From: Phaeodactylum tricornutum CCAP 1055/1
Taxonomy: Eukaryota; Bacillariophyta; Bacillariophyceae; Surirellales; Neidiaceae
Direction: 5' to 3'
DNA: 64,000 bases
NCBI RefSeq assembly: GCF_000150955.2
Contig: NC_011680.1
Location: 376,435-440,434, forward strand
The translations under genes and the position numbers were made by a program. This document shows positions 1-64,000 of the stretch, piece by piece (within the stretch, counting starts at the first letter, position 1; the number at the start of each line of letters is the position of its first letter). Under the pieces are notes generated by a model, which saw nothing but the letters and a program-made list of their open reading frames with translations, was not told the origin of the DNA and ran no database searches.

Positions 1-994
1 TGATCTCAACACCTATCATCACAGCGAAGCTCGAATGCGACAATAACAAAGTTGCTGCACGTATCGTGAAAGCGGTGATTGAGAAAACTACTCTGGGTGA
101 GGTGTCGAAGTACATGAAAGAGGTGTACGCTCCTGGGAGCTGCTATATAAGTGTTGAACTAGATATGGATGCTATTGAACAGTTGAAGCTCAACGTCGAC
201 GTACATAGTGTCCGTCGCTCCATTCTTTACGGAACCAAAGGGATCGCAAAGAATGCGGTTCTTCGAGGTTTGCGGGACAGTGATGTGCTTGTTAAAAAGG
301 GCTTCAGCCCTAAGCTTCGAATCAATGTACCCCGCCCAGATGAGAAGAGAGACAAATCTAGCGCAGTTCCCAGCTACTTCGTAAGTTTTCAAATTCCTTG
401 TCAGGAGTATCTCGACTATTGCTAATCTGTCTTTTTCGACATACTCAGGGAATGCAAATGCTCAAAGCGGCGTTACCTAATGTAATTGTTCAAGGAATTC
501 CGACTGTAGCGCGAGCTGTTATCAACGAAAGCAACCAATCGGGTACACCGACATACAATTTATTGATGGAGGGCTACGGTCTACAAGACGTTATGGGAAG
601 CCCCGGTATAGACGGATTACATACAACAACAAATCACGTCTTAGAAGTTGAAGATGTTCTTGGAGTCGAAGCCGCGAGGACACAGATATCTGCTGAGATC
701 GACAATATTATGAGCGCATACGGTATCGGTATTGATCAACGACATCTACTTTTGCTTTCGGATGTTATGACGTTCAAGGGAGAAGTTTTAGGCATCACCC
801 GGTTTGGTGTTTCTAAAATGAGGGAGAGCGTTCTGATGTTGGCGTCGTTCGAGAAGACAACTGACCATTTATTCGACGCGGCTGTACATGGTCGAACAGA
901 CACAATCGTTGGAGTCAGTGAATGCATTATTATGGGAATGGAAGTACCAGTTGGAACTGGGCTACCCGCATTGTACTGGAAATGCACAAACTGA
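1..994 (+). CDS. RPC1: RNA polymerase III largest subunit, C-terminal part (window starts inside the gene)
   Basis: This is the end of the catalytic subunit of Pol III, which transcribes tRNA and 5S rRNA genes in the nucleus. The reading frame is open from base 3 (ISTPIITAKLE, then RIVKAVIEKTTLGEV), runs to 380, and continues at 449. The 68-bp intron 381-448 starts GTAAGT and ends CTCAG, phase 0. The second exon has the family's C-terminal blocks: the LEVEDVLGVEAAR region, GIGIDQRHLLLLSDVMT, GITRFGVSKMRESVLMLASF and a final GTG-rich tail ending at 994. These strings are typical of RPC160/POLR3A rather than of Pol I or Pol II. The 5' part is outside the window. It converges on the flavoprotein gene, 242 bp away. 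Confidence 0.95.
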
Positions 995-1236
995 ACCTAA
1001 AAAGTTTTTTGCTCGTTTCAATTTACTCAGTTTTGACAGTGAATGTGAATTGTATCGCTAAACTTCTCTACCATCGAAATACCGAGGAAAAAATGGATTT
1101 GCTTGCACTAGCATTCGGAAAACATGCCGGTGAAAATCAGATCGACTGTAACGTTGTTCATAGCTAGCTGCAGAAGTTAAAATCAAAAGTAGTAAGAATA
1201 GATTAAAATCGGCTGCGCTATTGGATTAAAGTTATG

Positions 1237-2148
1237 CTATGGATTGACTCGTTCGAAAGACCATCCATCCTCTCCAAGCCTATCAGCCTGGCGATACATG
1301 TCTGTCAGTCGCAAATAATCGACTTCATTGGGGATTAATAGCATCAATAAGAAGTTATCGGGTGGAGGTAGCAAGTTTCCGTCCGTGTCTCGCCCTCCCG
1401 AAGGTAGATCCGTCTTTTTGTCACCCGAGTACGGCTCGCCTGGTGTATGCTCGTCAAAGAAGCCCTCACGTGCTGAATCGCTCATGTTGCCCCATATTTC
1501 CTTTCGAGCAATGGCCAATTCTCGATCCCCATCGTCCAAAAAATTTCCACCACCAACGAACAAGAGCTTTCCTTGAACACGGTACTGTTCACTGGTCTTA
1601 GAAAACCACCACACCATTTCTGCGGCACTATCTTCGCTAGCCTCGACTTGCTTAACCTTGTGAGACCGAATGTCGGTTATCATCTTCATGACACAACTTT
1701 TCCCGTCCAGTTCACTAGCGTACTTGTGATCAGGAGGGAGTTTCTGAAACCCACGAAAAACAACTGTTCGACATTTGGGTTGATTTGCTTCTGGATCAAA
1801 AGTTGCCAGTTGCACATAGTTGGAGCCTCGTGTTTTGCGACTTTTGTTGCTGGAAACCTCCAACAAGGATCTCCATGAACGATTCATGGCCGTATCGGCG
1901 GGTGGGTCGGCGTCCTGAGTGGCAGCGCCAATATCGGACTTCCCAACGCTTTCTGTGTCGATATTCTTGTCATTGCTACTCATGAGACGCGCTTGAGTTG
2001 CACTAGTGTGGAAATTAGAGCGAAACGATTTAGGAAAGCAGGAGGACAAAGCAAAGGCTATCGGAGGCTGCGTTCGCGTTGTCCAGCGCAGACCATTTAC
2101 TGTAGTCGTAGTCAGGCAGAGGTAGACGATACGGAACCCTGCTACCAT
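1237..2148 (-). CDS. Pyridoxamine 5'-phosphate oxidase-like flavoprotein (Alr4036 type)
   Basis: Single-exon protein of 303 residues. From about residue 88 it matches the FMN-binding split-barrel family related to PNP oxidase: SWRSLLEVSSNKSRKTRGSN, YVQLATFD, CRTVVFRGF, then a strand with AEMVWWFSKTSEQYRVQGKL and a C-terminal NFLLMLLIPNEVDYLRL. Family members bind FMN; the substrate of this eukaryotic branch is not known to me. The first 60 residues are basic and hydroxylated and start with a hydrophobic stretch, as in an organelle-targeting presequence. A later start at residue 55 (MSSNDKN) would give a cytosolic form. No intron is seen. Confidence 0.85.
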   Translation of the reverse strand: MVAGFRIVYLCLTTTTVNGLRWTTRTQPPIAFALSSCFPKSFRSNFHTSATQARLMSSNDKNIDTESVGKSDIGAATQDADPPADTAMNRSWRSLLEVSSNKSRKTRGSNYVQLATFDPEANQPKCRTVVFRGFQKLPPDHKYASELDGKSCVMKMITDIRSHKVKQVEASEDSAAEMVWWFSKTSEQYRVQGKLLFVGGGNFLDDGDRELAIARKEIWGNMSDSAREGFFDEHTPGEPYSGDKKTDLPSGGRDTDGNLLPPPDNFLLMLLIPNEVDYLRLTDMYRQADRLGEDGWSFERVNP

Positions 2149-2548
2149 ATTCCTTGTCTGCCAGTGGAGTCCTCGGCTCGACTTCGATCGATATTTTCTT
2201 CATGCTAGATCTTGCTGACGAGGAGCCTCATTCTGCATCGAAGTCGTTCTCCACATTTTTCACGATGCCGCTATGATTTTTTTGCTCGTACTGGTAGCAG
2301 CTTTGCGAAGACAAACGCATACGATTGACGCAATCGCGCCAAAACTGCTAATAAAAAGGGAATGTGGAATCTTGGGTATTTTTCTCGCTTCTCGAGATTA
2401 AGAGCAAATTACCAACAAACCTTCCCACGGACCATGAGGAAACTACTTTCGCAGCTTGCCGAATACAATCCTCTGATATTATTGCTAGACAGTTCTTAAA
2501 AGGCAGCCAAAGACGACACTATCGACAGCATTCCTTTCCATTGACGCC
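2149..2548. other. Intergenic, 400 bp
   Basis: Lies between the start of the flavoprotein gene and the end of the PGAM5 gene, both on the minus strand. It should hold the flavoprotein promoter. I see no coding signal, RNA gene or repeat. Confidence 0.5.
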
Positions 2549-3870
2549 TCACCAGTTATACCCATGATGTTGCGAAAAAGTTGACTGACCGTAGGACAAA
2601 TGGCCGATGTCCCCCAGTAATCGGCAACTAACAGTTCCAGTGGGACGAATTGTGACGTACGTCAACGAACAATTAAAGGGACAAAGTCTAAGCCACGCCT
2701 CTGGAGGAAGCTGTAGCGCCCTGCCAACCATAAATTCCATCCATTAGCGTAAAATGCATGCTACTTCCGGAAGGAAGCACGGTGCTACTTACCTCATCAA
2801 AAAATAGCGAATCACATTGGCGTGACAGACAATAATTTCAAACTCGTGGTGTTCTTCGTCTGAGCCCACTGTTGTATTGGCTGTTTCTGGCGGAGTCTCT
2901 ACGTCTCCAGAAAAAGAAATTGGCTCCCGGTAGAAATACTTTCGGAAAGCTTCTTCGATACGTGGATGGTTGTCATCGGTCGTTACGACGACCTTGGTGG
3001 TAGCCTTTCCTCCAGGTATGTGATGGCACGGTCTACAGTAAGGAGTAAATAGAGTCAGGACGACCCAGTGACGATAAGCTTTCTAATTTTCTTCCACGTA
3101 CCGTCCTTCGTTGAGTAGGGTATCGGGTTCACTAGTAGGAATACCGGGAATCTGCGAAGCAATAATGTTGGCTGAGGGAAAGTAGAATGTGAGAGGGTGG
3201 CTTTCGGTGAAGAAAGTCCATTCACTTCTTCCGTACCTGTTTCTTTCGCACGGGCCATGTCTGAAACCCGAAGCACTTTAATTTTGCAGGATCCAAAATT
3301 GTTTTCCGCACCTGCAATCATCTCTGCTAATCGCCTACCAGTCAACTCTGCCTGCTCCCGCCCGAGGGGGGTCAATATCCGTTTCTCATCTTCCTGAAGA
3401 TTTTCGGATGTGTGAGTCGCTGCACTGTCGCATCATTCCGAGTAGACCGCTTCGTATACATCGTTATTACTCACTTTATGGGTTTCGTCGTATTGTCCGT
3501 GCCTTACGAGAATAATGTGTCGAGTTACTCCTTGTCTGCGAATCTCCCGCATTTTTTTGCGGTCCATTTCTTTGTCGCCCGTCAATGGTGGTTCCATTCC
3601 GTCCCAGTTCGTATCCCATAAAGGATATTCAAACTTCGGCTTCCAGAGTTGCCGCTTGGGAAAAATACCGTGATAATCTCCATCCGCATCAGGCTGCATA
3701 CCCTCCCGGAATTGCTTTTCAGGGCCACCCTCACCTTCAGATTCTACAGCCTGTGAATCGGACACCTCTTTCGGTTTATCACAAAAGGTCATGACACGCG
3801 CCATCTGAGAGACAAGAGCTGCTGAAAGAGGTACTCTGGAACGATTCGCGATATTCCAAAAGAATGCCAT
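2549..3870 (-). CDS. PGAM5: PGAM5-like mitochondrial protein phosphatase (copy A, intact)
   Basis: Histidine-phosphatase-fold protein of 344 residues; PGAM5 is a Ser/Thr/His phosphatase of the mitochondrial membrane. Exons (minus): 3870-3475, 3393-3237, 3171-3102, 3032-2793 and 2720-2549. All four introns (60-81 bp) have GT-AG ends and compatible phases. Key motifs: the WDTNWD multimerisation motif of PGAM5; the catalytic RHGQYDET; TPLGREQAELTGRRL; the RVSDMARAKET block; and the second catalytic histidine in IIVCHANVIRYF. It ends with RALQLPPEAWLRL and a GDIGHLSY tail, as in animal PGAM5. The N-terminus has a moderately hydrophobic segment suited to membrane anchoring. A diverged second copy lies at 12052-13336 on the other strand. 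Confidence 0.93.
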
Positions 3871-4003
3871 GATGCTCGACTTCTGACTGAAGAAAATGCG
3901 CCTACAGGTGTACTATTAATTTTGGATACGTCCATGGTCGACGAAAAGCCAACGGCATCAATGATGTTGGCGAGGAAAGTTGGGGATATCGCAAAATAAA
4001 AAC

Positions 4004-4012
4004 TGACTGTGA
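4004..4012 (-). promoter_or_regulatory. TCACAGTCA motif upstream of PGAM5 copy A
   Basis: Reads TCACAGTCA in the direction of the gene, 134 bp before the start codon at 3870. It is one of six sense-oriented occurrences next to host start codons in this window. A role as initiator or activator site is inferred from position and recurrence only. Confidence 0.5.
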
Positions 4013-4073
4013 GACTCCAAGATTCTAGATTCTACGATTCTCTGATTGTTTCTTTTGCCCATGGAAATTTTTT

Positions 4074-4845
4074 GAGGAAATTCCCTATCCGGGCGACGCC
4101 TAGCCCGCAATTCCCCTATCCGGGCCAAATCTGATTTTTTTAAGTAATATTTTTTGATCGCGAAGTACCTCTTAAGTAACAAAACCATTTAGCATTTTTC
4201 AATTATATTTGTCCTCGATCGTGTAGAGTATATTCCTCATGCATTGGCATCAGTAGGTGTCGGTGGTAAAAATCAATGCTTCCCATCCATTTGTTGCCTT
4301 TGAAGCAGTTTGCTTGGAACACTTGCTACCAACTCCTACGTGGTACAATTGCACAAAGTTGCATGAGGGGGTGTTGCGATTGCATGGACGCCAAGCCTGG
4401 AACACTGCCGGTTGCAAACAACACCGTCCTCCACCAGCGCTACTTTCGAATGACGCCACGCACTACCCGGGCAATCCTTTTGAAGCCGTCCACGCCAGCC
4501 GCCACGGATACACACTGCCGCCTTGGCCGTTGTGGTCGGAGCCGCCGCACACGCCCTTTTCAATGCCGTCAAGTGCGCCGGGATTGGCGCCGATCCTGTA
4601 CAGTGGAGACAACAATGGGCCGTTGAGGTGGTCAAAATTGCCAACGGCGTCGTGCATCCCAGAGATTACGCCCTCATCCAACCCAAGAAGCGTCACGATC
4701 ATAGACAAATATAAAGGAAAAAATGTTAAATGGTTGTGTTACTTAAGAATTACTTCGCGCTCAAAAAATATTACTTATAAAAACTCGGATTTGGCCCGGA
4801 TAGGGGAATTGCGGGCTACGCGTCGCCCGGATAGGGAATTCCCTC
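4074..4845. mobile_element. Mutator-like non-autonomous element A with coding-like insert
   Basis: A 772-bp element bounded by a perfect 9-bp target duplication, AAATTTTTT at 4065-4073 and 4846-4854. The terminal inverted repeats are about 150 bp (4074-4223 and 4694-4845) and differ at scattered positions. They begin GAGGAAATTCCCTATCCGGG on the left and GAGGGAATTCCCTATCCGGG on the right. A second copy of the CCCTATCCGGG motif lies about 35 bp further in on both sides. The 9-bp duplication and long ends fit Mutator-like elements. The central 4320-4700 is GC-rich and reads like exon sequence. One frame (4523-4714) gives GADPVQWRQQWAVEVVKIA and VVHPRDYALIQPKKR. It may be a captured host gene piece, but I do not recognise it. 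No transposase is present. Confidence 0.85.
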
Positions 4846-5063
4846 AAATTTTTTCTCTCACGTTCACAGTCTACTTCTAACAACGAGGAACGGGAGAGCA
4901 TAAGCTCGACCTTGGACGATGCGTCCCTATTTTTTTCTCTGGTCGAAGCAGGACTTCAATTACAAATGTGTTGATATCCAAATTGGCGAAATTCCACCAG
5001 TTTTAGCAAATCAGTACCAAGAAAATTAAGCCGCTTACAGTTTAAGACTCACTGCCCTGGTCT

Positions 5064-5786
5064 ATGATGCAAGCCTGCATTCGCCACTCTAATTTTATGC
5101 AGAGACGCCGTGGCATCGAACTTTGGACCATATTTGTGGCTGCTAAACGTTATAGGAGTGAAGACGGTAGAAAATCATTCGCCGAGGGGATGAAAAGAAG
5201 GATTTTTTCTTTTCTAAAAAACAATGAATCGGGTTTAAGCTCTTATCGGCCTATTGGTTCGACCAATGTTTCGGAATCATACACGAAGTTATCTAAAATT
5301 GTAAGCAAAAAATCGAATGATTTACTCGAGTCCTCCAAGCCCATGGCGTCCTCTCTTCTCGCCAAGACCAAGGAAGCTTCCATTCACTCGCTCCAACAGA
5401 GCAAGGAAGTAGCGGCCTCACAATTATCCAAAACGAGCTCTTCCTTGGCAACCAAGGTGAAACAAGGAATTGATTCAGCGGCAGCAACCGCGAAACAAAA
5501 GTCATCGGAAGCATCTGCAGTGGCCAAAGAAAGAACAAAGGCCATATTGAGCTCCACTGCTTCCTCGTTCTCGAATGGTGTGCGCTCGTCTATTTCCAAC
5601 ATCACTAAACCTTTTCGAAGGATGTGGACAAAGTTGGTGCAACACATGCGTGGAACTAAAGTTTTGAGATTGCTATGGTGGTGGTCCCTCGCTGCCGTCG
5701 GCGTATATGGCGTTTCCACAACTGTACCTAAGGAGCTCATTCGACAGGGCTTTTTATATCGGAGCAAAAATGAAGATGATGATTAG
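5064..5786 (+). CDS. Unrecognised tail-anchored-type protein, Ser/Ala/Lys-rich
   Basis: Single exon, 240 residues; the family is not recognised. The N-terminal 60 residues are basic. Residues about 70-175 form a long Ser/Ala/Lys/Gln-rich amphipathic stretch (SSLLAKTKEASIHSLQQSKE, DSAAATAKQKSSEASAVAKE) resembling LEA or apolipoprotein-like helices. A single membrane segment follows at about 203-222 (LLWWWSLAAVGVYGVSTTV), then a short tail ending KNEDDD. This layout suggests a tail-anchored membrane protein. Start codons at residues 1, 2, 12 and 49 are possible. It is convergent with the transporter at 5861. Confidence 0.6.
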   Translation: MMQACIRHSNFMQRRRGIELWTIFVAAKRYRSEDGRKSFAEGMKRRIFSFLKNNESGLSSYRPIGSTNVSESYTKLSKIVSKKSNDLLESSKPMASSLLAKTKEASIHSLQQSKEVAASQLSKTSSSLATKVKQGIDSAAATAKQKSSEASAVAKERTKAILSSTASSFSNGVRSSISNITKPFRRMWTKLVQHMRGTKVLRLLWWWSLAAVGVYGVSTTVPKELIRQGFLYRSKNEDDD

Positions 5787-5860
5787 TTCTTTCTCAATTT
5801 TAAAATACTTGATAGGAATACACGTCCGTTAAGTAAGTCGATGAAACCTGTAAGCATCGC

Positions 5861-6821
5861 TTAAGGGAATACATCTTCAAGCTTCCCAATGGAAAGCAGT
5901 ATCAACCACGTAACTCCAACCAATATACTCAAGCTTGCCGAAGCGCATTCAATAAGAAACTCCCGATGCCCTCCAGACCTAGTCGCTAAGCGGGAACTAC
6001 AGCCTCCATATAGTATAGCAAAAACACCCATAGTCAAGGTGGAGCTGGCGCAGAAGCTGCCGAGATATACCGTGGCCAATCTCGCGTCGTGAAGCTGCAC
6101 GGCGGGAATCACTCCGAGAACACCGCCTGGTCCAGCCAGGCCGTGAATAATACCAGCAACAATCGCCATTGATTTCGTGGACACGCTTCGAACAATGCGA
6201 GGGAAAAGTGGGGTCACTTCCGCCACGTCTTCTTCCTCCACAGCTGTTGTCTGGACACGAAGTCCCTCAGCACTGTCTGCATGTTCTACAGTACTATGAG
6301 CTTCACTGTGGTCATGGTGTGATTCAGAGACTGTAAGTATCTCAACGTTCTCGGGCGACTCCTCAAGTACTAAAGATTCTCCTATGGTTCCGTACACCTT
6401 AGGGCGTCGTTCCCAGGCTCGTCGGATTCCGTACACGCCCAATAGCAGCATAAAGATGCCGACGAGCGATTCGAAGAACTCGGAAACTTGACGAGGGATT
6501 TCTATATTCTCATCCGTCCCATTTAAGGTCATCAAGATAAAGACAACCCCGACGAGAAGCAGACCCGTCGAATGACCGATACCCCATCGAATTCCTAGGC
6601 AGAAAGCTTGCAAGCCATCTACATTCGCACTCAATGTGGCCAGCGCGCTGAGATGATCGGGACCTGTGAGCACATGAAAAATACCTAACGCCTACACGTC
6701 GTATCCGAGATCAAGCCAGGCAAGGATGAGTGCCGTCAACGTAAAATGAGACCTGTCCGAGTTTTGAACTTACTATTCCTGTCCCGACAAGAGATATCCC
6801 ATTGGCAGCATGCTCAAGCAT
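5861..6821 (-). CDS. NicO/UreH-like nickel or cobalt transporter
   Basis: Membrane protein of about 292 residues. Exon 1 is 6821-6774 and exon 2 is 6691-5861, with an 82-bp GTAAGT...TAG intron, phase 0. The splice joins VGTGI to ALGIFHVLTGPDHLSALATL, the conserved first-helix histidine motif of this family. Several membrane helices follow, with a cytosolic-type loop rich in histidine (SHHDHSEAHS) that probably binds metal. The second half holds a GIIHGLAGPGGVLGVIP motif, also typical. A plausible extra upstream exon (ATG near 6932, splicing to 6822 through TTGCAG) would add about 14 residues. The metal is inferred from family resemblance. Confidence 0.8.
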
Positions 6822-7393
6822 CCTGCAATCAAATGTTTACTAATCCCTCTCCTATTTGTAGCTGAGTCTCAAAATTGCTAACCGTAAGAATCTAGATGTT
6901 TGGGCTAATGCTGTAATGGTCATGGAGACTCCATGTGAGCTGAAAGGGATTGGATTCTCACAGTGAATAGGTGAATGTTTGTACACACACTTACAGTTAA
7001 ACATTACTGATACTCTCGGTCAAAATCTGCCTTTGACACGGCTGACAGAGATATACCGGTAGATTGTTAAATTTCAATCGTAGAATGTTTCTTGTGCTGT
7101 TCGTGTGCAACAGACAGACAGAGAGACCATTGTGGCGACAGGACCCGGTTCCTGCTTGGAAAAGTCCAACTGGTCTTGGTGTACTTACTGTTAACCGGAT
7201 TGTTTCTCTAGCAGAAAAATATGACACCGACGTTTTGGCAGTAAATGCAGGATATATATATCCCGTATTTGGTTGCTCGCCAGCATAGCTCGTAGCGAAC
7301 CGAAAAGCAAATAGCGTCAACGCGGCTTTTGAGCTCACTATCAGCATCAGTCCCCACTTTTCCTTGAATTTTTACTCGTAAATATAAAACACA
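6822..7393. other. Intergenic, divergent promoter region
   Basis: Holds the start regions of the transporter (minus) and the repeat membrane protein (plus). Apart from the possible upstream transporter exon at about 6890-6932, I see no gene or repeat. Confidence 0.45.
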
Positions 7394-8203
7394 ATGAAGC
7401 ATCGAAATCTGAATTTGGTATTTTTCTTGATCTTGTCTGGCATCTGTTGCTTCGATGCTGCAGTGGACGAGACGGCATTGTCGTGTGCCGTCAATGAATC
7501 CACAAAATATTTTCTCAGTGGAAAAGATATTCTTCTCCCTGCCAAATGGCTCTTTGGAACTCTGAAAAAGCTCACGATCGGCCCTTTTATTGAACCATTA
7601 GCGATGTTTACGGCCAAAGTTCTCGTAGTGGCTTTCGTCAATGCTGAAATTTTGGCGTACCTTGGCTTGATCGGAGATCGCGGCGAAGGTCTCTACGAAT
7701 GGGCACTAGACAACGACATACAAGTTCATCGATGGATTGACAAGTATGGCCTTCGACCAGGGGGCTTTGTTCGTGGACGTTTGGAGCAAATGCTAACAAG
7801 CTACAAGAAAATGTCGGCCAAGGCTCGTTTTGCGTCTGCAGTAACAACAGGAACTGCATTCTTCCCACTGACTATCAAAACGACCGTGTGGTTAGGTATT
7901 GTTGTCATCGCAACTTTTGTTGTTGCAGAAATGCTAGCGTTTGTAGGTCTTATCGGCGATCCAGGCGAAGGAATTGATGAATGGTTAAAGGATGGAGATG
8001 CTGAACCAATTTTGCGGACGTTTCGAAGGGGAACATCGGATCTGCGCAGAATCTTGCGAAGGAAATTGAAAATATCAGAGCTATTGTCTGGCTATATCAA
8101 TTCCATAAAAGATGATTTTGTTTTCTGGATCGGGTACAGTATTGGTGGCCTAGCCTGCGTTACCCTACGAGACGCACCACATAGCAACACTCCGGCACCG
8201 TAG
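7394..8203 (+). CDS. Unrecognised secreted or membrane protein with an internal duplication
   Basis: Single exon, 269 residues. It begins with a clear signal peptide (NLVFFLILSGICCFDA). Two related blocks follow. The first, near residues 76-115, has FVNAEILAYLGLIGDRGEGL followed by YEWALDND. The second, near 175-208, has FVVAEMLAFVGLIGDPGEGI followed by DEWLKDGD. Each has a hydrophobic helix ending in a GLIGDxGEGxxEW motif, so the protein arose by internal duplication. Between the blocks is a basic region (GGFVRGRLEQMLTSYKKMSA). A final hydrophobic stretch is at about 240-255. I do not recognise the family; it may be specific to diatoms. Confidence 0.7.
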   Translation: MKHRNLNLVFFLILSGICCFDAAVDETALSCAVNESTKYFLSGKDILLPAKWLFGTLKKLTIGPFIEPLAMFTAKVLVVAFVNAEILAYLGLIGDRGEGLYEWALDNDIQVHRWIDKYGLRPGGFVRGRLEQMLTSYKKMSAKARFASAVTTGTAFFPLTIKTTVWLGIVVIATFVVAEMLAFVGLIGDPGEGIDEWLKDGDAEPILRTFRRGTSDLRRILRRKLKISELLSGYINSIKDDFVFWIGYSIGGLACVTLRDAPHSNTPAP

Positions 8204-8562
8204 ACGATATTAGTCTCTCTCTGTCAGTCAGCGACACCATCTGAACGCATCTGTCCACCGGGAAGCTAGAGATTAGACCCTAGTTCAAGCTATATAGGTG
8301 TATGTTTATTTTAGCTAACTGAAAACAATTTACACTCGATGTTGGGACAGCCATGCTTAATTTAAAAATTTGAACTAGTTTGAGCTTCCTTTGACGACTC
8401 CGCATTCGGCACTTCATAGGGTATGATAATATGCTACGGCATGCAGTTTTCTGTCGACCTGAGGTGTTTGCCTTTTCAGCTACTGTCAGTAAGACGAGCG
8501 TCGCCATACTTTTCTCTTGTAGAATGTCGGTTGTTACCAGCTAGCCCTGACGCACAAAGCAG
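8204..8562. other. Intergenic, 359 bp
   Basis: Between two genes on the plus strand. It should hold the SNM1 promoter. No further feature was seen. Confidence 0.4.
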
Positions 8563-10158
8563 ATGAATTCGTCGTCGGTATGCCACGAAATTCCGGATTG
8601 TCCCAGGCTCTTTGTCGATGCGTTTCGAGGAGCCTACCTGCAAAAAACCCGAAATCCGGACAACGTTTTCATACTTTCTCACTGGCACGGGGATCATTAT
8701 GGCTCGCTACCCAGGGATGGCAAATATCAGGGTCCGTCATTGATTCACTGTACGCCTACTACTGCAGCTCTTCTACGGGAGATACACCAAGTACCTGAAA
8801 AGTACGTCGTAGAGCATGGGTACGGAGAGACCTGGCTTTTCCATCCTCTCGGTAATACGAAGGGTCTCTCGACTGTTCAAATAACGTTTTACGACGCCAA
8901 TCATTGTCCCGGTGCTGCTATAATTGTCGTCGAGATGGCCGACGGTAAGGTGCACCTCCACACAGGAGATATGCGCTATCACACAATGATGAACGTGTAT
9001 CCTATTCTTGAACGAGCAGCCAGCAGTCGTGCTATCGACACAGTTCTTTTGGACACAACATACTCCGACCCTAAACACAATTTCCAACCTCAGGAAGCTG
9101 CAATAGATGCTATCGCAGCGTACTCAGAAGGATTACTCGGCACTTCCAGAAAATGCTGTTCCAATGTCCTCATTCTTCTGTCTTGTTATAGTATCGGGAA
9201 AGAGAAGGTTCTATGGGAGGTCTCTTCTCGGACGAATCAGCTAGTTTATGTGAACGATCGCAAAATGCGAATGATGCGCTGCATTCAGAAACACCATGAG
9301 AGTTCTAGCCAGATTGTTCAGCGGTGCACGACTGACCCAAACGCAACGGATATCCACGTCATTCCCATGGGTCTTGCTGGAGAACTTTGGCCCTATTTCC
9401 AACCAAACTATTGGGCATGCGCTGAATACGCAAAAGCACTAGAAACGGAGTACACAAAGGTGGTTGCTTTTATCCCGACTGGATGGGCTGATGGATCGAA
9501 GTGGAACAAGAAAAACGCTACTTCAAAATTTGACTGTAAAGGAATTGAGGTCGAGATACGACTAATAAGTTATTCCGAACATTCAAGTTTCTCAGAGTTA
9601 AAAACATTCGTGGAATTTCTTCGCCCCCGCAAGGTTGTACCGACCGTTTTCAAAGATGACAGAGACCGAGTAAAAATCGAAGGTCGATTTGCGATTGATT
9701 CAGGTCGGGCAAAGCAATCTTTCTTCAGCACCATGACATCAAAGTCATCAAACATTGGCAAGCAGGTATTGCCTGGCGCAGCGACACGACTAGACCCGTT
9801 TCCGAAACGGCCGAAATTGAATATGAGTCGCTCCTCGCCTCTGAAACAGAAAGAAGGGCACGTCGAAAAATTAGCATCGATGAGATTGATGGGATTCAGT
9901 GCGGATGCTGCAAACGGGGCACTAGTCGAAAGTAAGGGAAACATCGAGGAAGCCGTCGGATTGCTCATTACTGGAAAGACAAAGCTTCCACCGACAGCCG
10001 AAGTAATCGACTTGAGCGGGACAAATGATGTTGTAGAAAGTAAGAGCGTCCCGGCCACTCCATGTGAAAAGTAATACACAAAGTCCTCAACAGAGCTCAA
10101 AAAGATAACGAACTTCTTTGCCAAGAAAGAAAACACAGTTGAACGAGTTACGCTGTAA
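8563..10158 (+). CDS. SNM1/Pso2-type DNA repair nuclease with UBA domain and a PIP-box tail
   Basis: Metallo-beta-lactamase/beta-CASP exonuclease of the DNA cross-link repair family. Residues about 38-48 carry the metal motif SHWHGDHYGSL, with tryptophan where SNM1 proteins usually have phenylalanine. DANHCPGA, HTGDMRY and LDTTYSDPKHNFQPQ follow. The beta-CASP part ends with ISYSEHSSFSELKTFVEFL and RPRKVVPTV. Near residues 428-465 is a UBA-like domain (LASMRLMGFSADAANGALVE). The unspliced frame stops at 10074. A 54-bp intron 10040-10093 (GTAAGA...CAACAG, phase 1) instead joins DVVE to KLKKITNFFAKKENTVERV and stops at 10158. That tail matches a PCNA-binding PIP box. The spliced end overlaps the convergent gene by 11 bp. 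Confidence 0.85.
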
Positions 10159-11710
10159 GCTCTTTAACTAGAGAGCGGCGCTTCCTGTTGCGCACATATC
10201 GATGCTTGTTTCGCAGAATAACGATGCAAAGCCGACCGGCAGGTAGGCCCAAGAACAGAAATCCATAGAACTGAAGAATAGGGACCACCCATCTACGCAA
10301 AAACCGTTCCAGCAAAATACCGCTCTTCAACTCCAGCGCACCTCCCACTCCAATTGACTGTCCTAACCATAACACTCCAATCAAGTTTAGGAGCCCTAGA
10401 CCGATGCACCTCACGAAGTCTTTCTTTGGAAGTTGAGTGAATCGTAAAGGAGGTTCTTCTATGCTCTCTGCAACATCAAATGAGCTTCGTAAGCGTCCGC
10501 TGCCTGCTTCCTTGGCGTACAAAACAGAGCTCCAACTTCCATCATCGTCATACACCGGTGAAGAATCAAATTTAGTTATCGAGCTGCTTTCGGATAGCAA
10601 TTCTGGGAAATTAAACAGGGCCTTGGCCGGTTGGTCCGTGCAATTTTTCATTGGAACTCCATTGAAGTAAGCAACCAATATTAAACCCTGTTCTACGATC
10701 TTCGACGATTCACTCAGCGTTGCTGGTGGATGATCTACGTAAGGACTCATTTCTTCCAAAGAGACGCCTCTACTGCTACTTATCATTGACTTTTGGATCA
10801 AAGCATGTGCTCGTAGCTTCCATTTCTCGGTCTCCTCGTTTAGATACGAAGGTGGCCCAAACAAAAATTCAACAGCGACGGGTAGTAGCGTCCGTTGTGA
10901 GATTTCTGGAGTATCGGTTGGAAGGTTGTTAGGTCTCAAACGTGGTCGAAGAAGCGCGGCTCCTTCGTTATTGGTGAGTGTTCCCTGTGAACGAGCAAAC
11001 GCGGTCCACCCACGAACTCGACTTCGTCTTGCCAGCTGTTGAGCACGGATCCAGTAAAAAAAGCTGGCCGGATTCCCATAACAGACGGAACACGCGAGAG
11101 ATGTATCATAGGCAACCTCCCTTAGGAACAGATCTTGTCCATCATCGCCTGCAGGACCGAAGACAGCATAACACCATAGCAACTGCCGCGTGGTATAAAA
11201 CATAGAACGGAGTTGGCGTACAACTATATTTCGATGCCCTTGATTGCCAGTTCGAGACAAACCGATTACCGCTGCGACAAGCCCCATCATGGCAGCAAGA
11301 GAAACAATCAGAAGTGAGAGTATCAAACCAAAAGCGGTCACCGTTTTCAGTATCTTTCCAACGATGTCAAGAAAAGTTTGCATTGTTTCGTGAAAGTCTT
11401 GTCGACGCCGCTTCCGTAGAGCTCGGGCACGAAAGTCCTCGGGAAATGTAAAGACCATCACCGGATTTCCATCGGCTTGTTCAAATCGAAAAGCGGCGCC
11501 ATCGATTCCACCGCCAACAGCAGCCAATAGGCCGCAAAGCTCCGCGGTGGCCTCGTTGATAGAAATACCCAATTCTGTGGAGACTTTGGCAGGTCGTATG
11601 GTGCGATCCTGAGTGGCTTGTATCAGCTCTAGAATGCGAAGATCCAGTGAGGACGTCGCTTCGTCTATGGTCGTGGATGCCACCGTTTCCATTTTTCTGC
11701 GTTGAGTCAT
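10148..11710 (-). CDS. Conserved-looking multi-pass membrane protein, function unknown
   Basis: Single exon, 520 residues. Residues about 20-90 look like a winged-helix or related small fold (RILELIQATQDRTIRPAKVS, GISINEATAELCGLLAAVGG). A hydrophobic double segment lies at about 125-155 (FGLILSLLIVSLAAMMGLVA). A central soluble part includes AVFGPAGDDGQDLFLREVAY and PVAVEFLFGPP. C-terminal hydrophobic segments are at about 440-500, followed by a very basic tail (RNKHRYVRNRKRR). The layout resembles uncharacterised membrane proteins of plants and algae, but I cannot name a family. It faces the SNM1 gene tail to tail. Confidence 0.7.
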   Translation of the reverse strand: MTQRRKMETVASTTIDEATSSLDLRILELIQATQDRTIRPAKVSTELGISINEATAELCGLLAAVGGGIDGAAFRFEQADGNPVMVFTFPEDFRARALRKRRRQDFHETMQTFLDIVGKILKTVTAFGLILSLLIVSLAAMMGLVAAVIGLSRTGNQGHRNIVVRQLRSMFYTTRQLLWCYAVFGPAGDDGQDLFLREVAYDTSLACSVCYGNPASFFYWIRAQQLARRSRVRGWTAFARSQGTLTNNEGAALLRPRLRPNNLPTDTPEISQRTLLPVAVEFLFGPPSYLNEETEKWKLRAHALIQKSMISSSRGVSLEEMSPYVDHPPATLSESSKIVEQGLILVAYFNGVPMKNCTDQPAKALFNFPELLSESSSITKFDSSPVYDDDGSWSSVLYAKEAGSGRLRSSFDVAESIEEPPLRFTQLPKKDFVRCIGLGLLNLIGVLWLGQSIGVGGALELKSGILLERFLRRWVVPILQFYGFLFLGLPAGRLCIVILRNKHRYVRNRKRRSLVKELTA

Positions 11711-11990
11711 ACTGCTAAGGTGGAACGGCTATCTACGATGATCGCCATGGTCGTTCATTTGAGATCAGTACTTCAAATTATATACATAGCCAGAGTGTGA
11801 CACATTAGTTCTGCAAATGTAACATTTGACTTAATCGGAGAACGCCAAAGCGGCTGTGAACTGACATATTACTCATAACACTTTGTCACATTCGACATAT
11901 GTTCGTCCCTACCTTTGCAAAGAGCACAAAGTCATCACAAAATTGGAATACTACGACGACTACGGCTTCATCTTTTCCATCGGAGGAGAG

Positions 11991-11999
11991 TCACAGTCA
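11991..11999 (+). promoter_or_regulatory. TCACAGTCA motif upstream of PGAM5 copy B
   Basis: Sense-oriented copy of the shared 9-bp motif, 52 bp before the ATG at 12052. Both PGAM5 copies have it, so it may predate the duplication. Confidence 0.5.
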
Positions 12000-12051
12000 G
12001 TTAGTCCGACATATCGACATTATCATTCTCGATGTACCCTGGGTAGATACA

Positions 12052-13336
12052 ATGTGGACTTTCTCGAGACTGCTGTCCGCATGGAAGTCAGCCGAGCTTT
12101 CGTTGTGTGTAGCAGGCGGTGGAGCCCTTATTTACAAGGCCATCTTATCTCAATACGGAGGAACCAAGGCGGAACCGCAAACTCCGAAATTCTTTTCGGA
12201 TAACGATACGAGCACTGATGACGCATATGAAGGTCAATGTCTTCATCGCCAGCTATACCAACCCTGCGGACCCTATCCGAATTGGGATTACAATTGGGAT
12301 GGTCGCATGCGGGATGATTCTACGTTGGAATATCTCTCTACCGAACAAGGATTGAAACGTTCCAAGTCTGCCGGCAAAACGCGTCATCTTCTGTTGATTC
12401 GACACGGATAGTACGATGAGACGAGCAAGGATGACGACGAGAGGCACTTGACTCCTTTAGGACGCCGTCAAGCCGAGCTAACCGGACGACGGCTGAGCTC
12501 ACTGGCTGCAGGTGGACTCCGTGGCGCCGAAACACGCTTTACCAGGCCATGCTCTTTCAAAGCGATACACCAGTCGGATATGACGCGAGCAAAAGAAACT
12601 GGTACGCGTCAAAAAACCCTTTTGTCTTGAAGTAGTACTCTGACTTAATCTCTTTCTTATTTTTCGCCGCAGCTGCGATAATAGCATCCTATTTACCTCA
12701 AGCTCGCTTGAGGAAACCCGATCCGGCGTTGAACGAAGCTCTCCCCTGCCCGTGAGTTTTGCAACGTTACAGACTCTTTTCATTTTATTATGCGCTCTCT
12801 GACACTGAAATGTCTGGCCGGGGTAGCATGATTCCTATACGTCCCGATGTCCCCGACGCCGAGAAGGAAATCGACGACAATCACGTGCGTATCGAGACTG
12901 CTTTTCGCAATTACATCCACAGAGCCGATCCTGATGATCTTGGTGATCCCATTGAGCACGAATTTGAAGTTTTTGTTGGTCACGGGAATATTATTCGGCT
13001 TGCCGGTACGTTGAAGGATTTGCCCTGCCTGTCCTTATCGATGTTGACGGATTGGGCTCATCACTTAAAATATGAAAGGGCACTTCAACTTCCTCCAAAA
13101 GCTTGGCTGAGGCTGAGCATCTTCAACTGTTCGACAACATACATTGTGATACATCCCAATGGTTATTGCTCAGTTCGAATGCTGGGAGGTGAGTAAAATA
13201 CTTGTGTACCACAACCTTGCACCGCGAATTTCCAACCCATTTTCACTCCTCACATTCATGCTATTCTGATGTAGACATTGGACACTTGAGCTATGATGAC
13301 ACGACCTTCTCCGGAAACCACGGATTCAACTGGTAA
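12052..13336 (+). pseudogene. PGAM5: PGAM5-like gene copy B, with an in-frame TAG after the catalytic RHG
   Basis: Paralogue of 2549-3870. Exons: 12052-12601, 12673-12751, 12827-13188 and 13275-13336; phases fit throughout (351 codons). The N-terminus has a membrane-anchor-like segment (LSLCVAGGGALIYKAIL), and WDYNWD matches the PGAM5 multimerisation motif. Directly after the catalytic RHG the codon is TAG (12409-12411) where copy A has CAA (Gln). Everything downstream is open: YDETSK, LTPLGRRQAELTGRRL, the second catalytic histidine in VFVGHGNIIRL, and RALQLPPKAWLRL. So this is a very young pseudogene, a polymorphism, a sequencing error or a read-through gene. An earlier ATG at 11899 is possible. 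Intron positions differ from copy A. Confidence 0.8.
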
Positions 13337-13620
13337 AGTGAGTTACTGTTCTTGTCGTACGTTGAGGCTGAACGATCTAGAAGAAAGTAAGGGAATGCTA
13401 GCTATTGCGTCAGAGCTTTACCAGAGGTTTCGGCGCACGTAACTGGCTTCGGTAGTATTCTCGATAACGAAGCGCTATAACATAAAGCTTGCAATTGACC
13501 TTGCTATGCCATGCACCAACAAACAATTGCCGAAAGTAAACCTAAACGATTTCTCTCTTGAATCATCACTAGCAAATAGCTGGACACATGGTTCTCACGC
13601 TTGCTGTCCCGGTGACTAGA

Positions 13621-14941
13621 TTACAGGGATGAGAATGATTTGCGTTTCTTTTGCTGGCGCTTGTCTTCGCCGTCGCGTTTCCGAAGAATCTCAGGATCGT
13701 ACTTCATTCGAAAGTGATCTCTTTCGTTGAGGTGACGGGCCCGTTCGGCCAAATGTGGATATTTAAGGTCAAGCTGCTGTAACCACTTCCACGCCATATG
13801 CTTCCGTCCCGACCGCGTCTTCAGCCAAACCTGATCGAAGTTACGTTCAGAGCAAAAATTTTGTGTTACTCCGACTGTGTGCGTAAGGTTCAGCACTGCA
13901 TGCCACCAGCCATGTGGAATGAAGCAAGTTTCTATACGTGAAAAGATGAGCGAATTATGTACATACGTCCATACCCTCAAAATGCCCCCCTCACTTCCGC
14001 ACGTACGTACCTCCCGCATTCTGTGTAAATTCGTAGCAGGCAAAGTCCTTATAGTCTTCGTGATGTTTCAAAGACGCAGCCTTGCGTTTGATCCTTGGCA
14101 AAATGAACATGAAATAGTGAATGGCTTCGTCATCCTCATCCCTGCGTACCAGCCCCCTTCCCTTAACTACTTGCTTCGGCACTTGCGGAGGAAAGAGTAC
14201 CCAGCGCTTTTTCCCGAACATCAGAGTATTCCAAGCACTAGTGGCCAAAGGATCGACGTGAACGGTACTTCCGCTGCGTTCGGGGCCGACTAGAAACCAA
14301 CGGTACGGCGGTCTCCGGGCCTCCGACACTAATTGGAACAAGTCGTCACTGAAATAAGATGGAACACGGTAGTCCGCTAGAACCCGTTTCGCCTTACGGT
14401 CTTCCTCAAAGGATGTGTCGAAAATGTAGAGGGGCGAGTCGTCCGCATTACTCTGCAGGTACTTAATAAAGTGCTTCAACTTGACTTTGACCGACTTACC
14501 GTCATCGTCCTCTCCACATTTGAAGAATCGATCTCTCAAATCAGGGTCTGCCGCCAACTTTTCTAGTGACCAGTAGCGCGACGCCGCCCACTCGGATGCA
14601 AACCGTCCACCATCGTAACCATCTGGTATACTTCGAATGACGCAAGGAATTCCGGAAGTTTCGTACATGTGAAATTCTTTCGTCGACAAAAACTTGGCAT
14701 CTAACACGACTGGCAGATTTTGCGGTGCTTTGCTGTCTGGGAGCAGGAAGGTTTGGTTTTTGTTCCCCCGATTTACAATGGTCTCCGCAAAGGCAGGAAA
14801 GGACTCGGACAATCCGTCGGAAGCCCAGTCTTTGAGGGACGGTCGATGTAGTTTGCGGGCCTTTTCCAGCCGCTTTCTCCAACCCATTCCACACGCTGAA
14901 CAACCACGTTGCAGAAAAAATGTCCAGAGAATTGATGCCAA
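13621..14941 (-). CDS. JMJD6-like JmjC oxygenase
   Basis: 2-oxoglutarate/Fe(II) oxygenase of 413 residues. Exon 1 is 14941-14011 and exon 2 is 13931-13621, with a 79-bp GTACGT...TATAG intron, phase 1. The JmjC core is clear: LVGPERSGSTVHVDPLATSA with the first iron ligands (His, Asp near residue 227), then WNTLMFGKKRWVLFPP. After the splice comes FIPHGWWHAVLNLTHTVGVT, which holds the third ligand. These strings match JMJD6, a nuclear lysyl hydroxylase or arginine demethylase. The C-terminal tail is strongly basic (DKRQQKKRKS), fitting a nuclear protein. The N-terminal 60 residues include a possible hydrophobic start. It is divergent with the CIA30 gene. Confidence 0.88.
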
Positions 14942-15021
14942 TAGTAGACTCGATTGCGCGACAATGAAAAACAGTCTGTGTGATTTGGGAAAATCGGCCG
15001 TGAGTCGGAAACGAAACGAGC

Positions 15022-15030
15022 TGACTGTGA
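15022..15030 (-). promoter_or_regulatory. TCACAGTCA motif upstream of the JMJD6-like gene
   Basis: Sense-oriented for the minus-strand gene, 81 bp before its ATG at 14941. The divergent CIA30 gene has its own copy at 15224, facing the other way. Confidence 0.5.
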
Positions 15031-15223
15031 GTACCAGTCTAATATAGTGAGCGACGCAATGTCCCGAAGACCAAAACAGGCGATGAATAAGGTTCTGAGC
15101 CTCTATTACTTGATTCCTGTGAAGATTTGTAGCTGTGAATCACATCAAAAATACATTTGTTTCCGGGTTGTGGTATCCTTCGGAACAATTGTGGATGGCG
15201 CAGTTGGTTTGCCGAATTCACTG

Positions 15224-15232
15224 TCACAGTCA
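15224..15232 (+). promoter_or_regulatory. TCACAGTCA motif upstream of the CIA30 gene
   Basis: Sense-oriented, 41 bp before the ATG at 15274. With the copy at 15022-15030 it makes a divergent pair in one 332-bp promoter region. Confidence 0.5.
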
Positions 15233-15273
15233 GTTGCATTCTGGTAGTCACATAATATGCGTCCATCTTCATC

Positions 15274-16429
15274 ATGGTGTCCATGAAAGCATCATTGGCT
15301 TTTCTGTGGCTTCTTCTTGCCTCTAATAGATTTTGTGTCCAATCGTTTCGCCCGGATTGGTCGAATCACCAAACGAGACTTTCTGGAAGCTGCGTCTTCA
15401 GTGCGAAAAATATTGACCGTCCAAATACGACCGACAACAAGGCCATGGCGTTTCTTCGAAGAATGGGTCGCGTAGGGGGCAATCGTGATTTTACGCACGC
15501 AATCGGAATCGACGAAGGTCCTTCAACCAAGTCCACCGGAAGTGGGAAAAAAGTGAGTGCAATGGATAAGCAACGCCGCCGTGTGCCTGATCTGGTTGAT
15601 TCAGATCCTATCTCAATACTTCGCTGGGTTGCCACCCTCTCTCTTCCAGCTGCAGAAAAAGAAAGCCGCCTTTCAGTCTTGTGCACTTACAGGTGTCATT
15701 GATGATCTCTCAGAACCGTTTCCAACCACCAGTTCCGGGTAAGCCGAAATCTAGTAATGAGTGTGCCTAACGTTGGTCGTGTGCACGCCGCATCTACTGA
15801 CATACTAAAGAGACACCTACTAACTTCAAATTGATTCTACAAACAGAACACAGTGGGCTGGATACACAGATCAAGTAATGGGCGGTGTATCAACTGGGCA
15901 TCTTTGTCGGGAAGATTTTGACGGACGAACGTCTAACGTTTTGCGTGGCAAAGTCAGTTTGCGCAATAACGGCGGCTTTATCCAAATGGCGACAAATCTG
16001 GCGCACGACGCAAAAGACTCTAGGCTCGTTGATGCGTCCTCCTTTGACGGCATAGAAGTAGATGTACAGTATCAAGGAGAACAAGAGGAAGAAACATTCA
16101 ACATACAGTACGTACGAAGCGATCGGTCATTTTTTCGTAAACATTCCGATTTCCTCACGCCTATCCATGGCTGCTCTTATTTCTCCAGCTTGAAAAATGT
16201 TTGCTGCCCGCTCCCGTATAGCTCATACCGTGCACGGTTTTCCGTTCCGAAAGGATCCTGGATGACAGCTCGGGTTCCATGGACAGACTTTCGCGGACAC
16301 GGGCCGGGTGCTTCCGATATTCCGTTCTCTTCTAATTCGCTGACAAGAGCCGGGATTGTGGCTATTGGTAAAGAAATGGAAGTGCTGCTAGCTGTTTCTG
16401 GCCTCCGTTTCTACAGAGAAAAAAATTAA
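15274..16429 (+). CDS. CIA30-domain protein, probably plastid-targeted
   Basis: Protein of 316 residues. Exons: 15274-15552, 15650-15738 and 15847-16429. Intron 1 is GTGAGT...TTCCAG (97 bp, phase 0) and intron 2 is GTAAGC...AAACAG (108 bp, phase 2). The C-terminal half is the galactose-binding-like fold of NDUFAF1/CIA30: WAGYTDQVMGGVSTGHL, RGKVSLRNNGGFIQMATNL, and a PWTDFRGHG-type end. CIA30 proteins act in assembly of complex I or of plastid complexes. The N-terminus is a signal peptide (SLAFLWLLLASNRFCVQS) with phenylalanine right after the likely cleavage site. That is the diatom plastid signal, so I favour the plastid over the mitochondrion. The methionine at 15286 is an equally good start. 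Confidence 0.85.
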
Positions 16430-16451
16430 ACCCATTGTAGAAAAAGTTTGT

Positions 16452-19321
16452 TTATTTCTTTTCTTCGGGTTCGTAGTCTGGATTGTCTTTCAAGATCACG
16501 ATACCCTCTAGCACACTGCTCATGCTGAACACTTCTTCGGTGCCAAGCTCGGCTAGGTCCGTTGCAGCAAGCAGAACAGGTGTCGTGTGCGTCTGGAAGC
16601 CAGTTATACGCTTGGGCTTCCCTGCTTGTCCAACGGTCTCGACAGCCTGTCCCACGCGAGCAGTTACTGGTCGCCAATTCAATTCCTCGTCGACTGTAAT
16701 CAGCATTCGGGGATTCATTGCGCATGTCAGGTAGTAAAGCAGATAGTGACTCTTGTCCAGCAAAGTACTCTTGAGATCGAGGCAAGAGTGCAGCAAAACA
16801 AGCATACCACCAAGAGCAGGTCCATTCATGAGCATACGATCGGAATGGACTGGGTTAAGTGTCATTAAACCCTTACCCATATGTAGCAGGCCTTGCGCAA
16901 TTCGCACGCAAAAAATATGGCCAGCTTCCTTGCTGTAAAACTCGCTCAACTGCCTCAAAAGCCCGGCGACACGAGAGTTGTTTGTACCGGCGCTGACAAT
17001 ACCCAGCCCAAAAATAGCGTTTTGAGAAATTTCTATGTCAGGATCGTGAGACAGACGAGAAAGCTGGTCGATTACTGCAAAGTCTGGATTGGAAATGTTT
17101 AGTACAGCTAATGAAAGTGGCACAGCGCGCTTGATCGGCAATTCGCAGTAGTGCAGCAAGTGATCGAATGTTCGCAGCGCCATTTCAGAACCCACCGCTT
17201 CGCCCATCGTGATCAAACCAATTCCCAAAACAGCCGCCATTTGATGCTCCGCGTCCTCTGTCAAGTGCTCGGCGCACTGGTGCATCATCTCTTGGACCTT
17301 GAGAACGTTGCCAGACCCAGCGTAGGCCGCAGTCTCCAACATGACAACAGCGTATTTCGCAATTTTGTGTTCTACTGTGCGGAGAGCTTCTATCATAGCT
17401 TCAGCCTTTTCCATTTGTCCCAGAAACAGGAGAGCCAATCCAAGACAAAGAAAGCGGGCATGCGTATGATCCAGTTCATCATCCGTTGCTTCCATCAACC
17501 GTTGTACAATGGTACCTCCTACCATATCGTCACATGTGCCAACAAAGATCATGCCGAGAGCAAGACCTGCCAACGAAACTTCCATCATCGTGGTCGGGCC
17601 GCCTTCTGAACTCTCTACAACCGGCGTGAGGATTTCCATAACATCTTCACGTGCCGAACCAGCGTAAGCTATGCCCAAACCAGTGCAAGCGGCACATTTC
17701 ATAACATGTGATTCACCTTCTACGTGTTCCGACAGTAGAGCCAGCGCAGGATCGGCATCATTGCGTACACCGCTACTTACAATGCCGACGGCCAGCGCAG
17801 CTCCAGCTTTGACGTAATCTTCATTAGAATACAAAAATTTGTCGATTTGTGTCAATCCTTCTTCGACGTTCCAGAGAAGAATCGATCCCAATGAGGCTGC
17901 TGCCGCCATCATCCCGTGGTCTTTGTTTTTATATAGCCAATCGTTGTCGGGAGTCATCAGTTTGTCTTGACCAAAACCCGCATTGACGAAAGCGTTGACG
18001 TAGGTGCTTGCCAAATTGGCCCGGGCCGAGTCAACATTCGCACTCGTATCCCGACGACGACTGAAGCCTCCGGTTTCAGCCAAATGGGACTTGTAGATAT
18101 CCTCAGGCGTTTTGGGATCCATAACGTCGAGATCCTGGGCCAACTTGAGAAACTGCTCGCTCAGCTTTTCGTTACCAATTAGCTCACTAAGCAGCTCAAC
18201 GTCGTCATCCTCGATATCGGCTTCTTCGGCGTCGAAGTTGACTCGATGGCGCCCCAATAAGAGACACATTTGCTTTCGCATCAAGGGGTCGGTACAAGCC
18301 TTGAGTAAATCTGCGATTTTTTCGGTGTCGTTCATTCGCAACGCCACACGTAGTGCGTCGAAGTACTGGTGCTGAGACTTAAATATTTCCAGTGCCGTTT
18401 CCAGCATTTCCTACAGAGCAAGAAACATGCATTAGAAAAGGGATGCTGCATGGCCGTGACGTACACGTGCAAGCGTGTGCAAAAGCACCAACGTACCGAA
18501 AGATCGTCCGGGTCCGACATGTAGTCCGCTGTCTTGATCAGATACAAACAGATGCGCTGGTAATTCGTCTCATCGATTGTATCGAGTTTCAATAGGTTTT
18601 TGAGTCTCTGAACTTCAATCAAGAGATCAATCGCTTCCGATTCGGCATTGTGGGAAACGTGAAAGGGCACGATAACGTCGATCATCGACAGCAAATCCTC
18701 GAACGAGTCGTCTTGATTCGGATCCGCTCCATCAATCACTCTCTGATCGTATTCTTGCCCAATTTCACCCGCCAGTGATCGGACGAACTCGTGCCCCCAG
18801 GATCCTAGATTGTCGTCGGCGTGTTTCGACGGTGATTTCCGATCCCTCAATAGCGCATAATCCTTGACCCCTGCAAGCTTGAACTTCAGACTCTCGCGTT
18901 CTTCCGGCTTACCCATGGTCATGGCCAAAACAGCTAAAACATCTGACAAGCGAGCACGCAGTTCTATGAGTTCGTTATCGCAGTCTCCAATCGCATCGTA
19001 ACAGGATTTCAGCAAAGCAAAATGCGGACGAAGGAACTTGAGCGGTTTGGGCACCGACGTCATTGAAGCTGTTGCGGTTCGGAGTTCATTAACCATCACA
19101 TCCAAGGCGTTATTGCGAATCGCCGTAGTAACGGAAGCTTCGTTTGCTGCATTTACGAGTGTGGTTACGCAGGTTTCCAAACGCTCCTTGAGTTCCTTGT
19201 CGTCTTCGGACAAGGTATCGACAATTTCTTCCTTCTTGAGACCTTTGCCCTTCGCGTTTCCGCTATCCTTCGGGCTCACGTCCGCCATGCTGTCAACAGC
19301 TTTCTTGTCTTTCGGAGCCAT
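16452..19321 (-). CDS. RPN1: 26S proteasome regulatory subunit Rpn1 (PSMD2)
   Basis: Protein of 927 residues, close to the usual family length. Exon 1 is 19321-18497 and exon 2 is 18410-16452, with an 86-bp GTACGT...CTGTAG intron, phase 0, joining DPDDLS to EMLETALEIF. Rpn1 is a scaffold of the 19S base that binds ubiquitin receptors and shuttles. The central proteasome/cyclosome repeats are visible as repeated Gly-Ala-rich helices: AAAASLGSILLWNVEEG, AGAALAVGIVSSGV, AACTGLGIAYAGSA and AAVLGIGLITMGEA. The C-terminus has the conserved LNWRPVTARVGQAVE and a final LKDNPDYEPEEKK. The N-terminus is charged and low in complexity. Confidence 0.96.
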
Positions 19322-19681
19322 TGTTACTAACGATTAATTCACAAGAGGTGACGTTGAAAGGGGGGTATCGCGATGGGAGAGTAAACAGTAGGGCGATTGC
19401 CCTATCTCCGAGTCGGACGACCGTTGTCCTTTGTTTTCGGAGCCTGGTCGAGTTGGGGTGGTAGGTTTCGGCCGAGGAAAGATCCCGGACGATGTCCAAC
19501 GAAAACGGACCCGTTCGACTAGAATGTTGTGTCGTAGTACGACGCGGCTAGGAAATTCGGTGGCGACGGCCAGACACTCTACAACATTTGCTAACTGTAA
19601 AGAGAGGAAAATCTAACCCTAATCCGCAGGAATCATCAATATGGAATCATAGGGAAACAAACAGATTTTGCTACCTGTAAA
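19322..19681. other. Intergenic, 360 bp
   Basis: Lies between the Rpn1 start and the Sec62 end, both on the minus strand. It should hold the Rpn1 promoter. No TCACAGTCA copy, repeat or RNA gene was seen. Confidence 0.4.
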
Positions 19682-20854
19682 TTACTCTTCTTCTTCCGCA
19701 ATGTCTTCCTCAATATCAACAAGATTATCGAGCAGAGAGTCCAGCTTCTCATCCTCGTCTTCTTCCGAAAGGAAGTCTGCATTCTCTTTGATATCTTGGT
19801 CCAAACTTTTAAGAAGATCGTCTAATGATTGTATTTTTGGCTTGTCGATATTCTCCTTATCCTCTTGCGACATGTCCGATAGCAGGGTGCCAGCGTACAG
19901 ATCCTTCAAGAAATCCCCTTGAGCTGCCCGGAAACCATCAAATTCCGACGGCTGCGTAACGGCCCAGTAACAAAACGATCCAAACGCCACCGCTACACCA
20001 ATCCGGTAGGGTAGCTGTCCAGGCTTTGCGGGGTCGAACGAATATACTGGCTTGAAACTGTCCACAAAGCTCAAAGTCTCGTCAAACAAGTTCGGCAAAA
20101 ACCAGAATTCAAAGCCGATGATCCAAATGAATAAGAATGCCAGTGCCCGGAAAGTCACGAGGATAAAGATGAAAAGCAGCAACGTGACGGACAGGTACCA
20201 AACAAAAACGCGGAGAAATTGTGGCCAAATCGGAAAACACACGCAGAAGAGAAACCCCACAATCAGACCGGCCGACATAAGGTGACTCATGGTTTTATCA
20301 CCTTCGTACACCCACGTAAAATAGCCAGCCTCGTCGAAATCACGAACACGGGCAACCTATGAGAACACATGTGGGTGGCCGCGGTTAGAACAACGATCGA
20401 CACTAGTACATAGCGGTTGTGCCAAGCGCAAGATACGTACGTCTAGTTCTCCTTTGCCGCGCTTTTCGGACCTTAGCAAAAATTGCTGTTTGCACAGCTC
20501 TTTGCAAACCAGAATGGCGTCTGATCGGCTGGCAAATTTGGGTAGATTGGTCGGCCATTTCGTACCCTTCTTTGGTTCCACCAAAAAATTAACGAGTTTT
20601 TCACCTGCGCCGAAATAAGGCAAGATTGCATACGCAAAATCAGAAAATGAAGTTTCTTCCCATCTCCTTGTTGTCACGAACTTGTCTGAGATATTGGGGC
20701 TCTCCTCGAAAAACTCACCTTTCATGTAGTGAACGCGCTTCTCTATTAACAAAGCTTCACGAACCGGAGGTCCGTGTTTACCCCTTAAAAAGTCGCATAG
20801 CTTTTTGAGATTGTCAATATCTTCGTAAAATGACGGTGTTGCGTCGGACGCCAT
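19682..20854 (-). CDS. SEC62: Sec62, ER protein translocation subunit
   Basis: Protein of 362 residues from the ATG at 20854 (MASDATPSFYEDI). An in-frame ATG at 20926 would add 24 residues, but these look like leader. Exon 1 is 20854-20441 and exon 2 is 20356-19682, with an 84-bp GTACGT...CATAG intron, phase 0. The N-terminal domain carries KLCDFLRGKHGPPVREALLI, KRVHYMKGEFF and PEVARVRDF-like regions. Then come two to three membrane helices (AGLIVGFLFCVCFPIWPQFL, YLSVTLLLFIFILVTFRALA, FLFIWIIGFEFWFLPNLF), as in Sec62. The C-terminal tail is very acidic (EEDEDEKLDSLLDNL). Sec62 works with Sec61/Sec63 in post-translational import. Confidence 0.93.
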
Positions 20855-20940
20855 TGTGATGGAGCTCTTTTGATGCGTTGTACTTTTAGAAGCGGATCCC
20901 TTTAGGGGTGTATAGACCGACAGCAACTTTTTTCCCCACG

Positions 20941-21135
20941 ATGCGTTCGTTAATTTATTTCTTGTGGTGCTTTTCGTTATCTTCGCTCTCGTCGGTCTTT
21001 CCGCCCTTTCAGAAATTTACAGTGGATGAGGCGACGCACATCGGGTTTCCAGGTGTCGACTGGCTCAACGAGCGGTACGTCAGTCGTGTGGTAAGCAAAC
21101 CTGTCCTCCAACCGGATCTTGTGCGCCTTTTTTGA
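20941..21135 (+). CDS. Short signal-peptide ORF, possibly the first exon of a cut gene
   Basis: Open frame of 64 residues from the ATG at 20941: a signal peptide (RSLIYFLWCFSLSSLSSVF) and then KFTVDEATHIGFPGVDWLNE. At 21091 a GTAAGC could be a splice donor after NERYVSRV. No matching second exon is seen before the transposase relic at 21254, so the rest of the gene may have been lost. It is divergent with Sec62. An in-frame ATG at 20908 also exists. Confidence 0.35.
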   Translation: MRSLIYFLWCFSLSSLSSVFPPFQKFTVDEATHIGFPGVDWLNERYVSRVVSKPVLQPDLVRLF

Positions 21136-21253
21136 TCTTCACTGTCAGTAAAACACAAAATTTCACCATGGCAAACTTGGATTAAGATTTCACCGCTTCA
21201 TTAATGTAAATGAAGAACCTGATAAGACTGATATAGTCACACGAAAACATACA

Positions 21254-22460
21254 ATGGAAGACACCGGACAGGAAGCCCCGTCGAAATTGCCCCTGGAGTT
21301 CAAACGGAAGCAGGCGCGGTTGCCAACAACGCTCACACAAATAGAAAGTCATGTTTCAACGCTTTTCCGGGGCTCAGATTGCGACCGAAACCTTTCTTTA
21401 CGTATTGTAACGGCCATCCTGAGGCTTCAAAAGGACTGTACCCAAATTATGTCCCAAAACCTCATAGACCGCTCTGTTTTCTCTACTGGTGCAGGAGGTG
21501 GCGGGAGGGGCGGAAATATGGACCGGAAAGAGACTCGAATCCCTCGTACAAAATTTATTTCCATTGGTATCTGTGAATTTATTCGTACGGAGCGGAAGAA
21601 TCGGAAAGGGGTGACTGCTCGGCAGATATTGGATTTCCTGGCTAGAGGAGGTATTCTAAACATAGCAGTTGATCAGGAAACAGGAGTGTATGAGAAAAGG
21701 ACTTCAAGGCGGCCATACGGAATGTGCAGCGGTTTTTTGCAGAGCGAGGGCTAAAAGAGGGGTCGGCAAAACAACATTGTTCCCAGTCCGTCATTGATCA
21801 TAAACCGTCATGAATATATACAAGCGTTCTTTGATAATGAAGAGTTGACAAAAGATGAATGACTCCGCAACGTTTTCATTAGTGAGAGTTACATTCATGA
21901 GCATTATGATAGGAGCGACGATAGCCTTTGGGACCCAAGTGACAACTTATATATTCAATTTGCTAAATCAAAGCACAAAGGACGGCAATATTGGTTTGCT
22001 GCTGCTATACAGGGCCCAAATCCGTTAGTCAAACCCTGAATTGCATCAGAAATGTCTAGATTGGTTCCTGGAACAGTGCGGTTGTTCTGCCCACAGCAGA
22101 ATCGTAGCCACCAAGGTCTACCACAAAGTTTTCCATGGTGAAAACTTTGTGGCGTGGTGGAAAGATCAGCTGCTCCCAAATCTACACCAGCATTCTCTTA
22201 TTCATATGGATAATGCAGCATATCACAAAGGATATGGGAGACATGTGCCCAAGTGGGGAAACAGAAGCAGGAGTTCATTGATTTCCTACTGTCAAAGGGA
22301 ATCAAGGTTGAGGCAGAATACTCCACTGTTATGGTCAAAGCCCAGACAAAAGAGTGGAGCCTTGCAAATGAAAAGTTTGAGTGTGTCAGACTAGCAGAGG
22401 AACAAGGACACAAATCCTTTTCACACCACCACATCACAGTGATCTCAGCCAGTTGAGCTG
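21254..22460 (+). mobile_element. Decayed DDE transposase (IS630/Tc1-mariner-like DNA transposon)
   Basis: The first open frame (21254-21754) is an N-terminal DNA-binding part. The catalytic part is recognisable in scattered frames: KVFHGENFVAWWKDQLLPNL, SLIHMDNAAYHKG with the second aspartate, then KQEFIDFLLSKGIKVEAEYS. These are typical of DDE_3 endonucleases. Several stops and frame changes separate them, so the gene is dead. Traces continue to about 22870. No convincing terminal inverted repeats were found. Confidence 0.75.
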
Positions 22461-23278
22461 ACATTGGCTCGGACAAAAGGTAACATTGGCAGACAGGACA
22501 ATGTTGATACTACACTAGCAATGGTACATGAGCAACTGCTTCATGAATTAAAAATGTTGGAGGAGTCAGGCATGGTGCTATCCAAGGTATGATAAACAAG
22601 AGTGTCAGCATTGCAAAAAGATTCTATTATGACATTCCAGAGGAGGAGTTAGCAGAGAGGTTAGGCTTTAGAAGCTGAGGAAAAATGTGATTGTGATGAC
22701 GCAGAAGCAGGATTTGACGAAGGTGTACCGCCAGAAAACAATCTTTTTTCGAAAGCGTAGTCGGAAACGAACAAGAAGGTGTGACTTATGCGGCTAACAA
22801 AGACGTTGCCATGGAGAACGGAGACATTGAAGACATAGTGTCAGTCTGGTTTCTGGTTTGGTTCCGGGTGCTTTATTCAAATTTTGTGTCTTATCTAGGT
22901 CTCTAGCCGGTGGATGCTGTGGACTTCCTACTGTTAGAAAGTCCCTATTGGGGACTTTGAATGGATACACAGGTAGCGTCGGAATAGGTTTCTTTCTTCC
23001 TCCTCTATGGTGATGCTCACTGTGACTGTGAGGTGCTCAAGTTTAGCTGCAGGTTGGTCTACTGGTAGAGAGGACTAGTGTCCAATCCAATGTGCCTTCA
23101 AATGGTCTCTCGGGTCTTTCAAAAGGGAGGGCTAGTTCCATATTCTCTATTTTAAATCCTTTGTTTGATCAATCTTTGCAATGCATCTTATATGCATGTA
23201 GATACCACAGCGCTTGTAGGAAATCCTTCATGAGTTAGCAACAAATCATATCCTGAATTTTATCTCACTCAGGCAACA
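22461..23278. other. Transposon tail and unannotated DNA
   Basis: Up to about 22870 there are scraps that look like the end of the transposase region. The remainder to the SAC3-like gene shows no coding signal. A TGACTGTGA motif lies at 23023-23031 with no obvious gene start beside it. Confidence 0.4.
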
Positions 23279-24579
23279 CTAGGCTTTGATCCATTCATTT
23301 CCTACCATAGACTGTTTGCAATCCACCCAAATAGGGGCTTCTCCTTGCTCATAAACATATATTGCTCCTCTCTCGTTGAGATACTGACGTGTTTCTTCCA
23401 AGTCAGAAAAAACCATCCATTCCCGAAACTGCTCGACACTCACACAAGGTCGATGGGCCGCAACTATTCGTTGGTATGCGTGATCGCGGACGCGCTTGAC
23501 CAAAAAATCCATCAAGCATGCCGACATGTTGGGTGCCACTTCGTACAAACGGAAGAAAAAGCGATAGTCGTGTGTGTTCACAGCTGTCACCACCCTTAGG
23601 GCGTGCCGACTGGCACTCTCCAATTCTTCCGCTTCCAAATCTCGCATCGAGGCTTTGGCGCGAACCAAGTCTACTTTAAGAGTGGACCAACATCTTTGAA
23701 CAAGCGCGTACAGCAACGCATATGCTCGAAACTCATCGGCCGTTTTGCGTGATTGTGCAAGTGAGATGAAATGGAAGTCGCCCTCATCGTCGGTTTCAAA
23801 CAAAATGTCGTTCAGCTCTGAATCCCTCCCTGCTCTATCACCGTCTGTCAAGCTTCGTAACATAGTTTGGCATTGATTAAATTCATTCAGATTGCCATGC
23901 TCCAACAGGATACGGGCATGCGTTTCGTATACGGAGAGAACGAAATAATTCCGAATCCTTTGCACTGTCATATCTTGTCGTAGGCTTTTCAACTGCTCAT
24001 TGGCCCAGCCAAAATCTTCTTCCTGAATATACTTTGCTTTAATGTGAGCCAACGCTTGTCTCAATACGTCGAGAGGGCGAACATCTTGTTTTCGAGGAAA
24101 CGTGGTCAGCCGCAAATAGCATTTTTCCAGATTGCGATTCTCGCCAACTAGGCGCGACGATGCTTTGGATCTGTTCTTCTTTGGCTTTCGCTGCGATGCT
24201 GAATAGACACAGAGAGGATTGATTGGAGCCTGTGACTGCCCCATTGTGTTGTTCGGATTTGGCAATTTATTGAATCTTGCCTGTCGGGGTGATGTCTTGA
24301 TGAGGCGTTGAACGCACGGTATGGTTTTATCCGCCGACGACAAACAACAAGCTATTGAACGCTTACCTCACGTGCCAATCGCCGCTTCTTCTCCATTGAG
24401 CTCATAGGTACCTTAAAGGATGTTAACTGTGAGTTTGGAAAGTTTGTTGTATCTGCATTTTGGAATTTCACGCCAGCTGTACCAATGTCTTCCGCGTACA
24501 GTTCAGCCACACGTTCGAAGCCAGGCGACGAGCGCTTCTTTCTATTTTTCTTGTTCAAGTTTGTCGCCGTTGTCGCCAT
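23279..24579 (-). CDS. SAC3/GANP-family protein, LENG8/Thp3-like
   Basis: Protein of 404 residues. Exon 1 is 24579-24367 and exon 2 is 24280-23279, with an 86-bp GTAAGC...CGACAG intron, phase 0, joining KKRRLARE to ARFNKLP. The second exon has the SAC3/GANP domain of LENG8-type proteins: NLEKCYLRLTTFPRKQDVRP, DFGWANEQLKSLRQDMTVQR, YFVLSVYETHARILLEHGNL, NEFNQCQTMLRSL and FRAYALLYALVQRC. Relatives take part in mRNA processing and export. The start is basic (LNKKNRKKRSS), fitting a nuclear protein. Its 5' region carries the TCACAGTCA motif. Confidence 0.9.
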
Positions 24580-24613
24580 TCTCAGCTAGATGTTTAAATA
24601 TCTAGAAAAGAGT

Positions 24614-24622
24614 TGACTGTGA
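24614..24622 (-). promoter_or_regulatory. TCACAGTCA motif upstream of the LENG8-like gene
   Basis: Sense-oriented for the minus-strand gene, 34 bp before its ATG at 24579, the closest of the six cases. A related but inexact copy (CCACAGTCA) lies about 200 bp further out. Confidence 0.5.
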
Positions 24623-24912
24623 ATGATCCTTCGACAGGTCGTTTCTCGATGTGGTGTTGATTTTCAGTTTATGTTTCTGTTGGTGACACTGACACTATTG
24701 CAGTGGATCGCTACACATGACCTTTCGCGATAGTCCCATAATTTTACTTTATGGGGACATCTTGGTCACTCATGACTGCGAATCAAAACTATGAGTATTG
24801 ACAGTCAAATCCAATCCACAGTCAGTTTCTTTATGGTTAGACACGAATGTGCATACACCGTGCGATAACAGAACCGCCTAGGTTTCAGTGGGAGGACAAT
24901 AGATGATCCTAG

Positions 24913-26583
24913 TCAGGTCAAACCCTTTTCTTTACAATCATTTCCGTCAGGCTGTAGTGCTGCGATGTTTCTTTTGAGTTCTGATATATCCAACTTGTAA
25001 GCGAAGCTCACCGCTGGTGCATTTGGCCGCTTGCTATCAAAAGAGTTAGTTGGAGCCAACTGTGTCTCTCCAAGGCCTTCTCGATTGATTTTGCTATCAA
25101 TTTCCTCCTCCTTCGGAAAAGTCGAGAGGTAACGCTCGAGCTCCTTAATTAAACACAGTTCCGAACCATTGTCGACTTTGGTTTGGAGTATTGGGGTAAT
25201 TGTTGGTGCCTTCGACGTCAAAAGACGGGGATGTATTGAACCGTTTCCTGCAAAGACAACCGTCTTCATAGGATATCCCCCATGCTCATGACTAGATGTG
25301 GAGACGGATTCCAACCCGGCAGCAAAAAAATCTGCGGTTCGGAGACACTGCTGAGAAGGAATCACTTGTCTGTTTAATAAAGTGGAATGGCATGCGGAAT
25401 CGCTCTCTTCTCCTCGATGCGTAAGCACTCTTATCTCTTTTTCAACCTTATCCATCGCTCCGATGATGTCGTTGACAATCTGGGCCGTTTCGTCCCAATT
25501 AATTCGAGCTCTATCATCCCTAAAGTCGCTCCTACAATCTATGTAGGTGAAAAGAGCGACCTGCAAGGCATCAACTTGCTTTGCCATTGATAGTAGCAGT
25601 CTACCGTGTGTTGTTTTTGTCTCGAACGTGCATCCTGCATCGTTTCTGTAAACATGGCAACAGGAAGAAAGATGGCACGTCGTCTCTTGTGTCGCAAGCG
25701 TCACCGCCCGAAGATCACGGGTATGTAGCGAGGATGCAAGCAAATAGCTGGAGGATTCAGATACAAGTTCAAGAAACTTTGCTCTTTTTTCTTGAAGGCT
25801 TATAAGAGATACAAATTCCTTGTCATTGAAAGTCGATGCTGCTTTCTTCTGAAATGAAATCGCACTCGCTTGACGACAAATACTCTCAGCTAGAAGCCGT
25901 CTCAGTGTGGAAGAGGACAACAATGGACCTTTGTTCAGAGCGCCTCCCTGTGTATGTCTTCGCAAAGTTGCGCTTTCGACTCTGTCTACTCCCCTTGCGG
26001 CTGGACCTATTCTCAATTGAAAAGCCGTTGATTTTCGCAGCACACTCAAACCTTTGTCGAAGGCGACCAAAAAGTCTTTTTGTGCCTGAACAAATTCCTC
26101 AATGGAAGAAAGCTCTTCCGCTGATTTGTTTACACGGAACGATTGTATAGCAGATGAGAGCAGCGGTGGCGCGCCGATAGAACCTAAAGAGTCTGATATT
26201 CGAAAGCGACTGGTTGTCAGCGCTGCGTTTTGAAAGGATGAGTCCGTTCGCTGCATGCTTTTTTGTTGACTGAAACGAAGGTGACAGCATATCACCAATA
26301 AGCTGTCAATGAAAAAACCAACAGTGCTCTGTGCAACAAGAAAACGAAATAGCAATAGAAGAAAGAAGATCTTTTGATCTGAGACCACATCATACGCTTT
26401 AGTCCATAAAGTCAACGAACGGATCAAAAGTACAAATCCATTGACAAAAACGGGCTTCGCCTTCGATGTCTTTTGATCATCAGCTGATTCGCCGCCTCCT
26501 TTTCTTCCTCGCGCTCTCTCGGCGTATGCATCGTCTTCGTCGTTCAAGCGTTGCAGGTGCTCTGCTAACTGTGGATTCAGCAT
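24913..26583 (-). CDS. Unrecognised protein with N-terminal membrane segments
   Basis: Single exon, 556 residues. The first 45 residues are charged. Hydrophobic stretches follow at about 47-57 and 72-105 (KIFFLLLLFRFLVAQSTVGF, FIDSLLVICC), probably two membrane passes. The long remainder looks soluble and helical, with QVDALQVALFTYIDCRSDF, DETAQIVNDIIGAMDKVEKE and a C-terminal KLDISELKRNIAALQ. The topology recalls vezatin-type proteins, but no motif is firm enough to name it. It is divergent with TXNDC9. Confidence 0.6.
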   Translation of the reverse strand: MLNPQLAEHLQRLNDEDDAYAERARGRKGGGESADDQKTSKAKPVFVNGFVLLIRSLTLWTKAYDVVSDQKIFFLLLLFRFLVAQSTVGFFIDSLLVICCHLRFSQQKSMQRTDSSFQNAALTTSRFRISDSLGSIGAPPLLSSAIQSFRVNKSAEELSSIEEFVQAQKDFLVAFDKGLSVLRKSTAFQLRIGPAARGVDRVESATLRRHTQGGALNKGPLLSSSTLRRLLAESICRQASAISFQKKAASTFNDKEFVSLISLQEKRAKFLELVSESSSYLLASSLHTRDLRAVTLATQETTCHLSSCCHVYRNDAGCTFETKTTHGRLLLSMAKQVDALQVALFTYIDCRSDFRDDRARINWDETAQIVNDIIGAMDKVEKEIRVLTHRGEESDSACHSTLLNRQVIPSQQCLRTADFFAAGLESVSTSSHEHGGYPMKTVVFAGNGSIHPRLLTSKAPTITPILQTKVDNGSELCLIKELERYLSTFPKEEEIDSKINREGLGETQLAPTNSFDSKRPNAPAVSFAYKLDISELKRNIAALQPDGNDCKEKGLT

Positions 26584-26938
26584 AAATATCTAGCAGGCTA
26601 AGGTGGCGCAAGGCCATTGTGTGGATAAGCTGTGGTGTATTGTATGGTTGGATTACTTGGGTTTGCTTTCGGAGAGCTGAAGTGTCGTGTATATTCCTTA
26701 GTCTGGAAATAGCGTGTTGTTGACAGTTGGGGAGACTGTGCATATGTTATTGGACAATGTATGACCTACGACACAAAATCATCTCATCTGTGCCTCCTAC
26801 TACAACGGCAACCGATCCAAACAAGAGGATGTGAGGAGCATGCCAGCTTTTCGCTGTACGAGTCGACAACCCATCGATCCACATTTTGAGCTAGTGCTCC
26901 ATCTTCTGGTAATCGTTCTTCTTTTCAGACTAAGAAAA
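26584..26938. other. Divergent promoter region
   Basis: Between the membrane protein (minus) and TXNDC9 (plus). An open frame from 26831 runs into the TXNDC9 start. A TTTTCAG just before 26930 hints at an intron in the 5' untranslated region. Confidence 0.4.
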
Positions 26939-28023
26939 ATGCCTTCTCATCAAGAACCCGCTCCGGGATCTAAATCTTCAAAGTTCGTTGCCGCGAACCC
27001 CCTTGATCCTATGCTAAATCCGTTCGTGAGTAGCTTTATCGTGTTTCGAGACTCCCCGATTAGTGTAGGTGTCTGTCTATCTGGATTTAGGATTGAGCGC
27101 TCACCGTTTTCTCTGCTATGACGCAGTCGGAAGACCAACAGGATGCTCAAAAGGAGCTGAGCGACAATGTGAACTCACGCGTGCAAAAAGCCATGGAAGA
27201 CTTGAAAGAAAAGCATAGGACAGGAACCAACGAAATTGACGACCCGGATCGCGCACCAACCGGCTTGCCATACCAACAAGCCCGTCTTGGGCAGCAGCAG
27301 GCGGAAGCAGCAAGACGTCAACAAAAGCTAGCGAATGAGAAAGCACGCGAGGAAGAAGTAGCGGAAGTGCACGCGGTACGCAGAAAAGTAGCTGAAAACC
27401 TCGAGCACAGCGAAAGTGACGATCCGGACAGTGACTATGATGATTTGATGGACAACGATCCCGTGTTAGAGATGATTCGGCAAAAACGACTAGAGGAGAT
27501 TCGGACAGCACAAATTAAGCACGCCGAGAATGTTGCCAAAGGCCATGGGCAGTATCGAACGATTTCGCAGGACGAATTTCTGCCAGAATGCACAGGCTCG
27601 TCCGAATTTGTTGCCGTCCATTTCTTTCACGACGAGTTTGAGCGCTGCAAAATCATGGACCATCATTTAAAAATTGTTGCGACACAGCATACTACCTGTA
27701 AATTTCTGAGAATTGACGCACAAAAAACACCGTTCTTTGTCAGCAAACTTCAAGTGAGAACACTACCAACGCTTATAGTTTTTCGCGATGGCAAGGCGCT
27801 GGATCGATTGACAGGCTTTGACGGCTTATCCCCTGTAGATCCTAAGGATCCTGACAAGTGGTACACGCGGAGCTTGCAAACGTGGCTTGCTGAGACCGGC
27901 GCTATCGAATACGTACCATCAGCAGATGAATTGCGGGAAGACATTGAGCGCCTTGGTTTGCGCTGCAAACAGCAAGGCTCCGTTTATCGGGGAGGCGTCG
28001 CAAGCTTTGATGAAGAATACTAA
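26939..28023 (+). CDS. TXNDC9: Thioredoxin-domain protein TXNDC9 / phosducin-like 3
   Basis: Protein of 327 residues. Exon 1 is 26939-27025 (MPSHQEP...DPMLNPF) and exon 2 is 27127-28023, with a 101-bp GTGAGT...ACGCAG intron, phase 0. A helical, charged N-terminal half includes AEAARRQQKLANEKAREEE and DPVLEMIRQKRLEEIR. It precedes a thioredoxin fold (SEFVAVHFFHDEFERCKIMD, FLRIDAQKTPFFVSKLQVRT, LPTLIVFRDGKALDRLTGF). The redox CxxC is replaced by FERCKIMD, as in TXNDC9/PLP3. Those proteins assist CCT chaperonin folding of tubulin and actin rather than redox work. The C-terminus has a SVYRGG motif shared with the family. Confidence 0.9.
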
Positions 28024-28556
28024 GGTGAATTTGTCTCCCCAATCCGACGATTCGTGAATGGTATCTTTCCTTCTAACGAATGTGCGCGTTCGGAGACGCT
28101 CCACTTGTGGCGGTTTGAAAGAGGAAAATGTATATACTCTCTCCAGGGTTTTAAAGACGAGCAACAAAGTCGAGGATCAAGCGCAAGATGCTCTGTCTTT
28201 CTCTTCTATTTTGGTACGGCATAGTAGAGTATAGTAGGCCATGGTGAACATCCCTCTCAGTATGCGTTTGATACATGACAGACAAAGAGGAAAGACTCGA
28301 AGATGAAGAAAATCGCAGTTTATATCAATTCGTTGTCCAGCTGAACCTTCACAACGCACCTTTTGCCGAGCGCATGGCCCGTTGGAGACCTACCCCTGCG
28401 CACTTCAACTCCGAAAAATACGCTGTACCCGTGAAAAATGTCATGACTGATTAACCATAGGTAGATACTGTAAACAACTACCTATACTACCTTACCTATC
28501 ACTCACAGTCACATGCGCGATAATTTTTTTGTGACGGAAATGATTGCATAGACGAT
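28024..28556. other. Intergenic with the UMF1-like promoter
   Basis: Contains the TXNDC9 3' flank and the promoter of the transporter. The only site recognised is the TCACAGTCA motif at 28503-28511. Confidence 0.4.
28503..28511 (+). promoter_or_regulatory. TCACAGTCA motif upstream of the UMF1-like transporter
   Basis: Sense-oriented, 45 bp before the ATG at 28557. Confidence 0.5.
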
Positions 28557-30215
28557 TTGTCAAGTCTTGAATCTGATGCTCATCCTCTGATGAATTCTGA
28601 ATCAACTGCGTTTCAGTTAGGTACACGCACAATGATGTTCGGAAACGACCAGCATGCGTATAACGATGGTCATGACGACAGTCAACACCATCACGCTGCC
28701 GTGCCTTTGGTCGTTCTTCGCCAAGTGCCACCCGTTTTGCGATATGAATCTGGTCCCATCGAAGCGACTGGGTTAGCAGTCAATGCGTATGCCCGGGGAA
28801 CAGTCCTAATGAGTTCTCTATTTCTCGGCCCTGCGCTGTTAAAATTAGCATCGGAAGCTGCAGACTGTCATGATGGGGAGGATTGCAGCGGTGTAAAAAT
28901 TTATGGGTTTCGACCGTCGTAAGTCATTCTCGATGGACTGCCGATCCGAGTCTACCAACGTGCTCTCACTCTGTGCAAGGTCAATTCTGACAAACATTGC
29001 AATTGCTTCTGGCTTGCTGGGACCAATATTAATGCCCATCTTCGGAGCATTTGTAGACCACACCAGATATCGCAAAGAGGTGGGTGCTTACAGCGCAGCA
29101 GGCTTGACAATTGTTAAGGGCATCGAAATTTTCGTCGGTCCGAAGACATGGTTCTATATTGCTCTCCTTCAAGTGCTTTCCAGTGTATTTTACAATATTC
29201 ATGTAACCGCAACCTACGCCTACACATCAGAGTTGACAAGAAACGCTAACCAGCAAGCCGACTACAACGCTTTTTACATGACTGTTGTATATGTCTCCAC
29301 ACTTCTGTTCATGGCTGAGGTAATCTTGGTATCGAGATTTCTAGGTACAGATGATGTAGGTACCGCTAGAGTATCGCAGACCATCACAGCATTGACTTCT
29401 GCACCGATCTTTTACTTGGCTTGGTCGTCGCTTTTTCGGGAGAAGCCCGCTCTCAATGAAGTTCCGCCAGGTATGAACCTCTTGACCTGCGGTATTCAAA
29501 AAGTGTGCAAGACTGCATCACAGATTTCATCCGACTTTGAGGATTTGAAATGGCTTCTCCTTTCCATTGTCTTTGCCGAATCTGGAATGAGCGCGTTGAT
29601 TACGATTTCGACCACATATATGACACAGGTACTCAACATGAGCTCAAGCGAGATTGGAGTCGTCTTTTTTACCGTTATCATTATGGGTGTTCCTGGGAGT
29701 AAATTTGGAGCATGGATCGGGAGAAAATTTCGTAGCCCATTGGTTAGCGCAAAACTGGGAAACTTATTCTTCATCCTATTTACCACTGCTGCATCAATCT
29801 ATCTGAGATCACCCAACGACAAGAAAACGGTAGCTATATTTGGGGCATTGTGGGGACTTGGCATTGGCTGGCTATCTCCGACACATACGACTGCATTTAT
29901 TTCAATCATGCCAACAGGAAGCGAGGCTGAGTTGATGGGGAACTATCTCGGTAAGCACGCTAGGTTGTCCTTTTTTGATGGCCACCTCTCTCCCTCAACA
30001 CACATTGTGCAGTTGCTTGTCAGATTCTATCTTGGTTACCTCCGCTAGTGTTTACTCTCCTCAATGAGAACGGGATCCCAATGGCATTTGGATTAGCATC
30101 TCTCGACTTATACTTTCTCCTTGGATTAATTTGCCTGATACCGATCCGTGACTACGCAATGGTTGAAGATATGCATGATGTTTCTGTACCTCAGTTTGAG
30201 AATGAGGTCATGTAA
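28557..30215 (+). CDS. Atg22/UMF1-like major facilitator transporter
   Basis: Protein of 511 residues. Exons: 28557-28918, 28980-29950 and 30013-30215. Introns are GTAAGT...GCAAG (61 bp, phase 2) and GTAAGC...GTGCAG (62 bp, phase 1). About 11-12 membrane helices are visible. LMPIFGAFVDHTRYRKEVGA is the loop motif between helices 2 and 3, and VYNIHVTATYAYTSEL-like, FAESGMSALITISTTYMTQV and GIGWLSPTHTTAFISIMPTG regions follow. In fungi Atg22 exports amino acids from the vacuole; the substrate here is unknown. The N-terminus is hydrophilic with a short HHH cluster. Confidence 0.82.
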
Positions 30216-30575
30216 ATATAAGCCTTTCTGTAGAAATATCGACAAATAGTGGTAAATGTACTGTATAATGTAAACCCGATGTTACATTGCTAACATAAGT
30301 GTAAGTAGACAGCAGCTGGCGGGTGGGTCATTCGAAGCTTTTCCTCCTATGGACGCGTGGCGCAAAGTTGGGGTCTTTCACAGTTTATTTCGTGTGCTTT
30401 TTGAAAAATCCGTCACTGACGTCACTATCATCGTTCATTGATGTGTTCGATCTGACGAGACAGACAGTGAAAGATCCGACCATGAAAGGGGATGAGTCGT
30501 ACACAAAAGAAAGACGGCTCAGCATACTCCCCCATCTCGACTCTTGTTCGGCTCTACTACGTATTTTGATTCATC
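30216..30575. other. Intergenic, 360 bp
   Basis: Promoter of the small plastid protein. A near match to the shared motif (TTCACAGTT) occurs near 30378. Nothing else was seen. Confidence 0.35.
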
Positions 30576-31019
30576 ATGAAAACAACGACCGCTATTCTTG
30601 CTGCCTTCTCCACATCCGCGTCAGCTTTCGTTCCTTCCACGCCTGCCTTCCAGCGACAGACGTTGTCTCTCGATGCCGTTTCGTTAGCCAACGGTGCCAT
30701 GTCTTTCGACCGCGTCTGCCGCGAGTGGCGCTGCAAGTTTGAAGGAGATAAGTCTGATTCTGAATCTCTCGAGGCTATCTCTAAGGTCGTCGACGAATAC
30801 TTACCAGAGATCAAGAAGGTCTCCAATGATGCTACGGTGAATCGTTTGGTGTGCGGGGGATGTCTCGATTTTAAACTCATGACGACGGTGCCCCTCGAAG
30901 ATTTTGGACCCTGGGAAGAAAAGGAATTTGCCCCGGAGGCTGATTTCCTTGCCAAACTTAAGAAGATTGAAGGTGTCACCATGATTGAAACTCAGACGAT
31001 TACCAACATGGAAATCTAA
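30576..31019 (+). CDS. Small plastid-targeted protein of unknown function
   Basis: Single exon, 147 residues. The presequence [20 protein letters not shown] has the diatom plastid signature: a signal peptide with an ASAF-type cleavage motif and a Ser/Thr-rich transit part. The mature part is short and mostly helical ([40 protein letters not shown]). It contains a [11 protein letters not shown] stretch whose two cysteines might bind metal or form a disulphide. I do not recognise the family. Confidence 0.75.
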
Positions 31020-31931
31020 CTATGGTGGCAGGACTTCCTTGTTGAATGCGAGAGGTACGATTGGATTGTAGCTTAGAATAAACTCTTACTCCCTTAGACT
31101 GTATCCGTCTACGCAAGTACGCCTACTTTGAACGTTGCTCGAGCACTTGTGTATAGCAAAGTACTGTCTCGGCGGACGGCCTCATGGATGCACATGAACA
31201 ATAATACCTGAAAGAAGCCGTCGAACGACTTTTTCTCTCAACCACACGAAAAGAGATATATTTTGAAGGCATTCGGAAACTCATCGTTCATGTTGCATCC
31301 TAAAAAATCTGTAAGACGACTGAGGCTCGGACGCAGGTAATTTTACAACGGTGTTTTCGCTGCCAATACCAGACTGCACTAACTGTAACCAAAACAAGAT
31401 TTAGGGAAACCGATTCGGTATATCCAGGCGACCAATCCTTTACTAGTTTGGTGTTTCATCACCGTGGTCTACCGTTTGGTTTACATTCCTGTCAACCATT
31501 AAAAAAAAGTTGTCTACAGTAAGAATTACCTCTTATGTAGCTACTAGTAGTAGCTTGATTCCTTGGCAGATCACCCTGTACTCAGGTATTCGCGTAGCCG
31601 TAGGCTAGCATACGTGATGATCCATTTCAGACGCGGTTTCTCGTACAAGAAAGCGCGCGGGCCAGCGCTCTTCATCCGCAGGACGGACAGCAAGAAAATC
31701 CGATGAACGGCATTTGTGACGACGTTGGCTGTGAGCCTCTCGCTCACCTTGTCCTCCGTTTCTCTGTCGGAACTCCGAAAGCTCTCGCGGTTCTCAGTCC
31801 ACACTTTCCGCTCACTTCGTTGCCTTCACAGAGAGACGTCCTATCATCGTTTCTCGAATCGCATTGACGGCGAAGGCTACTAACCCACTCCTTCGTACGT
31901 ATTCACTGCTCCCTGTCAACCATCATTCATC
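31020..31931. other. Long intergenic region before the reductase megaenzyme
   Basis: About 900 bp, the longest gene-free stretch outside the mobile DNA. No repeat, RNA gene or credible ORF was seen; a 77-codon minus frame at 31571 has no coding look. The last 100 bp are pyrimidine-rich before the ATG, as in a promoter. Confidence 0.4.
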
Positions 31932-34900
31932 ATGACTCAGGACGAGCCGAAGTGCATTCATGTTTCGTTTCACGATCAAGCGGCTCAGACTCCTGACGCC
32001 GTCTGTCTCATCGAAGAAGATCTGACATTCACTTACGCCGAGGTCCAACGTCGCGTGATTCTACTGGCAAAGGAACTCCGCGACAATGGTTCCTGTACGA
32101 ACGCTGTTGTTGCCATTTTCATGGAACCTTGTGCGGACTATATCATCTCCATGTTGGCTGTGCTGACGGCGGGGGCGGCGTACGTGCCGTTGGAACTCGC
32201 TTATCCAATCACCATGTTGCAGCGTGTGCTGCACGATGCTACACCTGTGGTGGTGGTGACTAAACAGGAACAACGAGCACTGCTGCCCGTGACAAACACG
32301 GCCTTGGCGGTTCTTTGTCTCGACGATAACGAACATCACGAGCTGCAGGAAACTGCCGGACAGCCAGAATCACAGGCAGAACTATTGCAGACGTATCAGT
32401 CCTTTCCTCCAGTTTCGCTGGACGATCTCGCCTTCATTGTGTACTCCAGTGGTACTACGGGTCAACCCAAAGGTATTGCAAATCCGCACCGAGCTCCGGC
32501 CCTTTCGTACCGTTGGCGGTTTGACGAATTCGTCGACCCTGGTCCAGGCAGTATTGTAGCGTGCAACGTTTTCTTTGTTTGGGAAGCCCTGCGAGCCGTC
32601 ATGCGAGGCGGAGCTGTGGTCCCCGTTCCCGCTTCAATCGTCTTTGATGGCGAAGCCTTATCTGTCTTTCTGCATCAACACAGCGTTACGGAAATGCTAT
32701 TTACACCTTCCCTTTTGGAAAACTTTTTCAATACCATGTCGGAAGCCGATTTGCGAGCGCGATTGGTTGCCTTGAAGACAATTTTCCTTAATGGGGAAGT
32801 CGTCACCCTGAATTTGCGCGAACGTTGTTTCCGTTTACTACCCTCCGTTCGCTTCATCAATCTGTATTCGATTAGTGAGTGTCACGAAGTGGGTGCTGTC
32901 GATTTGCGCGAAATAGATCTGAATCTTTCCACCAAGTATTGTCCGATTGGTGCCCCATGTACCTATTCACCTGCATACATTCTAGACGATGAAGGAAGAC
33001 ACGCTGTTGCACCTGGTGATGCGGGCGAACTCTACATTGGCGGAGACATGTTGGCAGTGGGTTATTTGAATCTACCTGAACTAACGGCCACCCGATTCGT
33101 GCCGGATCCTTTTCGACCTGATGAAGGGTGCATGTACCGGACAGGAGATCGTGCGCGAATGTTGGAAAACGGACAGCTAGAAATTCTTGGTCGCTGTGAT
33201 TTTATGGTGAAAATTCGTGGATATTCTATCGTGCTAGGCGCCGTGGAAGCGGCACTGGTCGAAACCGTCTCTTTGTCGTCGTGTGTGGTTGTCGCCGACG
33301 GAGAAGAGGGCGAAGATAAACACCTGGTGGCCTATCTGGTGCGCGCACCCCATGAGGATGTTGAAACACGCCTCAGCCACTGGTCCATTGATACTCGTAC
33401 CGGTGCTTGCCCAGAAATTCGCCGCGCAGTCGACGGCGCCTTGCCACATTACATGGTTCCTAGTGTTTTTGTAGAAGTTGAAACATTGCCAGTCAGTGCG
33501 GTCGGAGCAAAACTTGATCGCAAGGCATTACAGGCACAATCGGCCGATCGCAGGGCCATGCTCCGGTCCTTGCAATTGTCAGCCGAAACCCACACAACCC
33601 CGTTACATACGGCTACTAGTCATCAGCCAGCACGCTGGAAGCGCGTGGCGAAACATTTACGGGTACCGCATGGGTCGAGTCGAGAAGATGTGGAAGATGT
33701 CATGCTCATTTTATGGGAAGTTGTTCTTGATCGCGAGCCAGGCATGTTGGACAGTAATTCCGACTTTCACGAGCACGGAGGCCATTCGCTTAGTGCTGCA
33801 CGACTCGTCTCTTTGATGAATAAAACCTTCTCTTGCCGACTACTCGCAGTACAGCTGATGCAAGGAATGTCCATAGGCACAGCAACAGATGCTGTAGTGG
33901 CATCTTGGTTGGAAGACCCGATCTCCAATGGTGGGGAATCCGGAAGCAATCGTGTACATCAAATGAATGGAAGCGGCGGGACGATTCCGAACGGCGCGTT
34001 GAGGACAGCAGATGAAGATCAGATTATCCAACAAGTACGTGGAGCTGCGGTCTTGCCGGAAGATATTATACCAAAGTCTCAGGGATTTCCGACTCGTGGT
34101 CTCGGCGAGAGCAAAGAAGTATTTTTGACTGGATCCACAGGCTTTCTCGGAGCTCACGTGCTGGCTGAGCTCCTACTCAAATATCCGTCCGCGACAGTGG
34201 TATGTCTGGCTCGCTCCAAAGATCCTAAAGTTGTTCAGATTAATCTGGAACGCTACAAGCTGTGGCAACCAGAATTTTCTACTCGAATTAAAGCCGTCAG
34301 CGGAGATTTGTCGCTTGCGAAGCTTGGCTTGGATCTAAGCAGCTGGAAGCAAATAACACAGGCTGCTGATGCTGTCGTCCATTGCGGAGCTGCTGTGTCA
34401 CTAACATCTCCGTATGCAATGCTTGAAGCTGTGAATGTGTACGGCACACTGAATATTATTCGTCTTGCTTGTGAATGCAAAGCCGGCACACCTCTTATCT
34501 ATGTCTCGTCCAACGGAATTTTCCCGTGTGACAAGGGCAAAGATGAAATTTTTCTTGAAAATGATGATGTTGGGTGCCTGCCGGATCGACTTGGAGCCAT
34601 GAACGGTTATGGGCTTAGCAAATGGGTTGCAGAGCAGCTTGTTGTCGCTGCGCACAAGCGAGGGCTCCCCACAATGACAATTCGTTTTGGCAATCTAGGA
34701 TGGCAATCAACTTCTGGGATTGGTAACTCTTTGGATTTTCAGAGTATAATTCTAAATGGCGCTCGGCGAATGGTGGTCCGGCCTCGTGTAAAAGGGTGGA
34801 AATTCGAAATCACGCCAATCGATTTTGCCGCAGCAGCGCTCGTCGGTCTTGCAGACACTGCTATACACCTAAAAGCCGGGTCTATCTTTAATTGTGTCCA

Positions 34901-36035
34901 GTCAGAACTTGTCGATGCAGACCGTGTCTTTGGTTGGGTGTCCGAGAGCGATACCCTTTCTCTCTTGGCGCTTGACTTCGAAGACTGGCAACAGCGGGTA
35001 GACGAGGCGAGCAACGACGACCTGTCGCTATCCACATTGCAGGCCTTTGCCATGGGGCTCCCAGGTGGAGCCTCGTACTTATCCGAATGTGCACATCTAG
35101 ATTGCAGCAAGTTCGATGCAGCCGTAGCCTCGCTTCATCCCCCGTTACGGCGTCTTGGTCCTTCGGAACTTTCGGAGTATTTCAAAATCTTCCTTAGCGC
35201 CAACCCGATTATATCGTCTGTGGCGGCCGACAGCGTCATAAAGCCGTCTGCGGTCGATCCCTCTGTTTCAACTGAACATCAAGGTCCTCTGGCTGGTCAA
35301 GTTGCCGTCGTTACAGGCGCCTCGTCCGGAATTGGTCGAGCAATCGTCCTGTCACTGGTCCAAGCCGGATGTAATGTTGCTATGGCTGCTCGTAGATTAT
35401 CTGAGCTCGAAAAGACTCAAAAGGAAGTAGCTGAAGCGTGCAGCGGCTCTCCGGTTAAGATGATGTGCGTACGTACGGACGTTACGAAGCGCGACGAAGT
35501 GGCTCATTTAGTACAGGTTGTAGAAGTTTCTCTGGGGCCAATTGATATCATGGTAAACTGCGCCGGGGTCATGTACTTCACTTTGATGAAAAATGTAGTC
35601 TGGGATCAGTGGGAAGCGCAAGTGGATGTCAACTGTAAGGGAACGATGTACGGAATCGGATCTGTACTTCCCAGAATGCTCGATCGAGGAAAAGGGCACA
35701 TCGTGAACATTACAAGTGATGCCGGCCGCAAGGCGTTTCCTGGGTTGGCGGTGTACTCTGGTTCAAAGTTTTTTGTCGAAGGGGTGAGCCAGGCACTTCG
35801 CGCGGAGACTGCCTCTACAGGGCTCCGAGTGACCTGTATTCAGCCTGGTAACGTGGAGACTCCTTTGCTCTCGAAATCAACCGATCCCGATGGGCTCGCA
35901 GAATATGGGACACCAACTGGCGCGAAGGTTCTCGAGCCGGCAGATATAGGCAGGGCTGTCGTATACGCCGTGTCCCAGCCTGAGTGGTGTGCAGTAAACG
36001 AGATTCTCGTCGAACCTCGAGACGAGCCCGCCTAA
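31932..36035 (+). CDS. NRPS-like carboxylate reductase: adenylation, carrier, thioester reductase, SDR
   Basis: Intronless, 1,367 residues. Adenylation domain (about 10-545): VYSSGTTGQPKGI near 170, NLYSISECHEVG, YRTGDR, MVKIRGYSIVLGAVEAAL, and the A10-type lysine in GAKLDRKAL. Carrier domain: DFHEHGGHSLSAARL, the serine near 617 taking phosphopantetheine. Thioester reductase (about 728-1090): VFLTGSTGFLGAHVL and active-site YGLSK near 893. SDR (about 1120-1360): VVTGASSGIGRA, NCAG, YSGSK near 1276. Expected chemistry is ATP activation of an acid, loading on the carrier and NADPH release as aldehyde; the SDR may reduce that further. Where GrsA-type domains have FDxxVWE this has NVFFVWE, so the alpha-amine-binding aspartate is absent. 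Product unknown; no condensation domain. Confidence 0.93.
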   Translation: MTQDEPKCIHVSFHDQAAQTPDAVCLIEEDLTFTYAEVQRRVILLAKELRDNGSCTNAVVAIFMEPCADYIISMLAVLTAGAAYVPLELAYPITMLQRVLHDATPVVVVTKQEQRALLPVTNTALAVLCLDDNEHHELQETAGQPESQAELLQTYQSFPPVSLDDLAFIVYSSGTTGQPKGIANPHRAPALSYRWRFDEFVDPGPGSIVACNVFFVWEALRAVMRGGAVVPVPASIVFDGEALSVFLHQHSVTEMLFTPSLLENFFNTMSEADLRARLVALKTIFLNGEVVTLNLRERCFRLLPSVRFINLYSISECHEVGAVDLREIDLNLSTKYCPIGAPCTYSPAYILDDEGRHAVAPGDAGELYIGGDMLAVGYLNLPELTATRFVPDPFRPDEGCMYRTGDRARMLENGQLEILGRCDFMVKIRGYSIVLGAVEAALVETVSLSSCVVVADGEEGEDKHLVAYLVRAPHEDVETRLSHWSIDTRTGACPEIRRAVDGALPHYMVPSVFVEVETLPVSAVGAKLDRKALQAQSADRRAMLRSLQLSAETHTTPLHTATSHQPARWKRVAKHLRVPHGSSREDVEDVMLILWEVVLDREPGMLDSNSDFHEHGGHSLSAARLVSLMNKTFSCRLLAVQLMQGMSIGTATDAVVASWLEDPISNGGESGSNRVHQMNGSGGTIPNGALRTADEDQIIQQVRGAAVLPEDIIPKSQGFPTRGLGESKEVFLTGSTGFLGAHVLAELLLKYPSATVVCLARSKDPKVVQINLERYKLWQPEFSTRIKAVSGDLSLAKLGLDLSSWKQITQAADAVVHCGAAVSLTSPYAMLEAVNVYGTLNIIRLACECKAGTPLIYVSSNGIFPCDKGKDEIFLENDDVGCLPDRLGAMNGYGLSKWVAEQLVVAAHKRGLPTMTIRFGNLGWQSTSGIGNSLDFQSIILNGARRMVVRPRVKGWKFEITPIDFAAAALVGLADTAIHLKAGSIFNCVQSELVDADRVFGWVSESDTLSLLALDFEDWQQRVDEASNDDLSLSTLQAFAMGLPGGASYLSECAHLDCSKFDAAVASLHPPLRRLGPSELSEYFKIFLSANPIISSVAADSVIKPSAVDPSVSTEHQGPLAGQVAVVTGASSGIGRAIVLSLVQAGCNVAMAARRLSELEKTQKEVAEACSGSPVKMMCVRTDVTKRDEVAHLVQVVEVSLGPIDIMVNCAGVMYFTLMKNVVWDQWEAQVDVNCKGTMYGIGSVLPRMLDRGKGHIVNITSDAGRKAFPGLAVYSGSKFFVEGVSQALRAETASTGLRVTCIQPGNVETPLLSKSTDPDGLAEYGTPTGAKVLEPADIGRAVVYAVSQPEWCAVNEILVEPRDEPA

Positions 36036-36924
36036 CCAGCGTTTCAACAAACGAAAACTGGAAAAGATATTGGTGCGGAGCGGAGCTAGCTACCATTACT
36101 TCTAATAGTACCGAGACACTTCAATTGGGCTGAACAAGAGAAAAAATGGCTTGTGTTTTTGTTTGATCAATAAATGGTTCGACTTTTTTCTTTGGTTGGC
36201 ATTTTACATATTGTTTCTTCGCGCCCAATCCCAGGATAACACGCTGATAATGCTAACTGGAATCTACCTTGTTTTCGTCGTTCCTCTCGTTCTCAATTAT
36301 TTATGGCGGATTCCATGTTCTCTTGAATTAAAATTAGAGAGAAGTGATGTTCTGAGAAATCCAATAGAGTAAAACTCTAACTATACAAAATCTGCCCCAT
36401 TCTGCCCCAGCCAAATGGGGCAGAAAAATTCTGCCCCATTCTATGTATATTTTGAACCATTCTATGTGTATTTTGATGCCCTATTTACGAAAATAGTTTG
36501 CCGTCGTCAAAGGGTCTTGAAGACTTTCTTATCGAGTCCCGTCACAGGCACACGTACATAAAACCAAGCTTGATTTGTCTCAATGGAGATGTGGATTTTG
36601 CAGACTGTAGACTCGCTTTTGATCCCTTCTTCACTTTTTCCCTCAATCACAAACATTATGTCTATGGCTTCCACCACTGTTTTCGAAACAACCGCGCGCG
36701 CCTTTGGCGAACGCAGTTTCGGTCTGTCGCCAGATGACGAACGCTATAGGGTTTTACAGGTACAAGCGTTTATTTTAGAGCACGGGCTGGACACTTCCAT
36801 TCAAGTTGAGTTCAACACTACGTGCCGAGGATTGAGGAAAGGAAGCTCTACTATAAAAGACTACAGTTACTACTTGCAGAATATCTGTGTATTTTCTGGC
36901 CTGATTGGCTGTTCTCACGAAAGC
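36036..36924. other. Gene-poor DNA with a TTCTGCCCC repeat cluster
   Basis: Around 36391-36440 the 9-mer TCTGCCCCA occurs three times directly and once inverted, within 50 bp, next to a repeated ATTCTATGTGTATTTTG-like pair. This looks like the end of some mobile element. An open frame at 36583-36930 (MASTTVFETTARAFGERS, SPDDERYRVLQVQAFILEHG) is unrecognised and stops next to the Mutator-like element that follows. Confidence 0.45.
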
Positions 36925-36933
36925 AACTAAAAA

Positions 36934-37532
36934 GAGGAAATTCGCTAAATGGGTGTTAAGACCCTGCCAAATCCGCTAAATGGGTGCTTTACCGCTGCAC
37001 GTGCCATTTTTGCTAAATAGAAATTGTTGCTTACAGGCAAAATTTCAATGGAAAACGCTCTCATGTATAAAAGCATACGCCTGAGAAACTGAGACAATAA
37101 CTCAAGAGCATCAATTCAGGCTGGGCTGGTTGTTCATGATCAGATTCACAGTCAAGTGAAGCTGACCAATTGCATTCTCAAAAACTTGAAAATTGGCTGA
37201 TTCCAATATTGCTCTGAACTCAAATTATATTGCTCCCATACCAGGAAGGTTTAACTGGTGTCCACTTGGATGCCCCCCTTAAATTTGGTCAATTGCTTGA
37301 CTGTGAGGGACTTGTGATGCTATAATACAGTCCCTTTACTGGCAGTCTTCTGTCATAGGAACTGCTTTCTTGGATAATAGCCCATTTACAAATCTTCAAA
37401 AATTTGCATTATACTTGTACTCGTGATATAGCACTCAACGGACAAAAGCTATGTAAGTATGTAGAGTTACCTGGTTTACCACCCATTTAGTGGATTTGAC
37501 ATGGTCTGAGCACCCACTTAGCGAATTTCCTC
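36934..37532. mobile_element. Mutator-like MITE, element B
   Basis: A 599-bp element between perfect 9-bp duplications AACTAAAAA (36925-36933 and 37533-37541). The inverted ends match for about 62 bp and begin GAGGAAATTCGCTAA(A/G)TGGG. A second copy of the (C/A)GCTAAATGGG-type motif sits about 37 bp inside each end. The interior is AT-rich without coding sequence. It lies only 27 bp from the next element of the same kind. Confidence 0.88.
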
Positions 37533-37568
37533 AACTAAAAAAGATGTCCTTGGCTGATGAAAAAAGAA

Positions 37569-37962
37569 GAGAAAATTCGCTATTTGGGATGAGCAGGGGT
37601 GAAAATTACGATATTTGCGAAAAGATTCACTGATTTTAAGTGTTTTTGTTCTCGCGGGAAATGATTCATAAGTAAAAGTTTTCCTTAAGAGCAACCCCAT
37701 ATTTTCAATTCTCCACCTAGCATAGCAGCCTACTCTTTCTTTTTAGAACACATGACCCGGAGAACAACACTGGTCCGAAAGTAGAAGCACAACTACTATG
37801 AAGCTAGCAATAAAAGAGATCTTTCCATCACTCAATGCTTTTCATGTTGCATGGTTTTGTCCAAACCATGCACTTAATAAGAAATACAGGGTTTTAGAAA
37901 ACAAAGCCAAAAAGTGCTTTAGAGCAAACTGCTTTTAGGCACCTGCAACAAAGTGGAGAGAT
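37569..37962. mobile_element. Mutator-like element C, left part (interrupted by a copia element)
   Basis: Begins GAGAAAATTCGCTATTTGGG after the 9-bp sequence AAAAAAGAA (37560-37568). A motif copy, ACGATATTTG, lies 30 bp further in. The end repeat runs about 150 bp and pairs with 43173-43330, which is now in the same orientation. The remainder has coding-like pieces (KLAIKEIFPSLNAFHVAWFC). The copia element starts at 37963 after GAGAT. Confidence 0.8.
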
Positions 37963-40900
37963 TATTGATGAACACAAAACGACGATGGAGATCGAAGTCA
38001 CGAAAACGATGAACTACGAAGATTATGAGTCTACATTGTACTCTTGGATATTCGTAGGGACTGTGGGGCTGTGATTTGTTGTGTGTGGGACGGAAGCGAC
38101 TTGTCTTTTAGCAGTAGGCAATTGAACTTCTGGTGAGACGTTGTCCTTACCAGGAGTTTGATCAACACACCCTTGCTGCAAATGAGAAGTTGCTATGTCA
38201 TTGGTTGATGACTGTTCGAAAAGGTAGTGCGAGCGCATTTTGCGATGAGGCGCATGTTGCGGCTTGGTAGGAGGCGAACGTTGGAAGCGGGTTAGGGCTT
38301 GATCAATGTAGTCGGGCATGGACATGTCAAGGGTTCGATGTTCATAATTCCAAGCGAGTGTAAGACCTAGGTAACGCGTACCATCCCAATCAATTGTGAT
38401 AGTGTAGAGCGCTTGCAATGTGTCAATGAGGTGCTGAGCGTTGTTGGTGCCGGTGTATTTTACGCCAAAGTCGTCGACAACTAGGGTAAATTGAATCGGG
38501 CGTGTGACGTGTCGAAAAAGGCCCGCAGTATGCGCGGTCTTGACGTAGCCGTGGCGAGCGAGGTGTTCAACAAGGCGGTCATGGGCGAGAATGCCGGCTT
38601 GGGGAAGGCTGTACATACCTTTGCGAATTTCGACGGTAACTGAATTGTTGTGGATAAGAGGGGCCAACTGGTACTGAGCCAAAATGATGGGAGGAATATC
38701 TGGGACCGGGATATGCATGTATTCGTAGCATGCCATGGGGGTGCCAAGATTGAAGTCTTTGATATCAATGCACATGAACTTTGCCGCAGGAGTTGAGAGG
38801 ACACTGTTGAAGAGGAGCTTGGCTGTGGTGATGTCCGCAGTTGGGGTGCTAACCTTGCCGGGGTACTGAACTAAGTTGCCACCGACGGTAAAACGTATGC
38901 ATTTGGGTTCTGCTTTCTGCGGGCGAATGCTGGCAACAATGCGTAAGTAGGTGGCCCTGTGTCCGGGAAGAATGGCGGTATGCGCGATGAAGTGCATAGT
39001 TTGGCTACCGTGAGTGCTGTGAGGCGGGTTACCGCTGGTGAGACGGCCAATTTCGTTAGCCGCGGCTTGAATCCAATCGGGAGCATTGGGACCGGTGCGT
39101 AGGTGGCGGTACTCTAAAGAGGCGCCGGTTGCGGGGTCGACAACTGCGTTGGCGGAGGCTGGGACAAGAAAGGGTCGGGTGCGGGTGTTGTGTGGATGAG
39201 CCGGAACTAAGGTTGGGGTTGGCGGTTGCTTGCGTGCTTTGCGACGGCGGCGGCCGGGATTGCGGGTCCGAGAGAGCACCCTCGGAGCTGGCGGCGCAAG
39301 GATGGGCACCCTCGGAAGTGCAGGAGCATGCTCGGCCGTGACAATGTGAACAGCAAAGCGGACTTGAGCAGGGGGAGGTGCTGGGACCGGGGGCGCGGGA
39401 GTCGGTGCAGCGGTCGGAGAGGCCGGAGCAGCGACCGAAGCAAAGAGATCGGCAAGATGTAGAAGGGCCTGGTGTTGGGTGGCGTCCAATGGTGCAAACG
39501 GCGAAGCGGGAGAGGGATTTTGGAGGGCGCGCACTAAATCACGGGCGGTGGCCAGGGCGCGATCGGTGGAGGAGGCAGTGGGCATAGGAATGCGACTGGG
39601 AAACCACGCAAGAGTGTTGGCAACACGTTCGGCACGCGTCTCTGTGATCCAAACGCGATGGCAGCGGTAGTGGTGCAGAGCGGGGCCGAGGTACCAGCCT
39701 TCAACAGCATGGGGTGCCCAAGTTTCCCGAACGGCGGGCTTTTCGTGGACGAGGATGCGAGTGCCGGGAGGGGCGAGCGGGGTGCGGTTGTAGTCAAACG
39801 CGCCATGGAGCTGTGCGTGGGCCGAGAGGGTGGGGTTGATGCGAGAGCCACGGAGGAGATTGAGACTAAGCAGAGCGTGGGGAATGAGGCGGTCCCAAAG
39901 GTGAAGCGGAAAATCCGGGGTCGTACTGCAGAGACCGGCAATAAAGTGATTCTTGAAGGTATGTATGGCGCGTTCGGCGGCGTTGCGACGGTGCAGATTG
40001 GGTGGTGCCAACTGGAAGTCGACCTGGTTGGCCGTCATAAAGGACTCGAGAGCGGGAGACGCCTCGTTGTCTAGACGCTGGAGTTGCGGCTGAAGGCCCC
40101 GTTGAGTGAAGAGTGAGTGGGCACGTTGGTAGGCTGCTAGGATCTCGGCGCCGGACTTGCTCTTCATGAGTTCAACATGGATGGCATTGCTATCGTAGTC
40201 ATACAGCACAAGCATGTCCGTGTGGCCTGTACTCGAGGGAGTGAGGAAACGGCCCGGTTGATCTGTGTAGATCTGGCCGGTGACTCGTTGGTGCGCGGCG
40301 AAGACATGGTGGGTTCGGCCAGCGGGAGGAGTGGCCGGGGCCGGGCAGAAGTCTAGCTGGGATTCATGGAGAGGGTTGGGCAAGGCCACTGGAGGAACGG
40401 AGGAAGGTTTGGTGGACCGAAGATTGGCGCGTTGTTGGTCTAAGTGGCCCTTGATGGTGGCCATAGAGAGGGGAGGGTACTTGCGCCCTTGTTTGGAGGT
40501 GATGTCGGGGAAGGTGGGGAGGCGCCCGGCATCAATAGCGGTACACCAAGTGGAGAGAGCAGGGGAGAAATGGGAGGCATGTACGAAAGCGATGCGGTCT
40601 GCCAGGGAGCTGTCGGGAATGAGGGCATGGGCAGTCTTGGCTGGGGTGAGGTCAAGGTGCCAGAGGCCGGTGGCGGGTGCTCGAGCGCCGGTAAGAAGCA
40701 GGGTGGTGTCTCGGTAGATGTCGAGTCGGGTGGCGGAGAATGTGGCGGTGCAGCCGTCGTCACAGAGTTGGCCAATGGAAATGAGGGGGTGGGAAGCGAG
40801 GCCAGGAAAGATGTAAGCTTGGCAAGCAGCAGGGGAAAAACCAGGGAGGTCGAGAGTTGCCGTGTGGCTGGAACGGAGGGTAGCGCCGTTGGGAACACGG

Positions 40901-41147
40901 ACGGAGAGTGGAGAGGCGGCAGGTTGTCGGTTGAAGTGGGGGCAGGACACGGTGATGTAGTGTCCTGTGCAAAAGGTGTCGGCAATGGTCGAGGTCATGG
41001 TACTAGGCGGGGAGGGGACTACAGACAAATTAAGACTAGTAATATGATTGATTAGATCGTTATTACTAGTTTTAAGTGTCGCGGACGGGGACATGATGGC
41101 AGAGGGCAGGACAGGGGAGCGGTAGGGCAGGGCTGGGATCAGAATGA

Positions 41148-41181
<34 letters not shown>

Positions 41182-41392
41182 GCTTCGTAGTTCTATTGAA
41201 GAACACAAAACGACGATGAAGATCGAAGTCACGAAAACGATGAACTACGAAGATTATGAGTCTACATTGTACTCTTGGATATTCGTAGGGACTGTGGGGC
41301 TGTGATTCGTTGTGTGTGGGACGGAAGCGACTTGAGCAGTAGGCAATTGAACTTCTGGTGAGACGTTGTCCTTACCAGGAGTTGAATCAACA
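37963..41392 (-). mobile_element. Ty1/copia LTR retrotransposon, short relative of the element at 43754
   Basis: Fossil copy on the minus strand. LTR at low coordinates 37963-38167 (205 bp), LTR at high coordinates 41194-41392 (199 bp); both start TGTTGAT and end TCAATA in the element sense. The parts recognised between them are a protease-like region, integrase and reverse transcriptase of the copia class, in one long frame. It is much shorter than a full copia element, so it is broken or non-autonomous. The two LTRs differ by only a few per cent, so it is fairly young. The flanks are GAGAT on one side and AAGAT on the other and do not match each other (see findings). A run of 31 G lies just inside the high-coordinate LTR. 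Confidence 0.88.
41149..41179. repeat. Homopolymer run of 31 G
   Basis: In the sense of the surrounding copia element it is a C run just after the LTR. The related element has only a short C run at the same place (about 43973). Run length in the assembly may be unreliable. Confidence 0.9.
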
Positions 41393-41443
41393 AAGATCGG
41401 ACTTCAAATTTAAAAAAACGGCTAGCTTTTCGGGTTGTTGATA

Positions 41444-41500
41444 GAGGAAAACCGCTATTTCGGCCTGAACGACATAAAAAATCGCTATTTCGGCCAAATC
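41444..41500 (+). repeat. Solo end of a Mutator-like element (D)
   Basis: Starts GAGGAAAACCGCTATTTCGG, with the motif again as AATCGCTATTTCGG about 37 bp inside. This is the same arrangement as in elements A-C and E. No partner end is found between here and the nitrilase gene, so it is a fragment. Confidence 0.6.
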
Positions 41501-41732
41501 TGAAAATTTCCAACAGTGGGCGGCACCATAGGATGAAGAAATAAACTCAGTATAAGGCTGTCTATATATGTGTTAAATATACAATGGAGCGCCCAATGAA
41601 GTGGTAGGTATCTCAGCCGCCTTTGGCTAGATACCTAGATGAGACCTTGAAATTAGATAAGCATCACAGATGAAAATTCAGAACCGCAAACTGAGACACT
41701 CAAGAAATCAAGAGCGAACTGGTTGCCACTGA

Positions 41733-43024
41733 CTAGAACTCAGCAGCTCTTCGATGATTTTGAATCGGAATACGTTGGCGAGCCGAGGTGACAAGGTCCA
41801 AGTCAATTTCTTGTACCATAATTGACGGTGTGACGAGGTTCGAGGCGTCGATGGATACCGTACCACCACCGTCCGCGCCCCCAGCGTCTGCCAAGACTTC
41901 TCCCCATGGGTCAACAATGAGTGCATGTCCATAACTTTCTCTTTTGTGATTGTGCTCACCAAACTGCGCGGCGGCAATGACGAAACATTGATTTTCTATT
42001 GCTCGTGCTAAAATGTAAAATATGTTAAACTGTGAGACTCCCTTAGCGAAGCAAAAGGCAGCGCAGCCAGGCCGGCTCTTACTCAAAACATACCGCGGAG
42101 TAGAGTGTGCCAGTGAGCGGTGCCAGTTGGAATTGTGAATGCGCTTGGCACCAGCAAAATCTGCGCGCCTTGTGTAGTGAGTTTTACGTACATTTCTGGG
42201 AAGCGCAAGTCGTAACATATAGTTACCCCTAGACATCCTGCACAGCCAAGGTGCGGACGTGGTGAGACCAAACGATCAGCTCTGATCCAACGGCGACGAC
42301 ACAGATTCTTACCGATGGGACTGTCGCAAACCTTCACGGCTTTGCCGGGAGCAGTAGTCGCACTTTCTCTCAAGCTCACTTGTCCAGGGATTTCGACATC
42401 GAAAAGGTGTATTTTTCGGTAAAGGCACTTCACGGTGCCTACACAATCAATGATTAAGTGCGTATTGTATACTCTCGAATGGTCTGGGTCTGCTGTATCG
42501 TGAGGTGGAGCGCCGGACACATGAATTCCTCCCGCCGAAATCCATAGTCCGCTCTCACGAGCAATGTTGCGAAGACCATCCAGAATCAAAACTTGCTCCG
42601 TTGTCCCTACAATCGTTTTATCGTCTATGTCTTCTTTCTTGCTTTCATATGCAAGCCGAACAGCTGATTTGATTGCGCTGACAAGTGTATAGGAGTTCCG
42701 CGGACCACTGTCAGCATCTTGGATTGGGGGATCCGCCTCTTCTAAGGTTTGCGAGGCACTTTCCCCCAGAAAGCAGCAACATTCGGGAAGAAAAAGCATA
42801 GCAGCACCATCCCGTTTGGCCCAACCTGCACACCTAGCAACGTCCAAGAGATTAGAGAATTTGTCAGAAGTGGATCGAAGCTGAGCAACGGCGATCCGAT
42901 GTTTGCTGCCGCTAGTAAATGCCGTAGACATGTGCATGGCACCGGACGACGGCGAAAACCCTGACAGAAGTAATCGAATCTGCTGTGCGCGTCTTTGTTT
43001 GGTTGCCCCACAAAAGAACAGCAT
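41733..43024 (-). CDS. Nitrilase-superfamily amidase, NIT1-like
   Basis: Protein of 376 residues. Exons (minus): 43024-42313, 42237-42094 and 42007-41733; introns are GTAAGA...GTGCAG and GTATGT...TTTTAG, both phase 1. The family's Glu-Lys-Cys triad is visible: MLFLPECCCF, YRKIHLFDVEIPG, and GVTICYDLRFPEMYVKL with the nucleophile cysteine. The third exon has QCFVIAAAQFGEHNHKRESY, GHALIVDPWGEVL and a C-terminal RIPIQNHRRA. NIT1 relatives hydrolyse deaminated glutathione. The first 38 residues could be a mitochondrial presequence, with a second start at MSTAFTS. It stands between two copia elements and probably now reads opposite to its original direction. Confidence 0.92.
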
Positions 43025-43172
43025 TCACTGCAACCAGTTGATGGATTTTTACTGATCGTTCTTTGCGTCGAAGAGAGTTAGAAAGAAGTTTTCATAGGCC
43101 ATATCGATTCCGACTTTGCTCCAACTCGGTGCTGCTGGTATCACGAAACAAATAGGTTGTTGGTTCTTTTTT

Positions 43173-43753
43173 GAGAAAATGCGCTATTTGGGATGAGCAG
43201 GGGTGAAAATTACGCTATTTGGGAAAGCATTCAGTGATTTTAAGTGGTTTTATTCTCGCGGGAAATAATTTGTAAGTAAAATGCTTACAGTTAGTTAAGA
43301 ACAAACCCATATCCTATGAATAGCCATGAAGATTCAATTTCGCAGTTCCCTCCATAAAGGTACCGTCTGGATCAGCTTTTTTGAGGTGACCAAAGTAGGA
43401 ACTCAGCAAGAAATATTGCCCAATGTGTACTTCAACACCATCTTGGCGCTTTGCCATAACAACATTTTAGGCCTGAGTCGCTTTCGGTTGTATTCCACCA
43501 GACTTGCGTGCTATGTCCCGAACTTGTTGTGCGGCGCCCATGCGCTGTTTTTTGTTTGGAATATGCGCAGCAAGAGCGGGAGAAACACTTTCTAGAAGCA
43601 AACATTTTTATTGCCGCTTCCTTGCACATGCATTGTCAGAGCAGGTATGTCCATTTTGAAAGGAGTTGATTATCCATTCACCTGTGAAGCATCCATCCTG
43701 GCTCTTTATGGGCGTCGCATAGATGTGGCACTGGCACACTGACTCGGCATCTC
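43173..43753. mobile_element. Mutator-like element C, other end (now in the same orientation as the left end)
   Basis: Starts GAGAAAATGCGCTATTTGGG, with TACGCTATTTGGG again 30 bp inside, and matches the end at 37569 over about 150 bp. The 9 bp before it (43164-43172) are TTCTTTTTT, the reverse complement of AAAAAAGAA at 37560-37568. On the minus strand, 43750-43330 gives transposase-like text (GCFTGEWIINSFQNGHTCSD, LLSSYFGHLKKADPDGTF). It stops at the copia LTR at 43754. Confidence 0.8.
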
Positions 43754-45437
43754 TGTTGATCCAACTCCTGGTAAGGACAACGTCTCACCAGAAGTTCAAT
43801 CGCCTACTGCTAAAAGACAAGTCGCTTCTGTCCCACACACAACAAATCACAGCCCCACAGTCCCTACGAATATCCAAGAGTACAATGTAAACTCATAATC
43901 TTCATAGTTCATTGTTTTTGTGACTTCGATCTCCATCGTTGTTTTGTGTTCATCAATAGAACTACAAAGCAACCCCCCCGTCTTTCTGTTCCCAGCCCTG
44001 CCCTACCGCTCCCCTGTCCTGCCCTCTGCCATCATGTCCCCGTCTGCCAATTTTACCATCTCCGACTTTCCTCACAAAGTCCTCAATCCAATCGCCACCA
44101 ACACCATTGCTCCCTCCTATGCGTCGCTTCTCCTGGCCCAATGCCAGCTCAGCGCCAATGCATCTGCCATTCCCAGCCTCAACGGCGGCGGCGCCCATGG
44201 TCACATGGCTCTGACGCTCACCGCCGCCGCATACGCCGAACTGTCCGACGTCCCCTTCGTCATCCCCATTGCTCCCCCTGCCGACCCCGAACCGGGTACC
44301 ATGCAACCCCAAATTACGGAGAACAATCAACTCCACAAACGCGCTGTGGCCATCCACAGCCTCTACGTGGCCGTCAACAATGCCCTCTGACACCAAATCC
44401 TCGACGCCGTTCCTCGCGTCTACATCCGCGACTTAGAGCACCCCCAGTTCGCGTACAGCCACGTCACCTGCCTTGACCTCCTCGACCATCTCTGGCGCAA
44501 CTTTGGTACCATCACCGCTTCTGACTTAAAAAGCAACATACAATCCATGTATACCCCCTGGAACCCGGTTGACCCCATCGAGACCATTTTTCACCGGCTC
44601 AATGACGCAATTACGTTTTCGACGGCTGGCCGCGACCCTATCTCCGAACCAGCTGCCGTTCGCGCCGGCTATGATGTTTTCGAGCATTCGGGCCTGTTCC
44701 CTCGCGCCTGCGAAACCTGGCGCACAGCCTCGCCCGACACACACACCCTCGCCAACCTCCGTACGCTCTTCAAGGTCGCCAATACCGACCACAAGCGTAC
44801 GCTTACCACCGGCTCCCTCGGCTATGCCAACGTCCTTGCCGCAACACCATCGGTTCTCCCGTCGCTTGCGCCAGACTCGCTCAGCCTTCCTTTTTCAGCC
44901 CTCTTGGTGTCCAATTCCTCTGCTACTCTCTCGGAGAAAACTTATTGCTGGACCCATGGGTCCAGCAATAACCGTCGACACACTAGTGCCACATGCAAAA
45001 ATAAGGCCCCCGGACACAGCGACGACGCGACGGCCACCAACACCCTTGGCGGCTCCACCAAAGTTTGGACTGCCCCCAAGCCTCCCGAATAGGAAAGAGG
45101 GACGGCTACGCCAACGATTAACACTAGTAATACCGATTATTTAAATCATATTACTAGTCTTAACTTGTCCGTAGTCCCCTCCCCGCCTAGTACCCACACC
45201 TCTGCCATTGCCAACACCGGCTGCACAGGCCACTACATTACAATCGACTGCCCTCACACTCACCGACACCCAGCCAACTCCAGCCTTGCCGTCTGTGTCC
45301 CAAATGGCGCTGTCCTCCGCTCCAGCCACGTTGCCAACCTGGCCCTGCCAGGTTTTTCCCCTGCCGCCTGCCAAGCCCACATTTTTCCTGGGCTCGCTTC
45401 ACATCTGCTCCTCTCCATTGGTCAACTGTGCGATGCT

Positions 45438-45864
45438 GGTATCCAGGGCCAGGTTTGGCTGCACCCTTACCAAGGTCCTTGTACGTTTTATACTCACAAT
45501 GCTGGGCCAATTCAAGAGCCATGGCATCAGCCCAACGGGTATTCCCAGCGTCGGCATCAAATTTCAAAGCTTCACGAGAATTGCGAGGGACAAGGACGCC
45601 AAACTTGAAAATGGGGTCTCCCTTACGCTGTTTCGTCAATGAAACAGTTCGGTTAAAGTCATCGCGATTACGAAGCAGGCGATTGAAGCGTCGCCATCCG
45701 GGAACAGCAAGGAGATCGTTCTCAGACGCGTACATCGCGAGTGTGACTGGATCATCCTTTGCCATTTCAATCAAAGGCTCATAGGTCTGGGAACCATCCT
45801 CCCATTGAACCAGAACATTCCACGACAATCCCTTATAGTTTACATCAGTTGGTTGCAATGGTCC
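45438..45864 (-). mobile_element. Fragment of another copia family
   Basis: A minus-strand piece with the region between integrase and reverse transcriptase (LQPTDVNYKGLSWNVLVQWE, PIFKFGVLVPRNSREALKFD). It is closer to the nested element at 46.8-53.2 kb than to the host copia element around it. A truncated fossil without ends. Confidence 0.75.
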
Positions 45865-46735
45865 TAAGGGGAGGGGTATCCCAGAGTAGTAACTATGTAC
45901 CTCGCTGTGTAAAATTTATCCAAAAACTCTTCCTAAGTAATTCCTCTGGGATAGCAGGGTTTTGCTCTGAGATATCAGGGTTTCCCTCTGGGATATCAAA
46001 TAAGGTTAAAGCCACTACTCTGGGATACCTAACTTGCTGACGTCCGGCATACAGCTTTCACATTCACAGTCAGTTGTTCTTCCGCGAATTGTTTGTGTCG
46101 TGTATTTCCTCTGGGATATCATATCCTTCCTCTGGGATATCAAGTATTCCCTCTGGGATATCAAATAGGGTTAGAGCTACTGCTCTGGGATACCTAACCT
46201 GCGGACGTCCGGCATACAGCTTTCACATTCACAGTCAGCTGTTCTTCCGCGAATTGTTTGTGTTGTGTATTCCCTCTGGGATATCATATCCTTCCTCTGG
46301 GATATCACCTATTCCCACTGGGATATCAAATAGGGTTCGAGCTACTCCTCTGGGATACCTAACTTGCTGACGTCCGGCATACAGCTTTCACATTCACAGT
46401 CAGCTGTTCTTCCGCGAATTGTTTGTGTCGTGTATTTCCTCTGGGATATCATATCCTTCCTAAGGGGAGGGAGAACCCAGAGTAGTATTTTCATACAATG
46501 ATGTATATAATCTATCCAAAAACTATGCCTAAGTAATTACTCTGAGTTCACTATCCGACATTTAAGTAATTACTCTGAGTTCACTATCCGACATGTAAGT
46601 AATTACTCTGAGTTCACTATCCGATTTTGTAAGTAATTACTCTGGGTTCACTGTCCTACAACATAAGTAAACACGGGGCGTATTCCCTCTGGGATATCAA
46701 ATAGGGTTCGAGCTACTCCTCTGGGATACCTAACC
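45865..46735. repeat. Satellite-like array with a 165-bp unit and a 33-bp unit
   Basis: CTCTGGGATACCTAAC recurs at 46018, 46183 and 46348, an exact 165-bp period. Each unit holds several CCTCTGGGATATCA copies and one TTCACATTCACAGTCAG. From 46530 a 33-bp unit (TAAGTAATTACTCTGAGTTC) occurs four times. The block CCTAAGGGGAGGG begins both the left edge (45865) and the stretch at 46459. No coding sequence. Confidence 0.85.
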
Positions 46736-46754
46736 TGGGTTAGGGTTAGGGTCA
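46736..46754 (+). repeat. Short TTAGGG-like tract
   Basis: GGGTTAGGGTTAGGGTCAGG at the right edge of the satellite. Two exact TTAGGG units and one variant, too short to call a telomeric remnant with confidence. Confidence 0.4.
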
Positions 46755-46756
46755 GG

Positions 46757-49700
46757 TACGTACAAGTTTTGCTGTTCATACAGCCAATTGAGTAAAAATC
46801 AGCCCAGGACTTGCAAACCTGTGGCTGTTGTGTTGAAACTTTAAAGTGTGAGGTGACCCTGTCACCAGAATTAATTCATTGAATTGAGAGTCTCAGACCC
46901 AGTGAAAGGGGAGACTAAAGGCCTTGTGTGTGTGCAGTGTTGTTTGAGGAACATCTGCAAAATTTGAGTTGAATTGAACTCATATTGATTGAGAAAAGAC
47001 TGTTTGGCTCACCATTGTCAGGTGGCAACAGTTGAAAGAGAGGGGGGTAAAATTGATTTTTTTCTTGCCCTTGTTTGTTGAAAAGGAAACAAGCCTGATT
47101 GAGCCTGATTGAGCCTGAGTGTTCTGTTTTGGCATTTGGCATCCCAGTGAAATTGTTTTGGATTTGCTAAGTGAATTTGTTTCTTGTAATTGCCATCCCA
47201 GTGAAAGTGTTTGGAAACTGTTAAGTGAAATTGTTTCCTGTAATTGGCATCCCAGTGAAATTGTTTTTGGGAACTGCTAAGTGCATTCCTGCTTGTAACT
47301 GGCATCCCATTGGAGCTTTCCTTGTTTTCTGTCCCTGTCCCTTTCTCTGGTTGGAATTTGGAATCTGAACTTTTCTCCGGTTAAAGTCTGTTTTTGAACC
47401 TTCCTCTTGTTGGGATTTTAAATTTGAAATTCTCCTCACTGGAATCATTTTGAAAATTGGAGAAATCCCCAACCCTCTTGTTACCATGACCACCACCAGA
47501 AGCAATACTTTTAGTGATGCTACTGTGGAGTATGTTGTTGGAACTGTCCTGGATGCTAACTCTGAGTCTCCTTACAGGCTTGTCCTGAAGGAAGCTGGTA
47601 TTGAATCTATGATGGACATTCTTGAGTTGACTTTGGATGACCTACTGTTTCTGCAGTGGACTTCAGGAGAGGAGACCCCCAAGAAGTTGACCCTTGTCCA
47701 ATCCAAGCGTATCATGCACCTCATTGCCTGGCATAGAACTCAGGATGACCCAAGCAATGTGGATTGGTTTTCATTGACTCCTACAGTACTCAGACAGTTT
47801 AGAGAAGGTGAAATCTATTCCAAGCCCCAATGTGCAGATGAGATGTCTGAAAATTCCTACACTGTTCCCCATGCCCAGCCAGCATTGCCTAATGCTGCTT
47901 ATGACTTTGACAAAGGTACTGAGAGAAGTATTGCTGACTATCCTGTTCTGAAAGAAGCCAAACAATGGTCCTCTTGGAATCGCCAGACCAGAGCTCTTGC
48001 CCTTTCCCATGGCCTACTGAATGTATTTGACCCTGCCTATGTTCCCCTCAACCCTGATGAAGCCTCTCTGTTTGCTACTCAGCAAAGATTTGTCTTCAGT
48101 GTGTTTACCATGGCCATCAAGGAAACCAAGGGAATGATTATCATACGCCAGCACTCTGATGAAAAGAATGCTATATCTCTGTTTGGCAATGCTCAGCTTG
48201 TCTACACTGCCTTGATGGCTGCCTATGAGGGTGGTGTTGTGGCTACACTTTCTGCTCAGTATCATGAAACCCTTCTCTTGAATTACAACTTGAACAATTC
48301 CTGGACCAAACCTCTTGTGACCTGGTTTTCTTCTTTTGAGCACAAACTGCTGGATTTGGACAATGTGCTTCCTACTCCCAAGGATGATGCTTGGAAGCGC
48401 AACAGACTTGAAATGGCTGTGCTTCATCATACTCAGCTTCAGACCTTTCATTCTACACTTTCTACCCAGGCACTTGTGATGGGCAAGCAACATGACTTCC
48501 TCTTTGAACTTGAAGCCTGCAAGACTCAAGCTGCCAAATTGGATGCGCAGGCTGGCATGAAAGTTAAGACACAGAGGCAGACCAACAACCATGAGCGTGG
48601 TGGGACCAAAGGTACTGGCCATGGCAATGCTTCCAACAGGAAGGGCAATGCTGGCCGTGGTGCATCCAAGGGTAAAGCCAAGGGAGGCAAGTATTCTAAC
48701 TATATTGACCCTGCAAAATGGAATGCTATGACCTCAGAAGAAAAGCAAGCTGTCTACGATGCATGCTCTACACCCAGTGCAAGCAACACTCCCAATGCAA
48801 ACCCAGTCCCTTCCTCTGTGCTCATCAACCAAGGTACTGTGCAACCAAGTTCTACTTCTGATGCTGTTCCAACTGGACAACACATTGTCCCCAGTAGTGG
48901 TGCCTCTGCTCTCTCTGGTACCACCAACCAGTCTTTCATCAGGCAACTGCTTTCTAATGCTACTGCCAGAACTCCCACTGTACCTACTTCTTCCCATGAT
49001 GGGGAGATTGTCATTGATGGGCTCAGGTTCAGACATGTTAATATGCACAAGGTCAGCTACTGTGTTAGCAACTATGACTTGGCCCTTCAGACCCACCAGG
49101 GTTCACTCATTGATGGTGGGGCTAATGGTGGCATGTCTGGTGCTGATGTCAGAGTCTTGGAAAAGGGATTTGCCACTGCTGATGTTACTGGTATTGGCAA
49201 TCATGCTGTTTCCAACTTACCTATTTGTCAGGTTGCAGGTGCTATCATGACTACAAATGGATTGATCATTGGCATCTTCAGTCAGTATGCACATTTTGGA
49301 AAAGGAAAAACTATTCATTCTAAGCCTCAGATGGAACAGTTTGGACTTACCATTGATGACAGATCCAGACTTAGTGGAGGGCAACAAAGAATGGTAACCC
49401 CTTGTGGACACATCATCCCTTTGCACATTTGCAATGGTCTTTGCTACATGGATATGCACCCTCCCAGTGATACTGAAATGGATGCCCACCCCCATGTCTT
49501 CTTTACTGCTGACATGCCTTGGGATCCCTCCATTTTGGACAATGAATACACAGAGCATGAGTTCTCTGACTGTCTTGCACCTGAAGACTTCACTCCTTTG
49601 GATCATCGTGTGAACCAATTTGGAACTACCACTGATTCTGATTTCTACCTTGACACTTGTATTCATGCTGTCCATAACATGCAACTTGTGCATTCCCAAC

Positions 49701-52700
49701 ATGTCTCAACTCAAGTGCCTGACTTGCAAGCACTACGCCCTAATTTTGGATGGATTCCTGTTGAGAGATTGAAGAACACCTTGGCTAATACAACTCAGTA
49801 TTACAGGGCTTCCATCTCTTACCCATTCAGAAAGCATTACAAGTCAGTTTCCCTGCTGCTAATGTTCACAGATTGAATGAATGGTTTGCTACTGACACCT
49901 TCTTTAGCAATGTACCTGCTCATGATGATGGTTACATGCACCATGGTGGTGCTACTATGTTGCAAGTCTATGCTGGCAAGGACTCTGGATACTTAGCTGG
50001 GTATCCCATGAAGATGGAAGGTCAAATGCCCCAGACTCTAGAAGACTTTATCCGTGATAAAGGTGCTCCTTTGGGCTTGTTCAGTGACAATGCTAAGGCC
50101 CAGACCTCCAAGGCTGTTGAGACCATTCAGCGCCTCTACCATATTGCAGATGCTCAATCTGAGCCTCACTATCAACATCAAAACTTTGCTGAGCGCTGTA
50201 TCCAAAACATCAAATGTATGATCAATACTATTATGGATCGCACTGGTACCCCTGCCAAGTACTGGCTCCTTTGCACTCTGTTTGTCATTGACCTATCCAA
50301 TCACCTTGTGAGTGATACACTTCAAGCAACTCCTTTGACCCGATGCTTTGGTATTCCCACTGATGTTTCTGCTTACCTCACTTACCATTGGTGGCAATTG
50401 GTTTATTTTGAGAACCATGATGGCTCTTTTCCCTCTACTCCTAAGGAAGGCCTTGCTCATTGGGTTGGTCCTACTAATATGAAGGGGGATGTATTGACTT
50501 ATCAGTTGCTGACTGTGGATACTCAGCAGCTGCTCTTTCGCTCCAACATTTGTCCTGCTACCACTGACCCCATGGTCCCTAATGCCAGAGTTGATGCCTC
50601 TGCTGCTCCACATCTTCACCTGGAGGCAGGGGAGGAAAAGGACCAGTCAGACAACATCAAGTCTATCTCTGCTTTCCAAAAGATTGATCCTTCTTATGTA
50701 AAACTGCCTCTCTTCTCTCCAGATGAGTTAGTTGGACTGACCTATCTCCATAAAGACCCAGATGGAGAGCAATCCTTCAGAGCTACTGTCATTCAACAGA
50801 TTATTGACAGGGATGCAGAAAACCACCAGAATCTAAAGTTCTTGGTTAAGATTGGTGATGAGGAGAGAGATGAACTGATTGCCTATAATGAACTGTCTGA
50901 TCTTATTGAGAAGCAACAAGAAGCTGAAGCCAATGGAAACCAAGATGTTTGGACCTTCAAGGGTATTGTAGGGCACCAAGGACCTTTGAAATCATCTGAC
51001 TTTGGATACAAAGGATCTACCTACAATGTGCTTGTCTCCTGGGAGGATGGAAGTGAAACTTATGAACCACTGAATGTGATTATGAAGGATGATCCAGTCT
51101 CATGTGCCAGGTATGCAAAAGACAACCACCTACTTGACACCCCTGGATGGAAGAACTTAAAAAGAATTGCCAAGCAAGAGAAGATGTACCAGCGTATGCT
51201 CAATCAAGCCAAGGTGAAGTCCCACCGCCATAGCATTCGATACAAGTTTGGTGTCTGTGTTCCCCGTGACTACTGTGAGGATGTTGTTCTGGATGAGAAA
51301 AATGGGAATAGACTGTGGCAAGAGGCAATCCAAACTGAACTTGACCAGATTCATGAGTATGCTACCTTTAAGGATGTTGGCCATTCTAACCATGGTGCCA
51401 AACCTCCTGATGGATACAAGAGGATCAATGTTCACTTTGTCTTTGATGTGAAGCAAACACTCAAACGCAAGGCCAGATTAGTTGCTGGTGGCCACATGAC
51501 TGAGCCCCCCAAGGACAGTGTGTACTCTGGTGTTGTTTCCTTACGTAGTCTGCGCATTGTCATCTTTTTAGCTGAGCTGAATGGACTACAACTTATGGCT
51601 GCTGATGTTGGGAATGCTTATCTTACTGCATACACCAAAGAACAAGTTTACTGTGTTGCTGGACCAGAGTTTGGGGAGCTTGCTGGACATGTTCTTGTTA
51701 TTCACAAGGCCCTTTATGGATTATGAACCAGTGGAGCCAGATTTCATGAGAAGCTGGCTGATACCCTCAGAGCTGAAGGTTTCCACCCTTCCTATGCAGA
51801 TCCTGATGTATGGATGAGGGATGCTGGAGACCTGTGGGAGTATGTCTGTACCTATGGTGATGACTTGCTGGTAGGAATGAAGGACCCTTCTGCTTTTATG
51901 GACACTCTTCAATCATCCAAGTGGAACTACAATTTGAAGGGTGTTGAAGAGCCCTCTTACCATCTTGGTGGTGATTTTTACCGTGACCCAGATGGCACCC
52001 TTGCTTATGGAGCAAAGAGTTATGTGAAAAGACTTGTTGAAAGCTATGAGATTCTTTTTGGAGAGAAGCCCAGGAACTACAAGTCACCCCTTGAGAAGGG
52101 TGATCACCCTGAACTTGATACTAGTGAGCTTTGCAATGATGATGACATTGGAAAATACCAAAGTTTGATTGGAGCTCTTCAATGGAGTATTTCTTTGTGC
52201 CGTTTTGACATTGCTGCTGCTGTTATGACTATGGGGCGCTACCGTGTGAGCCCACGTGTGGGACATTTGGAACGTGTCAAACGTATTGTTGGCTACCTTA
52301 AGCAACATTCTCATGGAGCTATTTGTTTTCGCACTGGTATGCCTGATTTTGCTGCTTTTGATTCTCAGATTGTGGAGTATGATTGGATGTATTCTGTGTA
52401 TGGTGATGGCAAAGAGGAGCTACCTGTCAACATGCCAATACCCAAAGGCAAAGCTGTCCGGACTATTACTTTCAAGGATGCCAACTTGTATCATGATTAT
52501 ACTACTGGCAGAGCTGTTACTGGAGTTTTGCATTTGCTGAATCAAACCCCAATTGATTGGTTTTCCAAGAGACAGAACACTGTTGAGACTGCAACTTATG
52601 GATCTGAATTTCAAGCTGCACGCACTGCCACTGATCAGATTGTTGATTTGAGATACACCTTGAGAATGTTTGGTGCACCTGTTGATGGACCTGCTTGGTT

Positions 52701-53219
52701 GTTTGGAGATAATGAGAGTGTTGTGACCAGTTCTACAGTTCTTCATTCCCCTTTGGGGAAAAGGCACAATGCATTGTCTTACCATCGTGTTCGTGAAGCC
52801 ATTGCTTCCAAGGTGATGATTTTCCTTCACATTGATGGCAAACAGAATGTTTCTGATTGTCTCACCAAGATGCTTCCTTTTGCAACTGCTTGGCCTTTGA
52901 TTCAACCACTTCTTTTTTGGCGTGGGGAGACTGACTCTGCTACCATTTGATGCAAGCCTCTCAACGAGGGGAGTGACAAGAATCCATTTTGAGTCTTGAC
53001 TTACTGTGGTTAGGGTTTCGTTGATAGGTGGATGGACTATTTGTGATGACGTCATGTGTGATGTCATATAGTGTGATGATGAGGACACTGTGGTGTCCAT
53101 TGTGATGATGCATGGATTTAGGATAGGAATTTATGATAATGAGTGCCTCCTGTGAGGCTCTCAGATTACTAGAAATTACCTTTTTGATTGTGATCTCCCC
53201 TTTGTTGATCTATTCAACA
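46757..53219 (+). mobile_element. Nested Ty1/copia retrotransposon (distinct, AT-richer family)
   Basis: Fossil inserted in the larger copia element. Parts in order: an untranslated leader with a tandem repeat, Gag (from about 47.5 kb), zinc-knuckle/basic region and protease (LIDGGANGGMSGADV), integrase (about 49.9-50.4 kb), reverse transcriptase (about 51.2-52.1 kb) and RNase H (to 52.95 kb). A polypurine tract and a 3' LTR follow at about 52973-53219 (TGACAAG...TTCAACA). No matching 5' LTR was found at the left, so that edge is approximate. The coding part is nearly whole, with about two breaks. Its T-rich codon use differs from the GC-rich host element, showing a different family. Confidence 0.85.
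47141..47310 (+). repeat. 54-bp tandem repeat in the leader of the nested copia element
   Basis: ATCCCAGTGA recurs at 47141, 47195 and 47249, and as ATCCCATTGG at 47303, giving a constant 54-bp step. Each unit also contains GAA(A)TTGTTT(C)TTG and a GCTAAGTG-type segment. Confidence 0.85.
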
Positions 53220-56200
53220 AGCTGCAGCCAAGGGATCTGATCAATCCCTATCTCAGCTTGTCAAGCCCCCTGCCACAGCCCACGCTCTTGTTCCCAACAC
53301 CCCCCTCGCCAACTGCATCGCTTTTGTTCACGCCTCGCTCTTCTCCCCGGCTCTCTCTACCTGGTGCCAGGCCCTTGACTCCGGCCATCTTACGACTTTT
53401 CCAGACCTTTCCTCCCGCCAGGTCCGCAAGTACCCACCCAGCTCCCCCGTGATGATCAAAGGTCACCTCGATCAACAACGAGCGAACCTACGCTCCACCA
53501 AGCTTTTCCCCGTCGTTCCTCCAACAACCACGACACCTCCAGCCGATCCTGAGCCCGACCTTGATCCTCCCGCAACCCACCCCATCGCACGCACACACCA
53601 TGTCTTTGTTGCCCACCAACGGGTCACCGGTCAGATCTACACCGACCAACCGGGCCGCTTTCTCACTCCCTCCAGTGCCGGCCACAACAACATGCTCGTC
53701 CTTTACGATTACGACAGCAACGCTATCCACGTCGAACTCATGAAGAACAAGTCCGGCCCCGAGATTCTGGCCGCCTATCAACGCGCTCATTCTCTTTTCA
53801 CCCAGCGCGGCCTCCGTCCTCAACTCCAACGTCTCGACAACAAAGCCTCTGCAGCCCTCCAAGCCTTCATGACCTCTAAGCACGTCGACTTTCAGCTGGT
53901 ACCCCCCCCCCCCCCCCCCCCATCTACACCGTCGTAATGCAGCCGAACGAGCCATCCGGACCTTCAAGAACCACTTTATTGCTGGCCTTTGCACCACAAA
54001 CCCGGATTTTCCACTGCATCTCTGGGACCGCCTTCTCCCCCAGGCCCTTATCACCCTCAATCTCCTTCGTCGGTCCCGCATCAATCCCAAGCTGTCCGCC
54101 CACGCCCAGCTTCATGGTGCTTTCGACTACAACCGCACCCCGCTTGCTCCTCCCGGTACTCGCGTCCTAGTCCACGTCAAGCCGTCCGTCCGCGAAATGT
54201 GGGCCCCCCATGCTGTCGAAGGTTGGTACCTTGGCCCCGCCCTGAACCATTACCGTTGCCACCGCGTCTGGATCACCGAAACACGTGCCGAACGTGTTGC
54301 TGACACCCTTTCCTGCTTCCCGACCCGCATTCCCATGCCCGCCGCTTCGTCCACCGACCGCGCCCTGGCCGCCGCCCGTGACCTAGTCCATGCCCTCCAG
54401 AATCCTTCCCCTGCGTCTCCGTTCGCCCCCCTTGATGCCACCCAGTACCAGGCCCTCACCGACCTTGCCAATCTCTTTGCCACCGTAACCGCCCCGGCCG
54501 ATGACGTCCTTGCACCCGCTCCATTGCCTCCGGTCCGTCCTCCTGCCCCAGCAACTCCCCTTGCTCAAGTCCGTTTTGCCGTTCCTCTTGTCACGGCCGA
54601 ACATGCCCCCGCACTACCGAGGGTGCCCATTCCGGCCACAGCACTTCCGAGGGTGCCCACCACGGCCACCTATCACTCTCGCACCGGCAACCCCGGCCGT
54701 CGCCGCCGCAAAGAGCGCACCCAACCGACAACCCCAACCCTAGTTCCGGCGCATCCACACAACACCCGCACCCGACCCTTTCTTGTCCCAGCTTCCGCCA
54801 ACGCAGTTGTCGACCCCGCAACCGGCGCCTCATTGGAATATCGCCACCTGCGCTCCGGCCCCGACGCTCCCGATTGGATTCGCGCCGCCGCCAACAAAAT
54901 TGGACGGCTCACTCAAGGTAACCCGCCCCACAGTACCACCGGCAGCCAAACTATGCACTTCATCACGCATAATGCCATTCCTCCTGGTCACAAGGCAACC
55001 TACTTGCGCATTGTCGCCAGGATTCGCCCCCAAAAGGCCGAACCCAAGCGCATCCGGTTCACCGTTGGTGGCAACTTAGTTCAGTACCCCGGAAAGGTTA
55101 GCACCCCAACTGCTGACATCACCACAGCCAAGATCCTCTTCAATAGCGTCCTCTCCACGCCCGCCGCCAAGTTTATGTGCATTGACATCAAGGATTTCTA
55201 TCTTGGCACCCCCATGGCTCGGTACGAATACATGCGCATCCCGGTTCCCGATATTCCTCCCACCATCATGGCTCATTACCGGTTAGCTCCACTCATTCAC
55301 AACAACTCTGTTACCGTCGAAATTCGCAAAGGTATGTACGGCCTTCCCCAGGCCGGCATTCTCGCCCACAACCGTCTAGTTGAACACCTTGCTGCCCACG
55401 GCTACGTTAAGACGAAGCATACCGCTGGCCTATTTCGACACGTCACGCGCCGTATTCAGTTTACCCTAGTTGTGGACGACTTTGGAGTGAAATACACTGG
55501 CAACGAACACGCCCAGCACCTTATCAACACTCTCCAATCACTTTACACCATCACCATTGACTGGGACGGCACTCGTTATCTCGGACTTACACTTGCTTGG
55601 GATTATGAGCAACGCACCCTCGACATGTCCATGCCCGACTAGATCGACCAAGCCCTAACCCGCTTTCAACGATTGCCCCCTCTTACGCCTCAACATGCGC
55701 CGCACCTGGCATTACAACCCAACTCACACCAGTCCCTGATACCACTGAGCCTCTCGATGCATCCGACAAGACCCACCTGCAAGAAATCATCGGAACCCTA
55801 CTTTATTACGATAGGGCTGTCGACTCGACCATTCTCGTGGCTCTCGGCACTCTGGCCTCGGCACAGTCAACTGCAACCCAAGCGACACTTCATGCCGCCG
55901 AACATTTACTTGACTACTGTGCCACTCACCCACACGCTACAGTACGTTTTCAGGCTAGCGACATGTGTTTACACATTCATAGTGATGCTTCCTACCTTTC
56001 CGAGTCGAAAGCCCGTTCTCGTGCTGCAGGTCAATTTTTCCTCAGCAGTCGACCCCACAATCCCAGTGCTGCTCCCGCTCCGACTGATCCGGCCCCTCCC
56101 AATAATGGCGCCATTCATACACATAGCTCCATCATGTCCGTTGTTCTTTTGTCGGCCGCCAAAGCAGAACTCGGTGCCCTCTTCTACAACGCCAAGGACG

Positions 56201-56976
56201 CCACCGCTTTCCGGGTCACTCTCGACGAACTTGGCCACACACAGCCACCTACGCCTATCCAAACCGATAACGCCTGTGCCTCCGGAATCGCCAACGAAAC
56301 CATCAAGCAACGACGTTCTAAAGCCATTGACATGCGTTTCTACTGGGTTAAAGACCGGGTCGAGCAAAAACAGTTTATTATTTACTGGCGACCCGGACTC
56401 ACAAATTTGGCTGACTATTTCTCCAAGCATCATTCTCCCGCACATCATCGCAAAATGCGCTCGCACTACCTTCTCGAACAGTCACCAACCAATGACAAAG
56501 CAACTTCTCATTTGCAGCGAGGGTGTGTTGATTCAACTCCTGGTAAGGACAACGTCTCACCAGAAGTTCAATCGCCTACTGCTAAAAGACAAGTCGCTTC
56601 CGTCCCACACACAACAAATCACAGCCCCACAGTCCCTACGAATATCCAAGAGTACAATGTAGACTCATAATCTTCGTAGTTCATCATTTTCCTGACTTCG
56701 ATCTTCATCGTCGTTTTGTGTTCTTCAATAATCTTTTCTGTTTGACTGTGAATGTGAGGTTACAGTTGGTTATGCTACTCTTAGTCGGAATATCAAACCC
56801 CTAATGACGTCATATCGGAATGTGGGTCTGTCTTTTGGAACGTCAGGCATCCATCTATGCGCCCAAAACACCGATTGAAGCTGACATTGACATGGAACAG
56901 TGAACATCGCCGTTATTAGTCTCCATAGATCTCGAGCATTCTCTCTCGCTTCCTCTCGTGCAGAAGGAAAGTTAAA

Positions 56977-57820
56977 ATGACGGACGCCTTGGCAATTGGC
57001 ATGTTCATTTTTGCGCTGTTTTACCAGACCCTTGCATTTCATCCCATATATGCTGGAAGTCGAAGGCAGATCTCTAGTTCAGTCACAGGTAGCGCGACCG
57101 CCGATCCATCCTTGAATATCATCACCTTTACTGAAGATGATGAGACGCTGATCGACGCAGCTACATTCATGGTTGACTCTTTTTGGCTAGGATCCGACCA
57201 TCAGGTGATCGGAGACGTGAAATCAATATCAATAAACAGTCGCTCAAAGTTGATTCAAGAGCAAGCATACGACCTGAGTTCAAAGTACGCTGAGCGCATG
57301 GGGAAACGGCTCTTAGATTCTCGGTTTTTGATAGGAAAGAATGCAGACTCTGGTATTATTCTGGGAGTAGTCGGCGTCGAAACGACGTTGTACGACAAAG
57401 GCAGGAAAAACATTCTCTCGGTTGAAAAGGCGGAGGAAAAATTGAAACACGCTCGGACCAAAGGAGCATCGAGCATATAAAGACAGTATGGTAGAACAAG
57501 TTACGAAAGAATTGTTGTCACCTGGCTACATCGCTATCTGTTGTTTGTCCAATCTCGCTGTGCGCCAGGAATTGCGTGGTCGAGGTATTGCGTTGCAACT
57601 TTGCACGGAGGCAGAACGCGTCGCTGCTGAATGGAAGTACAATAGTATTTTCCTCAAGGTAGAGGTAACAAATACGGCGGCTCGGTCTCTTTACGAGATG
57701 AAACTCAACTATCTGCTTGAATCCACTATTGAGTCTGCGAGCGCCATGCGTGTTCAGGCCGACACAGGTGCTCTGATCGAAGTAGATGCTGATACTCTTA
57801 TTCTAAAAAAGAAATTGTAG
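56977..57820 (+). CDS. GNAT-family N-acetyltransferase with signal or plastid presequence
   Basis: The N-terminus (LAIGMFIFALFYQTLAFHPI) is a signal peptide with phenylalanine at the likely cleavage site, so plastid delivery is possible. The first part (to about 57389) contains SGIILGVVGVETT, a GNAT strand. The acetyl-CoA motif follows in another frame: LSNLAVRQELRGRGIALQLC and then AEWKYNSIFLKVEVTNTAAR and SLYEMKLNY. A phase-2 intron 57390-57486 (GTACGA...GACAG) would join the frames as ETTF-MVEQV, giving 248 residues. The donor is not strong, so a frameshifted gene is the alternative. The substrate is unknown. Confidence 0.7.
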
Positions 57821-58121
57821 CTTGCGCGGTATTTTTAGTAGTCTCGCTTTGGCATCCTGGGTTCAATTTCCGTTAGCTATGTTTCTAGATGGGCAATCTT
57901 ATACCTCCAGTCCTAGCCAAATGTTACTCGCCCCAACAGTTAGTTGTATCTCAAGCCAGCTACTAGTGTCTAAACGATCGCGGTCCTTAAATAAGGACCA
58001 GTCCTAAAATAAGGACCTTTTTAAGAGTAGTTAAAAAATTGTTCAAGGGCTTGCTGGTCTTTTTTGTGTACAGATTCGTGCTCAGCATGCTTTCAAACCT
58101 AGTGGAGGTGAGATTAATTTA

Positions 58122-59697
58122 GAGGAAATTCACTAAAGGGGATGGAAAAAGGTGAAAACTCCCTTAAAGGGGACAGAACGTGTTCACTCTAAGTAGCATC
58201 ATTTGACACTCAAACATTGTTATGTATTCAAACTATTTATACTAAACAACAAAATTTTAACCTTGATGCCGACGTTTCCCGCCACGATGTTTATTGCATG
58301 GTCTCCGATGAGAGTGAGATATGCGATCGTACTCGTCTTCGTCGTTGGTAAAAAGTGCCACCCACCGCTTGGGATGCTGATTAATCAACGTACCTCGCAT
58401 TCGGACGACGACGCGATTGCTGGAGATCGAACGACGTTGTGGCGGTCGTCGAAGACTCGGAGGGGTCGACGATCCCTTCCAAAATTCGATGGGGATCGTA
58501 CAAATAAAACGTAACCTCGGCATTGACGTGTGCCCGTGAATGCTTGTCATGTTGGGGCTGCTTTCTCATCCAACACGCAGACTGTCTGCGGAGCAAAGTG
58601 CATCTGACCAGTGCCGTCAACGTCAACGTTGGGGGGATGAGGGGTGGCGGGAGGTGGACGAAGCCCGACGTAACGGGTCATCGGTGATTTATAGTCTACC
58701 GCAACGTGTGGAGGGTGGGGTGCCACCCTGGGATGCCCATAACCCTACCATTCCCCGACGACGATGATCTTGGTGTGGATCAGTCGATGGCGTTTGAAAC
58801 CGTGACCAAATTGGAACCAGTAGATGCTTCCGTTATTGAAGCCGGCAAGAAATTAGCGACAGGTATTTTCTTGACCAAGGATATTGTCAACGCCCCGCAC
58901 AACGTCTTGATCTCGCTTTCGCTTGCCGAGACAGCTAAGCGCATTGCCGAGCAGAGCGGTGGACGGATCATTTGTGAAATCCTCGACAAAGAGGCCTGTG
59001 ACGCCCGCTGTATGGGTGGCTTCCTTGGAGTAGCGCGCGGCAGCGAAACGCCTCCTCAGTTCATCCATTTAACCTACACTCCACCCTCGGGAAAAATTTC
59101 CAAGAAGGTCGGAGTCATTGGGAAAGGCCTCCTCTTCGACATGGGCGGCTACAATATTAAGACCGCCATGATGGAACTCATGAAGTCTGCACTGAAACAC
59201 CGCGTTGGTCGATTTTCCAAGGTCCTGTACTTTTTACTGAGCACATGATTCAGGCTGAACCATGCAGCTTGGAGAGCTTTAAAGGAAGGAAACGTATCTC
59301 CGACGGCTATCATCATGCTCAGAGTGCATTGTTTGGAAAGCCCTACAATGAAAACTTTTCCGTTACGAGACTCCTTCGACGGTCCAGGACCAACTAATCC
59401 AGAGACTCGCTGCCGTTGCAGCCTTCCAGATTGTCGCCCGAAGTCCCCAACGAGGTTTGCTACCGTAACAAACGTGAATTTGCGAGTGGGTTGCCCTGTT
59501 CTCACTCTCATCGGAGACCATGCAATAAACATCGGGGGGGGAAACGTCGGCATCAAGGTTAAAATTTTGTTGTTTAGTTTAAATAGTTTGAATACATAAC
59601 AATGTTTGAGCGTCAAATGATGCTACTTAGAGTGAACACGTTCTGTCCCCTTTAAGGGAGTTTTCACCTTTTTCCATCCCCTTTAGTGAATTTCCTC
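58122..59697. mobile_element. Pack-MULE-like element E carrying a peptidase gene fragment
   Basis: A 1,576-bp element with perfect 9-bp target duplications ATTAATTTA (58113-58121 and 59698-59706). Terminal inverted repeats are 198 bp (58122-58319 and 59500-59697), about 97% identical, starting GAGGAAATTCACTAAAGGGG with a second motif copy (CTCCCTTAAAGGGGACAG) inside. The interior holds a leucyl-aminopeptidase fragment (58742-59190). It also has an open frame at 59221-59397 (VLFTEHMIQAEPCSLESFKG) and a minus-strand frame around 58390-58530 (VNAEVTFYLYDPHRILEGIV). All look like pieces of exons from other genes. No transposase. Confidence 0.9.
58742..59190 (+). pseudogene. Leucyl aminopeptidase (M17) fragment captured in element E
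   Basis: Open frame of about 150 codons: AGKKLATGIFLTKDIVNAPH, then NVLISLSLAETAKRIAEQSG, CEILDKEACDARCMGGFLGV, ARGSETPPQFIHLTYTPPSG and VGVIGKGLLFDMGGYNIKTA. This spans the linker and the start of the catalytic domain, including the lysine of the GGYNIK motif. It stops right after MMELMK, before the NTDAEGR motif and the remaining metal ligands, so it cannot be an active enzyme. Cysteine replaces the usual glycine in CMGG. It has no stop codon up to the break, so capture was probably recent. Confidence 0.85.
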
Positions 59698-59850
59698 ATT
59701 AATTTAATATTGCCATTGGAAAGTTTTGATTGTTGGTACTGAATTTGGATGGTCCACGAAAAATTTCCCTCTCTGCAGATTGTAGATTGCAGAACTTTTA
59801 CGGCTATTTCTCCCTTTTAACAATTTGTTACACCAATCTATAACCTCTAC

Positions 59851-61710
59851 TTGTGCACAACAAGGCCTCCGGCAGATAACGAAAGAGTGATAGGTGGAAA
59901 ACTGCATGCATTTGCATATCATGTGACTTCCGAAGCAGAATGTTCCAGGCAATACGGTTCGAAAAAGAAGACAAAATTGATGAGTGGCTCGGTTGTTTCT
60001 GTGGAGAAAGGCAGGACAGCTACAGGCAGGGCCAATTGGTTCCTTGAGGCTGATCTTCAACTAGGAGTAGATGTGGCATCAATGAAAAGTAAGTCTCTCA
60101 ATGTGCGCTCTGTCAGGAGTAGCCCTGTCCCTGTTTCTCTGGTGGCAGACCCTTCACCGGCAGCAGTAACAACGGAAGCAGCAAGGGCCCCAGCAGTGTC
60201 CAATTTACTATAGGAACAGCAAATTTCACAGCTCCATCTCAAGGAACCACAGCAACATTTTGTGCAACCACCATAGCCATGATAGCTACTACTACAGCCA
60301 TGGTAGCTGCTCCAATGTATACAGAGAGCAGCACAAGAAAGAGTAGCAGAATTTCAATGGCAACCAAAACACCAGTAGCAACATTCATGAAGAAGAATGG
60401 TTCCACTTGGACACAACAGTTAAGCTGAAAAAGGTCCTGTTTCTATGATGGAAAGTCAAAGATAAGTTTAGCAAGGATTTTTTTTCTGGATCTAGTTCTT
60501 CACAGTCAATGTCATGACTTGACTTCTTTCTGTTGATGTTTCCAGACAATCAATCTTTGCCCTGATAACTCTTACAAATGCAAAGCTAGGTGCCAAGGGA
60601 GAACAAGATCTTACAAGGGGTGAGCTATTCAAGTTCTTTGGGATCCTGATACTGGCCACCTGCTTTGAGTTTGGAAGTAGGCGGGAACTGTGGTCCACAG
60701 TTCCACTTATGTGCTATCAACCTGCCTGTGCATTTGGAAACATAGGGATGTCTAGAAACCACTTTGATGTGCATTTTACAACAGTTGTGTGGAGTGATCA
60801 GCCAGAAGAGCATCATGACGGCATGGCGTCGGAACAGTATTGCTGGAAGTTAGTTTCGCATTTTGTTGATTGTTTCAATGATCATTGTAAGAGTCAATAT
60901 GTTCCTTTGGATCAAATTTGTGAGGACAAATCCGTTTCTTGTTGGTACGGCCTTGGGGGCATTGGATAAACATTGGGCTACCCCAATATGTTGCAATAGA
61001 CCGGAAGCCAGAGAATGATTGTGAGATACAGAACTGTAAGGACGCAAGGAGTGATGTGATGATGCGCTTGAAATTGTCAAGACAGCAGAGTCAGAGAGTT
61101 TACATTGTTCTGCAGTTGAGGGTGAGGAAGGACTATTGCATGGAACCGTTATTCTCAAGTACCTTATTGACCCTTGGCACATTCTGGAGATTATCTGGTT
61201 TGTGCCAACAGTTACTTTGCATCCGTTTCAGCAGTTGAGGAGCTGGAGAAAATGTGGTTTGGGTTCATTGGAGTGGTAACAACCGCAACCAGGCATTTCC
61301 CCTAGGCGTATCTTGCTAGTTTGGAATTGACATCCCGTGGAGAATACGGGGGGATGCACTTAAAAAGCTTAGAAATTCCAATGGCTCTTGATAGTACATA
61401 CAACAGTAGAAGCACAGGAGTTTGAGAACAAGCTTCTGCTGGGGCTGCCAGTAACAATGCATTGCTTTTTCATCTGCACCATCTCACTCCCACGCGAGAA
61501 AAACAAAAGGATAAGAATGGCAAGCCATTGAAATTTGCACTTCAGGGTCAATGCAGGGAATGTTGTCAAAAGACTTCCTATAAGTGTAGAACTTGCAAAG
61601 ACACCTTTCTAAGCGGTACAGAGCCCTGGTATTGTCATAGTAAAAATGGGGGCCATGAGTGTTTCAACAACCACTGTGAAAAGGTTCACGGCAGCAAAAT
61701 TTTGATCTAA
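59851..61710 (+). mobile_element. Degenerate PiggyBac transposon
   Basis: N-terminal part 59851-60213: GRANWFLEADLQLGVDVASM and LNVRSVRSS, a domain found before PiggyBac transposases in stramenopiles. The DDE part is at about 60540-61260: GELFKFFGILILATCFEFGS, RRELWSTVPLMCYQPACAFG, NIGMSRNHFDVHF, all typical of the DDE_Tnp_1_7 domain. It is broken by several stops. The C-terminal cysteine-rich finger is intact in 61462-61710 (CRECCQKTSYKCRTCKDTFL, then CHSKNGGHECFNNHCEKVH). Possible ends with TAAGGAC repeats lie near 57985 and 61860; if real, element E sits inside it. Confidence 0.82.
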
Positions 61711-61939
61711 GGTATCTCAATGAAGTATATCTATTCTATAGTAGATTCTGATGCTTGATCTAGCACTTTGTCATGTGTACCACCTCTCTGCACAGTGCCC
61801 AATATCTCTGGACAACGCCCAATATCACGTGTTAATTTATCAATTTGTGTGTCTTTAATTAAGGACATGGTATGTCCTCAAATAAGGAAAAACGTCGTTC
61901 ATATAGACACTACTAAGCTAGCTATTATTTACAGTTAAC

Positions 61940-64000
61940 TGTTGGGACTCCCGCGCAATTCGTCCCGCAGCACAAACGACCATTTTCACCTCTTGTATGA
62001 TACTAATAAAAGTATGCTATGCCTAGAACAATTGTTGGCCTGTTAGTGCCCTACAAGATGCTCTTTTCCAATTGGTGATTACCAACCAGAAGTGGGAGAA
62101 GAGCTCCCGCAGTATTTCTTAGAGTAGTTATTCTTTACATGTTACTAGAACCAATGAATGGCTTCCATAGTTGCACAGACAAAGGAAAGTAGCGACGGAT
62201 GACACACGCACCGTCTGCGTCATCTGGTGACATGCCGAAGTGTCTCGTGTGCTACACACACAATTCTAACACTCCTCTTCATCCGTAGCCACGTGCCCGG
62301 ATTAACCAAACATAAACCCACCGACCAGCGTGCAAAACGTTTTAATTGTTTGTGCCTTGGTAAGCGTGTCTACAAAGTTGTCGACCCCACCCGTCTTGAT
62401 AGGGTGACATATTCTGGCAGCCGCGGCTTCGCGCGTCTTGTGATACGCAATTGCAACGTGTTTTTTCTTCAATAGACTTTCTGATATAGTGGCGTTTTGG
62501 ATAACTCCAAGGTTATCCCCACAAATCATACTCGCATGTTCGACCTTTACACCCAGGCATCAGAGCATGTAATGTACTGCAATCAACTCCTTGACGGCGG
62601 TTTTCATTCCACAGAATTCGGCACCGTATGTCGACATTTCAATAGCTCCCTGTTGCTTATTTGTATAAAACACAGCGGTACGCCCGACGAAAATAAAAAG
62701 ACCCGTTATGGAAAGCCTCGAGACCTTGTCATGGGCATAGTCTGAGTCGACAAACACGATTATTTCGATTTTGTTGATCAGCGGCTTGGGAAGGTTAGCG
62801 TTGATTTCTTTTAAAGCTCGAGGATACTGATCGCCAAGTTCTTTTGTGAAATCTTGGGACAATGAATCTTCTCCACCTTTGTAAATGGGGTCTTGGGAAT
62901 CTACAACAATTTGCCAATTTGGTTGCTTCTTCAGATATCCAAAAACTCTCAGAAGTCGCTCCAAATGTCCCTTTTGAGGGCATGCAGTGAAGCGTGAAAG
63001 AGAAGATGTTGCATGGGCAACATCAATCCGTCCAATAGTCACAACCCAAACTTGGATTCCGATCAACATTTGGTACTTTCGATGCTTGTTGTCGCTCAAC
63101 AAAGGTGTAGAATCCAATTCCGGGTGGTTGCCTGTCTCAGATGGACACAAGTATTTTTTCAAACTCCCGAAAATATTTTCTACTTGCTTGATTGCTTTGA
63201 CAAGATATTTTTTGCATCCAATGCACCACCGGCCTTTTCAATCTTTCTTGAAATCATTTCCAATATAGTAGTCTGGAGGACCAACTGATTTAACTGAATA
63301 AGTTGCTTTTATACTTTCCATGATTTTTTCTGATGTTTTAGAAACAATCATAAAATCATCTACATGTGTACAAACATATTTGAAGAATAGGCTTTTGTTG
63401 CCTAATCTGATCCAAACATCCTTGTCATAACAACTCTGTTTGAACTGTAATGCACGTGGTATCCGCAAAATGTGCATGCCAACGTTCCAAGCTTGATTGT
63501 AGGCCATATAGCGCTTTTCGTATAATAACAATGCTGCCTACAAGATTGCTGCCAAATTCGGGTCCTGCCTTTGCATATACCTTCTCCTTTATGTAGGCAT
63601 TTACATAAGTATTTGCCACGTCTCCGCAAAGTTGCTTCAGGTTGGCCTTGTGCGCAATTACATGGAGTAACTTCACACTAATGCCTTTGACCGTCAAAGA
63701 GTAAATGTCGTGATCCAACGCATCGACAAGGTGACCGCTGGCAACTAATCTGGCCTTGCGACAAAGATCTTGCTTGACATCAAACACAGTCATGAGGGTA
63801 GTCTTCTGAAATTTGTTGCCCGGCGAAAAATTGCTTGGCTTGAATTAAAAGCACTCCAAATCAATGAGACTTGTGATTTCAAGTTTGATCGCGTCTTGCC
63901 AAAGGGAATTACCATTGGACTTGTCCAACTTGATCACGTCTCAAACACTTCTTGGAACTCTGACGCCATATTTCAAAATAGGCTTAATAGAGTAGATCTT
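61940..64000 (-). mobile_element. Ty1/copia retrotransposon, 3' part (continues beyond the window)
   Basis: Fossil on the minus strand. The 3' LTR is about 61940-62271 (TGTTAGAATT...GAGTCCCAACA, 332 bp), preceded by a purine tract. Inward are RNase H (about 62300-62750) and reverse transcriptase (about 62750-63800: ALYGLQSS and the THVDDFMIV catalytic region). The start of the region before RT is at the window edge. It is broken, with about three or more interruptions. The 5' LTR is outside, so its age cannot be judged. Confidence 0.82.

Follow-up and report, generated by a model that had tools for sequence, protein, structure and literature searches.

Ectopic recombination between endogenous retroviruses was reportedly detected by Hughes and Coffin in 2001 through swapped target duplications and unlike LTRs, and Devos, Brown and Bennetzen are said to have taken plant LTR retrotransposons lacking matching duplications as recombination products in 2002. 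In the diatom Phaeodactylum tricornutum, the main text of Maumus et al. 2009 (PMC2806351) reports five elements without target duplications, together with an exchange between PtC25 and PtC75 that split another element, with an ACAAG duplication, between chromosomes 11 and 31. The word inversion is absent from that main text, and no description of the inversion considered here was found in the titles and abstract openings of the literature searched.

Here we analyze a related arrangement in the same species, in which a segment is flanked by two homologous copia elements in opposite orientation (E1 and E2) and holds the right half of a Mutator-like element (element C) together with a nitrilase gene. 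The window, that is, the whole 64,000-nucleotide stretch analyzed, corresponds to C12:376435-440434, and the genome searched comprises 27,450,724 bases in 88 contigs. An earlier note had attributed the arrangement to inversion of the nitrilase segment by recombination between the two opposed elements, and the evidence supports this account: element C is continuous at six of six listed places elsewhere in the genome, and the subfamily types of the two copia elements are exchanged. On these sequence comparisons we consider an inversion between E1 and E2 very probable, whatever the repair route. The features on which the argument draws are listed below.

37560..37568, plus strand: AAAAAAGAA, 9-bp target duplication on the left of element C (exact sequence check)
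37569..37957, plus strand: Mutator-like element C, left half, ending where E1 inserted (genome-wide sequence matches)
37958..37962, plus strand: GAGAT, left target duplication of E1 (exact)
37963..41392, minus strand: E1, copia-type, 3.43 kb (paired LTRs and alignment to relatives)
37963..38167, minus strand: 3' LTR of E1, type A, partner of the LTR at 43754 (LTR sites, tree)
41081..41392, minus strand: 5' LTR and leader of E1, presumed to originate from the other element (type B at columns 180 and 199)
41194..41392, minus strand: 5' LTR of E1 (LTR pairing)
41393..41397, plus strand: AAGAT, the left target duplication of E2, now displaced; it reads ATCTT when reverse-complemented (exact)
41393..43753, no strand: non-element part of the flipped segment (the halves of element C are continuous elsewhere in the genome)
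41733..43024, minus strand: nitrilase-family gene (CN_hydrolase) in two overlapping open frames (PF00795 profile match)
43164..43172, plus strand: TTCTTTTTT, 9-bp target duplication on the right of element C, now displaced (it equals AAAAAAGAA when reverse-complemented)
43173..43748, minus strand: right half of Mutator-like element C, flipped (genome-wide sequence matches)
43749..43753, plus strand: ATCTC, the right target duplication of E1, now displaced; it reads GAGAT when reverse-complemented (exact)
43754..56730, plus strand: E2, copia-type, carrying an insert of about 7.8 kb at 45434-53261 (paired LTRs and alignment)
43754..43958, plus strand: 5' LTR of E2 (LTR pairing)
43754..44762, plus strand: 5' LTR of E2 with the adjoining ~0.8 kb of its internal part, mainly type A, presumed E1-derived (diagnostic sites)
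44762..44777, plus strand: best-fit interval of the A-to-B switch in E2 (44759-44831 if one further misfit is allowed)
56526..56730, plus strand: 3' LTR of E2, type B, partner of the LTR at 41194 (LTR sites, tree)
56731..56735, plus strand: ATCTT, right target duplication of E2 (exact)

Paired LTRs with a 5-bp target duplication are expected of Ty1/copia (CoDi) elements, and among the 11 two-LTR copies of the E1/E2 family, defined as those with both LTRs in hand, the duplication is exact in ten, C29 showing one mismatch. The E2 frame at 54197-55642 matches RVT_2 at E 0.0014 and the E1 frame at E 0.053, both under the curated cut-off and with no family reached at E 0.001; among the 120 homologues listed for the E2 frame are named diatom reverse transcriptases and many proteins with PF07727. 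The insert in E2 was delimited against copy C14a, and about 120 nt of the element are missing at its position. Within it are a second copia-type pol frame (RVT_2 in 49873-51726) and two sets of repeats, one in tandem units of 165 bp (45937-46466) and one in units of 33 bp (46530-46662); none of the repeats listed forms an obvious LTR pair for it.

The decisive evidence for inversion is provided by the two halves of element C, which would be continuous once the segment was turned back. A search for the ends of the element returned two matches at no more than three mismatches (shuffled mean 0.00 over 100 shuffles), and these ends (37569 and 43173) both lie on the plus strand, in the same orientation and 5.6 kb apart, just as the earlier note had said. 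The accompanying 9-bp duplications were likewise found to be reverse complements, with AAAAAAGAA at 37560-37568 and TTCTTTTTT at 43164-43172. Long terminal inverted repeats and a 9-bp target duplication are the hallmark of Mutator-like elements, and all four of the other copies with both ends in hand (two further rows were left out) show exact 9-bp duplications and facing ends. Turned back, element C would have AAAAAAGAA on both sides and ends facing like those of the other copies, and it would be a short derivative, amounting by arithmetic to 970 nt when rejoined. Directly to the left of element C lie two 60-nt inverted arms (36934-36993 and 37473-37532) that are 85% alike.

Paralogues of element C document its uninterrupted form. 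The left half (37569-37957) has at least 58 matches in the genome, and six other places reach its inner end, that on C19 to position 387 of 389. At four places (C20, C31, C12:125 kb and C9) the matches of the left half abut exactly on those of the right half, taken as the reverse complement of 43173-43753. A 305-nt query for the empty E1 site was built from 150 nt of left-hand sequence, a single GAGAT and 43599-43748 in reverse complement. It crosses the junction at six of the six other listed places where the left half is present to its inner end. In four of these matches, identity is 88-93% and the aligned length is 303-305 nt out of 305; the match on C24 extends only 15 nt past the target, and the one on C19 extends 58 nt past it, gapped and at 79% identity. 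The fourth base of the target is G in all six paralogues and A in both window copies, which fits a base private to element C that was duplicated upon insertion of E1. Of the copies listed for the sequence from 41393 onward, which are a lower bound, none falls within 35 kb of any of the six paralogues.

The 5-bp words flanking the copia elements had been given as GAGAT (37958-37962), AAGAT (41393-41397), ATCTC (43749-43753) and ATCTT (56731-56735), and all four are exact. It had further been claimed that turning the segment round makes both duplications perfect. The words do match, but the argument is weak alone: read in the orientation of each element, E1 is flanked by ATCTT and ATCTC and E2 by ATCTC and ATCTT, so that all four flanks are ATCT[C/T] and the pairing hangs on one informative base. 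Mismatched duplications also occur among relatives, since in addition to C29 one of ten solo LTRs has one mismatch and another has two (the remaining eight are exact), and the 5-bp evidence is therefore insufficient by itself. Target preference, considered as a cause of the likeness between the E1 and E2 words, is unlikely and was rejected, because, with 40 of 84 candidate LTRs scored, ATCT[C/T] flanks none of the retrieved LTRs other than those of E1 and E2. An empty E2 site was also sought genome-wide: 56736-57200 matches only itself in the assembly, and 41393-42100 finds matches elsewhere only to its positions 43-269, as dispersed repeats.

An LTR retrotransposon derives both of its LTRs from a single template at each insertion, and the LTRs of a naturally arising hybrid element would accordingly be expected to be alike at first. 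E1 and E2 each carry unlike LTRs, with the types crossed between the elements. We compared 44 retrieved LTRs that each cover all 205 alignment columns, a requirement that removed the match at C19:584723 as well as a C2 fragment. Three sites (alignment columns 8, 180 and 199) pair 37963 with 43754 and 41194 with 56526, in agreement with the grouping proposed previously, and at column 8 T is found in two of the 44 LTRs, namely 41194 and 56526. The single contrary site that had been pointed out is also present: T at column 48 occurs in two of the 44 (37963 and 41194) and groups the present pairs, and as this is a CpG site repeated C to T mutation is possible. At column 167 three of the four E1/E2 LTRs have G in common, and an extra event is needed under either pairing. 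A conversion tract is possible as well, since the ends of 41194 match 56526 and its columns 48 and 167 match 37963. A tree built from 15 LTRs out of the 44 joins 37963 with 43754 and 41194 with 56526, in both cases with low support (0.44 and 0.69), and the LTRs of the two elements differ at 4-11 of about 200 sites.

The LTR sites were rejected as sole proof of exchange, both for the contrary column 48 and for the control C13b (L089/L090, C13:806827-812027), whose 5-bp duplication is exact and whose LTRs nonetheless differ at 11 of 205 sites, perhaps through LTR gene conversion; unlike LTRs alone are thus no proof of exchange. Relative to the other three LTRs, the one at 43754-43958 has six private changes, all C to T or G to A and five of them within CpG, a pattern that would resemble the decay of methylated DNA.

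Internal sequence locates the exchange. Subfamily A is represented by C13a and C13b (C2 is similar) and subfamily B by C14a, C20a and C29; E2 is of type A at its 5' end and of type B over the remainder, and E1 has a 5' LTR of type B and a remainder of type A. The first 1.68 kb of the element contains 82 diagnostic columns. At the 44 of these up to column 1009, E2 shows 35 A, 7 B and 2 neither, and at the 38 from column 1024 it shows 3 A and 35 B (Fisher P 2.5e-12). The best single switch leaves 10 misfits, a fit equalled by 0 of 20000 permutations, and its interval spans 16 bp; moving it to columns 1006-1009 or 1024-1078 costs one more misfit, and about 70 bp lie within that margin. A short B patch in E2 at columns 730-817 may be a conversion tract or family history, and C29 is itself mosaic-looking near columns 1441-1680.

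On the E1 side, three of four usable sites in the 5' LTR and leader are B and 17 of 19 past the deletion are A (Fisher P 0.02), with disagreement between leader sites 290 (A) and 292 (B). At the 114 sites of the 3' internal part, E1 has 63 A, 5 B, 7 neither and 39 gaps, and E2 has 97 B, 5 A, 5 neither and 7 gaps. These patterns would most simply mean that E1 and E2 exchanged their 5' ends. Compared with relatives, E1 is without ~1.07 kb upstream of the reverse transcriptase and ~0.76 kb near its 3' end; the former deletion, with its junction at 41081 and 1 nt shared there in the alignments, removed the corresponding stretch, and the exchange point is thereby hidden on this side. The leader of E1 also contains a C tract (41149-41179) that, read on the element strand, runs to 31 C, whereas close relatives have about 7.

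A crossover between LTRs was rejected, given that the 5' LTR of E1 is of type B as far as its final diagnostic column (199) and that E2 stays mainly type A for ~0.8 kb beyond its LTR, which places the crossover within the elements. The flipped span of 41393-43753 proposed in the earlier note has to be replaced by one of ~41.08-44.77 kb, which includes the 5' ends of both elements, with the crossover ~1.0 kb inside.

One could dispense with inversion by supposing single insertions, the mutation of one base in each duplication, and mosaics inherited from template switching during earlier reverse transcription. Relatives offer precedents for each ingredient, in the single duplication mismatches of 1/11 two-LTR copies and 1/10 solo LTRs, in the mosaic appearance of C29 and in the unlike LTRs of C13b. 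Such a history, however, leaves the same-orientation ends of element C, its 6/6 continuous paralogues and its 9-bp duplications unexplained, and it sits badly with E1 and E2 having unlike LTRs with swapped types when one template serves each insertion. We regard it as almost certainly wrong.

Around the switch in E2, relatives of types A and B are ~80% identical and share runs of no more than 14 nt, as against shared runs of 24-51 nt in the rest of the same internal stretch. This low likeness is unfavorable to a homologous crossover, leaving room for another repair route, and it is equally unfavorable to misassembly through confusion of copies. An error that placed the segment between the inverted repeats the wrong way round in the reference would yield the same displaced duplications and exchanged types, and passages of the telomere-to-telomere paper (PMC9266582) tie LTR-dense regions to ambiguous assembly at scaffold ends in the earlier assembly and to possible rearrangement. 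Against such an error stand the ~80% identity with its short shared runs, the 4-11 differences among LTRs and the zero count of N in the window; as both the switch region and the LTRs differ, ordinary reads should separate the E1 and E2 copies. We therefore judge misassembly to be very improbable.

Granting a real inversion, the repair route can be weighed separately. End joining, or template switching during repair or replication, would suit the low identity and short shared runs at the E2 switch, as well as the deletion in E1, which spans the place where the switch is expected and whose junction shows 1 nt in common in the alignments. The switch in E2 nevertheless falls at the homologous position with no net gain or loss of bases, the corresponding pieces of E2, C13a, C14a, C20a and C29 all measuring 1680 nt, and end joining would keep homologous position and length only by chance. 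Inversion by a route other than homologous crossover is on this evidence unlikely.

The displaced duplications, the division of element C, the change from A to B within E2 and the exchanged LTR types can be read directly from the sequence. For the inversion through E1 and E2, we infer in addition a homologous crossover, an order of events, a timing for the deletion and a correct assembly, as follows. E1, of subfamily A, would have inserted into the Mutator-like element C and duplicated GAGAT, and E2, of subfamily B, would have inserted in the opposite orientation on the far side of the nitrilase gene, where AAGAT was duplicated (ATCTT on the assembled plus strand). Recombining as inverted repeats in one reciprocal exchange ~1.0 kb into their sequences, the two elements would have turned round the nitrilase gene, the right half of element C and their own 5' ends. 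The inner halves of the target duplications would thereby have changed places, and each element would have become a hybrid of A and B. Either later or during the same repair, E1 would have lost ~1.07 kb across the exchange point.

The nitrilase gene had been assigned to the flipped segment, and at 41733-43024 it lies inside the revised span too. Its two overlapping frames match PF00795 over positions 1-192 and 193-255 of 256, and as together they cover the CN_hydrolase domain the gene looks whole. Downstream of it in the flipped segment, 41443-41661 is occupied by two dispersed repeats, one of ~70 nt with at least 33 matches elsewhere and one of ~149 nt with at least 8. Persistence of the segment in both orientations, as diploid haplotypes or through recurrent flipping between the opposed elements, appears quite improbable; if it were true, the strand and neighborhood of the nitrilase gene would vary within the species. 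Passages of PMC8147415 describe LTR insertions in P. tricornutum as often present in one haplotype only. Elsewhere in the window, a 1367-aa frame at 31932-36035 combines AMP-binding, carrier, male-sterility-type reductase and short-chain dehydrogenase domains and is thereby an NRPS-like reductase, and 198-nt inverted arms (58122-58319 and 59500-59697), 98% alike, surround ~1.2 kb that include a cytosol aminopeptidase (Peptidase_M17) frame.

The inversion is real in the sequence as assembled and ordinary in kind, and its documentation is unusually good: a small inversion has been traced very fully from one sequence, through displaced duplications, a split transposon with continuous paralogues and a subfamily switch. 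It adds inversion to the rearrangements credited to copia elements in P. tricornutum and hints that such exchanges are possible between elements only about 80% identical, and it leaves unchanged the kind of mechanism known.

Hughes and Coffin reportedly relied on the same logic of inference, applied to primate retroviruses and without a split third element as standard; the cases of Devos, Brown and Bennetzen reportedly concern chiefly DNA loss between elements in direct orientation, whereas here the outcome is an inversion. A close parallel is the exchange between PtC25 and PtC75, which, as set out in the main text of Maumus et al. (PMC2806351), shares with the present locus the species, the involvement of one copia-type family, missing or displaced duplications and a transposon in two exactly continuous halves. 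It differs in being interchromosomal, whereas the event described here inverted a local segment of a single scaffold; here, too, both duplications are present, the internal switch has been mapped and the split third element is a DNA transposon. Retrotransposon-mediated rearrangement in P. tricornutum is already known, having been published in 2009, and the present inversion is a new, well-documented instance of it.
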